DNA of 64,000 bases from Mesorhizobium sp. B2-1-1. GTDB taxonomy: Bacteria > Pseudomonadota > Alphaproteobacteria > Rhizobiales > Rhizobiaceae. The translations under genes and the position numbers were made by a program. Below, piece after piece: positions 1 to 64,000 of the stretch. The notes under the pieces are model-generated. The model did not search any database. It was given only the letters and a program-made list of their open reading frames with translations, and was not told where the DNA came from. The stretch's first letter is position 1, and each line of letters begins with the position of its first letter. Location: positions 372,001 to 436,000 of the forward strand of contig NZ_CP083955.1 of assembly GCF_006442975.2 (NCBI RefSeq). Reading direction: 5' to 3'.

Positions 1-2
1 CG

Positions 3-947
3 ATCGGCAGACGCCAGCTTCCGAACCAAGCGGCAGCGGTAATCGCAGTCGATAGCGGTTCGCGGTCTGCTACTTCGTCGCAAGCGTTCGAGGCGGTCGC
101 TCGATTGACCGCACGACTTGCCAGCCGTGCCGTGCTCTATAAAACGGTGGACTCCACTCTACGCGGCCACATAACGGAGGAGCTTGAAGCATGTTTTGCG
201 GCGAGCGGCCGCAAATCGCTGCTCTTCGCGCCGGCGTTCCCCCAGGCCGGACGTACGACAGTGAGGGGCATTCAGTTCGTTGACGGCATCCCGGTGTCGG
301 AAAGTGCGTATAGCCATGACCCCGTGCATCCCGTGCGGCATTCCGCGCTAGTCGACCTGGTCCCCAACTGCATCAAGAATGTCAGGCTGCTTGATGCAGA
401 AACGCAGGAAGAACTCGATTCGCAGATTGCTTCCATCGAGGATCCAGAGTCGGTCCTTTGGGTTGGTTCTCCCGGAATGGCTGCAGCCCTATCGCGGCGT
501 TTTGTGCAAGCGAAGACCCCACCGCCATTGCTCGATGGCATCAGTAGCGATGTCTTGGTCGTCATTGGGAGCGCAAATTTGCGCAGTCATCAGCAGGCAG
601 ACCAACTCCAGGAGGTCAGGGGCGTGATGCTGCTGCGCGGACCAAGGGCGCGCGAGGCGGACTCGGCAGCGGTGCTGCGCCGTATCGCACAAGACGCAGC
701 GCAAGAGCTTCAAAGCCCACGCTTCGGCGCTTTGATCGCCACCGGCGGCGACACGATGGACGCGATCCTGGATCTTCTCAACGTCCGTGAGTTCGAGATC
801 CTGCAAGAACTCGATCCCGGATTCCCACTTGGTCTCGCCAGGCTTGGCGATGGGCGCTCGCTCCTGTTCGCGATGAAGGCCGGTGGCTTTGGCAGTGACG
901 ACGCCCTGACGCGCGCCGTCGCGCGGATACGTGGAGCAACCCAATGA
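3..947 (+). CDS. Four-carbon acid sugar kinase (DUF1537 family), 5' end outside the window
   Basis: The reading frame is open from the first bases of the window, so the N-terminal domain is cut off and only about 314 codons are seen. The motif KTVDSTLRGH lies about 50 codons in and is the hallmark of DUF1537 kinases, which phosphorylate four-carbon acids such as D-threonate or D-erythronate. A glycine-rich stretch (LIATGGDTMDAIL) and the ending MKAGGFGSDDAL match the C-terminal nucleotide-binding domain. The stop codon overlaps the start of the next gene (ATGA), so the two are translationally coupled. Kinase plus PdxA2 is the known route from D-threonate or D-erythronate to dihydroxyacetone phosphate. 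The exact substrate cannot be read from this fragment. Confidence 0.88.
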   Translation: MGRRQLPNQAAAVIAVDSGSRSATSSQAFEAVARLTARLASRAVLYKTVDSTLRGHITEELEACFAASGRKSLLFAPAFPQAGRTTVRGIQFVDGIPVSESAYSHDPVHPVRHSALVDLVPNCIKNVRLLDAETQEELDSQIASIEDPESVLWVGSPGMAAALSRRFVQAKTPPPLLDGISSDVLVVIGSANLRSHQQADQLQEVRGVMLLRGPRAREADSAAVLRRIAQDAAQELQSPRFGALIATGGDTMDAILDLLNVREFEILQELDPGFPLGLARLGDGRSLLFAMKAGGFGSDDALTRAVARIRGATQ

Positions 948-1936
948 AGAACATTCCCCCGCTTGCTCTCACGATGGGCGACGCCTCCGGCATTGGACCG
1001 GAGATCGTGGCGAAGGTGCTTGCGAAGGGCGGCGAACGCGTCGTCGTGTTCGGCAGCTATGTTGTCATGCAGGATATTGTACGCCGGCTCGGGTTGAACA
1101 TCGAGGTGCGACGCATCAACGCTGCCGATGCAGCTCAATTCGAGCCGCGGCGAATTGAAGTTATCGAAACCACCCGCATTACCGGGTCCCCACCAATCGG
1201 GCGTATCAGCGCGATCTCCGGGCAGGCGGCCTTCGACGCCATCGTTGCAGCGATCGCAGCAGCGAAGTCCGGACAAGTGAGCGGCATCGTCACGGCCCCG
1301 ATCAATAAAGAGGCGATGGCCAGCGCGGGAATCCGCTACCCCGGCCATACCGAAATTCTGGCCGACTACGGCTGCGCCAAGCGCGTGGCGATGATGCTTG
1401 CGAACGATGACATCCGCACGGTGCTCGTCACGATCCACACGTCGCTGAGCAAGGCGATCGAACAGGGCGATTTCGACGCTCAGCTATCCGCCATTCGGCT
1501 CGCCCACGACGGTGGAAAAGCTCTCGGCTTCGCGATCCCGCGTGTCGCCGTAGCAGGTCTCAATCCGCACGCAGGTGAAGGCGGCCTCTTCGGGGACGAG
1601 GAAATCCGGATCATACAACCTGCAATCGACGCGGCCCGAGCCGAGGGCATCGACGCCACTGGCCCTTATCCGGGCGACACCGTCTTCATGCAAGCACGTC
1701 AAGGCCGATTCGATGTTGTGGTGGCACAATACCACGATCAAGGGCTGATCCCTGTGAAGTATCTCGGGCTGGAAAAGGGCGTGAACATCACGCTTGGCCT
1801 GCCGTTCGTCCGCACCAGCCCAGATCATGGCACGGCCTTCGACATCGCGGGCCGGGGGATTGCAGACCAGGCCAGCTTGGAAACGGCGCTTGCCTACGCC
1901 AAGCGGCTGGTAGCGGCGCGAACCAAAACGAACTAG
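944..1936 (+). CDS. pdxA: PdxA2-type 4-phospho-acid dehydrogenase (4-hydroxythreonine-4-phosphate dehydrogenase family)
   Basis: This 330-residue protein is full length for the PdxA family. It opens with LALTMGDASGIGPEIVAK, and three metal-binding His regions are visible: PGHTEILADYG, GLNPHAGEGG and AQYHDQGLIPVKYL. The C-terminal FVRTSPDHGTAFDIAG is also a family signature. Because it overlaps a DUF1537 kinase by four bases, it is more likely the catabolic PdxA2 form than the vitamin B6 enzyme. PdxA2 oxidises and decarboxylates 4-phospho-D-threonate or -erythronate to dihydroxyacetone phosphate. The catabolic role is inferred from context, because the fold does not distinguish the two forms. 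Confidence 0.9.
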   Translation: MKNIPPLALTMGDASGIGPEIVAKVLAKGGERVVVFGSYVVMQDIVRRLGLNIEVRRINAADAAQFEPRRIEVIETTRITGSPPIGRISAISGQAAFDAIVAAIAAAKSGQVSGIVTAPINKEAMASAGIRYPGHTEILADYGCAKRVAMMLANDDIRTVLVTIHTSLSKAIEQGDFDAQLSAIRLAHDGGKALGFAIPRVAVAGLNPHAGEGGLFGDEEIRIIQPAIDAARAEGIDATGPYPGDTVFMQARQGRFDVVVAQYHDQGLIPVKYLGLEKGVNITLGLPFVRTSPDHGTAFDIAGRGIADQASLETALAYAKRLVAARTKTN

Positions 1937-1957
1937 ATTCGAAAGGAACCACCACCG

Positions 1958-3022
1958 ATGGGGTTACGCTTTATCTTCATGCTTACGCGCAATGACCGCA
2001 CGGTTCCGGACGCGTCGCAGCAACTTCAAACCGCGCTCAGCTTTGGCGTGCGGCACATCGGGTTCAAAGACATCGGCGTGCCGATCGAGCAGCTGAAAGG
2101 CCTCAATGCAGCCATCAGGACGGGCGGTGCAACTTCCTATCTGGAAGTCGTGTCACTGGACCGCGAAAGCGAAATTGCTTCGGCAAAGGCAGCTGCCGCA
2201 ATCGGCGTTGACGTTCTTCTTGGTGGCACGCGGGTCGACGATGTGCTGCCGATCCTCAGGGACACCGGCATCCAGTACTTCCCGTTTCCGGGTCGGATTG
2301 CCGGTCATCCGAGCGTGCTTGAAGGCGCCATCGACGAAATTGTCGAAAGTGCCAAGACGATTGCAGGGCGCGATGGAGTGCATGGCCTGGACCTGCTGGC
2401 ATACCGTTCGGCGCAGAACGTGCCCGAGTTGATGAAGGCTGTCTGCGCTGCGGTCACCAAGCCTGTCTACATTGCAGGTTCGATCGACACCCCTGAACGA
2501 ATCGCAGTCGTCCAAAGCGCAGGCGCAGCTGGTTTTACGATTGGGACTGCGGCTTTGGATGGCAAGTACCCGGCCAATGGGAATGACCTACCAAGCCAAC
2601 TCACCGCGATCATTCGCGACGTCGCTGCCCTGAACAAGCACCTTTCGCCAATTCACAAGAAGAATTTGTCAATTGAGTTTGCCGGGCTGCACGCGCCTTG
2701 GGAGCCTAAAGTCGAGGTGCATGTCAACAACATGCAAATCCAGGTCGCCCTGTTCAAGGGAAGCTCTAACTGGTCATTTCGGCAGCACGACGATCAGCTG
2801 TTCTTCGTTCACCGGGGACGCCTGCTCATGAAATTTCGTGACCGTGAAGAGATCATCGAACCCGGAGAGTTCATCGTCGTTCCATATGGCGTTGAGCACA
2901 GTGCGGTGGCCTTGGGCGAGGAAGGATGTGAAGTGTTGCTGGCAACGTCAACCGCTCTACCCTGCTACCCACCCGCGGGAACTGATCTCGCACACTCTGA
3001 GCGATCCCAGTTGACTGCTTAG
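1958..3022 (+). CDS. HisA-like TIM-barrel protein fused to a C-terminal cupin, function unknown
   Basis: This 354-residue protein starts 21 bases after pdxA2 behind a GAAAGGA ribosome site. Residues 1-215 read as a small beta/alpha barrel: GFKDIG, DVLLGGTRVDDVLPI, FPFPGRIAGHPSVLEG, then AGSIDTPERI and GFTIGTAALDG. The last two resemble the phosphate-binding loops of HisA/HisF-type barrels. Residues from about 245 to 335 form a single cupin with QHDDQLFFVHRG and EPGEFIVVPYGVEHSA, although the first metal motif lacks the usual HxH. I know of no assigned activity. Position after the kinase and PdxA2 suggests it acts on a phosphorylated four-carbon intermediate or the sugar acid itself, as an isomerase or epimerase. 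That role is a guess. Confidence 0.75.
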   Translation: MGLRFIFMLTRNDRTVPDASQQLQTALSFGVRHIGFKDIGVPIEQLKGLNAAIRTGGATSYLEVVSLDRESEIASAKAAAAIGVDVLLGGTRVDDVLPILRDTGIQYFPFPGRIAGHPSVLEGAIDEIVESAKTIAGRDGVHGLDLLAYRSAQNVPELMKAVCAAVTKPVYIAGSIDTPERIAVVQSAGAAGFTIGTAALDGKYPANGNDLPSQLTAIIRDVAALNKHLSPIHKKNLSIEFAGLHAPWEPKVEVHVNNMQIQVALFKGSSNWSFRQHDDQLFFVHRGRLLMKFRDREEIIEPGEFIVVPYGVEHSAVALGEEGCEVLLATSTALPCYPPAGTDLAHSERSQLTA

Positions 3023-3081
3023 CACGACGGAACCGACTGCTAGGTTTCAGTGAAATCATGACGCAAGGCGCAAGAGCAATC

Positions 3082-3660
3082 ATGACCGTGGCTATAGTGC
3101 TGCATCGCGCCGACGGCGCACCCGTTGCAAGCTCTTTCCGCAGGGCAGCGTTCGGCAAGGACGACCCCTTGGTGGGGCATCGCGAAATCGCCTGGGAAGG
3201 ACCGGACTCGATGATCGTGGGCCGAACCAGCTTTATTGGTGAGCTCGAAGTCGCAAGCTTCCCCCACATCGAAACCATCGTCGTGGTGGAAGGAGAGCTG
3301 ATCCCCACGGCGACCGGGACGGCCCGCTGGTGCTCGGGCCGCAAGCGGGCGTTGTCATCGGATGTGGCACCGCGCTTCGGATCCAGAGCGGATCAGGCGT
3401 GCGGTTTTCGTTCTGCGCAGCCGCTTGCGACAAACCGACGAAGCCCGGCCTTGTCCAACTGTTCGCCGACGCCGACATCAAGCCGTCTGCTTCGCTACCG
3501 GCCGAGGCCTTGCTTGGCCCGGCCCCGCAATGCCGCAGCGACAACGTCTTCTCCAGCGACGGCGCGGATTGCCATGCGGGCACGTGGGATTCGACCCCAT
3601 AGGCCGCTTACGCAATCGACGCCCCTTCACACGAGATGGCTTTGAGGCTTCAGCCTACCT
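3082..3660 (+). pseudogene. Cupin-domain protein, frameshifted and with an in-frame stop
   Basis: Translation from ATG 3082 gives a cupin N-terminus (MIVGRTSFIGELEVASFP, IETIVVVEGEL) that loses sense near 3320. One frame over, the cupin resumes with GPLVLGPQAGVVIGCGTA, then SGVRFSFC and the family-like HAGTWDSTP. That frame meets TAG at 3600, directly followed by AAYAIDAPSHEM, which reads as the expected continuation of a two-cupin protein. At least one indel and one nonsense change are therefore present. An intact homologue would be roughly 220 residues. The gene lies just after the barrel-cupin gene, so it was probably part of the same operon before decay. Confidence 0.6.
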
Positions 3661-3817
3661 CCCCTCTGTGAGGTGGGACGCCAGCGAGCTTTTCACGCAA
3701 TAATTTGCATGTCCTAAGGCTCACTAACCGCAGGATATTCCGTCCAGGCACACAACTCCGCAGCCTGTCTATTCTCGGCGCGGGTTAGAATGCTTCAGAG
3801 TAACCGGAGTCCCGTAG

Positions 3818-5143
3818 ATGCCCGCGCCGCTAATGCACATCGAGTGCAGCCCTTCCCTGCCCCGCGAGGCGGACGTCGTCGTGATCGGCGGCGGCGTCGT
3901 GGGCGTGTTCACGGCGTATTATCTCGCACGCCGCGGCTTCAGCGTCGCCCTGGTCGAGAAAGGGCGGGTGGCCGCCGAGCAGTCCAGTCGAAACTGGGGC
4001 TGGTGCCGCCAGCAGAACCGTGATGCGCGCGAGCTGCCGATGGCGACCAAGAGCCTCGATCTCTGGGAGAAGGTGGCACAGGAGACTGGCGAGAACACTG
4101 GATTTCGCCGGTGCGGGCTCCTCTATCTCTCACAAGACGAAAATGAGCTGGCGGGCTGGGCGAAGTGGCGTGACTTCGCCGGGACAGTGGGCGTTACGAC
4201 GCATGTGCTGAGCGCGGAGGAAGCCACCGAGAAGGGCAAGGTGACCGGACGCAAGTGGAAGGGCGGCGTTTTCTCACCGACTGACGGAACGGCGGATCCG
4301 TCCAAGGCAGTGCCGGTTGCCGCCCGCGGTATCATGGCGGCCGGCGGTACCGTCCATCAGCATTGCGCGGCGCGCGGGCTGGAGTTGAGCGCTGGCAGGG
4401 TCAGTGGCGTCGTTACGGAAGCGGGAACCATCCGTACGAAGACCGCGGTCATGTCCGGAGGCGCGTGGGCTTCCTCCTTCTGCAACCAGCTTGGTATGCG
4501 CTTCCTGCAAGCTGCCGTGCGTCAATCCATTCTAGCCGTGGCGCCAGGCGCAAGCGGCCTGCCCGATGCCCTGCATACAGCGAGCGTCTCGCTGACGCGG
4601 CGCAGCAACGGTGGATACACGCTGGCTATCAGCGGGCGGGCTCGCGTCGATCCAACGCCGCAGCAGTTCAGGTTCAGCCGCGAGTTTATCCCGATGTTCG
4701 CCCGCCGCTGGCGCAATCTCGCCCCGGGCGCCTTCGAGGGCTGGCGCCAAGGCCATGAAAGCCTGCGCAAATGGGGCCTTGACGATATTACGCCAATGGA
4801 ACGGAACCGGATTCTCGACCCGAAGCCCGACATGGGACAGATTCGACTGACATATCGAAGAGCCTGTGAATTGATCCCCGAACTCCAGCGCGTCGCAATC
4901 TCCGATGCCTGGGCGGGCTATATCGACAGTACACCCGACGGCATTCCCGCGATCGGTGAAGTGGAGGGGATTCCGGGCTTCATCCTGGCGGCGGGATTCA
5001 GTGGTCACGGCTTCGGCATTGGCCCCGGCGCGGGGCATATGATCGCCGACATCATTACAGGCAGCGAGCCTATTGTCGACCCGCGTCCTTATAGGCCCGA
5101 ACGCCTGAAGACCGCTGCGTGGGGCAAGGTCGCTGAATTCTGA
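3818..5143 (+). CDS. DAO-family FAD-dependent amine/amino-acid oxidoreductase
   Basis: This is a 441-residue flavoprotein. The dinucleotide-binding motif VVVIGGGVVGVFTAYYLA lies near residue 20, followed by LVEKGRVAAEQSSRNWGW, where the EQSSRxWG block binds FAD. The C-terminus has AGYIDSTPDGIPAIGE and AAGFSGHGFGIGPGAG, typical of D-amino-acid or glycine oxidase-like enzymes. No signal peptide or membrane helix is seen, so it is likely cytosolic and oxidises an amine carbon-nitrogen bond. A paralogue with the same EQSSRxWG block lies on the minus strand at 49032-50318. The substrate is unknown. Confidence 0.85.
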   Translation: MPAPLMHIECSPSLPREADVVVIGGGVVGVFTAYYLARRGFSVALVEKGRVAAEQSSRNWGWCRQQNRDARELPMATKSLDLWEKVAQETGENTGFRRCGLLYLSQDENELAGWAKWRDFAGTVGVTTHVLSAEEATEKGKVTGRKWKGGVFSPTDGTADPSKAVPVAARGIMAAGGTVHQHCAARGLELSAGRVSGVVTEAGTIRTKTAVMSGGAWASSFCNQLGMRFLQAAVRQSILAVAPGASGLPDALHTASVSLTRRSNGGYTLAISGRARVDPTPQQFRFSREFIPMFARRWRNLAPGAFEGWRQGHESLRKWGLDDITPMERNRILDPKPDMGQIRLTYRRACELIPELQRVAISDAWAGYIDSTPDGIPAIGEVEGIPGFILAAGFSGHGFGIGPGAGHMIADIITGSEPIVDPRPYRPERLKTAAWGKVAEF

Positions 5144-5223
5144 GAAGATCAACTTACAGGTAACAATCGGTCGCACACGAGATTAAGGCTGCGAGCAGCC
5201 GTGCTGAAAACAGGGAAGTGACG

Positions 5224-6297
5224 ATGCGCGAATACGAGATTGCCGCCATTCCTGCCGACGGGATCGGCCCGGAGGTGATCGCCGCCGGTCTCCAGGCGCT
5301 TGAGGCGCTGCAGCAGCGCTGCGGCGACTTCAAGCTGCGCGTCCAGCACTTCGACTGGGGCTCGGACTACTACAAGGCCAATGGCCGGATGATGCCCGAA
5401 GATGGAGTGGCGCAACTGAAGCGCTTCGATGCCATCTTCTTTGGTGCGGTCGGCGCTCCCGATGTGCCCGACGACATCACGCTTTGGGGTCTCCGGCTGC
5501 CGATCTGCCAAGGCTTTGATCAATACGCGAATGTGCGGCCGACCAGGATATTGCCGGGCATCGTTTCGCCGCTGGCGGGCGTTGGCCCCGGCGATCTGGA
5601 TTGGGTGATCGTGCGGGAGAATTCGGAGGGTGAGTATTCCGGCCATGGCGGCCGTGCCCACCGCGGCCTCCCAGAGGAGGTCGGAACCGAAGTCGCGATC
5701 TTCACGCGCGTCGGGGTCACGCGCATCATGCGCTATGCATTCCGGCTGGCGCGGTCACGGCCGCGAAAGCTCCTGACTGTGGTTACGAAATCCAACGCGC
5801 AGCGTCACGGCATGGTAATGTGGGATGAAATCGCAGCCGAGGTGGCGCAAGAGTTCCCAGACGTCTCGTGGGACAAGATGCTGGTTGATGCTATGACGGT
5901 GCGTATGACACTCAAACCTCGCAGCCTCGATACGATCGTCGCCACCAATCTTCACGCCGACATTTTGTCGGACCTTGCGGGCGCGCTGGCGGGCAGTCTC
6001 GGCGTTGCACCGACCGCCAACATTGATCCCGAGCGGCGCTACCCCTCGATGTTCGAGCCAATTCACGGATCGGCCTTCGACATCGCCGGCAAAGGTATTG
6101 CCAACCCGGTCGCCACCTTCTGGACCGCTGCCCAGATGCTCGAACATCTGGGCGAAAGCGCAGCCTCCGTCCGGTTGATGAGCGCAGTGGAAACAGTGAC
6201 CAGTGAGGGCGTGCTGACGCCGGACGTGGGTGGCACAGCGACCACGCAGGACGTGACGGACGCCGTCTGCCGGACGATCCGCAGTTCGAACGTGTGA
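5224..6297 (+). CDS. Tartrate dehydrogenase / beta-decarboxylating dehydrogenase family protein (copy 1)
   Basis: This is a 357-residue member of the isopropylmalate/isocitrate/tartrate dehydrogenase family. Visible signatures are IAAIPADGIGPEVI at the N-terminus, VRENSEGEYSGHGG, TKSNAQRHGMVMWDE, NLHADILSDLAGALAG and FEPIHGSAFDIAGKGIANP. These include the Arg, Lys and Asp residues that hold the 2-hydroxyacid and divalent metal. The family oxidises and may decarboxylate malate-like acids with NAD. I chose ATG 5224, about eight bases after CAGGGA, over an upstream GTG at 5218. It lies between a FAD oxidase and an Lrp-type regulator. Two more paralogues are in this window (11842-12885 and 42052-43128). 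Confidence 0.88.
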   Translation: MREYEIAAIPADGIGPEVIAAGLQALEALQQRCGDFKLRVQHFDWGSDYYKANGRMMPEDGVAQLKRFDAIFFGAVGAPDVPDDITLWGLRLPICQGFDQYANVRPTRILPGIVSPLAGVGPGDLDWVIVRENSEGEYSGHGGRAHRGLPEEVGTEVAIFTRVGVTRIMRYAFRLARSRPRKLLTVVTKSNAQRHGMVMWDEIAAEVAQEFPDVSWDKMLVDAMTVRMTLKPRSLDTIVATNLHADILSDLAGALAGSLGVAPTANIDPERRYPSMFEPIHGSAFDIAGKGIANPVATFWTAAQMLEHLGESAASVRLMSAVETVTSEGVLTPDVGGTATTQDVTDAVCRTIRSSNV

Positions 6298-6307
6298 CAG
6301 GTTTGCG

Positions 6308-6784
6308 ATGAAGCTCGACAAGATCGACATCAAGATCTTATCCCAACTGCAAAAGAACGGGCGGGTCACCAACGTCGAGCTTGCCGACCTGGTCAACCTC
6401 TCGCCGAGCCCTTGCCTGATGCGGGTGAAAAAGCTTCAGGCGGAAGGCTTCATTACCGGCTATTCCGCCCAGATCGATGTGTCCAAGCTCGGACAGACTC
6501 TAACGATCTTCACCGAGGTCACGCTCAAGCACCATCAACAAAACGACTTCGCGAGGTTTCTCACAGCCGTTCAGAAAGTGGATTCCGTCATCGAATGCCA
6601 TCTGATTTCGGGCGGGTATGATTATCTTGTGAAGTTCGTCACAGCGGGCATAAGCGAGTATCAGACGATCATGGAGCGCATGCTCGAACTGGATATCGGG
6701 ATCGACAAATATTTCAGCTTCGTCGTGCTGAAGTCACCGATCGTAAAATCCCATTTGCCTCTCGATGTCATTTTCGACAAATGA
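6308..6784 (+). CDS. Lrp/AsnC family transcriptional regulator
   Basis: This 158-residue protein has the usual Lrp length. The N-terminal helix-turn-helix spans DIKILSQLQKNGRVTNVELA to LSPSPCLMRVKKLQAEGFI. The C-terminal RAM ligand-binding domain covers about residues 65-150 (VIECHLISGGYDYLVKFV). It starts 10 bases after the dehydrogenase stop and is probably in the same transcript. It may sense an amino acid or its product and control the oxidase and dehydrogenase before it, or the aminotransferase operon converging from the other side. A hairpin with a T-rich tail follows. Confidence 0.9.
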   Translation: MKLDKIDIKILSQLQKNGRVTNVELADLVNLSPSPCLMRVKKLQAEGFITGYSAQIDVSKLGQTLTIFTEVTLKHHQQNDFARFLTAVQKVDSVIECHLISGGYDYLVKFVTAGISEYQTIMERMLELDIGIDKYFSFVVLKSPIVKSHLPLDVIFDK

Positions 6785-6802
6785 AAAGCCGCTCCGCGGT
6801 CT

Positions 6803-6833
6803 GAACACCTGGAGCGCGCGCCGGTGTTTTCTT
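6803..6833 (+). terminator. Probable rho-independent terminator after the Lrp gene
   Basis: The arms AACACC and GGTGTT, extended by a GG/CC pairing with one bulged T, enclose a GC-rich loop and are followed by TTTTCTT. It lies 20 bases after the regulator stop, between convergent genes. Confidence 0.55.
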
Positions 6834-6957
6834 CTGCTGAGGTCCCATAGCTGCAACTTGCTTGGCACCTGGCGGAATGCGGCACCACCCTGAGGGTTTG
6901 CTTCGTCCCCGCTCGGCGTCTGCCGCCTGGACGGGGGAGCTCCGGCGATGGCGAGGA

Positions 6958-8334
6958 TCAGCCCTTCATCGCCGCCCGCACATCCTTGTCTTCGAGGGTT
7001 TGATCCAGCGTCATCCGGGTGCGTTCCAGGATACCATCGATTTCGTCGTCCGTGCAGCAGAGCGGTGGTGCAAAGCCGAGAATGCCGCTGTTGAAGGCGC
7101 GAATGACAAGGCCATTCTCCCAAGCGCGGTCGAAGATGCGGCGTCCCGGATCTGCCGCCGCCGGCAGCGGCGTTTTGCGCGCCTTGTCGGTCACCAGTTC
7201 GACCGCGGCCAGCATGCCGCGACCGCGAATATCGCCAACCAGCGGGTGATCGGCGAGCGAGCGGAGGCCCTTCATCAGGCGCCTCCCGGCCTTCCGGCCG
7301 TTCTCGAGCAAGCCATCTTCATAGAGACGCAGGCATTCCAGCCCGACCGCCGCGCTCACCGGATGGGCTGAGTAGGTATAGCCGTGGCCGACAGCCGTTT
7401 TGCCGGCCCCGTCCGCGATCGTATTGTAAACATGGTCGGTCATGAAGACGGCGCCCATCGGCACGTAGCCCGACGTCAGTCCTTTTGCCGTGGTCATCAA
7501 ATCCGGCACGACCTCGTCTTCCTCACATGCGAACAGGGGCCCGGTGCGGCCGAAGGCGGTGATGACTTCGTCGGCAACGAACAAGACGTCGTGTTCTTTG
7601 CACACGGCGTGCAGTGCCTTCAGCCAGCCTGCCGGTGGAACCAGGACACCGCCCGAACCCTGGATGGGTTCGGCGTAGAAGGCCGCGACGCGATCAGCAC
7701 CCAGTTCGGCGATCTTGTCCCGCAGTGCCGCGACCGATGCGTTGATGATCGCCTGCGGGTCGGAACCGACCGGATTGCGATAGGCGTAGTGCGAAGGTAT
7801 CTTGTGCTGCCAGTCGTAAGGCACGCCGAAGCCAGCATGGAAAGCCGGAAGCGCGGTCAGACCTGCGCCAACCGTAGAGGATCCATGGTAGCCATACTCG
7901 ACCGAGATAAACTGGTCTTTTCGCGGCGTCCCCTTGGCATGGTAGTAATAGCGAACGAAACGGATCGTGCTGTCAATCGCGTCGGAACCGCCCAGCGTGA
8001 AATAGACATAGTTCAGATCGCCAGGCGCCAGTTCGGCAAGGCGCGCTGCGAGACGAATGGCGGGCTCAGATCCTAGCCCGAAATATCCTGTCGCATAAGG
8101 AAGCTCTCTTAGCTGCTTCGCCGCTGCTTCGACGACGCTTTCTTGCCCGTATCCGATGTTGACACACCAGAGACCCGCGAACCCGTCCAGCAAGGTTTTC
8201 CCGCTTGCCTCGGTCACCGTTGCGCCCTTGGCGGATTTGAGCACCCGCACGCCCGTCTCTTCATGGCTCCGATAGCTTGAAAATGGGTGAACCAGATGTG
8301 CACGATCGAGTTCGATCAATGAGTTGGCCAGCAT
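6958..8334 (-). CDS. Class III pyridoxal-phosphate aminotransferase (omega-amino acid:pyruvate type)
   Basis: This 458-residue protein has the complete fold type I class III pattern. YFTLGGSDAIDSTIRF (about 110-125) binds cofactor phosphate, EYGYHGSS holds the stacking aromatic, FVADEVITAFGRTG has the pyridine-binding Asp255, and TTAKGLTSGYVPMG has the Schiff-base Lys284. The family moves amino groups from omega-amino acids or diamines to pyruvate and makes semialdehydes. It lies 13 bases after a double-GNAT gene on the same strand. The aldehyde dehydrogenase at 10346-11821 could oxidise its product. The exact donor (beta-alanine, GABA, diaminobutyrate or polyamine) cannot be told. Confidence 0.9.
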   Translation of the reverse strand: MLANSLIELDRAHLVHPFSSYRSHEETGVRVLKSAKGATVTEASGKTLLDGFAGLWCVNIGYGQESVVEAAAKQLRELPYATGYFGLGSEPAIRLAARLAELAPGDLNYVYFTLGGSDAIDSTIRFVRYYYHAKGTPRKDQFISVEYGYHGSSTVGAGLTALPAFHAGFGVPYDWQHKIPSHYAYRNPVGSDPQAIINASVAALRDKIAELGADRVAAFYAEPIQGSGGVLVPPAGWLKALHAVCKEHDVLFVADEVITAFGRTGPLFACEEDEVVPDLMTTAKGLTSGYVPMGAVFMTDHVYNTIADGAGKTAVGHGYTYSAHPVSAAVGLECLRLYEDGLLENGRKAGRRLMKGLRSLADHPLVGDIRGRGMLAAVELVTDKARKTPLPAAADPGRRIFDRAWENGLVIRAFNSGILGFAPPLCCTDDEIDGILERTRMTLDQTLEDKDVRAAMKG

Positions 8335-8347
8335 TTCTTCCTCCGAT

Positions 8348-9187
8348 TCAGCCTAGCGCCTGACTAACGAGCGCATAAGTTTGGTGTGACCTGATTTCGA
8401 CCTTCGGCTCGTCTGCGGTTCGTCGCATCGTGATGCCACCGCCGACGTGGGCCAGCCCGCGACGGGTGAGCCACTCGCCGAGAGCCGTGGATTCGTCGGT
8501 GTCGATACGGACAAACTCGCCCGCACTGTCGGCCAGCAGGAAGTCGATCAGGCATCTCGCTTCGTGAAGCTTCCTCCCCACCACCGGCCCAATCACCAGC
8601 CCTCGGCCAAACCGACGAACTGCGGCAAACGCCTGAACATTGCCTTCATCGCGAACGACGGCGAACTTCGCGCGCTCGCGCAACGAGCGCATGAGCGCCG
8701 ACCGGTCATGACCAAACGCCGCGCGATCCAGAGCAACAAGGCGCGCGTGGTCGCCGTCCTTGCCCCATGACACATGTGCCGGTGCGTCTACAGACGGCGC
8801 CAGGCCCTGGTGTTGCACGATCTTGCCGGTCGCGACGAATCCCAGCTTCTCGTAGAGCGCGAGCCCTTCCTGCGTCGCCACCAAATAGCAGGTGCGCCCG
8901 CCTGCCTTGGCAAGCGCCTCCTCCATCAGCTTGCGACCGAGCCCGCGACCACGCATTGCGGCATCGACAATGACCATGTTGACGGTGGCGGCATCGTCGC
9001 CATAGGGCGTCATCAAGATCGTCCCCACCACGCGTCCTTCCTCCTGGACAACGACGCCTTGGCTGAGCGATTGCATCAGTTCCCAGTCTTCACGACGGTG
9101 CGGCCATTCAACATGACGTGACAATTCGAGAGCATCCCTCAGATGCGCGAATGTCATCGTTTCCAGCGTAATTTGCTGCGTGGTCAT
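8348..9187 (-). CDS. Double-domain GNAT N-acetyltransferase (copy 1)
   Basis: This is a 279-residue protein. The N-terminal GNAT domain has the acetyl-CoA motif MRGRGLGRKLMEEAL near residue 85 and YEKLGFVATG. The C-terminal half (about 140-279) has the weaker RxG-type fold typical of tandem GNATs (VVRDEGNVQAFAAVRRFG). It is the first gene of a two-gene operon with the aminotransferase, so it probably acylates an amino compound in that pathway. A clear paralogue at 15779-16657 shares the WPHRxxDW block and the domain order. Confidence 0.85.
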   Translation of the reverse strand: MTTQQITLETMTFAHLRDALELSRHVEWPHRREDWELMQSLSQGVVVQEEGRVVGTILMTPYGDDAATVNMVIVDAAMRGRGLGRKLMEEALAKAGGRTCYLVATQEGLALYEKLGFVATGKIVQHQGLAPSVDAPAHVSWGKDGDHARLVALDRAAFGHDRSALMRSLRERAKFAVVRDEGNVQAFAAVRRFGRGLVIGPVVGRKLHEARCLIDFLLADSAGEFVRIDTDESTALGEWLTRRGLAHVGGGITMRRTADEPKVEIRSHQTYALVSQALG

Positions 9188-9508
9188 GGTTCAGTCCGGG
9201 CCTGAATTCTCTGAGCTCAAGGTAGGCTGCCGCAGACAGCAGTTCCTTCCGACCAGGAGCTGAGCGATAGGTGTTTTGACTTTCCTTTGCCGCCGGCGCC
9301 GCATGTTATGCGGACGGACAGCGGGCCGATCGCGCTCCCCTCGCAGACCGAAACGGTCTCGGGCGCAACTCTCTGCCAAGGCTCTACCGCGATACGAAAC
9401 AATCTGCTTCGGGGCGCATCGAATGCGGCGACTCGTCTTGTTCGGCTCTCATTATGATCCTCGCTGTTAAAGGCACGCAGTGCCGAAAGATTGGAAGGAT
9501 CGACGCCC
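9188..9508. other. Divergent intergenic region, no gene seen
   Basis: About 320 bases separate the start of the minus-strand GNAT/aminotransferase operon from the plus-strand HAD gene. It must carry both promoters. I see no convincing repeat, operator or small gene in it. Confidence 0.5.
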
Positions 9509-10198
9509 ATGACCCAGTTCAGACCGAAATACATCACTTTCGACTGCTATGGCACGCTGACCAACTTCGACATGGCCGGCGCGGCGCGACGCGTTTATGG
9601 CGCGCGACTATCCGCAACCGTGACGGCGCAGTTCATCAAGGACTTCTCGGCCTATCGTCTCGATGAGGTTCTTGGCGCCTGGAAGCCTTATAGCGAGGTC
9701 GTGCACAATTCCGTGGAGCGCGCCTGCAAGCGCAACAATGTGACGTTCCGGCCTGAGGACGCCCAGCGCATCTATGCGGAAATACCGACATGGGGTCCGC
9801 ACCCGGATGTACCGGCGGGGCTGGCCAAGGTCGCCAAGGAGATTCCGCTGGTGATCCTGTCGAACTCCATGAAGAGCCTGATCATGTCGAACGTGGAGAA
9901 ACTCGGCGCACCTTTCCACATGGTCATCACGGCCGAGGAGACCGGCGCCTACAAGCCGCATATGAAGGGCTTCGAGCACATGTTCGACAAGCTCGGCTGC
10001 GGCCCGGAAGACATTACGCATGTGTCGTCCTCGTTCCGCTACGATCTCATGACCGCCTATGATCTTGGCATCAAGAGCAAGGTCTGGGTGAATCGCGGCC
10101 ACGAGCCCGCGAACCCCTTCTACGAATACACCGAGATCAAGGACATCGGCGGTCTGGCCGGCGCCGTCGGGCTGGAGCCCGTTCGTGAATTCGCCTGA
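9509..10198 (+). CDS. Haloacid dehalogenase type II family hydrolase
   Basis: This 229-residue HAD protein carries motif I as YITFDCYGTLTNFD, with the nucleophile near residue 12 in the type II context DxYGTL. Motif II is VILSNSMKSL, motif III is the Lys in GAYKPHMKGFEHMF, and acidic residues lie in SSFRYDLMTAYDLG. I chose ATG 9509 because GGAAGGA at 9492-9498 sits 10 bases upstream. An in-frame TTG at 9491 is less likely. It is a soluble hydrolase of 2-haloacids or of an unrelated phosphate or amide substrate. A second type II HAD starts at the far end of the window next to a DAO oxidase, so the pairing may be functional. Confidence 0.87.
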   Translation: MTQFRPKYITFDCYGTLTNFDMAGAARRVYGARLSATVTAQFIKDFSAYRLDEVLGAWKPYSEVVHNSVERACKRNNVTFRPEDAQRIYAEIPTWGPHPDVPAGLAKVAKEIPLVILSNSMKSLIMSNVEKLGAPFHMVITAEETGAYKPHMKGFEHMFDKLGCGPEDITHVSSSFRYDLMTAYDLGIKSKVWVNRGHEPANPFYEYTEIKDIGGLAGAVGLEPVREFA

Positions 10199-10271
10199 AC
10201 GTCTGTTGCCAGTGCAGTCGCCAAGCTGCGGCGCTCCCCACCTCGTTAATGATCACCGGTCGCAATACGGA

Positions 10272-10304
10272 GAAAGGGGCGGTTTTCACCGCCCCTTTCT
10301 TGTT
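10272..10304. terminator. Strong bidirectional terminator
   Basis: Perfect arms AAAGGGGCGG and CCGCCCCTTT enclose a six-base loop and are followed by CTTGTTGTT. It lies between the convergent HAD and aldehyde dehydrogenase genes, and the A-rich left side makes it usable from both strands. Confidence 0.85.
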
Positions 10305-10345
10305 GTTCCAACACTTTGGAAGCTGCAGGTGTTTCCACCTACTTC

Positions 10346-11821
10346 CTAGTTAAGCCCGCCAACATGAAGGGTCTTGACCTCGAGATATTCCTCGATGCCA
10401 AGCTGCGATCCTTCGCGGCCCACTCCTGACTGCTTGACACCGCCGAAAGGCGCAACCTCGGTCGAGATGAGGCCGGTGTTGAGCCCGACCATGCCGAACT
10501 CCAGCGCCTCGGCCACACGCCACGAGCGCTTGAGGTTCTCCGTATAGAAATAGGCAGCAAGGCCAAATGGCGTACCGTTCGCGATCGCGATAGCCTCTTC
10601 CTCCGTCTCGAAGCGAAAAAGCGGCGCCACCGGGCCGAACGTCTCTTCCGATGCCAGCAGCATATCGGTCGTAGCCTGTCCCAGCACGACGGGCCGTGCA
10701 TATTGCTTGCCGTCCGGCACCGTCTCGCTCTGGGCGATGATCCGCGCGCCTTTCGCCTGTGCATCCGCGATGTGACGCTCGATCTTGTCGATCGCGGCCG
10801 AATTGATCATCGGGCCGATCTCAGTGCCGTCATCGGTCCCTGCGCCAACCTTCATTCGCGATACGCGCTGGCTCAGCTTTTCTGCGAAAGCCTCGTAAAC
10901 GCCCGCCTGCACGAGAATCCGGTTCGCGCAAACGCAGGTTTGACCCCCATTGCGGAACTTGGATGCGATCACCCCCTCGACTGCGTTGCCCAGATCGGCG
11001 TCGTCAAACACGATAAAGGGCGCGTTGCCGCCGAGCTCGAGGCTGAGCCGCTTGATGCTATCGGCCGCGCCACGCATGAGCAGCGCTCCTACGCGGGTCG
11101 AGCCGGTGAACGAGATCTTGCGCACCGTCTCGTTGGCCATCAGTTCGTTGCCGATTTCGGTGGGCATGCCGGTGACAATGTTGATCACCCCGGCCGGAAT
11201 ACCTGCCCGTTCCGCCAGAACGCCGAGCGCCAGCGCCGAGAATGGCGTGAATTCCGACGGCTTAATGACAACCGTACAACCCGCGGCCAGCGCCGGCGCC
11301 ACCTTGCGCGTGATCATCGCGTTGGGGAAATTCCATGGCGTGACGATGGCACAGACGCCGACGGCCTCCTTCAGCACCAGAATGCGGCGGTCGGGCGTTG
11401 GCGACGGAATGGTCGAGCCACCGATCCGGCGTGCTTCTTCGGCGAACCATTTCACGAAGGAGGCGCCATAGCGGATTTCACCGCGTGCCTCCGCCAGAGG
11501 CTTGCCCTGTTCCAGCGTCAGCAGCAACGCCAGGTCCTCTTCATTTTCCCGTATCAGGCTGTGCCAGCGTTCCAGAAGCGCTCCGCGTTCGGCATGGGTC
11601 CTGGCTTTCCAGTCCTTGAACGCTGCCTGCGCTGCATCTATTGCAGCCCTTGTCTCATCCCGGCCCATGTCGGGTACGGTTCCAAGCACTTCCAAACTGG
11701 CCGGATCGATCACATCGACAGTCGCGTTGCTGTGCGCATGCTGCCAGACATCGCCAATGAGTCCCCGCTGGCGAAACAGGTCCGCATCCTTCAGGAAACC
11801 AATCTTCGTTATTGCGTTCAT
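10346..11821 (-). CDS. gabD: NAD(P)-dependent succinate-semialdehyde dehydrogenase-type aldehyde dehydrogenase
   Basis: This is a 491-residue aldehyde dehydrogenase of the GabD group. The catalytic Glu is in SLELGGNAPFIVFDDAD and the catalytic Cys in FRNGGQTCVCANRI. Cofactor-binding TPWNFPNAMITRKVAPALAAG and the C-terminal GMVGLNTGLIS, PFGGVKQSGVGREG are all intact. It oxidises a short semialdehyde to the acid. The class III aminotransferase on the same strand at 6958-8334 is a logical source. The gene lies 20 bases after the second tartrate-dehydrogenase paralogue, and both are read as one operon. GabD is the best family match, but a related semialdehyde is equally possible. Confidence 0.88.
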   Translation of the reverse strand: MNAITKIGFLKDADLFRQRGLIGDVWQHAHSNATVDVIDPASLEVLGTVPDMGRDETRAAIDAAQAAFKDWKARTHAERGALLERWHSLIRENEEDLALLLTLEQGKPLAEARGEIRYGASFVKWFAEEARRIGGSTIPSPTPDRRILVLKEAVGVCAIVTPWNFPNAMITRKVAPALAAGCTVVIKPSEFTPFSALALGVLAERAGIPAGVINIVTGMPTEIGNELMANETVRKISFTGSTRVGALLMRGAADSIKRLSLELGGNAPFIVFDDADLGNAVEGVIASKFRNGGQTCVCANRILVQAGVYEAFAEKLSQRVSRMKVGAGTDDGTEIGPMINSAAIDKIERHIADAQAKGARIIAQSETVPDGKQYARPVVLGQATTDMLLASEETFGPVAPLFRFETEEEAIAIANGTPFGLAAYFYTENLKRSWRVAEALEFGMVGLNTGLISTEVAPFGGVKQSGVGREGSQLGIEEYLEVKTLHVGGLN

Positions 11822-11841
11822 GGTTCTTTTCCTCTGCTCTT

Positions 11842-12885
11842 TCAGCTTAATCCGGCCAGCACGGCCTGCGTGATTGCTTCAGTCCTGTCCTTGCCTGCAA
11901 TCGTGCCTATCCCGCGTGCGGTTGCGGACTCGATTGCCGACATCACTTCGGCTGCCGCCTGCCGCTCGCCCAGATGCCCGAGCATCATGGCGCCGGACCA
12001 GATCGCGGCGATCGGATTGGCGATACCGAGATTTGCGATATCGGGTGCCGAACCATGGACCGGCTCGAACATCGAAGGCGCGCTGCGATCGGGATTGATA
12101 TTGGCGGAGGCGGCGTAACCCAGCCCGCCCTGAATGGCCGCTCCAATATCCGTGAGGATGTCGCCAAAAAGGTTGGAGGCGACGATCACGTCGAGGCTTT
12201 CAGGCGCCAGCACCATGCGGGCGGCAATGGCGTCGACGTGGTATTGCGAGACCTCCACATCGGCGTAGTCCTTCGCCACCTCGCGCGTGACCTCATCCCA
12301 GAAAACCATGGAATGTCTCTGCGCGTTGGATTTGGTGACGGATGCAAGCTGTTTGCGGCGCGTCCGCGCCTGTTCGAATCCGAAGCGAAGGATCCGTTCG
12401 ACACCCGCACGCGTGAAGATTGCCGTCTCGATCGCGACCTCATTGGCCGTGCCGGTATGAATGCGCCCACCGGCGCCGCAATATTCGCCTTCCGTGTTCT
12501 CGCGGATGCACAGGATATCGAAACCATCACGGCGAAGGGGTCCCCGAACGCCTGGCAACAGCCTGTGCGGCCGTATGTTGGCATACTGCGTGAATCCTTT
12601 GCGGATCGGCAGGAGCAGTCCGTGAAGCGATACGGAGTCGGCCACCTTCGCTGGCCACCCCACGGCGCCGAGGTAGATCGCATCGAATTTCTGTAGGATC
12701 TCGACGCCGTCTGGGGGCATCATCGCACCGGTTTCCAGGTAGTAGGCGCACGACCATGGGAACCTTGTATTCTCAAGGGCGAAACCGCCTCGCTTTGCCG
12801 CAGCCTGCAGCACGTCCCATCCCGCCTCGGTCACCTCCTTGCCGATGCCGTCGCCTGGGATGTGCGCTATCGTGTAAGCCTTCAT
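11842..12885 (-). CDS. Tartrate dehydrogenase / beta-decarboxylating dehydrogenase family protein (copy 2)
   Basis: This 347-residue paralogue of the genes at 5224 and 42052 opens with IAHIPGDGIGKEVTEAG. It carries IRENTEGEYCGAGG, TKSNAQRHSMVFWDE, NLFGDILTDIGAA and FEPVHGSAPDIANLGIANP. It is the first gene of a minus-strand operon with the aldehyde dehydrogenase. All metal- and substrate-binding regions are intact, so it should be active on a malate- or tartrate-like acid. The C-terminus (GIGTIAGKDRTEAI) differs from the usual TPDLGG form, which may mark a different specificity. Confidence 0.87.
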   Translation of the reverse strand: MKAYTIAHIPGDGIGKEVTEAGWDVLQAAAKRGGFALENTRFPWSCAYYLETGAMMPPDGVEILQKFDAIYLGAVGWPAKVADSVSLHGLLLPIRKGFTQYANIRPHRLLPGVRGPLRRDGFDILCIRENTEGEYCGAGGRIHTGTANEVAIETAIFTRAGVERILRFGFEQARTRRKQLASVTKSNAQRHSMVFWDEVTREVAKDYADVEVSQYHVDAIAARMVLAPESLDVIVASNLFGDILTDIGAAIQGGLGYAASANINPDRSAPSMFEPVHGSAPDIANLGIANPIAAIWSGAMMLGHLGERQAAAEVMSAIESATARGIGTIAGKDRTEAITQAVLAGLS

Positions 12886-13017
12886 TGAGGTCCTCCTGGA
12901 GACCGACGGGCACCGAAGGTCGCAGCTTGCTCAACATTGCAGCGACATTCGGCATCTCGTACCTGGTTTCATCAGAACAATAGTCGACAGCGCGCCGCAT
13001 TTTTCGCCGAGAATGAG

Positions 13018-13048
13018 CCGCCCGACCGCGTCGAATCGCGTCGGGCGG
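13018..13048 (-). terminator. GC-rich hairpin after the cupin gene, possible terminator
   Basis: Perfect nine-base arms CCGCCCGAC and GTCGGGCGG are separated by 13 bases. It lies about 65 bases after the minus-strand cupin stop and before the promoter region of the next minus-strand gene. The downstream side lacks a clear U-run, so it could instead be an RNA-stabilising stem. Confidence 0.45.
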
Positions 13049-13114
13049 AATCTGGAAAGTCGATTGTTCTGGAACCGCCGCGCGCGCTATTCGGCCGGAC
13101 CTTGAGCGTTGAGC

Positions 13115-13471
13115 TCAGTCGTAAACGCTGACGTAGATCTTGCGCACGGTTTCGATCGTGCGCCAGACGCCGACAAAGCCGGGCTTCATCACGAAACTGT
13201 CTCCGGTACGGTAAGTCTTGGTCTCACCGCCCTTCTCCTCGATCTCGACGAGACCCGAAACGATGTGGCAGAACTCGCAGGTAGTGCCCTTGATCGAATG
13301 CGTCTCGCCGGGCGTCGCCTCCCAGACGCCGGTCAGGACCTTTTCGCCTTTCGAGGCATCCTGCGCCCACGTCTTGAAGGATGGATTGCCCGAAATGAGC
13401 CGCTCTGGAGTTGGCAATGCCTCCTTCGGCGCGAAGGCTGGATCTGTGTCGATCGTGATCAGAAGTGACAT
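13115..13471 (-). CDS. Small cupin_3 (DUF861/EutQ-like) protein
   Basis: This 118-residue single cupin contains GVWEATPGETHSI, TCEFCHIVSGLVEI, GDSFVMKPGFVGVW and the ending ETVRKIYV, the typical pattern of cupin_3 proteins. Such proteins often accompany amino-acid or ureide catabolism enzymes and their reaction is usually unknown. It is the last gene of a run with the 2-hydroxyacid dehydrogenase (14 bases upstream) and the ArgE-like deacylase. Confidence 0.83.
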   Translation of the reverse strand: MSLLITIDTDPAFAPKEALPTPERLISGNPSFKTWAQDASKGEKVLTGVWEATPGETHSIKGTTCEFCHIVSGLVEIEEKGGETKTYRTGDSFVMKPGFVGVWRTIETVRKIYVSVYD

Positions 13472-13485
13472 GTCATGTTTCCCTG

Positions 13486-14409
13486 TTAGTAGCCGAGTGT
13501 CCGATCGACGAGGCCGATCAGTTCTTCCCCGGCGCGGTGGCGCCGGATATTGTCCACGACGGATTGCGCCGCGGAATCTGCTTGCGTTACGGAAGCGATG
13601 TGCGGCGTGATCATCACCTTCGGGTGCCGCCAGAGCGGATGGCCGTCCGGCAGCGGCTCGGGATCGGTGACATCGAGCATTGCGGCATCAAGGTGCCCGC
13701 TATCGAGAGCCTGAAGCAGGGCGGTTTGGTCTAACTGCGGCCCGCGGCCGACATGCAGCAGCCTCGCCCCGGCAGGCAGCCGGGAGAAGAGGGCCGCATC
13801 GAGGATGCCACGGGTTTCTTCCGTCAGCGGCAGCAGGCAAACGAGAATGTCCGTGCGCGCGAGGAAACCGGCAAGCTGATCCGCTCCATAAAAGCAGGTG
13901 ACGCCGTCGATCTCCTTCCTGCTTCGGCTCCAGGCAGCGAGGGGAAAGCGAAACGGCAGCAATCGCTCGATAGCCGCCTGCGCCAGCATGCCGAGGCCGA
14001 GAAAGCCCACGCGGCGCTCGGCGGCTTGCGGAGCGGCAAGACCGAGCCACGCTTGGCGCTTCTGCTGTTCACGATACGCCACCATATCCCGGTGGAGACT
14101 CAGCACGCCGAGAACGACATATTCCTGCATCATGCGAATGATGCCGTCCTCGACCATGCGCACCAGCTTCACCTGCTGAGGCAGGCTCTCACGCTTGAAC
14201 TGGTCGACGCCGGCGCCAAGCGAAAACAGCACTTCGAGATTGCGATAGCGCGCGATGTCATCTGGTGCCGTCCAAGTCAGGAGGTAGCGCACCTTCTCCG
14301 GGTCGACACATTCGCTGCTGTGGAACAATTCGACGTCCGGGAGCTCGCGTGCGAAAACCTTGCGGAAGACCGCTGCGCGCACCGGGTCGGAATTGAAAAG
14401 AAAAGCCAT
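13486..14409 (-). CDS. D-isomer-specific 2-hydroxyacid dehydrogenase (GhrA-like glyoxylate/hydroxypyruvate reductase)
   Basis: This is a 307-residue protein. The NAD-binding motif GFLGLGMLAQAAIERL lies near residue 135. The catalytic Arg is in HVGRGPQLDQTALL, the Glu in TDPEPLPDGHPLWRHP and the His in TPHIASVT. Length and the WSRSRK stretch after the Rossmann loop fit the GhrA subgroup, which reduces glyoxylate, hydroxypyruvate or other 2-keto acids. It lies between an M20 deacylase and a cupin in a tight minus-strand operon with gaps of 14 and 17 bases. Confidence 0.88.
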   Translation of the reverse strand: MAFLFNSDPVRAAVFRKVFARELPDVELFHSSECVDPEKVRYLLTWTAPDDIARYRNLEVLFSLGAGVDQFKRESLPQQVKLVRMVEDGIIRMMQEYVVLGVLSLHRDMVAYREQQKRQAWLGLAAPQAAERRVGFLGLGMLAQAAIERLLPFRFPLAAWSRSRKEIDGVTCFYGADQLAGFLARTDILVCLLPLTEETRGILDAALFSRLPAGARLLHVGRGPQLDQTALLQALDSGHLDAAMLDVTDPEPLPDGHPLWRHPKVMITPHIASVTQADSAAQSVVDNIRRHRAGEELIGLVDRTLGY

Positions 14410-14426
14410 GAAACCGCCCTCTCCGG

Positions 14427-15611
14427 CTATGCGGCTAGGCGCGTGCCGAGACGCTCGATCATGCTCCGGCAGGCAACAAGTTCGCCGATCTCGATATATT
14501 CGTTGGCACGATGAGCCCGGCTGATATCGCCGGGACCGCAGATGATCGCGTCGATGCCGGCCTGCTGATAGAGGCCAGCCTCCGTGCCGTAACTTACCGC
14601 AGGCAGCGGCTCTTGCCCCGTCAACTCGGCCAGAAGGGTTGTCAGTTCACTCTTCTGCGGGAGCGAAAGACCGGGATACGCGCTCAACTCATGCCACGCC
14701 ACGTCAAAGCCGCTGTCACGGAGAGCGATTAGCTGGGCCTTTACCGGCTCAAGCAATGATGATGGGGAAACACCCGGCACGGCACGGAGCTCGATATCGG
14801 CGGTGCAGCGATCAGGGATGATGTTGACGGCTTGGCCGCCAGCGATGACACCAACCTGCAATGACGAGTATGGAGGCGCGAAATCCGTGTCGAACGGCCC
14901 ATCCGCAAGGGTCTGACCATAGGCCACGATCTGCGTGACGAGACCTGACATTGCATGCACGGCATTCAGTCCCAGCTCGGGCCGTGAAGAATGACCGGAC
15001 CTGCCTATCACCTCGAGCCGCGCGGCCGCCTTGCCTTTGTGCCCCCGCACGGCTTCCATTCGGCTCGGCTCACCGATAATCGCGCCAAGCGGCTTCTCGC
15101 ACAGGCTTGGCAGGGCGGCGATGAGATGCGGCACACCACGGGCACCCGCCTCCTCGTCATAGGAGAATGCGAGATGAATGGGCCGCTGCAAGTTCGTCGC
15201 CGCAAGCCGCGGCAGCGCAGCCAGCACGCAGGCAAGAAAGCCCTTCATGTCGGAGGTGCCTCGGCCATGAAGCCTGGCACCATCTTGGCGCAGAACAAAG
15301 GGATCCGAGTTCCATTCCCGCTCACCGGCCGGCACGACATCCAGGTGGCCCGACAAGATGTAGCCGCGGGCACGCCGCGGCCCGATCGTGACAAACAGGT
15401 TGGACCGGTCGCCTTCGGGGCCGCAAAGGACGGTCGTTTCTGCTCCGGCCGCCTCGCAATATTCACGCACCCAGTCGACGATCGCGCCGTTGGGCGAGCC
15501 CACGACCGAGGGGAACGCGATCAGCGTCGCTAGAATTTCTTCGACATTCACCGGGCGCCGCTCCACTCGCAGTTCGCTGGATGCGACAAGTGTGGCAGCA
15601 GGCGAGAGCAT
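14427..15611 (-). CDS. argE: ArgE-like M20 deacylase (acetylornithine deacetylase family)
   Basis: This is a 394-residue zinc peptidase-like deacylase. Metal ligands are visible in LSGHLDVVPAG and GTSDMKGFLA, the catalytic Glu pair in FSYDEEAGARGV, and further ligands in GTEAGLYQQAG and CGPGDISRAHRANEYI. The family removes N-acyl groups from amino acids. Since arginine enzymes are absent nearby, it more likely deacylates a catabolic intermediate. A GTG at 15551 starting VNVEEILATL fits the family N-terminus and is an alternative start. The gene is divergent from the second double-GNAT, which suggests an acylation/deacylation pair. Confidence 0.87.
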   Translation of the reverse strand: MLSPAATLVASSELRVERRPVNVEEILATLIAFPSVVGSPNGAIVDWVREYCEAAGAETTVLCGPEGDRSNLFVTIGPRRARGYILSGHLDVVPAGEREWNSDPFVLRQDGARLHGRGTSDMKGFLACVLAALPRLAATNLQRPIHLAFSYDEEAGARGVPHLIAALPSLCEKPLGAIIGEPSRMEAVRGHKGKAAARLEVIGRSGHSSRPELGLNAVHAMSGLVTQIVAYGQTLADGPFDTDFAPPYSSLQVGVIAGGQAVNIIPDRCTADIELRAVPGVSPSSLLEPVKAQLIALRDSGFDVAWHELSAYPGLSLPQKSELTTLLAELTGQEPLPAVSYGTEAGLYQQAGIDAIICGPGDISRAHRANEYIEIGELVACRSMIERLGTRLAA

Positions 15612-15778
15612 TCCGTGCCGAATGAAGCTATGCTTTGGCCGAAGATTTCGAATATTGGCCCGGAACCAGCGAAACCTGCTGGCTTTCGGGTGTAATCATA
15701 AGGCAAAAGACGGCTGCGGCACCGTCAGCGACGACAGGACGTGCTCGCGAGTTGGATATAAGGAGCAGGTCGACTGAA

Positions 15779-16657
15779 ATGCAGAGATCAGTGCGCCTGA
15801 AGTCTTTCGAACTGGTCGCGCGGGACATCGATGATGTTGACGTCGAGTTGCTGCACGCGCTGTCGATCTCAGTCCGCTGGCCGCATCGGCCAAAGGACTG
15901 GGATATTCTGCGCCGCGCCGGCCGCGGCATTGTTGCCGTAGACGGCATTGGTCGGGTTTTCGGCAGCGCGATGTGGTTTCCGCAAGGGGACGATTTCGCC
16001 ACCATTGGCGTAGTGATCACAACGCCCCGCACGCAAGCGCAAGGCGGTGGCCGATGGCTTATGGACCAAGTGCTTGAGCAGTGTGGCGATCGCAATCTGG
16101 CGCTCAACGCCACCCATGTCGCCTATCCTCTCTATGTCTCACTTGGCTTCACGACCGAGGCCATCGTATATATGCGACAGGGGGAGGTTCCGCTGGTACT
16201 CCCGGCCATGGCTGATTTGGAAGGTGAATTGCAGACGCTGCCGAGCGACAGGCTGAATGAGATCATCGAGCTGGATACGCGCGCGTTTGGAACAAACCGC
16301 GAGAGGCTGCTCGCATTGCTCTCAGCGGATGCCTCGATCTGCACTTTGAGCCGTGGCGGCGAGATCGTCGGCTACTCCATGTGTCGCGAGTTCGGGCGTG
16401 GCTACGTGATCGGCCCGATGGTCGCGCGCAGTGATCTGGACGCGGTCCATCTCACAGCCGTCCATCTGAGAAATCTTGCAGGACGGTTCGCCCGAGTCGA
16501 TACCCGGGAGAAGGATGGCATGTTTGCCGCGTTTCTCGAGCAGTGCGGCCTTGGCATTGCCGAAACCGTTACGACCATGTCCAAAGGGCGTCGCTTCCTG
16601 AACCGGGAAGAAAACGGACCGTGGGTTTATGGATTGGCTGGCCACGCATTGAGCTGA
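15779..16657 (+). CDS. Double-domain GNAT N-acetyltransferase (copy 2)
   Basis: This 292-residue paralogue of the gene at 8348-9187 shares VRWPHRPKDWDILRRA near residue 35, a GQG-like acetyl-CoA loop (AQGGGRWLMDQVL), YVSLGFTTE and the second GNAT-like half (about 145-292). I chose ATG 15779, preceded by AGGAG at 15761, because homology with copy 1 begins just after it. A longer frame from 15635 would run into the control region of the divergent deacylase. It probably acylates a small amine and is controlled together with the deacylase across their shared promoter region. Confidence 0.83.
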   Translation: MQRSVRLKSFELVARDIDDVDVELLHALSISVRWPHRPKDWDILRRAGRGIVAVDGIGRVFGSAMWFPQGDDFATIGVVITTPRTQAQGGGRWLMDQVLEQCGDRNLALNATHVAYPLYVSLGFTTEAIVYMRQGEVPLVLPAMADLEGELQTLPSDRLNEIIELDTRAFGTNRERLLALLSADASICTLSRGGEIVGYSMCREFGRGYVIGPMVARSDLDAVHLTAVHLRNLAGRFARVDTREKDGMFAAFLEQCGLGIAETVTTMSKGRRFLNREENGPWVYGLAGHALS

Positions 16658-16881
16658 CTGCGGCACCACAATGCGACCGAAAGACGCCACTGCAGATTGT
16701 GGTAGTGCATTTCCACGACTATGCCTTCGTAGTGGCATTTCTGGGTTACCCGTTCCCTTGAAGATATCTTCGGTGTGGGCCATCCGCCATCAATCACTCT
16801 CGCATTGTTGCGAAAGGCAGCAAGCAGGCCGCCCTTCCCTCAGCCTCCGGATCGCAGCCGTCTAGGGGCTCCGTGACAACA

Positions 16882-17020
16882 TCAGGCATCCTTTGGAAGC
16901 ACCTGAAGGACCCGTGCGATGAACATATGGAACTCGGCCATGTAGTTGCGCAAGAACTCCTGCGTGGATTCGACTGTGACTTCGCCGCCGTCCGTGATCA
17001 GGCCCGGCGTGAACTGGTGC
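16882..17020 (-). pseudogene. 3' fragment of a second gene, resembling the C-terminus of an NADPH-dependent FMN reductase
   Basis: In a frame different from the truncated amidohydrolase just before it, this segment reads GEVTVESTQEFLRNYM, then AEFHMFIARVLQVLP and a stop at 16882. The pattern resembles the C-terminal helix of chromate/FMN reductase-like flavoproteins (G-LT-ESTRKFL). It has no start of its own. It appears to be what remains after a deletion joined two genes. The family call is from memory of the motif and is tentative. Confidence 0.4.
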
Positions 17021-17798
17021 CGGCCTGCAACACACCGACCGTGACCACTGCCGCATCGGTGGCGGCAACCTCGCGGGACACGATGGTCTGAAGTCGCAGG
17101 ACGACGGATGCCGCCATAACGGCGGGATCTATACTCGCTTGCGGCATCGACCCATGGGCCCCTCGTCCGAACAGCCGGATTTGAAGGCTGTCCGCCGCGG
17201 AGGTGATTGGCCCGGCGCTGCCGGCGACGGTGCCGGCGGGACCGACCATGACATGCTGGCCAAGCACGACATCAGGCGTGGGGAAGCGTTTAAGCAGACC
17301 GTCATCGATCATGGCCTGGGTGCCTTGGGCGGTTTCTTCACCAGGCTGGAAGACGGCCATCAATGTACCCTTCCAGTCTTTGCGCGTCTGCGCCAACAGC
17401 GTGGCCGCACCGACAAGCCAGGCGACGTGCATGTCGTGGCCGCACATATGCCCTACCGGCACCGTGTTCCCTTCGGCGTCCGTCGCCGTGACCTTGCTGG
17501 CCAAGGCGAGGCCCGTATTCTCGGCGATCGGGAGCGCGTCCATGTCGGCCCGCAGCATCACCGTCGGCCCCTTGCCGTTGCGGAGCAATCCCACCACACC
17601 CGTCTTGCCCACCCCGGCTGTTACCTCGTAACCGGCGTTCTTGAGCCTTTCAGCGGCAATGCCCGCTGTTCGCGTCTCCTGCATCGACAGTTCCGGATGG
17701 GCGTGAATGTCTTTGTAGAGCGCCTCAAGATCGGGCAGCAGCCTGCCCATGTTCGACAGGACGGCGGATGTGTCCTCACGAGAAGTATGCTTCTTCAT
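16998..17798 (-). pseudogene. M20 amidohydrolase (hippurate hydrolase-like), C-terminally truncated
   Basis: This 266-residue frame begins like a normal 380-430-residue M20D amidohydrolase. It has ADMDALP, GHMCGHDMHVAWL with metal-binding Cys and His, PGEETAQG, and dimer-domain motifs GRGAHGSMPQ and PAVMAASVV. It breaks off at VGVLQAGT, where the family continues with about 130 more residues carrying the last metal ligand. After SSRRA it stops, and coding sense resumes in another frame with an unrelated C-terminus. The enzyme should be inactive because the final catalytic-domain segment is missing. Confidence 0.75.
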
Positions 17799-18307
17799 GA
17801 CAATCTCCTGCCGACGGCTTGGACAACCGGCCTTTTAAGCCTTCGATGGCCCAGCGGAGTAGACGATGATCATTGCTGTCCCCTGTATCGACAGCAAGTC
17901 CGATTCCTATGATCAACCAAATCGTGACCTCATCCCGATACGGTGCCGGTGTTCCGGGCGAAGCCTTCATGCGTATTTGCAAGGGCTCGGCCTCGATGGC
18001 TTAGTCGCCTTGTGGCGATGTCAAAGATCAGTTTCGGGGGGCGAACTGTCCACTCACCAGTCATCCTTGATCGATTTCCATAGCTGCGAGCTTGGCTACT
18101 TGCTCTGCCAAACGATCGCAGGGAGGCGAAACGTACGGATACGCTTCCCGGAGGGCCACTGCCCGTGCGGCTAGTTACGTCGGTCTTGTCCGCGTCGTGC
18201 ACGGCTTGGCAGCAGCAGGCTTATTTCGACCGTGCTCCCGGCAAACGACATCCCAATACAAATTTGCATTTCGGTCCGCGATTAGACGGCCGAGACACTA
18301 CCATATC
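17799..18307. other. 509-base stretch without a recognisable gene
   Basis: No ribosome site with a credible gene is seen. A 37-codon minus-strand stretch near 18060-18175 (ending RLAEQVAKLAAMEIDQG) has protein-like composition but no start and no family I recognise. It may be a relic. Confidence 0.4.
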
Positions 18308-18508
18308 TTAGCGCGAGCCAAACGCCGGCATTCGTGACGTCCAGATCGCCAAGCCGATGATGACGATTAATATCCAAAAGAGCGAATTGAAGAGCATGCG
18401 AACAAGGTCGCGGTTTTGGTCCTTGGTAACGCCAAGCCGATCCGAGATCGAGATAATGTCACCGGGCGCGATCAACAGCCAGATTATGAGACGAACGAGT
18501 CTTGCCAT
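18308..18508 (-). CDS. Small two-helix membrane protein, hypothetical
   Basis: A 66-residue protein beginning MARLVRLIIWLLIAPGD has an AAGGA ribosome site about seven bases upstream of ATG 18508. Two hydrophobic segments are seen, LVRLIIWLLIAPG and LFNSLFWILIVIIGLAIW, separated by a polar linker (SDRLGVTKDQNRDLVR). The composition is that of a real inner-membrane protein and it stands out from the surrounding decayed DNA. I do not recognise a family and the neighbours give no clue to function. Confidence 0.5.
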   Translation of the reverse strand: MARLVRLIIWLLIAPGDIISISDRLGVTKDQNRDLVRMLFNSLFWILIVIIGLAIWTSRMPAFGSR

Positions 18509-19056
18509 GCAATTCCTTGCCTCTCCAGCCAGATAGGAAAGCATCAACCGGCGCTCAAGTCGAGCGTGCCACACACGAAGCATGCACTGGCTCGCGCCCG
18601 GTCGGGTTCGCATCATTCGAAGCAGAGATGAGACCAGTTCGGTGAAGAGAAAGCTGCGATCTTTGCAAGTTGTCCCGAACTCGGCATCCCTCGCCAGGCG
18701 ATCCCGCGCTTGCCCGACCGGGTTCAAAGGTTTGTGTGAAGCTCGATAGCCCTCGGGGCCGGATCACGGAACGTGGTCTGTCCTGCGAAACACATATCAT
18801 GCCGCCGACATTCCCCTTCGTGCTGAGAGCATCGATGAGACCGGGCCCCCTTCCCTTCGGGCTTTCCAGTTCCAGGCGCGATAGCGGGCCGTGGTTGTAC
18901 TCGTGCGTCACCCGCTGAACGGTCTCCTTCTGCGCTTCACGAGGCCGGCGCTTTCGACTGCATGGCCATGACAAAGCTCCTTCCAAACTCGGTTTTGCCT
19001 TTGCCGTCGATGGCTGACGTGAATTCTATTGAAGAACGGAAGCTGCCCTCGGCGCC
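18509..19056. other. 548-base stretch with only gene relics
   Basis: On the minus strand around 18850-18960 a frame reads QKETVQRVTHEYNHGPL, similar to small basic proteins with an ERVMHEFKHGEL core (DUF6496-like), but the frame soon degenerates. No intact gene is seen in the rest. Confidence 0.35.
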
Positions 19057-19261
19057 TCACCAGCGAATGACGATCACCTTATCTCTCCCGCCGCCCAGTT
19101 GGATCGCCTCGGTGCCATCGGACTTGCGGCTACCAATTTGAGCGTCGTCAACGATTTCTACCGCAGTAGGATTCATGCCAAAGGCTTCGTCCACTTCGGC
19201 GCTGCAGACCAGCGTCCGGCGGTAAATCCTTGATCTGCTCTAAAAGCTCGCGAACGGTCAT
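19057..19261 (-). pseudogene. Small hypothetical protein, frameshifted
   Basis: ATG 19261 gives MTVRELLEQIKDLPPDA and then loses sense. One frame over the protein continues as TLVCSAEVDEAFGMNP, then TAVEIVDDAQIG, and ends GGGRDKVIVIRW before a stop at 19057. The span of 205 bases is not a multiple of three, which confirms a single indel near codon 17. The joined product of about 68 residues resembles short rhizobial proteins with an MTVRELIxxL start and no known role. Confidence 0.55.
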
Positions 19262-19448
19262 TTCGCACCTGTTTCGTGGAAGTGGAAGACACAGATCGCA
19301 AACTGCCCCCCTCGCGAAATGTTCCTCCTGCACGGCGAATATCCCCGCAGGCGGAGCTGATGGCATCGCTCAGCCGCTCAGCGGATCTTGCGGGCGACGA
19401 GGTGATGAAGGATCCGCTTGGGAGCATCACCTTTGCCCCTTTGTTTGC

Positions 19449-20458
19449 TTATGGCTGCCCCTGGCCGCCGCCGGACCCGTAGATATTTCCGGTTGCGAAG
19501 CTTGCATCGTTGGCTGCCAACTGCACATAGATGGAGGCCAGTTCCGCCGGCTGACCCGGCCGTTCCAACGCAGTTGTGCTGCCGAATTTCTTGTATTTTT
19601 CCTCCGACGCGCCGCCGCTTATCTGCAGGGGCGTCCAGATCGGTCCCGGGGCCACGCCGTTTACGCGAATACCCTTAGGTCCGAGCTGCTTCGCCAACGA
19701 CTTCACGTAGTTCATAGTCGCGGCCTTGGTCTGAGCGTAGTCGAGAGCTCGGGCGAAGGATCGTAGGCCTGTTCCGAGGTCGTTCCGATTATGCAGGATC
19801 CTGGCTTCAGATGCGGCAGCACCGCCTTGATGATCCAGAACGGCGCGTAGATGTTGGTCTTCATTGTAGCGTCGAAGTCCTCGCTCGTTATGTCGAGGAT
19901 GGAGGGTTTCGCCTGCTGCCGGCCGGCATTGCAGACGACGATATCGAGCCCGCCGAGCTGCTGCAGGGCGTCGGCAACCAATTTCTGGCAGAAAGCCTCC
20001 TCCCGCAAATCGCCGGGAAGCGCGACTCCGGTCCTGCCGGCATCTCGTATAAGTTGGATCACCTCACTCGCGTCGGGCTCTTCCGACGGATAGAAGTTGA
20101 TCGCGACATCCGCTCCTTCGCGCGCATAAGCAATAGCGGCGGCCCGGCCCATACCGGAATCGCCTCCCGTGATCAGAGCTTTGCGACCCGCAAGCCGGTC
20201 TGAACCCTTGTAGCTGGTCTCTCCGTGGTCGGGTTTCGGCTTCATGTCGCGTGCCAGGCCGGGCCAGGGCTGCGTCTGTGCTTCGAATGGCGGCTTCGGG
20301 TACTTGGAGCGGGGATCTTGCATCGCGGGTCCGTTCTCTGAGATTTTGGTCGTTGTTTGCTGGGCGCTGGCCGTACCCGAGACGCCGGCCGCTATTCCGA
20401 CTCCTGCTGCCGCCATGACTTCACGTCGGGACAATGAACGGGGACGGTCTTTGGTCAT
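19449..20458 (-). pseudogene. Tat-exported SDR oxidoreductase, frameshifted
   Basis: From ATG 20458 the protein starts with a twin-arginine signal (SLSRREVMAAAGVG, AxA-type end TASAQ). It continues with the linker of large glucose-dehydrogenase-like SDRs (PPFEAQTQPWPGL) and the Rossmann motif LITGGDSGMGRAAAIAYA, then NAGRQQ and GTTSEQAYDPSPEL. Near 19740 the frame shifts. The other frame gives the Lys helix and C-terminus (MNYVKSLAKQLGPKGIRVN, PGPIWTPLQ). Restoring one base gives the expected VDYAQTKAA, including catalytic Tyr and Lys. It is either a recent pseudogene or a sequencing indel. An intact protein would be about 335 residues. Confidence 0.75.
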
Positions 20459-20932
20459 TCGACTTCTCCGAGGCGCGTGAAACGTCCGAACCGCCTCGGC
20501 CTGATAAGGCTCCTTGGTCCGATCGAGAGAGCCCGAGGAGGGCCGCCATGTCATCTTTTCTCCACGGGATGGCGAATTTTCTCCACGGGATGGCGAATGG
20601 CTGGGCGGCTGGTTGCGCAGGAGGTCCGATTGACCGCGAACCCAAGAGCTCTCAATGCCCGAGATAAGGAAGCAATGGAGCAAATCATCGGCTATGACAG
20701 CCGAAATTACCTCGACTGGGAGATCGGCAGTGCGTACGAGGCGATCCTGCTGGCGTTGTGGGCCCACAGAATTTCGCCCACCCAATTGACCGCTAGCAGA
20801 GTTCTTTGCCCGTTAGCGGCAACGCATCTTCGTCCAATGATTTGAGCCGGCCGATCCGGAGCTCGCGGCTGGTGATTGATCTAATCGGTCTGCACGACCG
20901 ACATAATTTCACCTTTGACAAGCGCCTGGGGA
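20459..20932. other. 474-base gap with a short tandem repeat, no gene recognised
   Basis: It lies between the SDR start and the end of the 86-residue gene. Apart from the 21-base tandem repeat listed separately I see only spurious frames. Confidence 0.45.
20556..20597. repeat. Two perfect tandem copies of a 21-base unit
   Basis: The unit TTTTCTCCACGGGATGGCGAA occurs at 20556-20576 and again at 20577-20597 without mismatch. The length is a multiple of three and on the minus strand it would encode FAIPWRK twice, but no convincing gene contains it. It is probably a slippage product. Confidence 0.8.
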
Positions 20933-21193
20933 TTACGCGGCCTCTTCCGTCTCAGCGTAATTGACGGGATTCTGCAGGTATGACGGGTCGAGCCGTCGAG
21001 CCCAGTTCCTCTCAGCATCGAGCAGTTCATCCTCCTCAGTCAGGCCGTTCATAAAGAGCCTGAGGACGTGCGCAGCAATGCGCGCTGCTTCGTTCGAAGC
21101 AGGGGCTACGCCGCGCTCTTTGCAGACGGAGTGACAAACGTGGGCAAGCATAACAATATCGCTCGGCCCCAAAAAACGACCAGGATACAACAT
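20933..21193 (-). CDS. Conserved-looking small hypothetical protein
   Basis: This 86-residue soluble protein opens MLYPGRFLGPSDIVMLAHV and has a helical, amphipathic middle (NEAARIAAHVLRLFMNGLT) and an acidic tail (DAERNWARRLDPSYLQNP). The start resembles short rhizobial proteins in which a helix follows the motif LxPxDI. No catalytic motif is seen. It lies alone among relics, so its function and expression are open. Confidence 0.5.
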   Translation of the reverse strand: MLYPGRFLGPSDIVMLAHVCHSVCKERGVAPASNEAARIAAHVLRLFMNGLTEEDELLDAERNWARRLDPSYLQNPVNYAETEEAA

Positions 21194-21316
21194 ACCGTTC
21201 TCTGCTCAAAAGCTACTGATGGCTACCGGTTACGCAAGGTTACCAGCAGTTACAATTAACTATGATAGTCATGCACCTCGACTTTGCGAAACATCCATTG
21301 CGCCCTCGAAAGGGCG

Positions 21317-21628
21317 TCAGGTACCAGCAGCACTGAGGCCGAGCCGGACGCTGGGCTGATCTGGCTGCTCGGGAGAATGTGAGAGAGCCTGAAAACTTGG
21401 ACGAAGTGAAGCCGCTGGACCCGGGAGCGGCAGTCCCGTGCGCTCTGTGGCCGCGGCTACCAATGCGATCAAAGCGTCCGTCATCGATCCTTGAATGCCG
21501 GCCGATCGCGCAAGCTCCAAACATTGGCGTCCGGTTCAAATGTCGCGCCGACCACCCGCTCCTTCTCCTCCGGCCCAGCGCCGGCGCCGCTCGACCGAGG
21601 TGATCACTTCAATCTGATGCTTCGTCAT
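21317..21628 (-). mobile_element. IS66-family insertion sequence remnant (tnpA/orf1)
   Basis: From ATG 21628 the frame reads MTKHQIEVITSVERRRRW, the start of the small IS66 accessory protein TnpA. Sense then moves to a second frame (EEKERVVGATFEPDANVW) and a third (ELARSAGIQGSM), ending at 21317. At least two indels and loss of the middle make it non-functional. No tnpB or transposase gene is present and the terminal repeats cannot be recognised. Confidence 0.7.
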
Positions 21629-22051
21629 AGGGCTACTCCTAGTGCTGGCACTAGAACTTGCAGCCCTTCAGCCTATGTCAGCAAGGCTGCTTCACCGGAT
21701 GGGTACCGGATTTCCAAAGAGGACATTCGTGCTTCTCGCGGTCGCTCGCCTCGCCATGTGTATATCGAGGAGAGATCGCCGCGATCTCCTATTCATTTCA
21801 CCTGCACTTCGTCATTCCCGTATGGACCGGTATGTCGTCGATCAGCGCGCAGCGCTGGAACGGACGAAACTGAGGCAGGGGGTAATGTCCGGGTAGAGGG
21901 CGGCCTCTACGGCCGGCATGCGGAACCCGAACACATAGTTCGATCCAATAGCCGGCCCTGACTTTCAGTTCCACACTACGCGCCGATGAATTGAACCGGA
22001 AGAGTCCGGCCGCGTTGTTGGGAAATCGAAACGTAATCCTTGGAGGAAGAA
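21629..22051. other. 423-base gap, no gene recognised
   Basis: It lies between the IS66 relic and the DUF3606 gene. Near 21640 the sequence TAGTGCTGGCACTA forms a short dyad that may be part of the element edge. Otherwise nothing is supported. Confidence 0.4.
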
Positions 22052-22234
22052 ATGGCCGCTACTCAAACAACTCGCGGGCGCAGCCAGGACCGCGCAAAGG
22101 TCGCTGGCGGGCAGAATCATGAGGTGAAATACGAGGCGGGCAAGAGTGGGGCAAGCAAAGCCGACGTCAAATCGGCCGTGAAATCGGTCGGCAACAGTCG
22201 CAAGAAGGTCAAGGACAAACTCGGAAAGAAATGA
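22052..22234 (+). CDS. DUF3606-like small basic protein
   Basis: This 60-residue, Lys-rich protein starts at ATG 22052 behind a perfect GGAGGA. The core HEVKYEAGKSGASKADVK followed by SAVKSVGNSRKKVKDKL matches the DUF3606 pattern in which two helices carry VGNSxxxV. These proteins are common in rhizobia and often stress-associated, but without a proven function. The exonuclease III start lies 10 bases after its stop, so the two are probably co-transcribed. Confidence 0.72.
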   Translation: MAATQTTRGRSQDRAKVAGGQNHEVKYEAGKSGASKADVKSAVKSVGNSRKKVKDKLGKK

Positions 22235-22244
22235 GCCACGACAA

Positions 22245-23021
22245 ATGGTTCGGATTGCCACCTTCAATGTGAACGGTGTCAATGGACGGCTGCCCGTGCT
22301 CCTCAAGTGGCTCTCGGCCACCAACTACGACATCGTCTGCCTCCAGGAACTAAAAACGTCCGACGAGAAATTTCCGATCGAGGCCATCCGCGAGGCGGGG
22401 TACGGCGCCATCTGGCATGGCCAGAAATCCTACAACGGAGTGGCCATTGTAACTCGAGGGATGGACCCGGTTGAACGCCGGCGCGGCTTGCCTGGCGATC
22501 CTGATGACACTCACAGCCGCTACATCGAAGCCCAGGTGGACCGGCTCGTTGTCGGCTGTCTCTACGTGCCCAATGGGAATCCAGCGCCTGGTCCCAAGTT
22601 CGACTACAAGCTGCGCTGGTTCGACCGCTTGATCAGCCACGGCCAGGACTTGCTCAAAGCGGGAGCGCCGACAGTGCTGTGTGGAGACTACAACGTCGTT
22701 CCAACTCCGATTGACGCCGTGGTGCCGCGACGATGGCTCGGCGATGCGGTTTTCTTCCCCGAGAGCCGGCAAGCCTATGCCGAGATGCTTGAGGATGGCT
22801 GGATCGATGCGGTCCGGCGCATCCGCCCGGAGAAGGGGGTCTATACTTATTGGAATCACTCCTATGGCGGCGGCTACGACAAGAGTTCTGGCCTGCGAAT
22901 GGACCATCTGCTCGTCAGTCCATCGTTGTCGCCCAGGCTTCGCGATGCCGGCGTGGATGTTGGGACGCGAGGGTGGGAAAAGCCCAGCGATCATGCGCCG
23001 GCTTGGATAGAGCTCGACTAG
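22245..23021 (+). CDS. xth: Exodeoxyribonuclease III (AP endonuclease family)
   Basis: This 258-residue protein has all ExoIII signatures: IATFNVNGVNGRLP at the start, CLQELKTSDEKFP with the metal-binding Glu, the GDYNVVPTPIDA catalytic Asp-Asn, and the terminal KPSDHAPAWIELD with the Asp-His pair. It cleaves DNA at abasic sites and degrades 3' ends. Rhizobial genomes usually carry several Xth paralogues, and this copy is linked to a DUF3606 gene in what may be a small stress operon. Confidence 0.93.
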   Translation: MVRIATFNVNGVNGRLPVLLKWLSATNYDIVCLQELKTSDEKFPIEAIREAGYGAIWHGQKSYNGVAIVTRGMDPVERRRGLPGDPDDTHSRYIEAQVDRLVVGCLYVPNGNPAPGPKFDYKLRWFDRLISHGQDLLKAGAPTVLCGDYNVVPTPIDAVVPRRWLGDAVFFPESRQAYAEMLEDGWIDAVRRIRPEKGVYTYWNHSYGGGYDKSSGLRMDHLLVSPSLSPRLRDAGVDVGTRGWEKPSDHAPAWIELD

Positions 23022-23236
23022 TCGATTTTGACGGGGCCAAGTTCAGATGTCAGCAGGTTCACGCCTTTGTCCGAAACTTGTCGCATATTTCGGACATGTC
23101 CTTGGTTGAGCCTGACAGCAATTTCCGTACGCGCGTGCTTGCACGGATCGAGTCCAAACCCGACGAGGTATGGACCCGCCGACTTTGCAGACTTCGGTGG
23201 AGGCATCGAGAAGAGCCTCAACGGTGGCAAACAGGG

Positions 23237-24112
23237 TCACACTCGACCTCGCCGTCTTTCCAACCCACGCGCCGCCTTTCGTGCGACCCTGAGGTCATCG
23301 AGAGTTGGCTGCCACCAAAGCGCGTCACCAATCTCCGTCTTGGTTCGCGAGGGCCAGGTCTTGATGAGCTCATCGAAGGCGGCGGGACGCCACCGACCCC
23401 AGACATAGTCATGGTGGTCTGGAAAGTCGGCGTACTGGGTACCAAGAATGTCGCCATCGACGGGCTCGCCATCGCACCCGATGAAGACGATGACACCGTA
23501 GCCCCGTGTCATTACCGGCCGGCCAAGCGGCGGAAGATCGTTTGGATCCAGCGGATAGCGCCTGCGGCGGCGTTCCGTGGCATGGGCGCGAGACGCCAGT
23601 TCTTGCGGAGACCCCTGCCTCTGCGCCGCGCGCTGTTTTCGCGCTTCGGGCTCGTTGCGAAGAGCGGCAGCCTCAATTTCCGCCCAGCGTCGATGCAGTT
23701 GTTCATAGGAGCGATATGGCACTTTCCAAGCGTGCCTGTCGGGATCCCAGGACGCAAACGGCACGTCGCGCATCACCTTCACCACCGAGCGAGAATATGG
23801 TGTTTGCACCTCCAGCCGATCCTGGTGCACGAACAGGTACTTGGAAACGATAGGATCGAAGGCGTAGGCGTCGCGTCCTCTGCTGTCAGCATGCACGCTC
23901 GATCCGGCGAGTTCTTGCTCCATCCAACGATTGACGCGCCGAGCTGCGGTCTTTCCCGGGACAAACCAGGCCTTGAGTTGATCGCTCCAGCGGGCCCGGG
24001 GAAAACTCTTCCGGAAGCGTTCGACGGTGGTCCGATCAAAGGGGAAGGACGCCGGCACGCCCGTTGAGACATTGTCATTCGAACCTGATCCATCCGTTCT
24101 CTTCATGATCAT
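23237..24112 (-). CDS. Hypothetical protein with HARP-like repeats
   Basis: This is a 291-residue soluble protein. ATG 24112 has GAAGG five bases upstream, and ATG 24106 is an alternative. The N-terminal half has two similar blocks, VERFRKSFPRARWSDQLKAW and VVKVMRDVPFASWDPDRHAW, each ending in a W(F/K)VP turn. They resemble the HARP motif of annealing helicases, which binds DNA forks. The C-terminal half contains GYGVIVFIGCDGEPVDGD and an Arg-rich tail. No enzymatic domain is recognised. It converges with the exonuclease III gene, so a DNA-repair link is possible but only inferred. Confidence 0.6.
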   Translation of the reverse strand: MIMKRTDGSGSNDNVSTGVPASFPFDRTTVERFRKSFPRARWSDQLKAWFVPGKTAARRVNRWMEQELAGSSVHADSRGRDAYAFDPIVSKYLFVHQDRLEVQTPYSRSVVKVMRDVPFASWDPDRHAWKVPYRSYEQLHRRWAEIEAAALRNEPEARKQRAAQRQGSPQELASRAHATERRRRRYPLDPNDLPPLGRPVMTRGYGVIVFIGCDGEPVDGDILGTQYADFPDHHDYVWGRWRPAAFDELIKTWPSRTKTEIGDALWWQPTLDDLRVARKAARGLERRRGRV

Positions 24113-24534
24113 GGAGCCTTCACCGCATCTCTGACAGGAGAACGCTTTACGAAGGCGCAAGTGCCCTTCGCGCCGATGTCGGCAAGAACTCCCAGATTGC
24201 AGGAGGCGAACGTACCTTTGCTTACTTCGCTAGGGCCTGGGCGATAGCGCGATCGGCGATCCAGCGCGCAATGCAACAGGATCTGCGCTTTTCGTCCGGA
24301 AGCCCGAGAGGCCGATCAAGCTGGATTTGCACCAGCTTTCTTAATTCGAGACCGAAATCGAAATTCAACAGTGCCAATTATGTGGACCTTCTCGAGCACA
24401 GACACCTGACCGTTTCCATTCATCGCCCAAGGCCAGTTTATCGCTGGAAAGCCAAAGTGCGGGAATTCAGGAGAAATGGCCGCTGGATGCGTTTTTTCTG
24501 AAGGGGGTTGTCGAGGGGAGATACCCATGGCTGC
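24113..24534. other. Gap upstream of the IS110 relic, no gene recognised
   Basis: No credible start and frame is seen on either strand. The 3' part may be the degraded 5' half of the IS110 element. Confidence 0.4.
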
Positions 24535-25109
24535 ACCAGTCTGTCGGCGCTGCCAAATTTGCAGATCGCATCCAGGACCTTTCCAACGACATTCCGGAGC
24601 TATGTGACATTATGGAGGCGTTGCTTGCCGCCCGACAGAAACTTCGCGAGCAGTTCACGGTGCTGCATGAAAGGTTGTTGTCGATCGTGAAGGATGACAC
24701 GGTTCTGCAGGCGGTTGATGACCGTGCCTGGTATCGGCCCTGTCGTTGCGCTGGCTTTCAATGCCACGGTCGACGTTCCTGCACGCTTCAAGAACTCGAA
24801 AGCCGTAGGTCCGGCTCTCGGGTTGACGCCGCGGTTGCATCAATCAGGCGAGGACAATCGCGTCGGACGTGTTTCCCTGTGCGGTGACGCCATGATGCGG
24901 ACGCTGCTTTATGAAGCCGCGCAAGTCTTGCTGACGGTGGTGAAAAAGTGGTCATGGCTGAAAACTTGGGGATGAACATCGCCAAACGTCGAGGCCGGCA
25001 AAGGGCGACCGTTGCCCTTGCTCGCAGAATGGCTGTCATCATGCACAGAATATGGTCCGACGGCGGTGAGTTCCGCTGGGCGCGAGAGGAAGCGACGGGG
25101 GTGATATAG
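24535..25109 (+). mobile_element. IS110-family transposase remnant (3' part)
   Basis: The C-terminal transposase_20 domain is readable across three frames. AAKFADRIQDLSNDIPELC to LLSIVKDD is followed by RLMTVPGIGPVVALAF, then KAVGPALGLTPRLHQSGE, GDAMMRTLLYEAAQVLL, and finally MNIAKRRGRQRATVALARR, MAVIMHRIW and a stop at 25109. There are shifts near 24700 and 24970. The N-terminal DEDD catalytic half is absent, so it cannot move. Confidence 0.8.
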
Positions 25110-25390
25110 CCGGGTCCACCAAACGAAAGGGAGAAGATCCGATAACGGGATCCGCCAAGGGCGGATACATGTCCTTCGCGGGACGGAGGATGAAGAGAGG
25201 ACGTGCCGGGACTCGTTTCCACCGCGGCAACGTGGTGAGAACGCTGTTTAGATTGTCCCCTTCATTCCAACTGATCCCATGCTGGGAGGGCCAAAGCGCC
25301 GATCCCGAAGAGAAGCAGGGCCTCGCGAAAGACATCAAATGCCCATGGTAGAGGAAGCTTGAAAGCGATTGACTTCAACACACCGAATAG

Positions 25391-25612
25391 AGAAGTCCCG
25401 GCATTTGCTGGAGCGGATTGAGAGTGAAGCGCTCGGGCTGGGAAGCTCATGCCTTGCAGATGAACTCGTAGGGGGTGAGACTTTGAGGGTTTCGAGTCTG
25501 CGACCGAAATTGTAGGCCGCGACCAAATCGGCAAGATGCCGACGCAGTTGGGCGTGATCGTGGTTCTGGGATGCCGCACCGAGCCGCAGCGTGTATGAGA
25601 GGCGCTCAACAT
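25391..25612 (-). mobile_element. IS481-family transposase remnant (C-terminus)
   Basis: The minus strand reads HAQLRRHLADLVAAYNFGRR followed by LETLK. After a one-base shift it continues LTPYEFICKA, an in-frame TGA where Trp is expected, then QPERFTLNPLQQMPGL. This is the typical end of IS481-type integrase-fold transposases. Only about 70 codons survive. Confidence 0.8.
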
Positions 25613-25791
25613 CGCGTCGGCCGCGCCGCGCTTGGCGGTTTGTGTCTTCTGAGCGGGGAGCGGCTTTCGCTTGGGACGAAGGCAGCGTGATGCTGATCAT
25701 CGCCGCCGCGCTTCGGTCGCCGATGACGCATGATCATCAGCAGCACCAGCATCGCCACGATGATCATCATGATCGGCATGCCAATGACCAT
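25606..25791 (-). CDS. Possible small membrane protein downstream of the CobW gene
   Basis: A 61-codon frame starting MVIGMPIMMIIVAMLVLLMI has one strong hydrophobic helix and then a basic tail. It begins 42 bases after the CobW stop and runs into the IS481 relic. No good ribosome site is seen, and the repeated CATGAT composition could make such a frame by chance. Confidence 0.25.
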   Translation of the reverse strand: MVIGMPIMMIIVAMLVLLMIMRHRRPKRGGDDQHHAAFVPSESRSPLRRHKPPSAARPTRC

Positions 25792-25833
25792 CGCCGCGGT
25801 CGGTTGGTCCGTGTGGGGTACATTGGCGCTCGG

Positions 25834-26874
25834 CTACGCGCCGCCGATCACCATGACTTTGGGCTGGCTGGCCAATGCGAATGCAGCGAATGAGCGCTGC
25901 ACCCGTTCTAAATCGAGGCCGTCGGCAATGATGACCAGCCGCGATGTGCGGTCTTGGCTCGGCCACGCCTCCATATGTACAGGAGGATGAACGAGATGCT
26001 GCACACCGTGGACCGCGACCGGGCGGTCTTCACCTGCGATGTTCAGGATGCCCTTCACCCGAAGGACACGCTCTCCATGTCTGTTGAGCAGCATGGTGAG
26101 CCATAAGCCGAACGCGGTCCAATCGACTTGCTCGTCCCAGACCAGGACGCAGGATGCGATCGCCGCTTGATGCGCCTGTCCGTCGGCAGTCGCCAACACG
26201 GCAGCCTCCTCGCAGAAGAAGCCTGACTGCGATTGCAGCTGGCTTGCACGGGCTACAGTCTCCTGCTCGAACAGATCTCGTGCGCAGAACCCGGAGCGGA
26301 CATTCAGTATCGGGGCATCCGGATTGATGCGCTCCAGCCGATCTGCAAGTCGCCCGATTTTGGCGTCGTCAGCGAGATCGGTCTTGGTCATGACCAGCCT
26401 GTCGGCAATGGCCACCTGACGATTGGATTCGATATATCGGTCGAGGTTGGCAATCCCGTTCATGACGTCGACGGTGGTCACCACATTTCCCACGATGAAA
26501 TGGTGCTTCAGCATCGGATCGGATTTTAGCGTCGAAAGAATCGGAAATGGGTCAGCCAGCCCCGTACTTTCGACCACTACCTGCCGGAACGGGGATATCT
26601 GGCCTCGCTCCCGCTTCGAATATAGATCGCGGATCGCGTCGGCCAGTTCACCGCGCACGGTGCAGCACACGCAGCCGGACTGAAGCAGTACCATGGTTTC
26701 GTCAATTCGTTCCACCAAGTGGTGGTCGAGCCCAACCTGGCCGAATTCATTGATGAGCACGGCCGCGTCCGATAGATCAGGGTCATCAAGCAACCGTTTC
26801 AGAAGCGTCGTTTTGCCCGAGCCGAGAAAACCTGTCAGCAGGTGGACCGGGGTGAAAGGCGGTAGTTCAGCCAT
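25834..26874 (-). CDS. CobW/COG0523-type G3E GTPase, putative metallochaperone
   Basis: This is a 346-residue P-loop GTPase of the G3E group. Walker A is GFLGSGKTTLLKRL, the metal-binding CxCC motif is SGCVCCTVRGEL, the Mg-binding region is VVESTGLADPFP and the guanine motif is TKTDLAD. The C-terminal CobW_C domain includes RVLRVKGILNIAGED. Members deliver or insert Zn or Co into client enzymes. ATG 26874 overlaps the stop of the upstream 110-residue gene by eight bases, so the two are coupled. The client is unknown and no Zur box is seen upstream. Confidence 0.88.
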   Translation of the reverse strand: MAELPPFTPVHLLTGFLGSGKTTLLKRLLDDPDLSDAAVLINEFGQVGLDHHLVERIDETMVLLQSGCVCCTVRGELADAIRDLYSKRERGQISPFRQVVVESTGLADPFPILSTLKSDPMLKHHFIVGNVVTTVDVMNGIANLDRYIESNRQVAIADRLVMTKTDLADDAKIGRLADRLERINPDAPILNVRSGFCARDLFEQETVARASQLQSQSGFFCEEAAVLATADGQAHQAAIASCVLVWDEQVDWTAFGLWLTMLLNRHGERVLRVKGILNIAGEDRPVAVHGVQHLVHPPVHMEAWPSQDRTSRLVIIADGLDLERVQRSFAAFALASQPKVMVIGGA

Positions 26875-27199
26875 CGCGACCGGCTTCGAAGCTTGCGATG
26901 ACATCGGCCTCCAACGGATCGCAAGTCCTGCCCGAAAGACGCTCCGCAGCCTGCCATAGGTGTCCGAGATCGTTGATGATCTCGGTCTTGCCCGTTCGCG
27001 TTGAAATGACAAAGGCCGTCCCCTGCCAGTCCGCCAGCCGCATGCCGAAGGAGGCCAGGATGAGATTAGCTATCCTGACGCGATTGGCGCGCTCACGGCG
27101 CCGGTCAACGTTTTCGACGTTGCGCGTGTAAACGCCGGGCCGGGCCACGGCATCGGTCCAATGTTCGTTGCTGCCTAGAACGCCGCATAGCGAGCACAT
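26867..27199 (-). CDS. Small Cys-containing hypothetical protein coupled to a CobW GTPase
   Basis: A 110-residue protein starts MCSLCGVLGSNEHWTDA, so a CxxC pair stands at positions 2 and 5 with a nearby His. It continues with a helical basic part (RRRERANRVRIANLILASFG) and LADWQGTAFVISTRTGKTEI. It has no signal peptide. Its stop overlaps the CobW start, which suggests that it is the metal-receiving partner or a regulator of that GTPase. I know of no assigned function. The N-terminal CxxC could hold Zn or a cluster. Confidence 0.65.
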   Translation of the reverse strand: MCSLCGVLGSNEHWTDAVARPGVYTRNVENVDRRRERANRVRIANLILASFGMRLADWQGTAFVISTRTGKTEIINDLGHLWQAAERLSGRTCDPLEADVIASFEAGRDG

Positions 27200-27330
27200 G
27201 ATCTGCTCCTTGGATGACCGTCTTCGGAGACCGTTTGACCCCGACAGGGCCTTACAGTTCCTCTGTAGGTGGTTGCCCTGCCTGGCGATGCCAAGTCCCC
27301 CCTGCCTGGTCTACCGCAGGCTTCGACCAG

Positions 27331-27373
27331 AAGAAGAACGCGGTCTCGGAAATGCCGAGGCCGCGTTCTTCTG
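27331..27373 (-). terminator. Strong terminator after the ABC substrate-binding gene
   Basis: Near-perfect arms AGAAGAACGCGG and CCGCGTTCTTCT, with an inner TCTCGG/CCGAG pairing, lie 10 bases after the binding-protein stop. On the minus strand it ends in a T-rich run. It insulates the importer operon from the CobW pair. Confidence 0.85.
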
Positions 27374-27382
27374 TCGAGGAAC

Positions 27383-28597
27383 TCAAGGGGCCGGGATCGG
27401 CTTAACCTTGTTTGGCTCCAGCCAGCCCTTGGTCGGCTCACATTTTCCGCAGTTGATGCCGGGCAAATTGTCGGCGTAGGTCACGTCGGGCAGATCCTTG
27501 ATGGTTGCGCCCGGCGTGGGCGTACCATCTTGCACCGACTTCAAGCTGAGTTCGGGCAGCAGATCGCCGTTCAGCGAGGTGTCGATGAAGAGCGGTGGCA
27601 CCTTGTCGGCAGGGAAAGTGTTGCAGCCGTCAACGAAGGTCTCACCCTGGCAGAGCTTCACATCCTGCGGCTCAACCCATGGCAGCGGATATTCGATGTT
27701 GTTAGCGGTTAGCTTCTTCTTGCCGGTCACGACTTCCATCATGAGCTTGAAGGCGTAGCCGCCAACGGCCGGACCCGCGCTCGAGGAGACGCCTTTCAGG
27801 CCCTTGGCCTGCATTGCCGGATCCGCCATCGCGAGACGATAGCCGTTGTTGGACTGGCCGGCAATCACGACCAGCTTGTCGGGACGACTGTTGATGACGG
27901 CTTGCAAAGAGCCAAAGGTGCCGTCAACCGTCCAGATACCGTCGACGTTGGGGTGCGCGGCTAGGATCTTGGCAACCTCCTCCTGCGAGGTCGCGTCGTT
28001 CCAGTTGCCATAGAAATCGCCGACGATCTTGATGTCGGGATATTTCTTGAACACGCCATAGGCCTGTTCGTCATAGGTCTTGGTCACGGTCGTGCCGGCG
28101 ACGCCGTGGTTGAAGATCAGCTCTCCCTTGCCGCCCATCTGGTTCACCATCCACTGCGCCGTATTGGCGCCGTAACGGGCGGTGATGTTGGAGACGTTGT
28201 GCGCGCAGGACTCCGTAACCGTACTGTCGTATGTGAACACCACGACGCCTTGATCGCAGGCTTGCTTGATGGTGCGGTTGAGCGCAGTCGGCGAGAGCGG
28301 ATACAGAAGAATGGCGTTGGCGCCTGCCGCGATCATGCTCTGGAGGTCAGATATCTGCTTCTGCACGTCGGTGCCGGAGATAATGGTCTTGAACTCTACC
28401 TGGTTGTCGTAAGGCGGGGTCGAAGCCAGTGCCTTGATGCCGTTGGCGGCGCTCGCCTGCCAGGTGTTGCCGCTGTAGCTCATGTTCAGGAACACCTTGT
28501 AGGTATCCTGGGCATTCGCGCTGGATGTCCCCAGACCAAGCAACGTGGCGGCGATGGCCGCCCGGCCGTAAGTCAGTCTACGCGAAGCGTTCTTCAT
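27383..28597 (-). CDS. Ribose-type sugar ABC transporter substrate-binding protein
   Basis: This 404-residue periplasmic protein has a signal peptide (YGRAAIAATLLGLGTSSANA, cut near 29). The mature part has the type I periplasmic-binding pattern: KVFLNMSYSGNTW, SDLQSMIAAGANAILLYPL, VVVFTYDSTV and IWTVDGTFGSLQAV. It has extra Cys residues (CAHN, CQGETFVDGC, CGKC) and a long C-terminal tail of about 60 residues that plain RbsB lacks. It is the last gene of a four-gene importer operon. The ligand cannot be read from sequence and need not be a sugar. Confidence 0.88.
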   Translation of the reverse strand: MKNASRRLTYGRAAIAATLLGLGTSSANAQDTYKVFLNMSYSGNTWQASAANGIKALASTPPYDNQVEFKTIISGTDVQKQISDLQSMIAAGANAILLYPLSPTALNRTIKQACDQGVVVFTYDSTVTESCAHNVSNITARYGANTAQWMVNQMGGKGELIFNHGVAGTTVTKTYDEQAYGVFKKYPDIKIVGDFYGNWNDATSQEEVAKILAAHPNVDGIWTVDGTFGSLQAVINSRPDKLVVIAGQSNNGYRLAMADPAMQAKGLKGVSSSAGPAVGGYAFKLMMEVVTGKKKLTANNIEYPLPWVEPQDVKLCQGETFVDGCNTFPADKVPPLFIDTSLNGDLLPELSLKSVQDGTPTPGATIKDLPDVTYADNLPGINCGKCEPTKGWLEPNKVKPIPAP

Positions 28598-28627
28598 GTT
28601 CTTTCTCCCATTTGAAGCGACCGCCGA

Positions 28628-29638
28628 CTAACGGCTTCGCAGATTGAGCCGCCCACGCTGGAGCAGCAAAGCGATGATGATGATCCCGCCCTGCACCAGG
28701 TCGCGGAATCCCTGCGAGAGGCTGAGCGTGGTGATGACGGTGGACAACGTGCTGAGGAAGAGCGCGCCGGCAAGAGTTCCGAGATAGATGCCGGAGCCAC
28801 CGGTGACCCGTGCGCCGCCGATGACGACGGCGGCGATGGAGGGCATCAGCAGCGCATCGCCCATGTCAAGCGTCGCGCTCGAGGAATAGCCGGCCAAGAG
28901 GATGCCGGTCATTCCGGCACAAAGGCCGCTGATGGCATAGACTGCGATGGTGAGCGCGGCGATCGGCAGGCCCAGCACGTTGGCCGCGCCAGGGCTGCTG
29001 CCAATGGCGTAGAGCTTGCGGCCTTCCGCGCTCTTGTTCTGGAACAGCCAGGCGAACACCGCAAAGACGATTATGAAATAGACGGGGTAGGGTACCCCCA
29101 GCCAGCGGGAGCTCATGAACTGCTGGATCGCAGGAGCGACCGATTGTTGCGAATTGCCCGCGGTGAAACCCAGCGCCACCCCGAAGAATGTGATGCCGGA
29201 CGCCAGCGTCACGATGAAGGGCGGGATCTTGGCAATCGCCACACCGATGCCGTTGATGAGACCGATGCCAAGACAGCACAAGAGGGTAAGCGGAATGGCG
29301 TACAGCAGCGCGTCGTTGCTGCCGCGCGTAAGTTCCGCGATCATCATGCCGCCGACACCGATGACCACGCCCAGTGACAAGTCGATGCCGCCCAGAAGGA
29401 TCACCAGCCCCTGCCCGAACGAAGCGACCACCAGGAAGATGGCGGTAACCAGTATGGCGGTGAGCTGGTCGAACGAACCGAAATTGGGACTGGCGATCTT
29501 CGTGCCGATGACCAGCAGCGCCGTGGCGGCGAACACGGTGATCGGCGGCACAAGGTCCGATGAGACAAGTGCGCGGCGCGCGCTCTGCGCGCCGTGCTCG
29601 GACGTCTGTGCCGGGGTCGTAATGTCCTTGTCGGTCAT
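28628..29638 (-). CDS. Ribose-type ABC transporter permease (second permease)
   Basis: This is a 336-residue membrane protein with eight or more hydrophobic segments. It carries the branched permease signatures SFGQGLVILLGGIDLSLGVV, INGIGVAIAKIPPFIVTLA and AVVIGGARVTGGSGIYLGT. Its ATG overlaps the stop of the preceding permease gene by one base (TGATG-type coupling at 29638). Each permease probably supplies half of a heterodimeric channel. The N-terminal 40 residues are cytoplasmic and polar. Confidence 0.9.
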   Translation of the reverse strand: MTDKDITTPAQTSEHGAQSARRALVSSDLVPPITVFAATALLVIGTKIASPNFGSFDQLTAILVTAIFLVVASFGQGLVILLGGIDLSLGVVIGVGGMMIAELTRGSNDALLYAIPLTLLCCLGIGLINGIGVAIAKIPPFIVTLASGITFFGVALGFTAGNSQQSVAPAIQQFMSSRWLGVPYPVYFIIVFAVFAWLFQNKSAEGRKLYAIGSSPGAANVLGLPIAALTIAVYAISGLCAGMTGILLAGYSSSATLDMGDALLMPSIAAVVIGGARVTGGSGIYLGTLAGALFLSTLSTVITTLSLSQGFRDLVQGGIIIIALLLQRGRLNLRSR

Positions 29639-30612
29639 CAGGCTTCCCTTCTCGCGGAACGGCGCGCCAAATAGACGGAGGCTTGGCCGAAAAGGATTGC
29701 CAAGATCATGATAAGTCCGTTGAAGATGTTGGTGTAAAAGTCAGCCACGCCGAGCGCGAACAGCATCTTTTGCAACACCGTCAAAATACCTGCACCGGCC
29801 AGCGTGCCGACCACCCCGCCGCGACCGCCGAACAGGGACGTGCCGCCGATCGCGACCGCCGCGAACATGAACAGCAAGAAGGAATCGCTGATGCGTGGAT
29901 CGCCCGAACCGATCTCGGCGCTGAAAACGAAGCCGGCCATGGCATAGAACAGGCCGGCGGCCACGAAAGCGAATAGCCTGGTGGCGCGGATATTGAGCCC
30001 CGAGAGCCGCGCGGCCGTCTGATCCGTGCCGACCGCGTACATTGCTATGCCCATGCGCGAATGCTTGAGCAGAAACCAGAAGACGAGCACCAGCACCAAC
30101 AGGATCGCCGGCACGGGAATGCGTAGAATGTCGCCGGTGATGCCATAAGCGATGGATTCCACCACCTCGCCGCCAGGTGCCGGAAGGATGAGGAGCGCGA
30201 TGCCTTGGCATGCGATCAGAGAACCGAGCGTCACGGCGAGCGACTGCAGTCCAAAATAGGCGACCAGTATGCCGTTGAGACCACCGACCACGAGGCCGAC
30301 CAACAGAACCAGGCCGAAGCTGCCAAGGGCGCCCGCATCGCCGCCACTCACCGTCGCCACCACCACATTCGCGATGGCGATCACACCGGGGCCCGAAAGG
30401 TCCAGCTCGCCGCATACCACGACGAGCGTCAGTCCCGTTGCGGCGAGGGCGAGTACGATGGCGTTGTTGAGGAGGTTACCGATGCCGAACAGCGAGAGTG
30501 CCGAAGGCTCGTGGGCGGCATAGACGGCGAACATGACGATAAGCAGGCCGATGGCGGCGACCGCTCCGTTGCCTAGAATTGTCAAGCGGCCGCGAGGCGT
30601 ATCGGATGCCAT
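29638..30612 (-). CDS. Ribose-type ABC transporter permease (first permease)
   Basis: This 324-residue integral membrane protein has TGLTLVVVCGELDLSGPGVI and VGGLNGILVAYFGLQSLAVTL, and the coupling loop AVAIGGTSLFGGRGGVVGTLA. These are the marks of RbsC-like permeases. It begins two bases after the ATPase stop and overlaps the next permease by one base. Ser-Gly-Pro in place of the usual Ser-Gly-(Gly/Val) after DLS is a small deviation. The operon is controlled from the region 32151-32468. Confidence 0.9.
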   Translation of the reverse strand: MASDTPRGRLTILGNGAVAAIGLLIVMFAVYAAHEPSALSLFGIGNLLNNAIVLALAATGLTLVVVCGELDLSGPGVIAIANVVVATVSGGDAGALGSFGLVLLVGLVVGGLNGILVAYFGLQSLAVTLGSLIACQGIALLILPAPGGEVVESIAYGITGDILRIPVPAILLVLVLVFWFLLKHSRMGIAMYAVGTDQTAARLSGLNIRATRLFAFVAAGLFYAMAGFVFSAEIGSGDPRISDSFLLFMFAAVAIGGTSLFGGRGGVVGTLAGAGILTVLQKMLFALGVADFYTNIFNGLIMILAILFGQASVYLARRSARREA

Positions 30613-30614
30613 CG

Positions 30615-32150
30615 TTACGCCCCTTGGGCGGCAGGCCGCCGCGACCCGTCGCGATAACCGGATGCCAGCGACAGCATACGGTCCTGTGAGAGATGGTCGC
30701 GGCCCAGCTCGCCGGCAATCGAATTGCGGTAGAGAACGAGGCAGCGATCACAGAGCTGAACGAGTTCGTCCAGTTCAGTCGAATAGAACAGGATCGAGCC
30801 GCCATCGCGCACGAACGCGCGCATCATGGCGTATATGTTGCGCTTGGCGCCGACATCGACACCGCGCGTGGGATCGAACAACAGCAGGCACCGCGCGCCC
30901 GTTATCAGCGCCCGCGCCAGCACCGCCTTCTGCTGGTTGCCGCCCGAAAGCGCGCCGACGTTGAGGGGCAGGAGCTGCTTCGAAAGGTTCACTGCCGGGG
31001 TTACCTGCTCCACCAGCCGCAGCTCGGAAGATCTGTTTACGAGCTTGAATGGGCTCACCTTGTCTATCACCGGCAGCGAGATATTCGCCTGCGTGGTGAG
31101 ATCGTGAAACAGTCCTTCGGACTTTCGTTCCTCCGGCACCAGCACCATGCCGAGCCTACGCGCCGCGCGAGGCGAGCCGACCGAAGTCGCCTTGCCTGCG
31201 ATCGAGATCGTGCCCTCTCGCAGCGTCGACAAGCCCACCAGCGACTTGAAGAGACTGGACTGCCCGTGACCCTCCAGACCCGCCACACCAAGAATCTCGC
31301 CGGGAGCCAGCGAGAAGCTGATATCATTGACGCCAGGGCCGATCAGGTGACCGACCTCCAGCGCCGGCGTGGCGCCGACGCGAACCGCCGACGGCGCCTT
31401 CTCCGCGGATTCAACCACGGAGCGACCGGCCATACTGCTGAATATCGCTTCGTCGCTCATGGATTCAACATCGCTTTCCAGCACCTTGCGGCCGTTACGC
31501 AGGATAACGCAGCGCTGGCACAAGCGGCGGATCTCGTCGAGCTTGTGGCTTATGTAGAGCACTGACGTGCCGCCACGAACAGCGGCATCGACCAGCTTGA
31601 AAAGCCATTCACGGTCGGAGAGCGCGGCGGTCGCTTCGTCGAGCACCAGCACGGCCGGGCGGTGCCGCAGCGCACGCACGATCTCGACCTTCTGGCGCAT
31701 GCCGAGCGGCAGATCCTCGACCAGCCGCCGGGGCGCGATATCCGCCACGTCATGGGCTTGAAGAATCTCAGCCGCCTCACGCTCGATGTTGCGCGCCGAC
31801 ACCAGACCAAGGCGGTTGAGTGCCGGGCGCGGCAGGAACAGGTTCGCGGCCACTGACAATGTCGGAATCAGGCTGAGTTCCTGGAAGGCGGTTGCTATGC
31901 CGGCCAAGCGGGCGTCCACAATGCCCTGCGGCTTGAAAGGAGCGCCGCGCAATTCGATGGAGCCGGTATCAGGTGTGACGACGCCACTCAGTATCTTCAC
32001 GAGTGTCGACTTGCCGGCGCCATTTTCGCCGAGCAGACCGCACACTTCGCCGGAGCGCATTTCAAACGAAATATCCTCAAGCGCAATCGTGGCACCGTAG
32101 CGCTTGGACACGGATCGGAAATCAAGGACGTTGTGCGTTCTATCCTTCAT
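30615..32150 (-). CDS. Ribose-type ABC transporter ATP-binding protein (two ATPase domains)
   Basis: This 511-residue RbsA-type protein has two nucleotide-binding domains. Domain 1 has Walker A GENGAGKSTLVKIL, signature DLPLGMRQKVEIVRAL and Walker B VLVLDEATAAL. Domain 2 has a degenerate Walker A (GLEGHGQSSLFKSL, no Lys) and signature LSGGNQQKAVLARAL. Its Walker B is LLLFDPTRGVD, in which the usual Asp-Glu pair is Phe-Asp. Only domain 1 should hydrolyse ATP efficiently, as is common for this family. It is the first gene of the importer operon, and a perfect FadR-type operator lies 26 bases upstream of its start. Confidence 0.92.
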   Translation of the reverse strand: MKDRTHNVLDFRSVSKRYGATIALEDISFEMRSGEVCGLLGENGAGKSTLVKILSGVVTPDTGSIELRGAPFKPQGIVDARLAGIATAFQELSLIPTLSVAANLFLPRPALNRLGLVSARNIEREAAEILQAHDVADIAPRRLVEDLPLGMRQKVEIVRALRHRPAVLVLDEATAALSDREWLFKLVDAAVRGGTSVLYISHKLDEIRRLCQRCVILRNGRKVLESDVESMSDEAIFSSMAGRSVVESAEKAPSAVRVGATPALEVGHLIGPGVNDISFSLAPGEILGVAGLEGHGQSSLFKSLVGLSTLREGTISIAGKATSVGSPRAARRLGMVLVPEERKSEGLFHDLTTQANISLPVIDKVSPFKLVNRSSELRLVEQVTPAVNLSKQLLPLNVGALSGGNQQKAVLARALITGARCLLLFDPTRGVDVGAKRNIYAMMRAFVRDGGSILFYSTELDELVQLCDRCLVLYRNSIAGELGRDHLSQDRMLSLASGYRDGSRRPAAQGA

Positions 32151-32175
32151 TCCACCTCTTCCCAGTCTTCCCTAT

Positions 32176-32188
32176 TTGGTCAGACCAA
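32176..32188. promoter_or_regulatory. FadR/GntR-type operator, perfect palindrome, upstream of the importer operon
   Basis: TTGGTCAGACCAA is a perfect 13-base dyad of the TGGTCnGACCA class bound by FadR-family regulators. It lies 26 bases upstream of the importer ATPase start, a position that would block transcription. Confidence 0.72.
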
Positions 32189-32261
32189 GATTGGAGCTAG
32201 CACGCCTTACCCGCCATGACAATTAAGAAAACTTGCAAGAAAGCTTGAATTTTCAGCACAT

Positions 32262-32274
32262 TTGGTCTGACCGG
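32262..32274. promoter_or_regulatory. FadR/GntR-type operator, second site
   Basis: TTGGTCTGACCGG keeps the full GGTCTGACC core and has two mismatches in the right flank. It is centred 86 bases from the first site. Confidence 0.6.
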
Positions 32275-32318
32275 AAATGGGTGGTCGAAAAGCAATGCGA
32301 AGGGCACCAAATCCACCA

Positions 32319-32346
32319 TCAATTCTGCTGTTTCCAGCAGAATTGA
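32319..32346. promoter_or_regulatory. Perfect 12-bp stem-loop between operators
   Basis: TCAATTCTGCTG and CAGCAGAATTGA flank the loop TTTC with no mismatch. It lies between the deacetylase stop and the importer promoter. It could end the upstream transcript, although no U-run follows, or it could be a binding site or leader element. Confidence 0.6.
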
Positions 32347-32398
32347 CGGGAGCTGCCATCGGCGAGATGACACAGAAAGTATAATCAATCCGATCTAT

Positions 32399-32411
32399 CG
32401 GGTCTGACCAC
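32399..32411. promoter_or_regulatory. FadR/GntR-type operator, third site
   Basis: CGGGTCTGACCAC carries the complete nine-base core GGTCTGACC with weaker flanks. It is the most distal site from the importer start and lies 58 bases past the deacetylase stop. Confidence 0.5.
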
Positions 32412-32468
32412 TCAAGCGAACCGGGCCGGAGACCGCGCGGCGATCCCGGCATAGTACGCCGAAGCCGC

Positions 32469-33368
32469 TCAGGATTTGGGACGTGCCTTGCCGCTGCGCG
32501 GGAAGCGCTTGCCGAAATCGGCCGCGATCTCTTCCATCTTGACGAACTTCACGCCCTCGAAGCCCTTCATATAGTCATGGAGCCGTTCGTGCATCTTCAG
32601 CACATGCGGCTTGCCCGACACGTCGGGATGGATCGTCAGCGGGAACACGGCATAGTCGTAGTTCTCGTAGACCCAGTCGAACTGGTCGCGCCACATCTGC
32701 TCGATATCGCGCGGGTTGACGAAGCCGTGACTGTTGGGCGAGGCCTTGATGAACATCATCGGCGGCAGGTCATCGAGATACCAGGATGCCGGTATCTCGA
32801 TGAGATCGGTCTCCTCGCCTTGCGAATACGGCTTCATCCAGCTGGATGGATGCTTGGAATAATCGATCTTCGTCCACTGGTCGCCGACCGTCACATAGTA
32901 GGGGTGATGGTCGTTATGCATCAGCGAGTGGTCGTAGAGCAGCCCCTTCTGCTTCAAAAGCTCATTTGTTTTCGAGCCGAACTCCCACCAGGGAGCGACA
33001 TAGCCGCGAGGCGCCTTGCCGCAAAGCTTGGTGATCAGGTCGACGCACTTGTTGAAGATGGCCTCTTCCTGCTCGGGCGACATGGCGATCGGGTTCTCGT
33101 GGCTGTAGCCATGCATGCCGATCTCGTGGCCAGCGTCCGCCACTTCCTTCATTTCGTCCCAAAAGCTCTCGATGGAATGACCGGGGATGAACCATGTCGT
33201 CTTGATCCCCCACTTTTCGAACATCCGAAGCAGCCGGAGGCTGCCGACCTTGCCTGCGAAGGCGCCGCGAGAGATGTCGCAAGGGCTGTCCTCACCGCCG
33301 TAGGAACCCAACCAGCCGGCGACAGCGTCAACGTCCACTCCGTAGGATACAAACATTTCTTTCGGCAT
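32469..33368 (-). CDS. Polysaccharide-deacetylase-fold protein of the HpPgdA/cyclic-imidase-like group
   Basis: This is a 299-residue NodB-fold protein without a signal peptide, hence cytosolic. It starts [20 protein letters not shown] and has a metal site of Asp14, His86 and His90 (HGYSH). As I recall, this is the same arrangement as in Helicobacter PgdA, whose close relatives include bacterial cyclic-imide hydrolases. Other motifs are [11 protein letters not shown] and YVAPWWEFG. The catabolic setting and lack of export make a polysaccharide substrate unlikely. Hydrolysis of a cyclic imide or related amide is the better guess. It follows the GntR regulator gene by about 40 bases. Confidence 0.8.
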
Positions 33369-33409
33369 CTCTCTTCCTTTCGTTGTTCATGTCCCCGGCC
33401 GAAGGGCGT

Positions 33410-34174
33410 CTAGGGTAGTTGCGAGGGTGGAAGACCGGCCCGGCTTCCCGCCATGCTGATATGTTTGCGCATGTAGTAGTTGGCGCCATCGGGATCGCCC
33501 ATGGCAATCGCCTCCAGGATGCGATCATGCTCCTGCACCGCGAACAGCAGATTGCCCCGCCGCTCGGTGGGCAGGCGCTGGCTCTCCAGCAGCACGCTCG
33601 CGAATGTCTGGTGCATGTCCACCAGCAGCTTGTTGCGCGAGATGCGCATGATGAGGTTGTGGAAATCGAAGTCCGTCTGCGCGTAGGAATTGAGGTCCTT
33701 TTCGCGCGCCGCGTTGCGAAAGGCGATCGTGCATTCCTTCAGGTCGGCGATCTCCTGATCGGTATGGGTCAGCGCCGCGAGCTCGGCGGCGTAGGATTCG
33801 ACGATGTAGCGGAACTGATAGACCTCGCTCAGCGAATAACGCGCCGCGAAGCGCCAGGACGGAGTTGCCGGTGCGCCGGAAGGGTCGGCACAAACGAAGC
33901 CCCGCCCTCCCTCGCGCGCAACGATCTCGCCGATGGTGGCGAGGATCGACAGAGCCTCGCGCAGCGTGGCGCGGCTCACATTGAGGTCGCGGGCCAGGTC
34001 GCGCTGCGGCGGCAATGTATCGCCTGGTCGCAACCTGCCGTCGCGGATCATCGACTGCAAGGCGGCCACCGTTGCCTGGGCCACACCGCCGCTGGCTTCC
34101 CGGCGCTCGCGCCGCAGGTCGGGCGGCTGTAAGGCCGCCGTCTTTCCATCATCACTAAGATTGCGTTTCATCAT
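33410..34174 (-). CDS. FadR-subfamily GntR transcriptional regulator (FCD domain)
   Basis: This is a 254-residue protein. The N-terminal winged helix-turn-helix runs from IRDGRLRPGDTLPPQRDLAR to VSRATLREALSILATIGEI (about 42-85). An all-helical FCD ligand domain with FDFHNLIMRISRN and EHDRILEAI follows, where Asp and His residues bind a metal and the acid ligand. Such regulators repress catabolic operons and recognise TGGTCnGACCA-like dyads. Sites of this type occur three times in each of the two control regions flanking its gene cluster. It is therefore the likely regulator of both importers and the asparaginase operon. Its ligand is probably a pathway acid. Confidence 0.9.
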   Translation of the reverse strand: MMKRNLSDDGKTAALQPPDLRRERREASGGVAQATVAALQSMIRDGRLRPGDTLPPQRDLARDLNVSRATLREALSILATIGEIVAREGGRGFVCADPSGAPATPSWRFAARYSLSEVYQFRYIVESYAAELAALTHTDQEIADLKECTIAFRNAAREKDLNSYAQTDFDFHNLIMRISRNKLLVDMHQTFASVLLESQRLPTERRGNLLFAVQEHDRILEAIAMGDPDGANYYMRKHISMAGSRAGLPPSQLP

Positions 34175-34258
34175 GGCTAGGCCCCAGCGTCAGCAGGAAT
34201 TGTCGCCACATAGCTAGAACAAGATACATTTGGATGGAACCATTCAGCCCGCGGTTGA

Positions 34259-35008
34259 TCAGAGCATGACATCGCCGCCGTTCGGATTCATGGTCGCGCC
34301 GATGTAGTAAGCGCCCTCCTCCGACGCCAGCAGCACGGCGGTGGGAGCGATTTCGTCGACATGGCCGGCGCGGCCGATCGGCAGTTCGCCGAGCTTGCGC
34401 TTCTTCCATTCCTCCGGCAGCGCCTTGAATAGCTCCGTTTCGATCGGGCCGGGACAGATGGCATTCACGGTGATGCCGTCGCGCGCCACCTCATAGGCGA
34501 GCGAGCGGGTGAAGCCGATGACACCGGCCTTGGCGGCCGCATAGTGCGCCATTTCCGGCGCGCCCTTGTGACCGAGCTGCGAGGCGATATTGATGATGCG
34601 GCCGAACTTGCGGGAAATCATCGGCTTCAGCACCGCGCGCGTGCAAAGAAAGACGCTGCGCAGGTTGACGGCCATCATCTGGTCCCACATGCCGGTGCTC
34701 ATTTCGGCGACGACGGACGTCGTGTCGATGCCGGCATTGTTGACCAGTATGTCGATATGGCCGAGCGCCGCCTCCACCTTCTTGACGGCTGCCTCGACCT
34801 GCGCCTCGTCGCTGACGTCGGCCGCGACGGCGAAGGTCCTTGCACCGAAATCAGCAAGGGCGGAGATGCGCGCCTCGGCGGCCTCGAGTTTCAGGTCGAG
34901 AACGGCCACGTCGGCGCCCTCGCGCGCGAAGGCCGTGGCAATCGCGCCACCGATGCCGCGTGCGCCTCCCGTGACCAGTGCTTTCTTTCCAGCGAGACGT
35001 CCTGACAT
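34259..35008 (-). CDS. SDR-family oxidoreductase (3-oxoacyl reductase-like)
   Basis: This 249-residue classical SDR has the cofactor motif TGGARGIGGAIATAFA, NNAG in DILVNNAGID, the catalytic Ser in INIASQLG, Tyr-x3-Lys in HYAAAKAGV and the ending YYIGATMNPNGGDVML. ATG 35008 follows an AGGAAATGGGA region. An acidic residue after the second strand (VLDLKLE) suggests NAD preference. It lies between the peptide importer ATPase and the GntR gene, all on the minus strand and probably co-transcribed. Confidence 0.88.
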   Translation of the reverse strand: MSGRLAGKKALVTGGARGIGGAIATAFAREGADVAVLDLKLEAAEARISALADFGARTFAVAADVSDEAQVEAAVKKVEAALGHIDILVNNAGIDTTSVVAEMSTGMWDQMMAVNLRSVFLCTRAVLKPMISRKFGRIINIASQLGHKGAPEMAHYAAAKAGVIGFTRSLAYEVARDGITVNAICPGPIETELFKALPEEWKKRKLGELPIGRAGHVDEIAPTAVLLASEEGAYYIGATMNPNGGDVML

Positions 35009-35037
35009 GCTTGGTTTCCCATTTCCTGGTTGATTGA

Positions 35038-36093
35038 CTATCGTAGCGAAGACGCGAGACCACCGGGCGCCGGCCGGCCGAGGATGCGTTCGGCTTCCTT
35101 CATGAACACGTTGAAGGTGTCGGAGGCCGGCACCGAAGCGGCGACGTCCTTGTGGCGAAAGCAATGGACCGTGTGCCGTTCGCCGACCGTCTCAGCCGGC
35201 GGCATCTCACGGCGGCAGCGATCGATGACGAACGGGCAGCGCGATGCCAGGAAGCAGCCCTGGGGCAGATTGATCGGGCTCGGGATCTCGCCTTTGAGGC
35301 TGACGCTGCTTTCGATCTTGAGATGCGGATGCGGCAGCATGACCGACGACAGCAAACCACTGGAATAGGGATGTTGCGGGCGATTGAAGACCGTTTCGGC
35401 GCTGCCCTGCTCAACGATCATGCCGAGATACATCACCGCGACGCGGTGGCTGATGAAGCGCACCGTGGAGAGGTCGTGGGAGATGAACAGATAGGCGGTG
35501 TTGCGTTCGCTCTGGATGCGCCGCAGCAAATCGATGATCTCGGCGCGGGCGGTCGGGTCGAGCGCCGAGGTCGGTTCGTCGAGGACGACGAGTTCGGGCT
35601 CCGTGACCATGGCGCGCGCTATGCCGACACGCTGCTGTTGCCCGGAAGGCAGCTCGGAAGGATAGGCGTCGAGCAAGTCGGTATCCAGCCGCACCAGGCG
35701 CAAGGCGTCGGCCGTGCGGCGGCGCCTCGTTTCGCGGTCGAGCTTTAGCGGCAGGAGCGGCTCGCAGATCGTGTCGCCGATCTTCATGCGCGGGTCGAGC
35801 GACTCGTTCGGTTCCTGGAATACAAGCTGAATCTTGCCAGCCAGCTTGCTCTTGTGTTGATGGCGCTGCGCCAGGTCGGTGCCGCGGAAGCGAATGTTTC
35901 CGGCGGTCGGCTCGATCAGGCCGACGATGCAGCGGCCGACCGTGGTCTTGCCTGAGCCACTCTCGCCCACGAGCCCCAGTGTCTCACCCGGCTCGATGGT
36001 CAGGCTGACGCCGTTGATCGCCTGTACCACCTGCTTGGAGCCGGCAATGGGGAAGCGCTTGTAGAGGTTGTCGATGGTCAGGACGGCGTTCAT
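35038..36093 (-). CDS. Oligopeptide-type ABC transporter ATP-binding protein (OppF/DppF-like)
   Basis: This 351-residue ATPase has Walker A GLVGESGSGKTTVGRCI, signature LPSGQQQRVGIARAM (variant of LSGGQ), Walker B LVVLDEPTSALD and the C-terminal oligopeptide extension with Cys-rich GCFLASRCPFVIDRC. I chose ATG 36093, which overlaps the OppD stop (ATGA), rather than a longer frame. It pairs with the ATPase just upstream to drive import through the permeases at 37123-39056. Confidence 0.9.
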   Translation of the reverse strand: MNAVLTIDNLYKRFPIAGSKQVVQAINGVSLTIEPGETLGLVGESGSGKTTVGRCIVGLIEPTAGNIRFRGTDLAQRHQHKSKLAGKIQLVFQEPNESLDPRMKIGDTICEPLLPLKLDRETRRRRTADALRLVRLDTDLLDAYPSELPSGQQQRVGIARAMVTEPELVVLDEPTSALDPTARAEIIDLLRRIQSERNTAYLFISHDLSTVRFISHRVAVMYLGMIVEQGSAETVFNRPQHPYSSGLLSSVMLPHPHLKIESSVSLKGEIPSPINLPQGCFLASRCPFVIDRCRREMPPAETVGERHTVHCFRHKDVAASVPASDTFNVFMKEAERILGRPAPGGLASSLR

Positions 36094-37115
36094 GCGTGCC
36101 TCACGGGGAAATGGCAGCGGACGAAGTGGCCCGGACCGATCTCGGCGAAAGGTGGCCGCTGTGCGCGGCAAACCGGCTGAGAGATGGGACAGCGGTTGGC
36201 ATACTGGCAGCCGGTGGGCGGTTCGCGCCGCCGGCCAGTGTCCGGCACGCTCCAGCTGTCGCGCAGCCTGGGGCTATGGGAGAAGGCTGCAAGCAGCATC
36301 AATGTGTAGGGATGCGCGGGCGCGAGGAAGAGAGCCTCGCGCGGCGCGATTTCGACGATTTCGCCCGAGAACAGCACAGCGATGCGATTGCAGAAATGCG
36401 CGGTGATGCCGACGTCGCGGGTGATGAACAGCATGGCGCTGCCATGCTCCGAGGCAAGCTTGGTCAGCAGGGCCAGGATCTGCGCCTGCACCGTGACGTC
36501 GAGTCCGCTGGTGGCGTCATCCGAGATGATAAAGGCCGGGCTGCAGATCAGCGCCATGGCGATGACGACGCGCTGCGCCATGCCGCCGGACAGTTCGTGA
36601 GGATAGGCATCCATGCGCCGTTCCGGGTCCGGTATCTGCACGTCGTGCAGGATCTTCAACGCCATGCGCCGCGCCTCCTTGCCGCCGACGCCGAGATGGA
36701 TCCTCGCCATCGCGGCGATCTGGTCGCCGACCTTGAGCAGCGGATTGAGCTCAGCGCGGGGATTCGGCACCACGACCGAGAGACGGCGGCCGCGAAGACG
36801 GCGGAGTTCGGATTCGGACAGGCTGAGGATCTGGCGGCCCTCGAAGTGGACTTCGCCGCCGGCGATGCGGCCCGGCGATGGCGGCAGCCCGAGGATGGAG
36901 CGGGCGAGCGTCGTCTTGCCCGCGCCACTCTCACCGACCAGGCCAACGATCTCGCCAGGCTGTACTGCAAGGTCGATGCCCTTCAGCACCGCCTTCGGTT
37001 CGGCGCTTCCGGACGGGAACGTCACGCGCAAGTTCCTGATGTCGATCAACGGCGGCTTGTCGCCGCCGGACGCGTTGCGCGTTTTGCTTATGATTTCTGC
37101 TGCGCCCAATGACAT
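36090..37115 (-). CDS. Oligopeptide-type ABC transporter ATP-binding protein (OppD/DppD-like)
   Basis: This is a 341-residue ATPase with Walker A GLVGESGAGKTTLARSI and signature LSGGMAQRVVIAMAL. Walker B reads FIISDDATSGLD, so the usual catalytic Glu of DEPT is Asp and the Pro is Ala. The C-terminal Cys motif is CQYANRCPISQPVC. The start ATG 37115 gives the expected OppD N-terminus (MSLGAAEIISK). The partner OppF has the normal Walker B, so the pair may have one weak site. Confidence 0.9.
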   Translation of the reverse strand: MSLGAAEIISKTRNASGGDKPPLIDIRNLRVTFPSGSAEPKAVLKGIDLAVQPGEIVGLVGESGAGKTTLARSILGLPPSPGRIAGGEVHFEGRQILSLSESELRRLRGRRLSVVVPNPRAELNPLLKVGDQIAAMARIHLGVGGKEARRMALKILHDVQIPDPERRMDAYPHELSGGMAQRVVIAMALICSPAFIISDDATSGLDVTVQAQILALLTKLASEHGSAMLFITRDVGITAHFCNRIAVLFSGEIVEIAPREALFLAPAHPYTLMLLAAFSHSPRLRDSWSVPDTGRRREPPTGCQYANRCPISQPVCRAQRPPFAEIGPGHFVRCHFPVRHA

Positions 37116-37122
37116 TCTCACA

Positions 37123-38133
37123 TTAATTGCTGATCCGCGGGTCGAGCAGGAAATAGATGAGGTCGACCGCGATGTAGACGATGAGGGAGAAGATGGCGGA
37201 GAAGAGCACAAAGCCCAGAACCGGATAGATGTCCGAATTCAGCACACCTTGCACCGCGTATTGCCCCGCCCCTCCCCACGAGAACACGATCTCGACGAGC
37301 ACCGCACCGCCGATCAGGAAGCCGTAGAGCACGCTGATAATGGTGACGATCGATGGCAACGCATTGCGCAGCGCATGGCGCACGACAAGGTTCTGCGGCA
37401 CCCCGCACAAAACTTCAAAGCGGCTGAAATCGGAGTCCAGCATCTTCTCCATCGTCGCCTGCGTCATCTTGAGGATGGGACCGGCATTCAGGAGCCCGAG
37501 CGTCATCACCGGCAGGACCAGATGCGCGCAGGCAGACCAGAAGGCCTGCAGGTCGCCGGCGAGAAGCGCGTCGATGGTGAGGGCTCCGGTGACCGGCGCC
37601 GGCGGTATGACGATCATGTCGATACGGCCGAGAGGCGCAGGCGCCCAGCCGAGCACGGTATAGAAGATGAAGATCAGCACGAGGGCGAACCAGAAGTCCG
37701 GTAGCGCACCGGCACTCAAGCCATAGAGATCGGACAGGCGCGCGATCCAGCCGTTTGGCTTGCGCGCCGCATAGACGCCCAGCGTTACCCCAACGATGAT
37801 AGCCAGGAGCAGCGAAAGCGTGACGAGTTCGAGGGTCGCCGGGAAGCGCTGAAGCAGATCCTCGAGCACCGGCCGCGTTGTCTGCCAGGAGGTTCCCAGG
37901 TCGCCATGCAAGAGATTGCGCACATAGATCAGGAACTGCATGTAGAGAGGCTGGTCGAGCCCGAGCTGCTGGCGCAGTGAGGCGATGGCCGAAGGCGTCG
38001 CCGTGGGCCCGAGCATCAGCACAGCGGGGTCACCCGGAATGCTCTTCACCAGCAGGAAGCTCACGAGCACAATGCCCAGCAACTGCGGGATCACGAAAAT
38101 CAGGCGCTTGGCGAGATAGGCCAGGATGCGCAT
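37123..38133 (-). CDS. Oligopeptide-type ABC transporter permease (DppB-like)
   Basis: This is a 336-residue permease with six predicted helices. It has the DppB start MRILAYLAKRLIFVIPQLLG, the periplasmic IPGDPAVLMLGPTATPSA, and the coupling loop with VLCGVPQNLVVRHALRNALP. Its ATG 38133 overlaps the stop of the next permease gene by one base (TGATG). It forms the channel together with the DppC-like protein. Confidence 0.92.
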   Translation of the reverse strand: MRILAYLAKRLIFVIPQLLGIVLVSFLLVKSIPGDPAVLMLGPTATPSAIASLRQQLGLDQPLYMQFLIYVRNLLHGDLGTSWQTTRPVLEDLLQRFPATLELVTLSLLLAIIVGVTLGVYAARKPNGWIARLSDLYGLSAGALPDFWFALVLIFIFYTVLGWAPAPLGRIDMIVIPPAPVTGALTIDALLAGDLQAFWSACAHLVLPVMTLGLLNAGPILKMTQATMEKMLDSDFSRFEVLCGVPQNLVVRHALRNALPSIVTIISVLYGFLIGGAVLVEIVFSWGGAGQYAVQGVLNSDIYPVLGFVLFSAIFSLIVYIAVDLIYFLLDPRISN

Positions 38134-39056
38134 CAGGCGCCCTCCGCCGGCCGGTCGACCCGGCGGCGATGCTCGCGTGCATCGCTCAGCAGCTGCCGGC
38201 GCTTGGACGGATCGGCCAGGACCTCGATGGACGCGCCGACCAACGAGAAGCCGAATACGGTGATCGCGAGCATCGCGCCGGGGAACATGGACGGCCACCA
38301 CTGGCCGGTCACCACGTTTTGAAAGCCCATGGCGATCATGCTGCCCCATTCAGGTGTCGGCGCGCGCACGCCGGCACCAACGAAGGACAGCGCCGAGGTC
38401 AGCAGGATGCCCCAGCCGACATTGACCGATAGCTGCGCCAGCACCGGCGCCATCGCATTGGGAATGATGTGGCGCCGAATGGTCTGCATGTCCGACAGGC
38501 CATTGACCTGCGAAGCCTCGACATAGCGCATGGAGCGGATGCTGAGCACCTGCGAGCGCATGAGACGCAAGTAGATCGGCGCATTGACGAAGGCTATGGC
38601 CAGAACCACCGTCTGGATGCTCTGACCGAGGCTGGCAACCAGGGCGATGGCGAAGACGAAAATGGGAAATGCCTGCAGCACGTCGGCCGCGCGCATGACG
38701 GCGAAGGATAGCCACACGCGAATGCCGCGCCCGCTGCTGTAGAAACCAACAACAGCACCGATCGAGCCGCCAATCAGCGCCGACAGGAGCGTGCCCAGTA
38801 TCGCGATCGTCAGGTCGATGCGGGGCGCGTAGATGGAACGACTGAAAATATCCATGCCGACATTGTCGGTGCCAAAGAGATGGGTGGCATCCGGCGGCTG
38901 CAGGAAGCTGGCCGAATCCGCCTCGGTCGGCGAATAGGGTGCAATGGCCGGCGCGAAGATCGCCAGCAGGGTGATCGCGATGACGATCAGATAGCCGATC
39001 GCAAATCTCGGCCGGATGACCGCCAGCCTCAGGAGAAGGCTAAGCTTCGAAGACAT
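38133..39056 (-). CDS. Oligopeptide-type ABC transporter permease (DppC-like)
   Basis: This 307-residue permease shows the OppC N-terminal region (FAPAIAPYSPTEAD, HLFGTDNVGMDIFSRSIYAP) and the EAA loop YVEASQVNGLSDMQTIRRHI. Its last residues overlap the DppB-like start. It lies 63 bases after the binding-protein gene, which leaves room for an RNA stem that allows a higher level of binding protein. Confidence 0.92.
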   Translation of the reverse strand: MSSKLSLLLRLAVIRPRFAIGYLIVIAITLLAIFAPAIAPYSPTEADSASFLQPPDATHLFGTDNVGMDIFSRSIYAPRIDLTIAILGTLLSALIGGSIGAVVGFYSSGRGIRVWLSFAVMRAADVLQAFPIFVFAIALVASLGQSIQTVVLAIAFVNAPIYLRLMRSQVLSIRSMRYVEASQVNGLSDMQTIRRHIIPNAMAPVLAQLSVNVGWGILLTSALSFVGAGVRAPTPEWGSMIAMGFQNVVTGQWWPSMFPGAMLAITVFGFSLVGASIEVLADPSKRRQLLSDAREHRRRVDRPAEGA

Positions 39057-39119
39057 CTAAGATCTTTCCGATACACTAACTTGTCCCCGGAGGCGGCAGC
39101 CTCCAGGGACAAGACCTCA

Positions 39120-40781
39120 TCAGCCGCGGCTGAAATCCTGGAACCGAAGATTATTGGACGTGTAGTAAGTGTAACCCTTGAGGTTCGCCTTACGCGCCAG
39201 CGTGTATTTCGGATAAGCAATGAAGCCCCAGGGCGCTTCGTCCATCAACGTCTTCTGCACCTCCGAGTATTTCTGCTTACGCACATTGTCATCAAGCGTG
39301 GCAAGACCGTCCTTGATCATCTGATCGACGCTCTTGTTGTCATAATTGGAATAGTTCACGTAGCTTTCGGAGTTGAAGTAGAGGTAGGTCGAGTAGCCCG
39401 GATCCGGCGTCCACGGCGAATCCAGATAGAAGATCATCGGCTTGGCGCGCTTGGTGACGTTCTCGTAAAACACGCCGGCCGGCAGCTTCTCCAACGTCAG
39501 CTCCACGCCGATCTGCTTTAGCGCGGTCTGGATCAGCAATGCGATCGGCTCCTGCGTCGGGTCGCCGGCGTTGTAGGACAAGGTGGTCGCCAGGTTCTTG
39601 GCGCCTGCCTTGTCAAGAAGCTCCTTGGCCTTGGCAAGATCATAGCCGTACGCGAAGAAGCTTTCATCCGCCATCGGGTAGATATAGGGCATCGGCGCCT
39701 TCTGCTCGTCGGCATAGCCGTAGTAGATGGTGCGGATGATCTCGTCGCGCGGGATAGCGAGGTTGATGGCACGGCGCACGTCGACATTATCGAATGGAGC
39801 GATCTTGGAGTTGAGCTCCAGCCAGATCATGTAGGACGAATTGACGGCATCCACCGCCACGTTCTGCTGCTTCTTCAGCGCCTCCAGTTCGCGCGGCTGC
39901 AGGAACTGTGCGATGTCGACCGCGCCGCCCTGCAGCAGCGAGAAACGACTGGCCGACTGCGGCACTTCGCGCATGATGACGCGCTTCATGAAGGGCTTTT
40001 CATCCCAGTAGTCTTCGCGCGCCTCGAACACGGCTTGTTGACCGCGCACGAGCTGGGCAAGGCGATATGGGCCAAAGCCAGCACTATCGTTCTTGAGGAA
40101 ATTGACCGCCCACGGGTCGTCGGAGCCACCGGCTTCGGCGCATTTGGTGGCGTCGTAGATCGGGTTGGCGAGGTTACACTGCTGCTTGAGAAGCAATGGA
40201 TTTGGCTGTTCGAGATTGAAGGAGACCGCATAGTCGCCTTCCACCTTGATCTGGTCAGGCGTCTTGAGACCGAGCACCGCGGTCTGGAACAGGCCTTGCC
40301 CCTTGAGGTTGAACTTGCGGTCCCAAGTCCATTTTACGTCCTTGGACGTGAACTTGTTGCCCCAGTTGGAGACGACACCCTCGCGTAGCTTGAAGGTCGC
40401 CTTGCGGCCATCGGGGGCCACTTCCCAGCTTTCCGCCAACCGGCCGCGCAAGGCGAGGTTGTTCGGCTTGTCGGTATGGACGCCGGTATCCTCCCGCAGC
40501 ACGCCGGGTGCATTGGGATCATCCATCTTCTCATAGCCAAGCATGTACTCGTAGAGCGCACCGAGGGAATCGATGGAGCCCAGGCTGACGTCGAACTCGA
40601 TGTCGAGGCCCTGGGGCGTCGCGGGCGCCGCGATCACCAGCGTACTGTTTGCGTCCTGCGCGAAGGCTTCCCCCAAGCGGCCGGTCGATGCAGCAAGTGC
40701 GGCACCGCCGAAGGCGGCAGTCGTTTTCAGGAACTGACGGCGCGTGGGCGCCAACCGAATTCTGGTAAAATCATCAACCAT
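39120..40781 (-). CDS. Oligopeptide-type ABC transporter substrate-binding protein
   Basis: This is a 553-residue family 5 solute-binding protein. It is exported by a twin-arginine signal (PTRRQFLKTTAAFGGAALAA, cut after EAFA). The mature part has SWEVAPDGRKATFKLREGV, KDVKWTWDRKF, FDNVDVRRAINLAIPRDEI and SYNAGDPTQEPIALLIQTAL, which are family landmarks. ATG 40781 was chosen because a longer frame would include the operator region. The ligand may be a peptide, an opine-like or another amide compound. It is the first gene of the minus-strand operon that probably runs to the deacetylase at 32469. Confidence 0.9.
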   Translation of the reverse strand: MVDDFTRIRLAPTRRQFLKTTAAFGGAALAASTGRLGEAFAQDANSTLVIAAPATPQGLDIEFDVSLGSIDSLGALYEYMLGYEKMDDPNAPGVLREDTGVHTDKPNNLALRGRLAESWEVAPDGRKATFKLREGVVSNWGNKFTSKDVKWTWDRKFNLKGQGLFQTAVLGLKTPDQIKVEGDYAVSFNLEQPNPLLLKQQCNLANPIYDATKCAEAGGSDDPWAVNFLKNDSAGFGPYRLAQLVRGQQAVFEAREDYWDEKPFMKRVIMREVPQSASRFSLLQGGAVDIAQFLQPRELEALKKQQNVAVDAVNSSYMIWLELNSKIAPFDNVDVRRAINLAIPRDEIIRTIYYGYADEQKAPMPYIYPMADESFFAYGYDLAKAKELLDKAGAKNLATTLSYNAGDPTQEPIALLIQTALKQIGVELTLEKLPAGVFYENVTKRAKPMIFYLDSPWTPDPGYSTYLYFNSESYVNYSNYDNKSVDQMIKDGLATLDDNVRKQKYSEVQKTLMDEAPWGFIAYPKYTLARKANLKGYTYYTSNNLRFQDFSRG

Positions 40782-40830
40782 CTCTCGTTCCCCATTGGTT
40801 GCGCGAATACGCTTCGTTATCTTTCCGCTT

Positions 40831-40843
40831 TTGGACAGACCAA
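40831..40843. promoter_or_regulatory. FadR/GntR-type operator near the peptide-importer start
   Basis: TTGGACAGACCAA differs from the perfect dyad at 32176 by one base. It lies 50 bases upstream of the binding-protein start, inside the divergent control region. Confidence 0.62.
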
Positions 40844-40870
40844 AGAGCGTAACTGACATTAATGGACAAA

Positions 40871-40883
40871 TTGGCCTGACCGT
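40871..40883. promoter_or_regulatory. FadR/GntR-type operator, middle weak site
   Basis: TTGGCCTGACCGT keeps most of the core with three changes. It lies exactly 40 bases from the previous site, about four helical turns, which would favour cooperative binding. Confidence 0.42.
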
Positions 40884-40945
40884 CAATCACAAAAAATGCG
40901 AAAAATTCGTGCATTTCATGCACAAAAAAATAGCTTCTTGATTTC

Positions 40946-40958
40946 TTGGTCTGACCAA
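40946..40958. promoter_or_regulatory. FadR/GntR-type operator, perfect, upstream of the asparaginase gene
   Basis: TTGGTCTGACCAA is a perfect palindrome and lies 37 bases before the asparaginase start, the same geometry as the site at 32176 before the sugar-type importer. Confidence 0.72.
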
Positions 40959-40994
40959 ATTATTCAACGTCGGGTACGGCAGCGAGGAACCGAA

Positions 40995-41972
40995 ATGCGA
41001 AAAATCTGTCTGATGACAACAGGAGGGACGATCGCATCCAAGCTGGAAGCCGAGAGCGGACATGTCACCGCAAGCGTCACAGGATCGGAGTTGCGCGCCA
41101 TGCTGCACGATCCGCTCGATGGCATTGACATCGCCATCGACGAGTTCTGCAACGTCGGCAGCTATGCCATCGACCTCCCGCTCGGCTTTGCACTGGCCCA
41201 GCGGATTTCACACCACCTTCAAGGTGACTTCGATGGGGTCGTGGTGACCCACGGGACCGATACGATGGAGGAAAGCGCCTTTTTGGCTGATCTCCTTGTC
41301 GCGACTAACAAGCCGATAGTGTTCACCGGCGCACAGCACGCGGCCGATGAGGCGAACCCCGACGGCCCACGCAACCTCACGGATGCCATCCGGCTAGCCG
41401 CGTCCGAAACTGCGCGGGGCCTGGGCGCGATGATCTGCTTCGAGCAGGAATTCCATGCTGCGCGTGACGTGAGCAAGTCGCACAGTTCACGCACCGATAC
41501 CTTCATCTCCTACGAGCACGGCAAGCTCGGGGAAGTGGACGGCGACCGCATCGTATTGCACCGCAAGCCGGTCCTGCGCCGCACCTACGACGCAAAAGGC
41601 ATTGTCGCTGATGTCGATCTTATCAAGCTGGTCATGGGGATCGGTGACCGCTACATCCGCTTCGCCGCCCAGGATGGTGCCAAGGCCATCATTCTGGAGG
41701 GTTTCGGGCGGGGTAACGCGACGCCCGCCGTCACTGCCGCCGCGACGTCGCTTGTCGCCAATGGTACTCCCGTCATCATGACCAGTCGTTGCCAGCGCGG
41801 CCGGGTCAAGCCGATTTATGGCAATGGCGGCGGCAAGACACTCTCCGACGGGGGCGTGATCTTTGCCGGCGACTTGAGCGGCCAGAAAGCACGAGTGCTC
41901 GTGGCCGTCCTGCTCGGCATGGGCATCGAGGGCGAACGCCTGCGCCAGGAGATCGAATATTTCGGCGGCTGA
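40995..41972 (+). CDS. L-asparaginase-family amidohydrolase (type II fold)
   Basis: This is a 325-residue cytosolic protein. The first catalytic motif MTTGGTIASK has nucleophile Thr12, and the second, VVTHGTDTMEESAFL, has Thr88 and Asp89, with a supporting Lys in VFTGAQ-type context. ATG 40995 has GAGGA six bases before. The family hydrolyses asparagine, glutamine or related amides. Its position in a cluster with an imidase-like protein and tartrate enzymes suggests a half-amide of a C4 dicarboxylate as substrate, which is inferred. It heads the plus-strand operon and is preceded by a perfect operator. Confidence 0.9.
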   Translation: MRKICLMTTGGTIASKLEAESGHVTASVTGSELRAMLHDPLDGIDIAIDEFCNVGSYAIDLPLGFALAQRISHHLQGDFDGVVVTHGTDTMEESAFLADLLVATNKPIVFTGAQHAADEANPDGPRNLTDAIRLAASETARGLGAMICFEQEFHAARDVSKSHSSRTDTFISYEHGKLGEVDGDRIVLHRKPVLRRTYDAKGIVADVDLIKLVMGIGDRYIRFAAQDGAKAIILEGFGRGNATPAVTAAATSLVANGTPVIMTSRCQRGRVKPIYGNGGGKTLSDGGVIFAGDLSGQKARVLVAVLLGMGIEGERLRQEIEYFGG

Positions 41973-42051
41973 TGCCCGCTCTTCCACCGCCTGATTTCCG
42001 TAAGGCGGCCGTCCATCGCCGCCGTCCCATTCCTGCAGCCGAGGAACCATG

Positions 42052-43128
42052 ATGTCAGCAAAGAAGCACAGGATCGCGGTCATTCCCGGTGACGGGATCG
42101 GCAAGGAGGTCGTCCCCGAGGGACTTCGTGTACTGGAAGTGGCGGCAAGGCGCTTCGGCATCGACCTACAGCTCGACCATTTCGACTTTGCGTCGTGCGA
42201 TTACCATGCCAGGCATGGCCGCATGATGCCGGAGGACTGGAAGTCCCGGATCGGAAACCATGATGCCATCTTCTTCGGCGCGGTGGGCTGGCCGGCCATG
42301 GTTCCCGACCATATCTCGCTTTGGGGATCGCTGCTGCAGTTTCGCCGCGAGTTCGACCAATACGTCAACCTGCGCCCCGTCCGGTTGATGCCGGGCGTGC
42401 CCTCGCCGCTCGCCAACCGCAAGCCCGGCGATATTGATTTCTACGTCGTGCGCGAGAACACCGAGGGCGAATATTCATCTATCGGCGGCCGGATGTATCC
42501 GGGCACGGAGCGCGAGATCGTCATCCAGGAAACCGTGATGTCGCGCGTCGGCGTCGATCGCATCCTGCGTTATGCGTTCGATCTGGCGCAGAAGCGTCCG
42601 CGCAAGCACCTCACATCGGCCACCAAATCCAACGGCATCTCGATCACCATGCCGTATTGGGACGAGCGCGTCGAGGCGATGGCCGCCCAATACCCGGATG
42701 TCTCTTGGGACAAGTACCACATCGATATTCTGGCAGCCCATTTCGTGCTCAATCCGAACCGTTTCGACGTTGTGGTGGCATCGAACCTGTTCGGCGACAT
42801 TCTCTCGGATCTCGGACCCGCCTGCACCGGCACGATCGGCATCGCCCCGTCGGCCAACATCAACCCGGAACGCCGCTTTCCGTCGCTATTCGAGCCGGTA
42901 CACGGCTCGGCTCCGGACATCGCCGGGAAAGGCATCGCCAATCCGATCGGACAGATCTGGACGGCCGCCATGATGCTCGACCATCTTGGTCACGAGGAGG
43001 CTGGCCGCGCGATCGTGGAAGCCATCGAAGCCACGCTGAAGAGCGAAGCCACCCGCACCGGTGATCTCGGGGGCAAGGCCGATACCGTCACCTGCGGCAA
43101 GGCGGTGGCGGAGGCACTCGAAGGATAG
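42052..43128 (+). CDS. Tartrate dehydrogenase / D-malate dehydrogenase (decarboxylating) family protein (copy 3)
   Basis: This 358-residue protein has IAVIPGDGIGKEVVPEG, VRENTEGEYSSIGG, TKSNGISITMPYWDE, NLFGDILSDLGPACTG, FEPVHGSAPDIAGKGIANP and the C-terminal TRTGDLGGKADT. ATG 42052 is better spaced from GAGGA than the adjacent ATG at 42049. It is followed nine bases later by D-tartrate dehydratase, so this copy most probably acts on tartrate or malate isomers and yields oxaloacetate, glycerate or pyruvate. In place of TKSNAQRH, seen in copies 1 and 2, it has TKSNGISIT, so the substrate pocket differs. Confidence 0.88.
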   Translation: MSAKKHRIAVIPGDGIGKEVVPEGLRVLEVAARRFGIDLQLDHFDFASCDYHARHGRMMPEDWKSRIGNHDAIFFGAVGWPAMVPDHISLWGSLLQFRREFDQYVNLRPVRLMPGVPSPLANRKPGDIDFYVVRENTEGEYSSIGGRMYPGTEREIVIQETVMSRVGVDRILRYAFDLAQKRPRKHLTSATKSNGISITMPYWDERVEAMAAQYPDVSWDKYHIDILAAHFVLNPNRFDVVVASNLFGDILSDLGPACTGTIGIAPSANINPERRFPSLFEPVHGSAPDIAGKGIANPIGQIWTAAMMLDHLGHEEAGRAIVEAIEATLKSEATRTGDLGGKADTVTCGKAVAEALEG

Positions 43129-43136
43129 GACCAAGC

Positions 43137-44306
43137 ATGCGCATCGTCGACATCAGGGAAAAGACCGTCTCGATCGCCTCCCCCATCGCCAACGCCTATA
43201 TCGACTTTTCGAAGATGACTTGCTCGGCCGTCGCCGTGATCACCGACGTGGTGCGTGATGGCAAGCCGGTGGTTGGCTACGGCTTCAACTCGAATGGCCG
43301 CTACGGGCAGGGCGCGCTGATGCGCGACCGTTTCCTCGCGCGCGTCCTCGAGGCCGATCCCGAAACACTGATCGACCATGAGAACGACAACCTTGACCCG
43401 TTCGCCATCTGGAAGACGCTGATGACCAACGAGAAGCCCGGAGGCCACGGCGAACGGTCCGTGGCGGTGGGCACCATCGACATGGCCGTCTGGGATGCCG
43501 TCGCCAAGGTCGCCGGCGTCCCGCTGTGGCGCCTGCTGGCGGACCGTTACCGGGCGGGCGTGGCGGACGAGAAAGTTTGGGTCTACGCGGCAGGCGGCTA
43601 CTATTATCCCGGCAAGGATCACTCGAAGCTTCAGGCGGAGATGCGGGGCTATCTCGACCGCGGCTACAAGGTCGTGAAGATGAAGATCGGCGCGGCGCCC
43701 CTGGATGAGGATCTGCGCCGCATCGAGGCCGTGCTGGAGGTGGTCGGTGGGGGCCAGTATCTGGCTGTCGATGCCAACGGACGCTTCGACCTGAAGACCG
43801 CCGTCGCCTATGCCAAGGCGATGCAGCCATACGGCCTGTTCTGGTACGAGGAGGCCGGCGATCCGCTGGACTATGCGTTGCAGACGGAACTGGCGAACCA
43901 CTACGGTGGGCCGATGGCGACAGGCGAGAACCTGTTCTCGCACCAGGATGCGCGCAACCTCTTGCGCTACGGCGGCATGCGGCCCGACCGCGACTATCTT
44001 CAGTTCGACTGTGCCCTCTCCTATGGCCTGGTGGAATACCTGCGCACGCTGGAGGTGATGAAGGCGCTTGGCTGGTCGTCACGACGCGTGGTGCCGCATG
44101 GTGGACACCAGATGTCGCTCAACATTGCCGCAGGGCTGCATCTGGGCGGCAACGAATCCTATCCCGACGTTTTCCAGCCCTTTGGCGGCTTCGCCGACGA
44201 CATCGCGGTCGAAGATGGCTATGTCGGGCTACCCGATGTTCCCGGTGTCGGCTTCGAGAAGAAAGCCGAACTGTTCAAGCTGTTCCGACAATTGCACCAG
44301 CCGTGA
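43137..44306 (+). CDS. tarD: D(-)-tartrate dehydratase (enolase superfamily)
   Basis: This 389-residue protein belongs to the mandelate racemase group. The catalytic Lys pair is Lys181-Met-Lys183 (VVKMKIG), metal ligands are Asp212 (VDANGRFD), Glu238 (WYEEAGDP) and Glu264 (ATGENLFS), and the general acid/base is His321 (VPHGGHQ). Every one is shifted by just one position from what I recall for the characterised Bradyrhizobium enzyme, and AYIDFSKMTCS and GGYYYPGK also match it. It dehydrates D-tartrate to oxaloacetate with Mg. It lies next to a tartrate-dehydrogenase paralogue, so tartrate isomers are probable pathway intermediates. Confidence 0.93.
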   Translation: MRIVDIREKTVSIASPIANAYIDFSKMTCSAVAVITDVVRDGKPVVGYGFNSNGRYGQGALMRDRFLARVLEADPETLIDHENDNLDPFAIWKTLMTNEKPGGHGERSVAVGTIDMAVWDAVAKVAGVPLWRLLADRYRAGVADEKVWVYAAGGYYYPGKDHSKLQAEMRGYLDRGYKVVKMKIGAAPLDEDLRRIEAVLEVVGGGQYLAVDANGRFDLKTAVAYAKAMQPYGLFWYEEAGDPLDYALQTELANHYGGPMATGENLFSHQDARNLLRYGGMRPDRDYLQFDCALSYGLVEYLRTLEVMKALGWSSRRVVPHGGHQMSLNIAAGLHLGGNESYPDVFQPFGGFADDIAVEDGYVGLPDVPGVGFEKKAELFKLFRQLHQP

Positions 44307-44458
44307 GCGAGACGCCGGCCGTGCCGAACGACAGTTTTCAGCCTGTCAGGACGTTGCACCCGCCTATGGCGTTGCAGACTGCTTCGGTGACTTCGCGCGT
44401 CGTCGCCGCAAGATTGGGTGCGGCGACGCCGACAACCGCAACCTCCTTCGAACTCAGT

Positions 44459-44608
44459 GTGATATCGGCCCTCATAATGGCCATGCGGAGCAATGGCCTG
44501 ATCATTCTCGGCATCTCGTGCGAGAAGCAGAAGATCATCACCGGCCTAATTCTCATCCTTGCGGTGTTTCTTTCGCTGGAACACGGCAAGATCGGCGTCA
44601 TCGAGTGA
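44459..44608 (+). pseudogene. C-terminal remnant of a ribose-type ABC permease
   Basis: The frame ends with VISALIMAMRSNGLIILGIS, followed by KQKIITGLILILAVFL, the characteristic last helix of RbsC-like permeases (xNGLxLLGxxxxxQxxxxGxxIILAV). The part before it (44303-44458) is not permease-like. Its opposite strand reads AATTREVTEAVCNAI, similar to the end of tartrate-dehydrogenase-family proteins. So the stretch appears to be a mosaic of two gene ends rather than a functional 101-residue protein. Confidence 0.5.
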
Positions 44609-44660
44609 TGCGCCTCATGTCCACAATCGCATCGAACCACGCAGTGTCCGGGAGATCGTC

Positions 44661-45419
44661 ATGACCAAGCCTACCGTAATCATCAGCGGCGCCGGCATCG
44701 GCATTGGCCGCGCCACGGCCCTCGCTTTCGCCAGGGTTGGCTACAGAATCTGCGTGACCGACATTCTCGAGACCGAAGGCAAGCAGGTGGCCGAAGAGAT
44801 CAAGGCGGGCGGCGGGGATGCTTATTTCCGCAAACTCGATGTGACCAGATCGGATCAGGTCGACGACGTCGTGGGGGAAATCGACAAGCAGTATGGCGGC
44901 GTGGACGTCGTGGTGGCCAATGCGGGTATCGCCCACAAGGTGCCGCTGGCGCAGATGAGCGATGCCAAGTGGGACATCACAGTCGACATTGACCTAAAAG
45001 GCGTGTTCCGGATGGCACGCGCTGCCACGCCGCGCATGCGAGAGCGTCGCAAAGGCGCCATCGTGGCGGTATCGTCGATTTCAGGCATGAGCTATGGCTG
45101 GGCCGAGCATGTCCATTATTCCGCCGCCAAAGCCGGCGTTCTGGGTTTGGTGCGAGGCTTGGCCGCCGAGTTGGGCGGCGACGGGATCCGGGTCAACGGC
45201 GTCGCGCCCGGTTTCATCCGCACGGCACAATCCCTCTCCGAGGAGCACTCGATGGGTGAAGCGCGGCTGGTGGCTCAGGCTCCTTCCATTCCATTGCGTC
45301 GCATCGGCGAACCCGACGAGGTGGCGGATGTAATCCTGTTTCTGGCTTCCGACGCAGCGCGATACGTGACGGGCCAGACTTTGCTGGTAGACGGCGGGCT
45401 GACGATCAAACAAGGCTAA
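44661..45419 (+). CDS. SDR-family oxidoreductase
   Basis: This 252-residue classical SDR has VIISGAGIGIGRATALAFA (Ser-Gly-Ala instead of the common Thr-Gly), VVVANAGIAH, the catalytic Ser in VAVSSISGMSYG, Tyr-x3-Lys in HYSAAKAGV, and the C-terminal YVTGQTLLVDGGLTI. ATG 44661 follows GGGAGA. The Asp after the second strand (CVTDIL) favours NAD. It probably oxidises or reduces a hydroxy intermediate of the tartrate/amide pathway. The gene lies about 350 bases downstream of tarD, separated by the permease relic. Confidence 0.88.
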   Translation: MTKPTVIISGAGIGIGRATALAFARVGYRICVTDILETEGKQVAEEIKAGGGDAYFRKLDVTRSDQVDDVVGEIDKQYGGVDVVVANAGIAHKVPLAQMSDAKWDITVDIDLKGVFRMARAATPRMRERRKGAIVAVSSISGMSYGWAEHVHYSAAKAGVLGLVRGLAAELGGDGIRVNGVAPGFIRTAQSLSEEHSMGEARLVAQAPSIPLRRIGEPDEVADVILFLASDAARYVTGQTLLVDGGLTIKQG

Positions 45420-45616
45420 ACATCATCATGCGTCTGCTTGCTTGTGCAACTGGTCGTCCTTTGTGCCAAGCCAAGGCGCCCCACGTTGCATCCGCTTGGC
45501 GGCGGCGTGGTGGAGGTCTATACGTATCGGCCCACTGGTGGTGCGACTGGGTTGACGGCGAGTCACCCTATGAAGCTGATCAATCCAAGTGCGTTCCAAG
45601 CCCTTAGGACCGTCGC

Positions 45617-46531
45617 ATGCCGCTGAGCCCTCGCGAACGAATAGACTACCAGGCCATCGTCGATAGACAGCCGCTGAAATTGCCTGACGGCGTCAGGATG
45701 CCGGTGTGGCTGATCGTCAATGTCGAACATTGGGACGCGAGGCGGCCGATGCCGCGCACCGTCTTGCCGCCGCCGATGGGCATGCCGATGCTACCCGATA
45801 TTCCGAATTGGTCGTGGCACGAATACGGCATGCGGGTCGGCTTCTGGCGCATCCACGAGAGCCTGACATCCCGAACAATTGTTCCGACGTTGGCCATCAA
45901 TGGATCAGTGTGCGAGGTCTATCCCAGGATCGCGCATGCCGCGCACGACGCCGGATGGGAACTGATGGGTCACGGTTGGCTCCAAGGGCCGATGCACAAC
46001 CTCGAAGACCAGCGCGTTGCAATTCGGCGCACAATCGGCGCGCTGTCCAAGATTTCCGGTAAGCCGCCGGTGGGATGGGAAAGCCCAGGGCTTACGGAGA
46101 CCTCGGACACGGCCGACATCCTCGCTGAAGAAGGAATTCGGTACGTCGCCGATTGGGTAATGGACGACCTGCCTTGCGAACTGAAGACGACGGCCGGCCG
46201 GCTGGTGACACTCCCCTATACGGTGGAGATTAACGATGTCGCAATAATGGCTGTGGCGCAGCACTCGTCGGCGGAACTGCTCGAGCGCGGCAAGCGCCAG
46301 TTCGACCGGCTGTATCGGGAGAGCGCGACCTCGCCCCGGATCATGTCCATCAGCGTCCATCCTTATCTTAGCGGTGTTCCGCATCGGATTGGCTATCTGG
46401 AGGAATTGCTGGATTATATCTCCTCTCATCGCGACGTGGCATTCTGGACGGGCGAGCAGATCTATAATTGGTACACTTTTGCGCGGCTCCCCGCAGGGTC
46501 GGTAGAGCTGTCTGGCACGGCTATGGGTTGA
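45617..46531 (+). CDS. PuuE/allantoinase-like polysaccharide-deacetylase-family protein
   Basis: This 304-residue cytosolic protein opens with WLIVNVEHWDARRPMPR. It contains YGMRVGFWRIHE, TLAINGSVCEVYP, GWELMGHGW, GWESPGLTETSDTADIL and LPYTVEINDV. This matches the metal-poor PuuE-like branch, which opens ureide or imide rings, not peptidoglycan deacetylases. It is only distantly related to the deacetylase-fold gene at 32469, so the cluster holds two different ring- or amide-hydrolase candidates. No clear terminator follows. About 200 bases with no gene precede it. Confidence 0.83.
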   Translation: MPLSPRERIDYQAIVDRQPLKLPDGVRMPVWLIVNVEHWDARRPMPRTVLPPPMGMPMLPDIPNWSWHEYGMRVGFWRIHESLTSRTIVPTLAINGSVCEVYPRIAHAAHDAGWELMGHGWLQGPMHNLEDQRVAIRRTIGALSKISGKPPVGWESPGLTETSDTADILAEEGIRYVADWVMDDLPCELKTTAGRLVTLPYTVEINDVAIMAVAQHSSAELLERGKRQFDRLYRESATSPRIMSISVHPYLSGVPHRIGYLEELLDYISSHRDVAFWTGEQIYNWYTFARLPAGSVELSGTAMG

Positions 46532-46975
46532 AAAAAGCAAACGCTCGTCTCCACCGAAGCGCAGCATTCTCGTCGATCGGGCTGTTCGGAATGCTATTGC
46601 GGAACTGGCGGGCCCGTGGCAGCTTGGGCGAGGCGTATCCGCGCTTTGGTGAGCGCGAATTTCCGTCCGCCTTTGCGGCCGCGTGCTCTGGCGGTAGGAA
46701 GACCAGCTGGCGCATTCACGGGTCAGGTCGCGCTCCAACTCGCCAGCGTGGTGAAGACGCAAAACCACCATACGGCCGCTGCGGTCGTGGTGCGATCTAC
46801 GCACTTTTCCGGCTGGTCAGGCAGGGTTCTTTACCGTATTGGCCAGGTAGGCAAGCGATCGCCCGAGGCAATCCAGCTTATAGTTCCTTAGTGCCTTGTT
46901 TTAGACGAACACGGCGAACAGACCTCAGCTACGGTATATTCCCTCGTACGCGATCCTGATCAACGAGGATATTCC
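46532..46975. other. 444-base stretch between convergent genes, no gene recognised
   Basis: Open frames on both strands lack ribosome sites and family motifs. The stretch marks the border between the catabolic island and the nucleotidyltransferase/IS debris region. Confidence 0.45.
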
Positions 46976-48118
46976 TCAGTCCAAGCGACAGGGCGGCTTT
47001 CGGGTCGCACTTTTTTCTGGCGACGACTTCACGGCCGAGTTGAAGCCGTCCAACTCCTCGCCGATCTCGACAAGGGCCTTTCTGACTGTCTCCTCAACTT
47101 CCTGTCGTTTCTTCGGCGGCATCAGGCTCAGCCCCTTCAGCATCGCCTCGCGCCAGTGCTGCCCCCTGCCCCACGCTTCCGCGAGCGCTGTTGCAAGGTC
47201 GTCCTGGCGACGGGTGGCCTCCAGTGCCTCGATAAGGAGGCTGGCCTGATAGACGTCCTTTTCGCGCTTGGCGACGCCGTTTGCATCTGATTGCCTGCGA
47301 GAGGCGACGATGAGCTTGTGAACTGCATAGCGTTCCGGCGACGGCACGGTTACAGGCACCCCTGACCGATGCAGCATCACGGTCCGGATGGGCTCGTGGA
47401 TGAGGAAATCAAGGAAACGCAAGGGCTGCGCCGAAGCTCTGCCCAGTGCTGGCATCGGAGTGGCATGGTCGGTGTAGTGATCGGATCCCCGGTTCGGCGT
47501 GAGGAATTCGACCTTGTATCTCGTTGCATTCTCGAATTGCGTCGCGTGTGCGGGATCCGATCTGTGCGGGATCTCCCTGAAGGTCGGGTCAATCTCTCTC
47601 AAGATTTCCAAGATCGGCGGCCGGCTGTCGTCGACTGACGAGGAGATCGAGTAGTGCTGCGCGAAATCGGCATCGCCGGTTTGCAATGAGGCACCGGGCA
47701 ATCTCACGCCGAGATGTCCCGCATACGTCTGGAAGGCAACCGTACCGACGAGCACGCCTCTCAGGCGGAAGATTCCTGCTGCTCCCATTGCTCCAACGAC
47801 ATCGCCAGTGAACCGGTCCGGTGCAGTCAGCCCTGCTTGGCGAGTCAGCGTGGAGACGAGTTTCCGTCGCCCGCGGAGGTCTTCCTTGATCTCTTGGAAG
47901 GCTGCAACGCGTTTCGCGATCTCGGGATCATCGGACGGGCCGACATACTTCCGCGTCTTCTTGGGTTGGGTCTCCTCAAAATACCAATAATCCCGCCCCT
48001 TCACCGGAACCCGAACGAAATTTCCCGCCGTTGAGAAGTCGGTTTCGAACGATGCACCAAGGCAGCGCTGAACGAGTTCCGCATACATCGTGCGATAAAC
48101 GAGATCGACCGTCTTCAT
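46976..48118 (-). CDS. GSU2403-family nucleotidyltransferase-fold protein
   Basis: A 380-residue protein starts MKTVDLVYRTMYAELVQRCL. It has FVRVPVKGRDYWYFEETQP near residue 35, LRGVLVGTVAFQTYAGHLG, then a nucleotidyltransferase-like GDADFAQHYSIS (acidic pair) and a C-terminal helical half. These fit the NTP_transf_8/GSU2403 family, which is related to the MNT/AbiEii type of toxin nucleotidyltransferases. No antitoxin-like gene is next to it. Two identical dyads lie immediately upstream of its start, suggesting tight repression. The target is unknown. Confidence 0.8.
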   Translation of the reverse strand: MKTVDLVYRTMYAELVQRCLGASFETDFSTAGNFVRVPVKGRDYWYFEETQPKKTRKYVGPSDDPEIAKRVAAFQEIKEDLRGRRKLVSTLTRQAGLTAPDRFTGDVVGAMGAAGIFRLRGVLVGTVAFQTYAGHLGVRLPGASLQTGDADFAQHYSISSSVDDSRPPILEILREIDPTFREIPHRSDPAHATQFENATRYKVEFLTPNRGSDHYTDHATPMPALGRASAQPLRFLDFLIHEPIRTVMLHRSGVPVTVPSPERYAVHKLIVASRRQSDANGVAKREKDVYQASLLIEALEATRRQDDLATALAEAWGRGQHWREAMLKGLSLMPPKKRQEVEETVRKALVEIGEELDGFNSAVKSSPEKSATRKPPCRLD

Positions 48119-48129
48119 GCGCCGGCTCC

Positions 48130-48159
48130 GTTATAAGAAAAATGAGTTTCTCTTATAAC
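48130..48159. promoter_or_regulatory. Inverted repeat GTTATAAGA-N12-TCTTATAAC, proximal copy
   Basis: Perfect nine-base arms are separated by 12 bases and lie 12 bases upstream of the nucleotidyltransferase start. Its arms and spacer length are identical to the second copy, with different spacer sequence. Confidence 0.75.
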
Positions 48160-48187
48160 AGGATGAACTCAAGCGACGCAAGCGGTG

Positions 48188-48217
48188 GTTATAAGACAGT
48201 TGCAGAAATCTTATAAC
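48188..48217. promoter_or_regulatory. Inverted repeat GTTATAAGA-N12-TCTTATAAC, distal copy
   Basis: It has the same nine-base arms and 12-base spacing as the copy at 48130, starting 58 bases further upstream. Duplicate dyads of this type are typical binding sites of a dimeric repressor. Confidence 0.75.
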
Positions 48218-48326
48218 GCCGCCGCATCATCCAGGGTTCACGCAGACCCGTCATGCCACACATGGCGATCGATGCGCCCGGCTTTGGCCAATGCTACCGC
48301 CAACGATGCTGGAGCCGCGCCGATCA

Positions 48327-48515
48327 ATCAGGCACCGCGTGACCGCCGCTGATCATGTGAACCATTTTGATGCCGTTTAGGATGATCGCGGCTGATCCCG
48401 GTGATTTGAAGCCGAGCATTGACCCGATGCGGCGCTTGATGCGCCGATGGTCCTGTTCGATCCGGTTACTCAGGTATTTACTCTTGCGGGTCCGGATCGG
48501 CTTCAGCCGACGCCG
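48327..48515 (-). mobile_element. IS6-family transposase remnant (C-terminus)
   Basis: The minus strand reads RRLKPIRTRKSKYLSNRIEQ, then DHRRIKRRIGSMLGFKSPGS and NGIKMVHMI before a stop at 48324. This is the standard end of IS6-family DDE transposases, including the final catalytic Glu in IEQDHR. The rest of the element is missing. Confidence 0.82.
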
Positions 48516-48543
48516 GGAACGATACTGCAAGCGATTTGAGTTG

Positions 48544-49015
48544 TCACAGGAAACGACAGCCTCCAGGGTGGGCTGGTGCTGCCAGCACCAGGTCGGCAAG
48601 CCACCAGGCCAAAAGCTCGGGGTCGGGCCGAATCGCGGCGACGCGGGCGGCGATTGCCGTTGCAGCGAACGGCACCGGCCGCTGCGATCCCGCCAGTTTT
48701 TCGATCTCCGTGCAAAGGTCGGCGAGCGCCGCGCGGTGGCAATGGAGCCCGAGCTGGTCGACGATCTTTTCGAGTCGGTCGGCGCTGCCAGCGGGCGGCT
48801 GCACGGACAGCTGCCGCCAGGCGCCAAGAACCGCGCCGGCGGGGCCGGGATCGGCGCCGGCCGGGCGCAGGTACCAGGGGTCGCGCAGGGCGTCCTCGGC
48901 GCGGCCGGCGAGCCGCATGCTGCCGGCCGCGCTTCCTATCGCGGTGAGCTCGGCTCCGGCCTGTCTGACAAGTCCGTCAAGCCCGGCTCCGCCGTTAAGT
49001 CTAAGGCGAGGCCGC
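48544..49015 (-). pseudogene. DUF1403-family protein fragment
   Basis: The frame contains GLVRQAGAELTAIGSAAGSM, DPWYLRPAGADPGPAGAVLG, LEKIVDQLGLHCHRAALADL and LLAWWLADLVLA, a pattern of DUF1403 proteins of rhizobial plasmids and islands. It has neither the family N-terminus nor the C-terminus, and it stops next to the IS6 relic, which probably cut it. It is too short (about 155 codons against roughly 320) to be functional. Confidence 0.6.
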
Positions 49016-49031
49016 GTGAACGAACACGATC

Positions 49032-50318
49032 TCAAAGCGCCTGTTGCGCTTTGTGAACGATGCCCTTTTCGAACCGGGAAAGAGCAAAGGCGGAAAGATT
49101 GATCGAGGGGCTGCCCTGTGTGACCCATTCGCCGAGTTGTTTGCCGATGGAAGGTCCAAGCGCAAAGCCGTGGCCGCTGAAGCCGGCCGCCACGAAGAGT
49201 TCGAGCTCTGGCTTGGGCCGATCGATGATTGGAATGACGTCGGGCGTGATATCCAGCCTGCCGGCCCAGGCGTTCTGCAGTTCGATCGTATTCAGATGCG
49301 GAAAGATCTGCCGGAAGCCAGCAAGGTTGGCCATCACCTTGCGCATATTGGGCTTCGGCTCCGGCAGCGCCTGCACGGCATTGCGGCGGCTGAAGCGCGC
49401 GGCTAATTGATGACGGAAATCGGCTCCGATGCTGAGGTGCAGTTGACGCCAGTTGTTGCGATAGGCGGGTATGAAATGGCGCATGCAGCGAAATGAGTCG
49501 ACGGTGATTTCGTAATCGACTCCCATGCCGCGATAGCCGTTACCGATAATGAAATCGCCGCCCATAGAGGGGCGGAATGCAACGCGGGGACCCCACATCG
49601 CGATGCGGGTGAAGGGTGCTGCCTTCCGGGTGCGGCCGACGGAGGATTTGACGATCTGGATAGGCAGGTGCAGGCCGGCCGAAGCGGCCAGCACCGGTGC
49701 GCCGATGCCGTTTGCCAAAACGACGGTTTTTGCTTCGAAGATCCCGTTAGACGCCAGGAGCCTCGGTCTGTCCTGCCTGTCGAGGTCGAGCCGGAAAACC
49801 GGTGTATCTTCCAGGATAGTGACTCCGGCTTCGCGTGCCGCAGCCGCGATGGTCCGGGTCGAAAGAGCCGGATCGGCATGGGCGTCGTCGGCGGTGAAAA
49901 GTCCGCCGCGCCATTGCCCAGCCAATTCGGGGATTGTCTGACGAACGTCCGCGGCATCCAGCAGGCGCGTCGAAAGGCCGAAGCTGCGCGCAATATCGTG
50001 GCCGCTGCGGATCCGATCCTCATCGGCAGCGGTTTCCGCGGGGACCAGGATTCCGCTGCGGGTGAACTGCGTCGCCTGTGTGCCGTATCTCGAGGTCAAG
50101 TCCGCCCACAGTTCCAAGGCTTCGACCGCGAGCGGCAGCTCGGCTTCATGCCGTCCTTGCCGGCGGATGAAACCCCAGGCACGGCTGGATTGTTCGGAAG
50201 CGATCTTGCCGCGCTCGAAGATTGTTACCGACCTCCCTTTGCGGGCTAGGGAAAGAGCGGTCGAGCAGCCGACAATTCCTCCACCGACAATGGCCACGTC
50301 CGTTTGAAAGGTGCCCAT
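49032..50318 (-). CDS. DAO-family FAD-dependent oxidoreductase
   Basis: This 428-residue protein has the FAD motif VAIVGGGIVGCSTALSLA near residue 8, IASEQSSRAWGFIRRQGRH, and a C-terminal AGRLDITPDVIPIID and AAGFSGHGFALGPSIG. These match amino-acid or amine oxidases of the glycine oxidase/DadA type. The EQSSRxWG block is shared with the gene at 3818-5143, so the two are paralogues. It lies about 100 bases after the LysR gene on the same strand and probably forms an operon with it. Its substrate is probably the amino compound imported by the adjacent system. Confidence 0.87.
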   Translation of the reverse strand: MGTFQTDVAIVGGGIVGCSTALSLARKGRSVTIFERGKIASEQSSRAWGFIRRQGRHEAELPLAVEALELWADLTSRYGTQATQFTRSGILVPAETAADEDRIRSGHDIARSFGLSTRLLDAADVRQTIPELAGQWRGGLFTADDAHADPALSTRTIAAAAREAGVTILEDTPVFRLDLDRQDRPRLLASNGIFEAKTVVLANGIGAPVLAASAGLHLPIQIVKSSVGRTRKAAPFTRIAMWGPRVAFRPSMGGDFIIGNGYRGMGVDYEITVDSFRCMRHFIPAYRNNWRQLHLSIGADFRHQLAARFSRRNAVQALPEPKPNMRKVMANLAGFRQIFPHLNTIELQNAWAGRLDITPDVIPIIDRPKPELELFVAAGFSGHGFALGPSIGKQLGEWVTQGSPSINLSAFALSRFEKGIVHKAQQAL

Positions 50319-50417
50319 CTATGTTCCTTGCCCGATCCTTCGCCGCGACAATAACAGGAGAAGGCAGCCGCGCGTGGCATAGGGCTATGCCGGATCGGCA
50401 TAGATGCGCGCCCGGCT

Positions 50418-51338
50418 TCAATTGCGGTGGAAGATATCGTCGATCTGACGCAGGACATCGCGGCGCGATGCCTTGAGGCTGGAAATGAATTCGCGCGCGA
50501 CGCGCGAGGGGGAACGGTGTGTCGGATAAAGCATGCCGAGACGCAGGCTGACCGCGGGCTCGAAGGGAATGGAGCGCACTCCCGGATGCTCGCGAAAATC
50601 GAACGCCGTGAAGGGGTCGATCAATCCGATTCCCAGCCCCTTGGCCACCATGTTGGCGATGGTGCTAAAAAGCTGGGCTTCAAGGACAATGCGGCGCTTA
50701 ACGCCGTAGCGGTCGAAAATCTGGTCGGCGAGTTGCCTCCCCAGATGATTGTGGGTGATGGAGATATAGCGTTCGTCGCGTAAATCTTCCGGCGTCAGCC
50801 GTGCCTTCTGCGCCAGCCGATGATGGCTTGGAACCGCCATCAGATAATGCGCGGAGCAGAATTCCTCGATTTCGATGCCGGAGCGGTCGAAGGGATATTC
50901 GGCGATGCCGACATCCACAAGCTGGCTGGCGACGAGTTCTTCTATGCGCGGCGACATCTGGATACGCAGCGAAATGCGGCTCTCCGGCCGGCTTGCCGTG
51001 AAGCGGGCGATCGCCGAAGGCATGAAGTCCATTGCCAGCATCGGCAGCGACGCCGCCGAGACCATCCCGGAATTGGCGACCTGCATTTCGCGGGCGATCT
51101 CGCGGATTTTGTCGATCGACACGAAGGCACGAAGAACCTCCTCATGCAGCAGGAGGGCTTCCGGCGTGGGATTGAGGTGCCCGCCGGACCGGTCGAACAG
51201 GGTCACTGACAAAGATGTTTCCAATTGACCCAGAAGCCGGCTTACGGCCGGCTGGGAAACGCCGAGAAGCTCCGCGGCCCCGATGGTGGTCTTTGCAGTC
51301 ATCGTTGCCTTGAAGGCTTCGAGTTGCCTGATGTTCAA
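50418..51338 (-). CDS. LysR-type transcriptional regulator (module 1)
   Basis: This is a 306-residue LysR protein with a probable TTG start at 51338, eight bases after AAGGAG. It gives the classic N-terminus xNIRQLEAFKATMTAKTTIG. The helix-turn-helix includes GAAELLGVSQPAVSRLLGQL, and the effector domain covers about 90-300 (ERYISITHNHLGRQ, GIGLIDPFTAFDF). It is divergent from the amino-acid-binding protein at 51494, so it most probably controls that promoter. Sequence and layout resemble the second LysR at 54279. Confidence 0.88.
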   Translation of the reverse strand: MNIRQLEAFKATMTAKTTIGAAELLGVSQPAVSRLLGQLETSLSVTLFDRSGGHLNPTPEALLLHEEVLRAFVSIDKIREIAREMQVANSGMVSAASLPMLAMDFMPSAIARFTASRPESRISLRIQMSPRIEELVASQLVDVGIAEYPFDRSGIEIEEFCSAHYLMAVPSHHRLAQKARLTPEDLRDERYISITHNHLGRQLADQIFDRYGVKRRIVLEAQLFSTIANMVAKGLGIGLIDPFTAFDFREHPGVRSIPFEPAVSLRLGMLYPTHRSPSRVAREFISSLKASRRDVLRQIDDIFHRN

Positions 51339-51493
51339 GCCGCCTCTCCTTTGCAGCCTATAACGGAACTGCATAGCGTCCATAATTCCCCTTATTTGAC
51401 AATGGGATCGGCGCGAAGTCCGATTGATGAGGCGGTGACCAATCGCCGGACCGCGACATTTGTCGCCAATAATTGCAATGGGAGGATTGGGCA

Positions 51494-52345
51494 ATGGATT
51501 TATGGGTGAAGTTCACGTCGATCGCCGTCGTGGCTGGCGCGGTCCTTGCGGGAGTTGCCGCAAAGGCGGACGCGGCCAATGATCGCTTCAAGGAAGTCCT
51601 TGAACGCGGCACGCTGCGGGTCGGAGTGCAGGGTGCCTATCCGCCCTGGTCCTATCGTGACCCCGATGGCAGGCTCGTCGGGATCGAGCCTGATCTCGCT
51701 GCGGATGTCGCCGAAAAGCTGGGCGTCAAGCTGGAACTGGTTCAGATCGAATCCGCCAACCGCATGCAACTCCTGCAGCAGGGAAGGATCGACCTCATCC
51801 TCGGGGCGATGTCCGACCTGCCGGAGCGACGCAAGGTCGTCGGGATGGTGCAGCCAGCCTATTGGGTATCGGGCGCCAATGTCATGGCCAAGGCCGGACT
51901 GATCAAGAGTTGGGAGGATCTCAGCGGCAAGCCGCTTTGCGCCAAGCAAGGCCTTTTCTACAATACCGTGATCGCTCAGGCCTATGACGCCAAGATCATT
52001 TCCTTTTCCGGCAATACGGAAACCAAACAGGCCCTGCGCAGCGGCAAATGCGCAGCGTGGCTGTCGGACGATACGGCGATCCAGCAGTCGTTGAGAACCG
52101 AAGGCTGGGATGGTTACGAAATGCCCCTGAAATCCCGTTATCACAGCTATTGGGCGGCAGGCGTTCCACTGGAGGAGCGCGACGGCATCTGGGGAAAATT
52201 CATGACCGGCATGAGCCATGGCTGGCATGCCTCCGGCAAGCTCATCGAACTTGCCGAGAAATGGAAAGTGGTCGCGGATCCGTGGTTCGAAGCCGAACAC
52301 GAAAAGCTGCTTGAGGCTGACAACACGAAAATGGACAGCCAGTAG
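51494..52345 (+). CDS. Polar amino-acid ABC transporter substrate-binding protein (module 1)
   Basis: This is a 283-residue family 3 binding protein. ATG 51494 follows GGGAGGA. The signal peptide is VKFTSIAVVAGAVLAGVAAK, cut after ADA. The mature part has VLERGTLRVGVQGAYPPWSY, VGIEPDLAADVAEKLGV and GRIDLILGAMSDLPERRK. No permease follows directly. It is highly similar to the binding protein at 56882, which has them, so it may share that permease set with another ligand. Confidence 0.9.
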   Translation: MDLWVKFTSIAVVAGAVLAGVAAKADAANDRFKEVLERGTLRVGVQGAYPPWSYRDPDGRLVGIEPDLAADVAEKLGVKLELVQIESANRMQLLQQGRIDLILGAMSDLPERRKVVGMVQPAYWVSGANVMAKAGLIKSWEDLSGKPLCAKQGLFYNTVIAQAYDAKIISFSGNTETKQALRSGKCAAWLSDDTAIQQSLRTEGWDGYEMPLKSRYHSYWAAGVPLEERDGIWGKFMTGMSHGWHASGKLIELAEKWKVVADPWFEAEHEKLLEADNTKMDSQ

Positions 52346-52547
52346 TCTCAACGCGACAGGCGCGCCGCCAGGCCGGTTGGCGGTCGACAGACAGCCTTTG
52401 TCGAGCCGCCGGCCGGAGACGGAAAAGCTCCATTTTGAGACCGGTGGACGCGGTCCTCCGGTCGATTTTTTTCAACTCTTGGTTCGATCGGCCCGGCGCG
52501 GGCGCCTGCGCCAAGCGGATCCATAGTTGCAAACAAGCAGGGATATC

Positions 52548-54086
52548 ATGCGCCTTTCACTCGATGAACTTTCCGGATCAGTCTTCGACGTCGCCATCGT
52601 TGGTGCCGGCATCAACGGCGCCGAAACAGCGCGTTGCCTCAGTGCTGCCGGCTATTCGGTGCTGCTCGTCGACAAGAGTGATTTCGCCGCCGGCGCCAGC
52701 GGACGGTCTTCGCGGCTCCTTCATTGTGGTCTGCGTTATCTCGCGCCCGGAAAATCCGTCTGGGAATTCGTGCGCCAGCCGCAGCGCTTCCTGACCGCGT
52801 GCCGGATGGCCCGGGCGGCGATGCAGTCACGGGCGCAATTCGTCCGCGACACGCCCGACCGTATACGCTCCATGAGGTTCTGCTTTCCCGTCTACCGTGG
52901 AGGCCCTTATAGCGGGTGGCAGATCGATGCGGCGTTCCGCATCCTGAAATCCCTGGGCGGCCGCGAGGTGCCGCTGAATTACCGCCGGTTATCGGGCGCA
53001 GAAGTCGCGCAGATGCCGCTTCTCCAGCATCTGCGCGACAAGCAGGCGCTCCAGTCGGTCGCCATGTTCGACGAATACCAGTTCGACTGGCCCGAACGGG
53101 TGGTGGTGGATGCGGTGCTGGAAGCGCAGCGTCTGGGTGCGTCGGTACGCAACTATACCGAAGTCACCCATGCGGCGCAGCAGGGCGATCTGTGGCAGCT
53201 GGAGCTCGGCGATACGCTGGATGCTGCCGCCCGGCCCGTTCACGTCGTCGCGCGCAGTGTTTTCAACATGGGCGGGATATGGATCGACCGCATTAATGCG
53301 CGCGTCGAGGCTGGGCGGATCGGTCGTCGCATCACCGGCACCAAGGGCGTGCATATCGTGGTCCGCCTGCCGCCCGAATGCAGCCGTTTCGGCATCGCAA
53401 CGCTCAACCGGCTGAATGAGGGGCTGTACTGTATCCCGTGGCGTGGCCTGCATTATTTCGGACCGACCGAAACGTTGTATGACGGCGATCCCGACGACAT
53501 CCATCCGACCGAGGAGGATTTCGAGTTCCTGCTCGGCGAAGCCAATCATCTCCTGCCGACGCTCGATATCAGGCGGTCCGACATTCTCTATGGCTGGGCG
53601 GGCGTGCGGCCGCTCACTTACGATCCGGCGCAGCCCATGGGCGCACGTTCGCGGCAACTGCATGACTTCGGTCCTGAAGGAGCGCCCAACCTGTTCGCCA
53701 TGACGGCAGGGCCGATCATGAGCCATCGCTCGGCAGGGCAGCTCGCATTGACGGCACTGGGCAAGGGACTGGCACCGTCACGGCCGAGCCAGCAGCCGGA
53801 TTTCGCTTCCAGGAGCGTTCCGCGCGAAACCGGGAACAGCTCACGCGAGGACAAGCTTTCGATCATGCAACGGGGCGTGGAGAGCGAGCATGCCGAGACC
53901 ATCGACGATCTGCTGGTACGCCGCAGCGGCCTCGTCTGGAACGACGACCCGCTTGGCGAAGACGTGGACCTGGCAGCCGAGGTGCTTGCCAAGGCGCGCT
54001 CATGGTCGGCGCAGAGGAAGCGGCAGGAGGCTGCTTCCGCCCGGGAGGCTATCGCCCATCGGCTGCACATTGATCCGCCCGCTTGA
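52548..54086 (+). CDS. GlpD-like FAD-dependent oxidoreductase (module 1)
   Basis: This 512-residue protein shows VAIVGAGINGAETARCLSA, VDKSDFAAGASGRSSRLLHC, GLRYL, VFNMGGIWID, ITGTKGVHIVV and YGWAGVRPLT, the order seen in glycerol-3-phosphate dehydrogenase/oxidase GlpD. The usual GlpD C-terminal domain is short here. It occurs with an amino-acid-type ABC importer and a LysR regulator, not with glp genes. The substrate is therefore perhaps a hydroxylated or phosphorylated amino compound. It is a close paralogue of the gene at 55299-56885. Confidence 0.87.
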   Translation: MRLSLDELSGSVFDVAIVGAGINGAETARCLSAAGYSVLLVDKSDFAAGASGRSSRLLHCGLRYLAPGKSVWEFVRQPQRFLTACRMARAAMQSRAQFVRDTPDRIRSMRFCFPVYRGGPYSGWQIDAAFRILKSLGGREVPLNYRRLSGAEVAQMPLLQHLRDKQALQSVAMFDEYQFDWPERVVVDAVLEAQRLGASVRNYTEVTHAAQQGDLWQLELGDTLDAAARPVHVVARSVFNMGGIWIDRINARVEAGRIGRRITGTKGVHIVVRLPPECSRFGIATLNRLNEGLYCIPWRGLHYFGPTETLYDGDPDDIHPTEEDFEFLLGEANHLLPTLDIRRSDILYGWAGVRPLTYDPAQPMGARSRQLHDFGPEGAPNLFAMTAGPIMSHRSAGQLALTALGKGLAPSRPSQQPDFASRSVPRETGNSSREDKLSIMQRGVESEHAETIDDLLVRRSGLVWNDDPLGEDVDLAAEVLAKARSWSAQRKRQEAASAREAIAHRLHIDPPA

Positions 54087-54278
54087 CCCAATATCGGGCC
54101 CACCTGCCACCAGAGGCAGTGTTTCATGCCCTCTTTGCAGGACAGTCCGCGCCTTGAAGCCGTCAAAGATAATGACAGCCTGCTGATGGATAGATGCTAC
54201 ACAGCCGGTACGCGATCGCGGGAATCGCGATTACGGGACGAATGGCTTTGCAGGGAGTCCGGGGAAGACCGGTGCGCC

Positions 54279-55229
54279 ATGACAAGTACGTTGAACCTTC
54301 TGCACTACTCGGCATTTCGCGCCGTCATGCTCACCGGCACCGTCAGCGGCGCGGCCGAATTGCTGGGGCGCAGCCAGCCGGCCGTCAGCCGGCTTCTCGA
54401 CAAGCTGGAATACGAGCTTGGCGTTTCGCTTTTCGAGCGCCGCAGGGGCCTGATCACGCCGACCACCGTGGCACACCTGTTACTCGACGAGATCGAGCGA
54501 GCCTATGTCTCGCTGGACGCGTTGAGCAGCTTCGCAGCACGGTTGGCAAGCGGGGAAGGCGGCGAGATCAGCCTTGCGGTCATGCCGGCGCTGGGCATCA
54601 ATTTCGTGCCGCATCTGCTGGCCGATTTCAGGAAGAACTGGCCGAAGACCAAGGTCACGCTGAACGTGCGCATGTCCGTCAAGATCGAGGAATGGGCGGC
54701 CGCGCAGCAGATTGATTTCGGACTGGCGGAAACACCGTTCAAGCGCTCCGGGTTCCGGACCGAAGTCTTCAGTGACGCGCCCTATATCGCGGCTGTTCCG
54801 CGCGATCATCCGCTCGCCGGGCGCAGCCGGCTCGGCCCGGCCGACCTGCGCCAGGGGCCATTCATTTCCTGGACTTCCTTCGTCTCGGCACGGCATCTCC
54901 TCGATCAGGCGCTGCTGTCCAGTAGCGTCAAGGTGGATGCCGCCTATGAGACGACCTTTTCGGTGTCGGCCTATGAAATGGTCAAGCACGGGATCGGTAT
55001 TGCGATCATCGATCCCTACACCGCGGTCGAGCAGTTGGACGACCGGGTCAGGCTGATCCCCTTCGCGCCGAAGATCCCGTTTAACGTTGCCCTGCTGCGC
55101 CCGGAGTCGCGCGGGCCCAACCCCGCCGCCGATGCCCTGCTGGAGCTGATGGCGCAAAAGCGCGATCGGATCCTGAGACAATTGCCGGACCAGGACGATA
55201 TGCACACTACGCATATCAATCGCCGATAA
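54279..55229 (+). CDS. LysR-type transcriptional regulator (module 2)
   Basis: This 316-residue protein has an N-terminal helix-turn-helix SGAAELLGRSQPAVSRLLDK and an effector domain from about 95 (GEGGEISLAVMPALGINFVP, FISWTSFVSARHLLD). I chose ATG 54279 because the DNA-binding domain begins directly after it. The longer frame from 54126 adds an unlikely N-terminal tail. It is a paralogue of the LysR at 50418, also sharing GIAIIDPYTAVEQ. It sits between the two GlpD-like genes, so duplication of the module is the likely origin. Confidence 0.87.
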   Translation: MTSTLNLLHYSAFRAVMLTGTVSGAAELLGRSQPAVSRLLDKLEYELGVSLFERRRGLITPTTVAHLLLDEIERAYVSLDALSSFAARLASGEGGEISLAVMPALGINFVPHLLADFRKNWPKTKVTLNVRMSVKIEEWAAAQQIDFGLAETPFKRSGFRTEVFSDAPYIAAVPRDHPLAGRSRLGPADLRQGPFISWTSFVSARHLLDQALLSSSVKVDAAYETTFSVSAYEMVKHGIGIAIIDPYTAVEQLDDRVRLIPFAPKIPFNVALLRPESRGPNPAADALLELMAQKRDRILRQLPDQDDMHTTHINRR

Positions 55230-55298
55230 TTCTATTTTGAACATTTCGGTATCAGCGCTTTATTGGCGTGATCGACCGTCCAGGAAAACAGGCCGCCA

Positions 55299-56885
55299 AT
55301 GTCGCCTAGAATTATCGAGATGCAGGGCCGGGACTACGATGTCGTCGTGGTCGGCGCCGGCATCAACGGTTCGAGCGCGGCGCGAGAACTGGCCGCAGCG
55401 GGTTACAGCGTCCTCCTGGTCGACAGGAGCGATTTCGCCGCCGGCGCCTCCAGCCGATCCTCGCGCATCCTGCATTGCGGCCTTCGATATTTCGAAACGC
55501 CCAACCCGATCCGCACCTTTGCGTTTCATCCGCAGCGCTTCGCCGCGGCCTTGCGCATGGCGCGGGCGGGGATGGAAGCGCGAACCGAACTTGTCGGGCG
55601 GAGCCCGCAACGGTGCAAGCCCTTCACCATGTGCTTTCCGATTTATCCGGAGAGCCCCGTCCGCGGCTGGCATTTGGATCTCGGTTTCCGCATCCTGCGC
55701 CGTCTCGGGCCACCGGAACCGGCGCTCGCCTATCGTCGGCTGAAGAGTGATTTCGAAACCCACCTGCCATTCGCAAACGACCTGCGGGACCCCGAAAGTC
55801 TGCGGTCGATTGCCACCTACCGTGAATACATCATGGACTGGCCGGACAGGCTGTGCGTGGATGCCGCCCTCGACGCCGAGCGAAACGGCGCCGAAATACG
55901 CCTGTTCTGCGAAGCTTCCGTTATACGTAGGAAGCCGGAAGGCTGGCTCGTCGAACTGCGCGACGGTAAGGGGGAAGCGGCCGAGGTTCGCGCGTCCGTC
56001 GTGCTGAACATGGCCGGCACCTGGGTGGACGCGGTGAACGCCAATCCCGTCGCCGGCAAGCCAGCGCCCTGCCTTGTTCGCGGCACCAAGGGCGCTCATA
56101 TCGCGGTCAGGCTGCCGGATTCCTATCGCGGCTACGGCATCGCCACGATCAACCGCAGCGGTATGCCGTTCTATTGTCTGCCTTCGCATGACGACTGCTT
56201 TTATTTCGGGCCGACGGAGACGCCTTTCGACGGCGACGCCGCCGGTGCCGCAGCCACCAACGAAGACATCGATTTCCTGCTTGCGGAAGCCAGTCACATG
56301 CTTCCCGGCCTGCGGCTCGGCCGCCGCCACGTCGAATTCACCTGGGCCGGCGTGCGGCCGCTCACCTTCGATGCAGCCGAGCCGATGGGGCGGCGCACGC
56401 GTCAGATCCACGATCTCGCATCTGCCGGCAGGCCGGGTATCTTCGCGATGACGGCAGGGCCGGTCATGAGCCATCTGAGCGCAGGGCGCGAGATGCTGCG
56501 GATCGTCGAGAAGCAACTGAAGCCGACGCGCAAGTCCGTGGCGAGGCGGATCCCGGAGACAGGCGACAGCGGTGCGGAGTTCGCAATTTCGAGGCCGCTT
56601 TCGCAAGGCAGGCGCGCCGCTTTCCGCACAGCGGTTTCGGTCGAGCATGCCCGCGACCTGAAAGGTATTCTCTATACGAGGACAGGCCTCGCCTGGCGCC
56701 GCCATCTCGACCGCGCCGAGGTTGAGGAGGCTGCCGATGCCATTGCCGATCTGGTCGGCTGGGCGCCGGAGCGGACCGTCAGTGAAATCGACGGGTTCAT
56801 CCGATACCAGAAGACGGCGTTCCGCGCCGCATCGGACCTTCCAATTCAGCCGACAACACACAAAATGGGAGATGTAGAAGCATGA
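55299..56885 (+). CDS. GlpD-like FAD-dependent oxidoreductase (module 2)
   Basis: This 528-residue paralogue of the protein at 52548 has VVVVGAGINGSSAARELAAA, VDRSDFAAGASSRSSRILHC, GLRYF, VVLNMAGTWVDAVN, VRGTKGAHIAVRLPD and FTWAGVRPLTFDAAEPMG. Its last codon overlaps the ATG of the binding-protein gene (ATGA), a coupling that ties the enzyme directly to an amino-acid-type importer. It should oxidise a hydroxyl or amine carbon and pass electrons to the quinone pool, as GlpD does. No membrane segment is seen. Confidence 0.87.
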   Translation: MSPRIIEMQGRDYDVVVVGAGINGSSAARELAAAGYSVLLVDRSDFAAGASSRSSRILHCGLRYFETPNPIRTFAFHPQRFAAALRMARAGMEARTELVGRSPQRCKPFTMCFPIYPESPVRGWHLDLGFRILRRLGPPEPALAYRRLKSDFETHLPFANDLRDPESLRSIATYREYIMDWPDRLCVDAALDAERNGAEIRLFCEASVIRRKPEGWLVELRDGKGEAAEVRASVVLNMAGTWVDAVNANPVAGKPAPCLVRGTKGAHIAVRLPDSYRGYGIATINRSGMPFYCLPSHDDCFYFGPTETPFDGDAAGAAATNEDIDFLLAEASHMLPGLRLGRRHVEFTWAGVRPLTFDAAEPMGRRTRQIHDLASAGRPGIFAMTAGPVMSHLSAGREMLRIVEKQLKPTRKSVARRIPETGDSGAEFAISRPLSQGRRAAFRTAVSVEHARDLKGILYTRTGLAWRRHLDRAEVEEAADAIADLVGWAPERTVSEIDGFIRYQKTAFRAASDLPIQPTTHKMGDVEA

Positions 56886-57742
56886 AAATCGGATCAGCAC
56901 TGAAAACCATCGCCGCCCTTGCAGTCACGCTGGCCGCAAGTGCGATCCTTCCCGCCAGCAGCGCGCAGGCGGCCGAATCGCATCTGCAGCAGATTCTGGA
57001 ACGAGGCGCCGTGCGTGTCGGCGTTCTCGGCGCGTTCAAGCCCTGGTCCTTCCCATCGCCGGATGGTTCGATGCAAGGCATCGAGGTGGACCTCGCCCAG
57101 TCGGTAGCCGATGCGCTCGGCGTCAAGCTTGAGCCGGTCGTGGTCACGTCCGCCAACCGCATGCAGTTCCTGCAGCAGGGCAAGATCGACGTCATCATCG
57201 GCGGCATGTACGACACCACTGAGCGGCGCAAGGCGGTCGGCATCATCGAGCCGGCCTATTGGACGTCCGGTCCGACCCTGCTGGCCAAGGAGGGTGTCAT
57301 CAAGGACTGGAAGGACATCGCCGACAAGCCGGTCTGCGCCAAGCAGGGCGTCTACTACAACAAGCTGGTGGAGACGGAATATCACGCCAAGGTCGTCGCC
57401 TTCACCGGAAACACGGAGGGTAAGGAAGCCTTGCGCTCCGGCAAGTGCATCGCCTGGGTCTATGACGATGCGAGCATTATGGCCGACCTCGCTTCGGGCG
57501 AGTGGAAGGGTTATGAGATGCCTGTTTCCGTTCTCTTCGACAATCCCTGGGCGGCCGCGGTGCCCGTGGCGGAAGTGGACAAGGCCTTGGGCGTGTTCAT
57601 GGCAGGCATGGCCTATCGCTGGCAAGCGTCCGGAAAGCTGGTCGAGCTTGAAAAGAAATGGAAGGTGAAGCCGTCGCAGTGGATCGCCGAGCAGCACAAG
57701 AAGGCTGAGTGGGACACGAGCTACCTGAAGGGCGGCAACTGA
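56882..57742 (+). CDS. Polar amino-acid ABC transporter substrate-binding protein (module 2)
   Basis: This 286-residue family 3 protein has a clear signal peptide (TIAALAVTLAASAILPASSA, cut after AQA). The mature part has QILERGAVRVGVLGAFKPWS, IEVDLAQSVADALGVK, SANRMQFLQQGKIDVIIGGM and ERRKAVGIIEPAYWTSG. It is coupled to the FAD oxidase upstream and is followed 48 bases later by the permease genes. About half of the residues are the same as in the module 1 protein, and the pocket-forming SANRMQ and ERRK stretches are conserved. Ligands should be related. Confidence 0.92.
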   Translation: MKIGSALKTIAALAVTLAASAILPASSAQAAESHLQQILERGAVRVGVLGAFKPWSFPSPDGSMQGIEVDLAQSVADALGVKLEPVVVTSANRMQFLQQGKIDVIIGGMYDTTERRKAVGIIEPAYWTSGPTLLAKEGVIKDWKDIADKPVCAKQGVYYNKLVETEYHAKVVAFTGNTEGKEALRSGKCIAWVYDDASIMADLASGEWKGYEMPVSVLFDNPWAAAVPVAEVDKALGVFMAGMAYRWQASGKLVELEKKWKVKPSQWIAEQHKKAEWDTSYLKGGN

Positions 57743-57790
57743 GCCGATGCTCTGCGAAACGCTGATCGATGACCGGCTGCCGGAGCTAAA

Positions 57791-58537
57791 ATGTTCCAGT
57801 TGATCGCGCCCTTCTTCCAGGATCTCTACGACCGCACGGGCCTCAATTTCATCGTCTTCTACGACAGCTATGAATATGGGCGCTTCCTGTCCGGCATCAG
57901 CATATCGCTACAGCTGATCTTCTGGTCGATCGTCGTGTCGCTGGTGATCGGCGTCTTGGGGGCCTGGGCGCAAAGCGCCCGGTCTCCCGTCCTGCGGGTG
58001 CTGATGGATGCCTATATCCAGGCATTCCGCAACACGCCGCCGATGATCCAGCTCCTGTTCTTCTATTTCGCTCTCGGCGCCTTCACGCCGCAGGTCGATG
58101 TTGGCGGCTATTACCAGCCGCTGATCTCGTCCTTCGCCTGGGCGATCATCTCGCTCGGCATTTTCGGCGGCGCCTTCAATGTCGAGATCTTCCGCGCCGG
58201 CTTGGAGGCGGTGCCGGGATCGACGAAGGAAGCAGCCGAGAGCCTGTGCATGAGCAAGTGGCAGATATACCTGTATGTCACCCTACCGCTGGCCTTCCGC
58301 ATCAGCCTGCCGGCCCTCACCAACAATCTCGTCAGTCTCGCCAAGACGACATCGCTCGCCTACGTCATTTCCGTCCCGGAGATGACCTATACGCTGAACC
58401 AGGTGTGGTCGGACAATGTGAACGTGCCGGAGATGATGTTGCTCCTGTTCCTGTTCTATGTGCTCGTCGTCTCGCTCCTGGCCGCCGGGCTCCATTTCAT
58501 CGAGCACAGGCTGACCCTGCCGGGATACGGCCAATGA
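57791..58537 (+). CDS. Polar amino-acid ABC transporter permease (first)
   Basis: This 248-residue membrane protein of the HisMQ/GltJ group has about five helices. The family loop is EIFRAGLEAVPGSTKEAAES followed by LCMSKWQIYLYVTLP, and FRNTPPMIQLLFFYFALGAF is the typical FRGTP region. It overlaps the second permease start by four bases (ATGA). It forms a heterodimeric channel with it. Confidence 0.93.
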   Translation: MFQLIAPFFQDLYDRTGLNFIVFYDSYEYGRFLSGISISLQLIFWSIVVSLVIGVLGAWAQSARSPVLRVLMDAYIQAFRNTPPMIQLLFFYFALGAFTPQVDVGGYYQPLISSFAWAIISLGIFGGAFNVEIFRAGLEAVPGSTKEAAESLCMSKWQIYLYVTLPLAFRISLPALTNNLVSLAKTTSLAYVISVPEMTYTLNQVWSDNVNVPEMMLLLFLFYVLVVSLLAAGLHFIEHRLTLPGYGQ

Positions 58538-59373
58538 GCGGCGCGGCTTTCCGTATCGAAAGGGGCCGCTTCGCAGAAGAAAGCTTCTGCTCGCGCATCC
58601 ATTGGCGGCACGGGCTGTGGCTGGTGCTCGCCTTCTTCGGCTCGCTTGCCTTCGCCTATGCCCAATCGGACCCCCAGCAGCAGGCCCCGTCGGCCATCGC
58701 CACGCTGATCCTGTGGCTGCCTTTCATTCTCAAGGGTTTCGCTCTCAATCTCCTGATGAGCTTCATCGCCATGGCGGTCGCAACCCTTCTGGGGATCGGG
58801 CTGGGATTGCTGCGGGTCAGCCGCTCGAAGCTGTTGCGAACGCCCGCATGGTTCGTGACGCATCTGTTCCGCAATTCGCCGTGGCTGGTGATCCTGTTCA
58901 CGGTCATGCTGCTGGTGCCGTTCGAGATGCGCCTGCCCGGCGCCGGAACGGTGGCGATACCGGACTGGATCAAGGCCACCTTCGCCTTTTCGCTACCGGT
59001 GATGGCCAATATCAGCGAGGTGCTGCGCGGCGCCATCAACTCCATCCCGAAGGGTCAGTGGGAATCGGCGGAGAGCCTTGCCTTCACGCGTGGCCAGACC
59101 TTGCGCTGGATCATCCTGCCGCAATGCGTCAGGCGCGCCATTCCGCCATGGATGAACTGGTACGCATTGCTGGCGCTGGCGACGCCGATGGCCTCGATCC
59201 TCGGTGTGCACGAGGCGGTCGGCAATGCCCAGGCCGCCATGGAAGCGGCGGGCGCGCGGCCGGAATTCCTCATTCCGTTCTATCTTTTTCTTTTGTGCCT
59301 GTTCTTCGCCTACATCTATCCGATCGCAATCTGGACGCGGAAGCTCGAGCGAAAATATGTCGTTGCAAGTTAA
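58534..59373 (+). CDS. Polar amino-acid ABC transporter permease (second)
   Basis: This 279-residue permease starts at ATG 58534 inside the previous stop. It has an extra N-terminal segment of about 35 residues before the first helix (HGLWLVLAFFGSLAFAYAQS). The family motifs are LFRNSPWLVILFTVMLLVP and EVLRGAINSIPKGQWESAES with LAFTRGQTLRWIILPQ. Its end overlaps the ATPase start by 17 bases, so the three genes are tightly coupled. Confidence 0.93.
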   Translation: MSGAAFRIERGRFAEESFCSRIHWRHGLWLVLAFFGSLAFAYAQSDPQQQAPSAIATLILWLPFILKGFALNLLMSFIAMAVATLLGIGLGLLRVSRSKLLRTPAWFVTHLFRNSPWLVILFTVMLLVPFEMRLPGAGTVAIPDWIKATFAFSLPVMANISEVLRGAINSIPKGQWESAESLAFTRGQTLRWIILPQCVRRAIPPWMNWYALLALATPMASILGVHEAVGNAQAAMEAAGARPEFLIPFYLFLLCLFFAYIYPIAIWTRKLERKYVVAS

Positions 59374-60148
59374 ATCGAATACCGACGAAGCAAAGCTGAA
59401 ATCAGGCTGGTCGCCGGACATGCCGATCATATCGCTGCGCGACGTGCACAAGTCCTTCGGCGCCCTGGAGGTGCTGAAGGGGATCAGCTTCGATGTCCGC
59501 AAAGGCGAGGTGATCTGCGTCATCGGCCCGTCCGGCTCGGGTAAATCGACGCTGATCCGCTGCATCAACGGGCTCAGTCCTGTCCAGAAGGGCTCGATCA
59601 AGGTCGAAGGGCAGGAGGTGAACGACACCAAGCTCGATCTTCTCGCGCTGCGCAAGAAAGTCGGCATCGTGTTCCAGCAATATAATCTCTTCCCGCACAA
59701 GACGGCCCTGCAGAACGTCATGATGGCGCCGGTCCTGGTGCTGAAGGAGCCGAAGAGGGAAGTCGAGGAGCGCGCCCGCGCGCTGATCGCCAAAGTCCGC
59801 CTGCAGGGCAAGGAAAACGCCTATCCGGGAGAACTGTCGGGTGGCCAGCAGCAGCGCGTCGCCATTGCGCGCAGCCTGGCCATGCGCCCCGACATCATGC
59901 TGTTCGACGAAGTCACGGCGGCGCTAGATCCCGAGACGGTGAAGGAGGTGCTGCTCACGATCAGGGAACTGGCGGCAGAGGGCATGACCTGCATCCTCGT
60001 CACCCATGAGATGGGATTCGCCCGCGAGGTGGCGGACCACATCTATTTCACCGACCGGGGCGTGATCGTGGAGCACGGCCCACCGGACGAGTTTTTCACC
60101 AAGGCGAAGGATCCCAGGACGAGGCAGTTCCTGAGTCAGGTTCTTTAG
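59357..60148 (+). CDS. Polar amino-acid ABC transporter ATP-binding protein
   Basis: This is a 263-residue GlnQ/HisP-type ATPase. Walker A is CVIGPSGSGKSTLIRCINGL, the Q-loop is VFQQYNLFPHKTALQNVM, the signature is LSGGQQQRVAIARSLAM, Walker B is IMLFDEVTAALDPE and the switch His is in LVTHEMGF. ATG 59357 overlaps the permease gene. ATG 59420, which starts MPIISLRDV, is a possible internal start. It powers import for both binding proteins if they share the permeases. Confidence 0.93.
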   Translation: MSLQVKSNTDEAKLKSGWSPDMPIISLRDVHKSFGALEVLKGISFDVRKGEVICVIGPSGSGKSTLIRCINGLSPVQKGSIKVEGQEVNDTKLDLLALRKKVGIVFQQYNLFPHKTALQNVMMAPVLVLKEPKREVEERARALIAKVRLQGKENAYPGELSGGQQQRVAIARSLAMRPDIMLFDEVTAALDPETVKEVLLTIRELAAEGMTCILVTHEMGFAREVADHIYFTDRGVIVEHGPPDEFFTKAKDPRTRQFLSQVL

Positions 60149-60196
60149 GGCCGCAGGCCCTCGGACTAGGAGTTTAGGCCCAAGACCCTTGGGCCT
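60147..60196. repeat. Two adjacent GC-rich hairpins after the importer operon
   Basis: The first is AGGGCC-GCA-GGCCCT (60147-60161). The second is AGGCCCAAG-ACC-CTTGGGCCT (60176-60196) with perfect nine-base arms. No U-run follows, so they may protect the importer mRNA from 3' decay or attenuate transcription into the next gene rather than stop it. Confidence 0.65.
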
Positions 60197-60290
60197 CGGA
60201 AATTGAACCAACAGGCCGGCAACGGCGACGCGCGGACCGATCCGTCTGCGCGAGCGATCGTGCTCGGCCGGAATTCGGCAGGAGAATGAA

Positions 60291-62333
60291 ATGAACGGGC
60301 CGGTCAAGACCATTACCAGGGATCCGCTGCTGCAGCCGCTGACCATCAAGAAGCTGACATTGCGCAACCGTATCATAAGCACCAGTCATGCCTGTGGCCT
60401 GGAAGTCGGCGGCATGCCCGAGGAAGCTTATCAGCGCTATCACGAGGAGAAGGCGCGCGGCGGATTGGCGCTATCGATGTTCGGCGGCTCGTCCAACGTC
60501 GACCTGGATTCCCCCAACATCTTCCGGCAGCTCAATGTCGGCACCGACGCGATCATCCCGCACTTCCAGCGCTTCAGCGCGCGCATGCATGATCTCGGTG
60601 CGGCGCTGATGTGCCAAATCACCCATCTGGGCCGCCGCGGCGATCCTTATGCCGGCGACCGGCTTTCTACGATCGGACCCTCGCCAGTGCGCGAGACGCT
60701 CCACCGCAGCATCCCCAAGGAGATGGACGAGCACGACATAGACCGTGTCGTGAAGGCTTACGCCCAGGCTGCCCTGCGCTGCAAGGAAGGCGGTCTGGAC
60801 GGGATCGAGACCCTGGCGGCCGGGCACCTGATCGGCCAATTCCTGTCGCCGTTGACCAATCGCCGCACGGATCGTTTCGGCGGCGCGCTTGAGAACCGCC
60901 TGCGTTTCGGCCTGATGGTCCACGAAGCGATCCGCAAGGCCGTGGGGGATGATTTCCTCGTCGGCATACGTTTTGTCGTCGACGAAGGCCCCGATGGCGG
61001 CCTGAACTTCGAGGAATGCGTCAAGGCGGCCCTGATGCTCAAGGCGGGGGGAGGCGTTGACTTCTTCAATGCCATTTACGGCACGATGGATACGACACGC
61101 GCGCTTGCGGAGGAGAACATGCCCGGCATGGGCTCGCCGCTGGCTCCATGGATCGAACCGGTCGGCGCCTTCCGCCACGAGGTCGGGTTGCCCGTCTTTC
61201 ACGCCGCGCGCATTGCCGATGTCGCTTCGGCTCGCTTCGCGGTGGCGGAAGGCAGGCTGGACATGGCGGGCATGACGCGCGCCCAGATCGCCGACCCCCA
61301 TCTGGTGGAGAAGCTCGCCGGCGGCCGCGAGGCCGAGATACGCCCTTGCGTTGGCGCCACGCATTGCCAGTCGCCGTATCGCCCCTCCTGCCTGCACAAT
61401 GCCGCGACGGGCCGCGAACTGACGCTGCGCCACATCATCCAGAAGACTGACGGACCTGCCCGCAAGGTAGTCGTCGTCGGCGGCGGACCGGCCGGCCTGG
61501 AGGCGGCGCGTATCAGCGCCGAGCGCGGCCATGCCGTTTCGCTCTACGAGGCGGCTGGCGATCTCGGCGGGCAGATCCGGATCGGCGCGACCGGCTCCTG
61601 GCGTCGCGACCTCATGGGCATTGTGGAGTGGCGCGAAGCCGAACTGCAGCGTCTCGGCGTTGCCGTCCATACCAACGCCTATATGGAAAGCGCCGATATC
61701 GCCGCGCTTGAACCGGATGTCGTCATCCTCGCCACGGGCGGCCTGCCGCAGATCGACCTGCAGGAGGGCGCGGAACTCTGTCTCAACACATGGGACGTCC
61801 TGACCGGACAGGTGCCGCTGCATGGCGAAGTGCTGATTTACGACGGAACCGGACGGCATCCAGGCCCGCTTTCCGCCGAACAAGCCAGAGATGCAGGTGC
61901 GGAGGTCGCCTATGTCTCGATCGACGCGCAGCTTTCGGAGGAACTGACCTATGCCGAGCGGCTGCGCTGGAAGAAGCGCTTCCTGCAGCTTGGCGTGAGG
62001 CCAGTCTTCGAGAGCCGACTCTTCGCGGTTCAGCGCAAGGACAACCGGCTGGAAGCCAGCTTTGTCAATGAAATCTCGCGGGAGGTGACGAGTATCCTTG
62101 TCGACCAGGTCATCGTCGAGCAGGGCAGCATTCCCATGGACGAAACCTATTTTGCGCTGCGCAGCCACTCGGCGAATGATGGCGTCACCGATCTCGACGC
62201 CATGGTTAAGGCGGCGCCGCAACCGCGCCTGCGGGAAAGCGGCTTCGAACTGCACCGTATCGGCGACGCGGTTTCGAGCCGCAACATCCATGCCGCGGTG
62301 CTGGACGCCTTGCGCATATGCAGCGCGCTGTGA
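60291..62333 (+). CDS. OYE-type NADH:flavin oxidoreductase, N-methyl amine/proline demethylase-like
   Basis: This is a 680-residue two-domain flavoprotein. Residues 1-350 form an FMN barrel of the old yellow enzyme group (PLTIKKLTLRNRI, GIETLAAGHLIGQFLSPL, RRTDRFGGALENR). Residues 390-680 are a FAD/NAD(P) domain starting VVVVGGGPAGLEAARI. Between them is the cluster region C353-VGA-TH-C359, Cys367. The four-Cys set known from trimethylamine dehydrogenase is reduced because position 356 is Ala. Relatives demethylate N-methylproline or dienoyl-CoA-type compounds. In this operon a role in oxidative N-demethylation of an imported betaine or N-methyl amino acid is plausible. Confidence 0.85.
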   Translation: MNGPVKTITRDPLLQPLTIKKLTLRNRIISTSHACGLEVGGMPEEAYQRYHEEKARGGLALSMFGGSSNVDLDSPNIFRQLNVGTDAIIPHFQRFSARMHDLGAALMCQITHLGRRGDPYAGDRLSTIGPSPVRETLHRSIPKEMDEHDIDRVVKAYAQAALRCKEGGLDGIETLAAGHLIGQFLSPLTNRRTDRFGGALENRLRFGLMVHEAIRKAVGDDFLVGIRFVVDEGPDGGLNFEECVKAALMLKAGGGVDFFNAIYGTMDTTRALAEENMPGMGSPLAPWIEPVGAFRHEVGLPVFHAARIADVASARFAVAEGRLDMAGMTRAQIADPHLVEKLAGGREAEIRPCVGATHCQSPYRPSCLHNAATGRELTLRHIIQKTDGPARKVVVVGGGPAGLEAARISAERGHAVSLYEAAGDLGGQIRIGATGSWRRDLMGIVEWREAELQRLGVAVHTNAYMESADIAALEPDVVILATGGLPQIDLQEGAELCLNTWDVLTGQVPLHGEVLIYDGTGRHPGPLSAEQARDAGAEVAYVSIDAQLSEELTYAERLRWKKRFLQLGVRPVFESRLFAVQRKDNRLEASFVNEISREVTSILVDQVIVEQGSIPMDETYFALRSHSANDGVTDLDAMVKAAPQPRLRESGFELHRIGDAVSSRNIHAAVLDALRICSAL

Positions 62334-62353
62334 CGGTGCGCGCGCCGGCGGTG

Positions 62354-63655
62354 TCAGCGGCCGATGCGGTCGAGAAACTGATACCAGCCCGCCACTGTGC
62401 GCACCGCCGGCTCGCGCAGGAAATAGAAGGGGATGGATTGCGGCTCGTTGCGTTGCATCAGGCTGAGTTCCGGCCTGTCTCCCAGCATCAGGTCGACGGC
62501 GCGGCGGCCCATGAGGCCCGACATGGCGATGCCGGCCCCGTTGTAGCCGAGCGCGAAACCGGTCCGCTCGTCGAGCATGCCGATCTGCGGCAGGCTATCC
62601 ATGGTCATGGCCACGAGCCCCGACCATCGGTGGGTGATCGCGGTGCCGGCAAGCTGGGGGAGCATCTCCTTCAGCGCCCTTTCGAGCGCCTGGAAGGCGG
62701 AGGCGGAATCTTCGCGCCCGAAGGCCCCGCGCCCGCCGAACAGCATCCGGTCGCCGGCGGGTCGAAACCAGCGCATCATGCGCCGCGTCTCGCTGTAGCT
62801 GCGGCAGTGCCGCATCAGCGTGGCCCTGAGGTCGGCGCCAAGCGGCTCGGTCGCGATCATGGCGCTGCGGAAGGGGATCACCGTTCCGCGCACCGGCGCA
62901 GTGGCGGCGGTAATGTCGGAATAGCCGTTGGTGGCGATCAAGACATGCCTGGCTGCGACCTGGCCCCGCGCCGTCGTCAAAACGGTGCGGTCGCCGTCCT
63001 TCCGGCGTGCCACCACGACCGAATTCTCGAAGATCTCGCCGCCCCCGCTGCGCACTGCGCCGGCAAGCCCCCGCGCATAGTTCAGCGGATGAACGATGCC
63101 GGCATGGGTGGAAAGCACGCCGCCGACGAAATCGGCCGAACCGGTTTCCTCGCGCACCGCGCTGGCGTTGAGTATGGTCAGGCTGGCATCGCCGAACATA
63201 CCCCGCGCCGTCTCCGCTTCGGCCACGAGCCTTTTCTGGGCAAGTTCGTTGTGGGCGCAACGCAAATTGCCGGTCTGGATGAAGCCGGCGTCGGCAATAC
63301 CCAGTTCTTGGATATTCCGTTCGACGCGATCCATCGCATCATGGCCGATGCGGTGCATGCGCCGCGCCGCTTCAAGCCCATGGTGCGCCGCGATGTCGCT
63401 TAGCGAGGCGCGAAACTTGGTGGAAACGACCCCGCCATTGCGGCCGGAAGCGCCCCAGCCGATTTCGACCGCTTCCAGAACGACGGGATGCAGGCCGCGC
63501 TCGATGGCGCGCAAGGCGGCATTGAGGCCGGTATATCCGCCGCCGATGATGGCGATATCGGCCTGGACCGCGTTTCCAAGCGCGACCGGCGGCGGCGCCG
63601 GCGAGGCCGTTTCCAGCCACAGCGATCGTGGATGTGCCAGGTCCTGCATCGGCAT
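62354..63655 (-). CDS. PuuB/DAO-like FAD-dependent oxidoreductase
   Basis: This is a 433-residue protein of the gamma-glutamylputrescine oxidase type. The FAD motif IAIIGGGYTGLNAALRAIER lies near residue 34, followed by EIGWGASGRNGGVV, and the C-terminus has YNGAGIAMSGLMGRRAV. It converges with the OYE-type gene (21 bases apart) and follows the partial HAD by 25 bases, probably in one transcript with it. It removes an amine hydrogen, giving aldehyde or imine. The substrate is unknown. Confidence 0.88.
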   Translation of the reverse strand: MPMQDLAHPRSLWLETASPAPPPVALGNAVQADIAIIGGGYTGLNAALRAIERGLHPVVLEAVEIGWGASGRNGGVVSTKFRASLSDIAAHHGLEAARRMHRIGHDAMDRVERNIQELGIADAGFIQTGNLRCAHNELAQKRLVAEAETARGMFGDASLTILNASAVREETGSADFVGGVLSTHAGIVHPLNYARGLAGAVRSGGGEIFENSVVVARRKDGDRTVLTTARGQVAARHVLIATNGYSDITAATAPVRGTVIPFRSAMIATEPLGADLRATLMRHCRSYSETRRMMRWFRPAGDRMLFGGRGAFGREDSASAFQALERALKEMLPQLAGTAITHRWSGLVAMTMDSLPQIGMLDERTGFALGYNGAGIAMSGLMGRRAVDLMLGDRPELSLMQRNEPQSIPFYFLREPAVRTVAGWYQFLDRIGR

Positions 63656-63680
63656 CGTCCTCCCTTGGGCGCCGGCGGAG

Positions 63681-64000
63681 CTATTCCCGCTCGACGGCGT
63701 CGGCGAGGTCGCGCAGTGTGGCGAAATGGAAATCCGGCTTCGTCACTTCGCCCGGATGCGGTGTGCCGCCATAGCCTTCCAGGTGCATCCGCCGCTCGAT
63801 CCAGCAGACCTTGTAACCGAGCGAGCGGGCAACGCCGATATCATGATACTGGCTCTGTGCAACGTGCAGCATGTCCTCCTGGCGATAGCCGAAGGCGGAT
63901 TGCCGCCCGAGATTATGCGAGAAGAAGCGTGGGTCAGGCTTGGCGCATCTGGCGTCGTCCATCGTGACGGCGTCGTGGAAAGGGGTCCCCAGCGTGTGCG
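63681..64000 (-). CDS. Haloacid dehalogenase-like hydrolase (type II), 5' end outside the window
   Basis: The C-terminal 107 codons are present and the frame stays open to the window edge (HTLGTPFHDAVTM...). Motif III is seen in CAKPDPRFFSHNL, and later ML-VAQSQYHDIGVARSLG has the Asp of motif IV in the type II layout (with the nearby Asn/Gly loop). The nucleophile Asp motif lies outside. It is paired with the DAO-like oxidase 25 bases downstream. The same HAD type occurs at 9509. Confidence 0.82.
   Translation of the reverse strand, partial: HTLGTPFHDAVTMDDARCAKPDPRFFSHNLGRQSAFGYRQEDMLHVAQSQYHDIGVARSLGYKVCWIERRMHLEGYGGTPHPGEVTKPDFHFATLRDLADAVERE

Follow-up and report, generated by a model that had tools for sequence, protein, structure and literature searches.

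The island and its genes

The window (the whole stretch of DNA that was analysed, 64 kb) holds an island with two ABC importers, a FadR-subfamily regulator (REG) and a set of dehydrogenases and predicted amide-breaking enzymes. The genes are as follows:

25834..27012, minus strand: CobW/COG0523-type GTPase (cobW 146.5 bits, CobW_C 78.5 bits; open frame, domain starting near residue 55)
26870..27199, minus strand: unnamed CxxC protein of 110 aa, between the imidase-type gene and CobW
27383..32150, minus strand: ribose-type ABC importer (ATPase 30615-32150; permeases 29638-30612 and 28628-29638; binding protein 27383-28597)
32469..33368, minus strand: PDA1, imidase-type "polysaccharide deacetylase" (Polysacc_deac_1)
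33410..34174, minus strand: REG, FadR-subfamily GntR protein of 254 aa (GntR helix-turn-helix plus FCD domain)
34259..35164, minus strand: SDR1, short-chain dehydrogenase (adh_short, 219.1 bits; open frame, domain starting near residue 50)
35038..39056, minus strand: oligopeptide-type importer (permeases 38133-39056 and 37123-38349; ATPases 36090-37211 and 35038-36171)
39120..40781, minus strand: oligopeptide-type solute-binding protein (SBP_bac_5, 272.6 bits), first gene of the REG-containing operon
40995..41972, plus strand: ASN, asparaginase-like amidase (Asparaginase N and C domains)
42049..43128, plus strand: TTC, tartrate dehydrogenase family (TIGR02089, 594.5 bits, above the cut-off of 470.4)
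43137..44306, plus strand: TarD, enolase-superfamily dehydratase of the Bll6730 type (636.9 bits to PDB 2dw7, "Bll6730 protein"; 702.4 bits to 4kem)
44559-45419, plus strand: second short-chain dehydrogenase (domain match)
45617-46531, plus strand: PuuE-like polysaccharide deacetylase (1z7a, 91.9 bits; 3cl6, 88.6 bits)

The open frame of the solute-binding protein is listed from 40886, and its start was placed by the conserved N terminus. The best PDB match of ASN is the L-asparaginase 8h44 (179.4 bits), and Bll6730 (2dw7) functions as a D-tartrate dehydratase. Because of the gene order, the CobW and CxxC genes may possibly belong to the ribose-type operon. Against this, a near-perfect 16-bp hairpin, which the scanner did not list, can be seen by eye behind the gene for the ribose-type binding protein, at about 27333-27370. 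The initial annotation had described an "amidohydrolase operon"; the asparaginase/tartrate genes are indeed there, but the description misses the more telling imidase-type enzyme, the CobW GTPase and the CxxC protein.

REG and its predicted operators

REG combines an N-terminal GntR winged helix (PF00392, 59.0 bits, cut-off 27) with a C-terminal all-helical FCD ligand domain (PF07729, 101.4 bits, cut-off 24.3). Arg58, Arg68 and Arg72 are invariant in 16/16 orthologues, as are Asp168, His172, His216 and His238, all four matched by identical residues in the alignment with NanR and PdhR. In FCD proteins, this Asp/His/His/His site holds a metal together with an acid ligand, and its retention makes plausible the earlier proposal that REG responds to one acid ligand. 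The closest solved relatives are PdhR (9jpj, 59.6 bits) and NanR (6on4, 53.3 bits). Against the NCBIfam models, REG scores far below the cut-offs for NanR (109.2 of 260), PdhR (90.0 of 330) and LldR (81.6 of 311), and FadR proper (the fatty-acid regulator, gamma) was rejected at 22.7 bits of 249.2 (TIGR02812).

All six copies of a 13-base dyad named in the initial annotation were found where it had put them, with no mismatch at 32176 and 40946, one at 40831, two at 32262 and three at 32399 and 40871. They fall in two intergenic stretches, 32151-32468 (region A) and about 40782-40994 (region B):

40946..40958: O1, perfect predicted operator, 36 nt upstream of the ATG (40995) of the asparaginase-like gene; matrix score 29.6
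40871..40883: O2, degenerate predicted operator, kept in 8/8 related divergent regions; matrix score 13.9
40831..40843: O3, predicted operator with one mismatch, adjoining the start of the oligopeptide-type operon; matrix score 23.1
32176..32188: perfect site, predicted as the first operator for the ribose-type genes, with the ATPase ATG (32150) 25 nt downstream; matrix score 29.6
32262..32274: second predicted operator for the ribose-type genes, at a distance of 86 bp from that at 32176; matrix score 19.8
32399..32411: claimed sixth site; matrix score 5.8, at chance

Region B lies 6.6 kb from the start codon of the regulator and heads its operon. REG is probably autoregulated, since its gene is placed inside the oligopeptide-type operon headed by the region B sites. 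The promoter scanner reported no sigma-70-like promoter in region A or B.

With up to three mismatches allowed, the window contains 30 matches to the dyad versus 19.0 ± 4.3 in shuffles, and therefore mismatch counts alone give no support to 32399 and 40871. A weight matrix built from 16 sites in 10 loci, all outside this window, ranked the five sites other than 32399 first to fifth in the 64 kb, where 0.13 hits are expected by chance at a score of at least 13. Rank 6, at 53458 (13.7), lies within a 519-codon open frame and was set aside as a further site; given this score, O2 leans on its conservation and not on its own score. For 32399 (5.8), chance would supply about 5.7 hits with a score of 5 or more in every 64 kb, so that five of the "six matching operators" stand and the sixth is not supported. 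The five are solid as predictions. In one other locus (L013), a site matching 32176 was found, the counterpart of 32262 sits 75 bp from it, and the position aligned to 32399 scores 14.4; therefore, 32399 is possibly a decayed site.

Across loci, 10 of 13 columns are invariant in O1 (7 loci), 10 of 13 in O2 and 8 of 13 in O3, and site columns are 0.90-0.93 conserved versus 0.73 outside. The label of a weak site given to 40871 is correct as to its three mismatches, but the site recurs in 8/8 loci with a divergent promoter, 40-42 bp from O3, and its matrix score elsewhere is 13.9-16.3, with no O2 site in the training set. According to a passage of PMC4494728, GT and AC three bases apart are the palindrome rule for most of the FadR subfamily, and such a palindrome occurs at the sites conserved with REG.

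The genome scan with the 13-mer, a check proposed in the initial annotation, gave two exact copies in 6.18 Mb, both at the island. At up to two mismatches there was no genome-wide excess (169 matches versus 162 in the reversed control), and the one-sided pattern TTGGTCWGACC had nine matches, five at the island and four elsewhere, versus four in the control; on these counts, no regulon members beyond the island are claimed. Four one-mismatch sites elsewhere in the genome (L003-L006) fall within long open frames. Among openly licensed PMC papers, no mention of the 13-mer was found in either centre-base form.

The regulator-operator assignment, which is predicted, is well supported because the dyad accompanies REG orthologues in 15/15 further loci, where it lies in the island control region with at most two mismatches. 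In 11 of these loci it has at most one mismatch, with 17 such sites and none elsewhere in about 295 kb. The loci span several families and include a conjugative Bradyrhizobium plasmid, but they are related, and some are near-duplicates of each other (L011/L012, L018/L020, L030/L031). Where the importer operon upstream of REG has been lost (L014 and L017), the sites move with REG. Within the genus, a perfect site is present in 4/4 REG-bearing genomes, always at the island, versus 23 of the 142 others (Fisher p = 0.001); those 23 genomes have 25 perfect sites versus 22 for the reversed control in the same set, i.e., the control level.

Could the dyads be operators of another, unlinked FadR-type regulator that the local REG merely resembles? 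The initial annotation had named dyads elsewhere with another cognate regulator as evidence against its proposal. This genome has no other perfect site; in the genus, 3 of the 23 REG-lacking Mesorhizobium genomes with the perfect 13-mer carry similar dyads in pairs in front of a gene of the DJ-1/PfpI type, and the 10 kb taken around them contained no REG orthologue (one weak match, E 1.6e-4). Therefore, the dyad alone does not identify REG, and its agreement with the general subfamily consensus (in a passage of PMC4494728) also suits another regulator. However, the association with REG in every one of the 15 loci, from several families, and the control-level count of perfect sites in REG-lacking genomes make this explanation improbable. 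That a short palindrome fell into two intergenic regions by mere chance would fit the many window matches at three mismatches and the genome count at two mismatches that equals its control, but the independent matrix, the conservation in 15 loci and the fixed positions contradict it and leave it a negligible probability. One local FadR-type regulator with matching operators over both importers and the asparaginase/tartrate operon, as initially proposed, is supported as a prediction.

The pair of sites 40 bases apart is also real and conserved, with an O2-O3 distance of 40-42 bp in 9/9 regions, including those of L014 and L017, which have another gene, that of the regulator, on the downstream side. 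In region B, looping or cooperative contact among the three sites might close both divergent promoters together, and a passage of PMC4494728 reads constant inter-site spacing as a mark of cooperative pairs. Helical phases do cluster, for O1-O2 (62-86 bp; resultant 0.78, p 0.003) and for O1-O3 (103-127 bp; 0.72, p 0.007), and with distinct values only both p values are 0.02. However, the rows are related, which makes these p values too small, and the period scan is broad, with the resultant near its peak over 10.5 to 11.5. Besides, O1 lies 32-37 nt from the asparaginase-like start in 7/8 other loci (43 in L021) and O3 lies 42-47 nt from the importer start in 7/7, and such fixed site-to-start distances are explained equally well by one operator per promoter. 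The spacings are suggestive at most, and we would sooner doubt than accept the looping or cooperative repression suggested in the initial annotation.

A proposed switch and its substrate

One FadR-type switch very probably governs, via five matching sites, this patchily distributed island for transport and amide breaking in a soil bacterium, a regulon of a familiar type (local FadR-type regulator plus matching sites) that is well supported as a prediction. From sites, site conservation and gene content, all read from the sequence, we infer binding, repression, inducer and substrate. The local repressor, encoded within the oligopeptide-type import operon, would recognise dyads of the TTGGTCNGACCAA type in both control regions of the island. 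Of its three sites in region B, O1 would serve the promoter of the asparaginase-like/tartrate genes and the fixed pair O2/O3 that of the importer-SDR-regulator-imidase operon; region A would offer two more, ahead of the ribose-type importer. On the DNA, it would block RNA polymerase at these promoters and so limit its own synthesis, until a small carboxylic acid of the pathway, bound at the FCD metal site, released it. The substrate, imported and degraded, would probably be an amide-bearing small molecule, with a cyclic imide as the likeliest case: its ring would be opened by the imidase-type enzyme, the asparaginase-like enzyme would then take ammonia off the half-amide, and the tartrate/malate-type enzymes would pass a hydroxy-dicarboxylate to central metabolism. 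This whole account (local autoregulated repressor, five dyads, acid inducer and imide-type catabolism) we consider likely.

That the island breaks down a cyclic imide or half-amide is a hint, in which the tie between PDA1 and imidases runs via the match to HP0310 and the description of HxnM. PDA1 matches HP0310 (PDB 3qbu) in full length (456.6 bits, residues 1-292), and HxnM of Aspergillus nidulans is described in part of PMC9304392 as a cyclic imidase acting ahead of an amide hydrolase, with 3qbu as its closest structural homologue and 64.2% identity to a homologue of cyclic imide hydrolase from Pseudomonas putida. For HP0310, passages report acetylesterase and acetylxylan esterase activity (PMC3688963) and inactivity on N-acetyl compounds and allantoin (PMC3084791); these passages mention no imide test. 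In 3/3 plasmid neighbourhoods, PDA1 relatives stand beside SDRs, asparaginase or amidase, importers and a GTP-binding protein. No openly licensed PMC paper was found that treats cyclic imide hydrolase together with polysaccharide deacetylase.

Alternatively, the substrate of the island may be tartrate or an amide of it, or else an amide resembling a peptide or an opine, with PDA1 as an ordinary small-molecule deacetylase and not an imidase. The TTC score above its family cut-off, the Bll6730-type dehydratase and the oligopeptide-type importer speak for such substrates, and the acetylesterase activity reported in the HP0310 passage speaks for an ordinary deacetylase. However, TTC and TarD are near the sites in only 5/15 other loci (L011, L012, L016, L028 and L029, the last with a second TTC relative), and PDA1 and CobW recur without them, so that this is a real possibility but one we would bet against. 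ASN, PDA1 and the CobW GTPase each recur in 10/15; PDA1 was not seen beside REG in L013 (a 3.8-kb contig), L016, L019, L028 (where the contig ends soon after) and L029. The ribose-type importer, near the sites in only 2/15 other loci, is accessory as far as gene content tells.

Under the imide reading, the pathway beneath the repressor might have its own metal-loading module, in which the CxxC protein and CobW insert or guard the imidase metal and the CxxC protein founds a new family of accessory proteins serving imidase-type deacetylases, a tentative idea that we rate as unlikely. In a plasmid collection, the CxxC protein occurs in 55 records, with an imidase-type gene 4-260 bp away in 52; its relatives are without a Pfam match and it has no NCBIfam match. 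Its structural model reaches a mean pLDDT of 72.8 and is below 50 over the CxxC part (residues 1-29), and Foldseek gave no match in the PDB at E 0.001. No openly licensed PMC paper was found on imidase together with CobW.

Relation to known systems

Regulator, predicted operator and predicted target genes are obtained here together, with evidence from other species. The gene set suggests a substrate class (cyclic imides and half-amides) for genes usually labelled "polysaccharide deacetylase," "asparaginase" or "hypothetical protein," a class that would cover HP0310-type enzymes, whose natural substrate is called unidentified in a passage of the structure paper, and the link of the CxxC protein to the imidase-type gene and CobW poses a concrete question of metal delivery.

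REG shares the GntR helix-turn-helix and FCD domain of the FadR subfamily (NanR, PdhR, LldR and others), and the island palindrome likewise has GT and AC three bases apart (as in a passage of PMC4494728), but no named member has the ligand and regulon predicted for REG. The island CobW protein has the CobW and CobW_C domains of the COG0523/CobW GTPases (metal chaperones); it falls to no named type (197.1 bits of 361 against PRK11537 and 96.3 of 600 against ZigA), and its neighbours here are the imidase-type gene and that of the unnamed CxxC protein. TarD and TTC match Bll6730 (2dw7) and the tartrate dehydrogenase family (TIGR02089) at the scores given above, but here they share one operon with an asparaginase-like amidase. 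PDA1 is alike to HP0310/HpPgdA (3qbu) over residues 1-292. The gene set of the island would allow the same sequence of dehydrogenase, imidase and amide hydrolase as the HxnM pathway, as outlined in part of its description; unlike the island, where no nicotinate gene was noticed among the genes scanned, HxnM is part of fungal nicotinate breakdown under its own regulator, HxnR.

Operator sites and their regulator

The initial annotation had assigned six matching operators to one FadR-type regulator (33410-34174, minus strand, 254 amino acids). All six dyads are present, at 32176, 32262, 32399, 40831, 40871 and 40946 of the window (G000:C2:372001-436000; genome of 6.18 Mb in two contigs), and a genome scan found the exact 13-mer TTGGTCNGACCAA only twice, both copies inside the window. 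At up to two mismatches the genome gave 169 matches versus 162 for the reversed control, so that weak sites are uninformative without other evidence. The window was scanned with a weight matrix whose training set, 16 sites at 10 loci, came entirely from other organisms. The five best scores fell on 40946 (29.6), 32176 (29.6), 40831 (23.1), 32262 (19.8) and 40871 (13.9), followed by 53458 (13.7), inside a 519-codon open frame. Five sites are thus supported as the top five of an independent matrix, and 32399 is not, since its score of 5.8 is in the chance range (a threshold of 5 should give ca. 5.7 matches by chance in 64 kb). For 40871 the support comes mainly from conservation.

The regulator combines a GntR winged helix with an FCD domain and falls far under every named NCBIfam cut-off. 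Its Asp168, His172, His216 and His238, which we take to be the FCD metal site, have identical counterparts at the aligned positions of NanR and PdhR. All four, and also Arg58, Arg68 and Arg72 in the DNA-binding part, are invariant in 16/16 orthologues. Its distribution is sparse. Counting the window's own genome throughout, it was detected in 4 of the 146 genus genomes (E 1e-60), in 4 of 394 family and 5 of 397 order genomes sampled (both E 1e-45) and, at class level, in 1 of 385 (E 1e-50), which is the window's own. Scanning of genome contigs yielded 10 regulator loci; the regulator also occurs on a Bradyrhizobium plasmid, together with both importers. The comparison set comprised 15 loci (about 295 kb, duplicates removed). 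Its island control regions, i.e., those of the transport and amide catabolic genes around the regulator, contain the dyad with up to two mismatches in 15/15 loci and with up to one in 11; none of the 17 dyads with up to one mismatch in these 295 kb lies outside them. A local regulon under one FadR-type regulator, as originally proposed, is well supported at the sequence level by the sites, the 15/15 loci and their conservation. It is an ordinary kind of system, well resolved, with one fresh lead.

Architecture of the divergent control region

Three sites, O1 (40946), O2 (40871) and O3 (40831), lie between the asparaginase-like gene and the oligopeptide-type importer operon, and the same arrangement was found in all eight related divergent regions. 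In 9/9 regions O2 and O3 are 40 to 42 bp apart. O1 lies at a variable distance from both, 62 to 86 bp from O2 and 103 to 127 bp from O3. O1 is 36 nt from the asparaginase-like ATG in the window, 32 to 37 nt in seven of the eight others and 43 nt in the remaining one (L021); O3 is 42 to 47 nt from the importer start, as placed by N-terminal alignment (7/7). Over seven aligned regions, conservation was 0.90 to 0.93 in site columns versus 0.73 outside. Our interpretation is a single operator at each promoter, together with a pair, O2/O3, of fixed spacing. In two loci (L014 and L017) the gene divergent from the asparaginase-like gene is the regulator, not the importer, and the sites sit between the regulator and the asparaginase-like gene. 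The regulator gene lies between a short-chain dehydrogenase gene (SDR1) and an imidase-type "polysaccharide deacetylase" gene (PDA1), within the importer-headed operon, so the simplest reading is autoregulation through O2/O3.

The O1-O2 and O1-O3 spacings show clustering by helical phase, with resultants of 0.78 and 0.72 (p 0.003 and 0.007, or about 0.02 on distinct values only), but the rows compared are related to each other and the scan over periods has a broad peak. Cooperativity among the sites is plausible; looping is conjectural. For this region and the one preceding the ribose-type importer operon (32151-32468), the promoter scanner gave no sigma-70-like hit. By eye, a TTGACG adjoining O2 could be a -35 element.

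Specificity of the dyad

Within the genus, all 4 genomes with the regulator have the perfect 13-mer (5 sites, none outside the island), against 23 of the 142 that lack the regulator (25 sites); Fisher p for this difference is 0.001. The reversed control gave 22 sites, all in regulator-lacking genomes. Three of those 23 Mesorhizobium genomes (loci L045, L051 and L056, around 1501-1590) have a second dyad 73 to 75 bp away, which weakens a strict specificity of the dyad for this regulator. In the single locus with annotation the pair precedes a DJ-1/PfpI-type gene, and no close relative of the regulator was found within the 10 kb taken around each. Another regulator of FadR type probably reads a similar dyad there. 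The genome that contains the window showed no such pair when one mismatch was allowed.

Island genes and a putative imide pathway

Among the 15 loci, relatives of SDR1 were found in 11 and those of the asparaginase-like gene, PDA1 and CobW in 10 each. The sites are accompanied by the ribose-type importer in two (L013 and L021) and by TTC (tartrate dehydrogenase family) plus TarD (Bll6730-type dehydratase) in five. Three further features of the window are:

26870-27199, minus strand: unnamed CxxC protein, 110 amino acids, between the imidase-type gene and the CobW GTPase
27200-32468: ribose-type operon including its own operators, with PDA1 on one side and the CxxC/CobW pair on the other
45617-46531, plus strand: second polysaccharide deacetylase, PuuE-allantoinase-like, towards the end of the run of tartrate genes

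The CxxC protein starts with MCxxCG, has invariant HW and DPL and was present in 11/11 sequences searched. It is annotated as hypothetical in the three query records. Searches of Pfam with four relatives and of NCBIfam with the window's copy gave no match. In a plasmid collection, 52 of 55 records with this protein have an imidase-type gene 4 to 260 bp away (median, 33); the other three had none among the matches listed, which may be fewer than the 80 imidase records of the collection. The gap between PDA1 and the CxxC gene is 5.3 kb in the window, where the ribose-type operon intervenes, versus 0.26 kb in L011, by either insertion in the former or loss in the latter. Directly 3' of the ribose-type binding-protein gene, a near-perfect 16-bp hairpin (27333-27370), seen by eye and absent from the scanner's list, is possibly its terminator.

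PDA1 relatives in three opened plasmid neighborhoods are accompanied by SDRs, an asparaginase or amidase, importers and a GTP-binding protein, and one of these also holds a dihydropyrimidinase. The island might convert a cyclic imide to a half-amide and then to a hydroxy-dicarboxylate, a route with roughly equal chances of being right or wrong. Separately, one in-frame stop each was reported for the PDA1 copies of six genus genomes, TAG in L061 (G125) and TAA in L062 to L066 (G136, G036, G029, G007 and G020), the latter with alignments ending near residue 294, possibly simply their own end.

PDA1 matches HP0310 (PDB 3qbu) over residues 1-292. Counting against an imidase reading, HP0310 is described in one report as an acetylesterase and acetylxylan esterase (PMC3688963), and another reports no activity on allantoin or on the N-acetyl compounds that were assayed (PMC3084791). 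In favor of that reading, a study of the Aspergillus nidulans nicotinate pathway (PMC9304392) finds that, among structural homologues of the cyclic imidase HxnM, 3qbu is the closest, and reports 64.2% identity between HxnM and a homologue of cyclic imide hydrolase from Pseudomonas putida.
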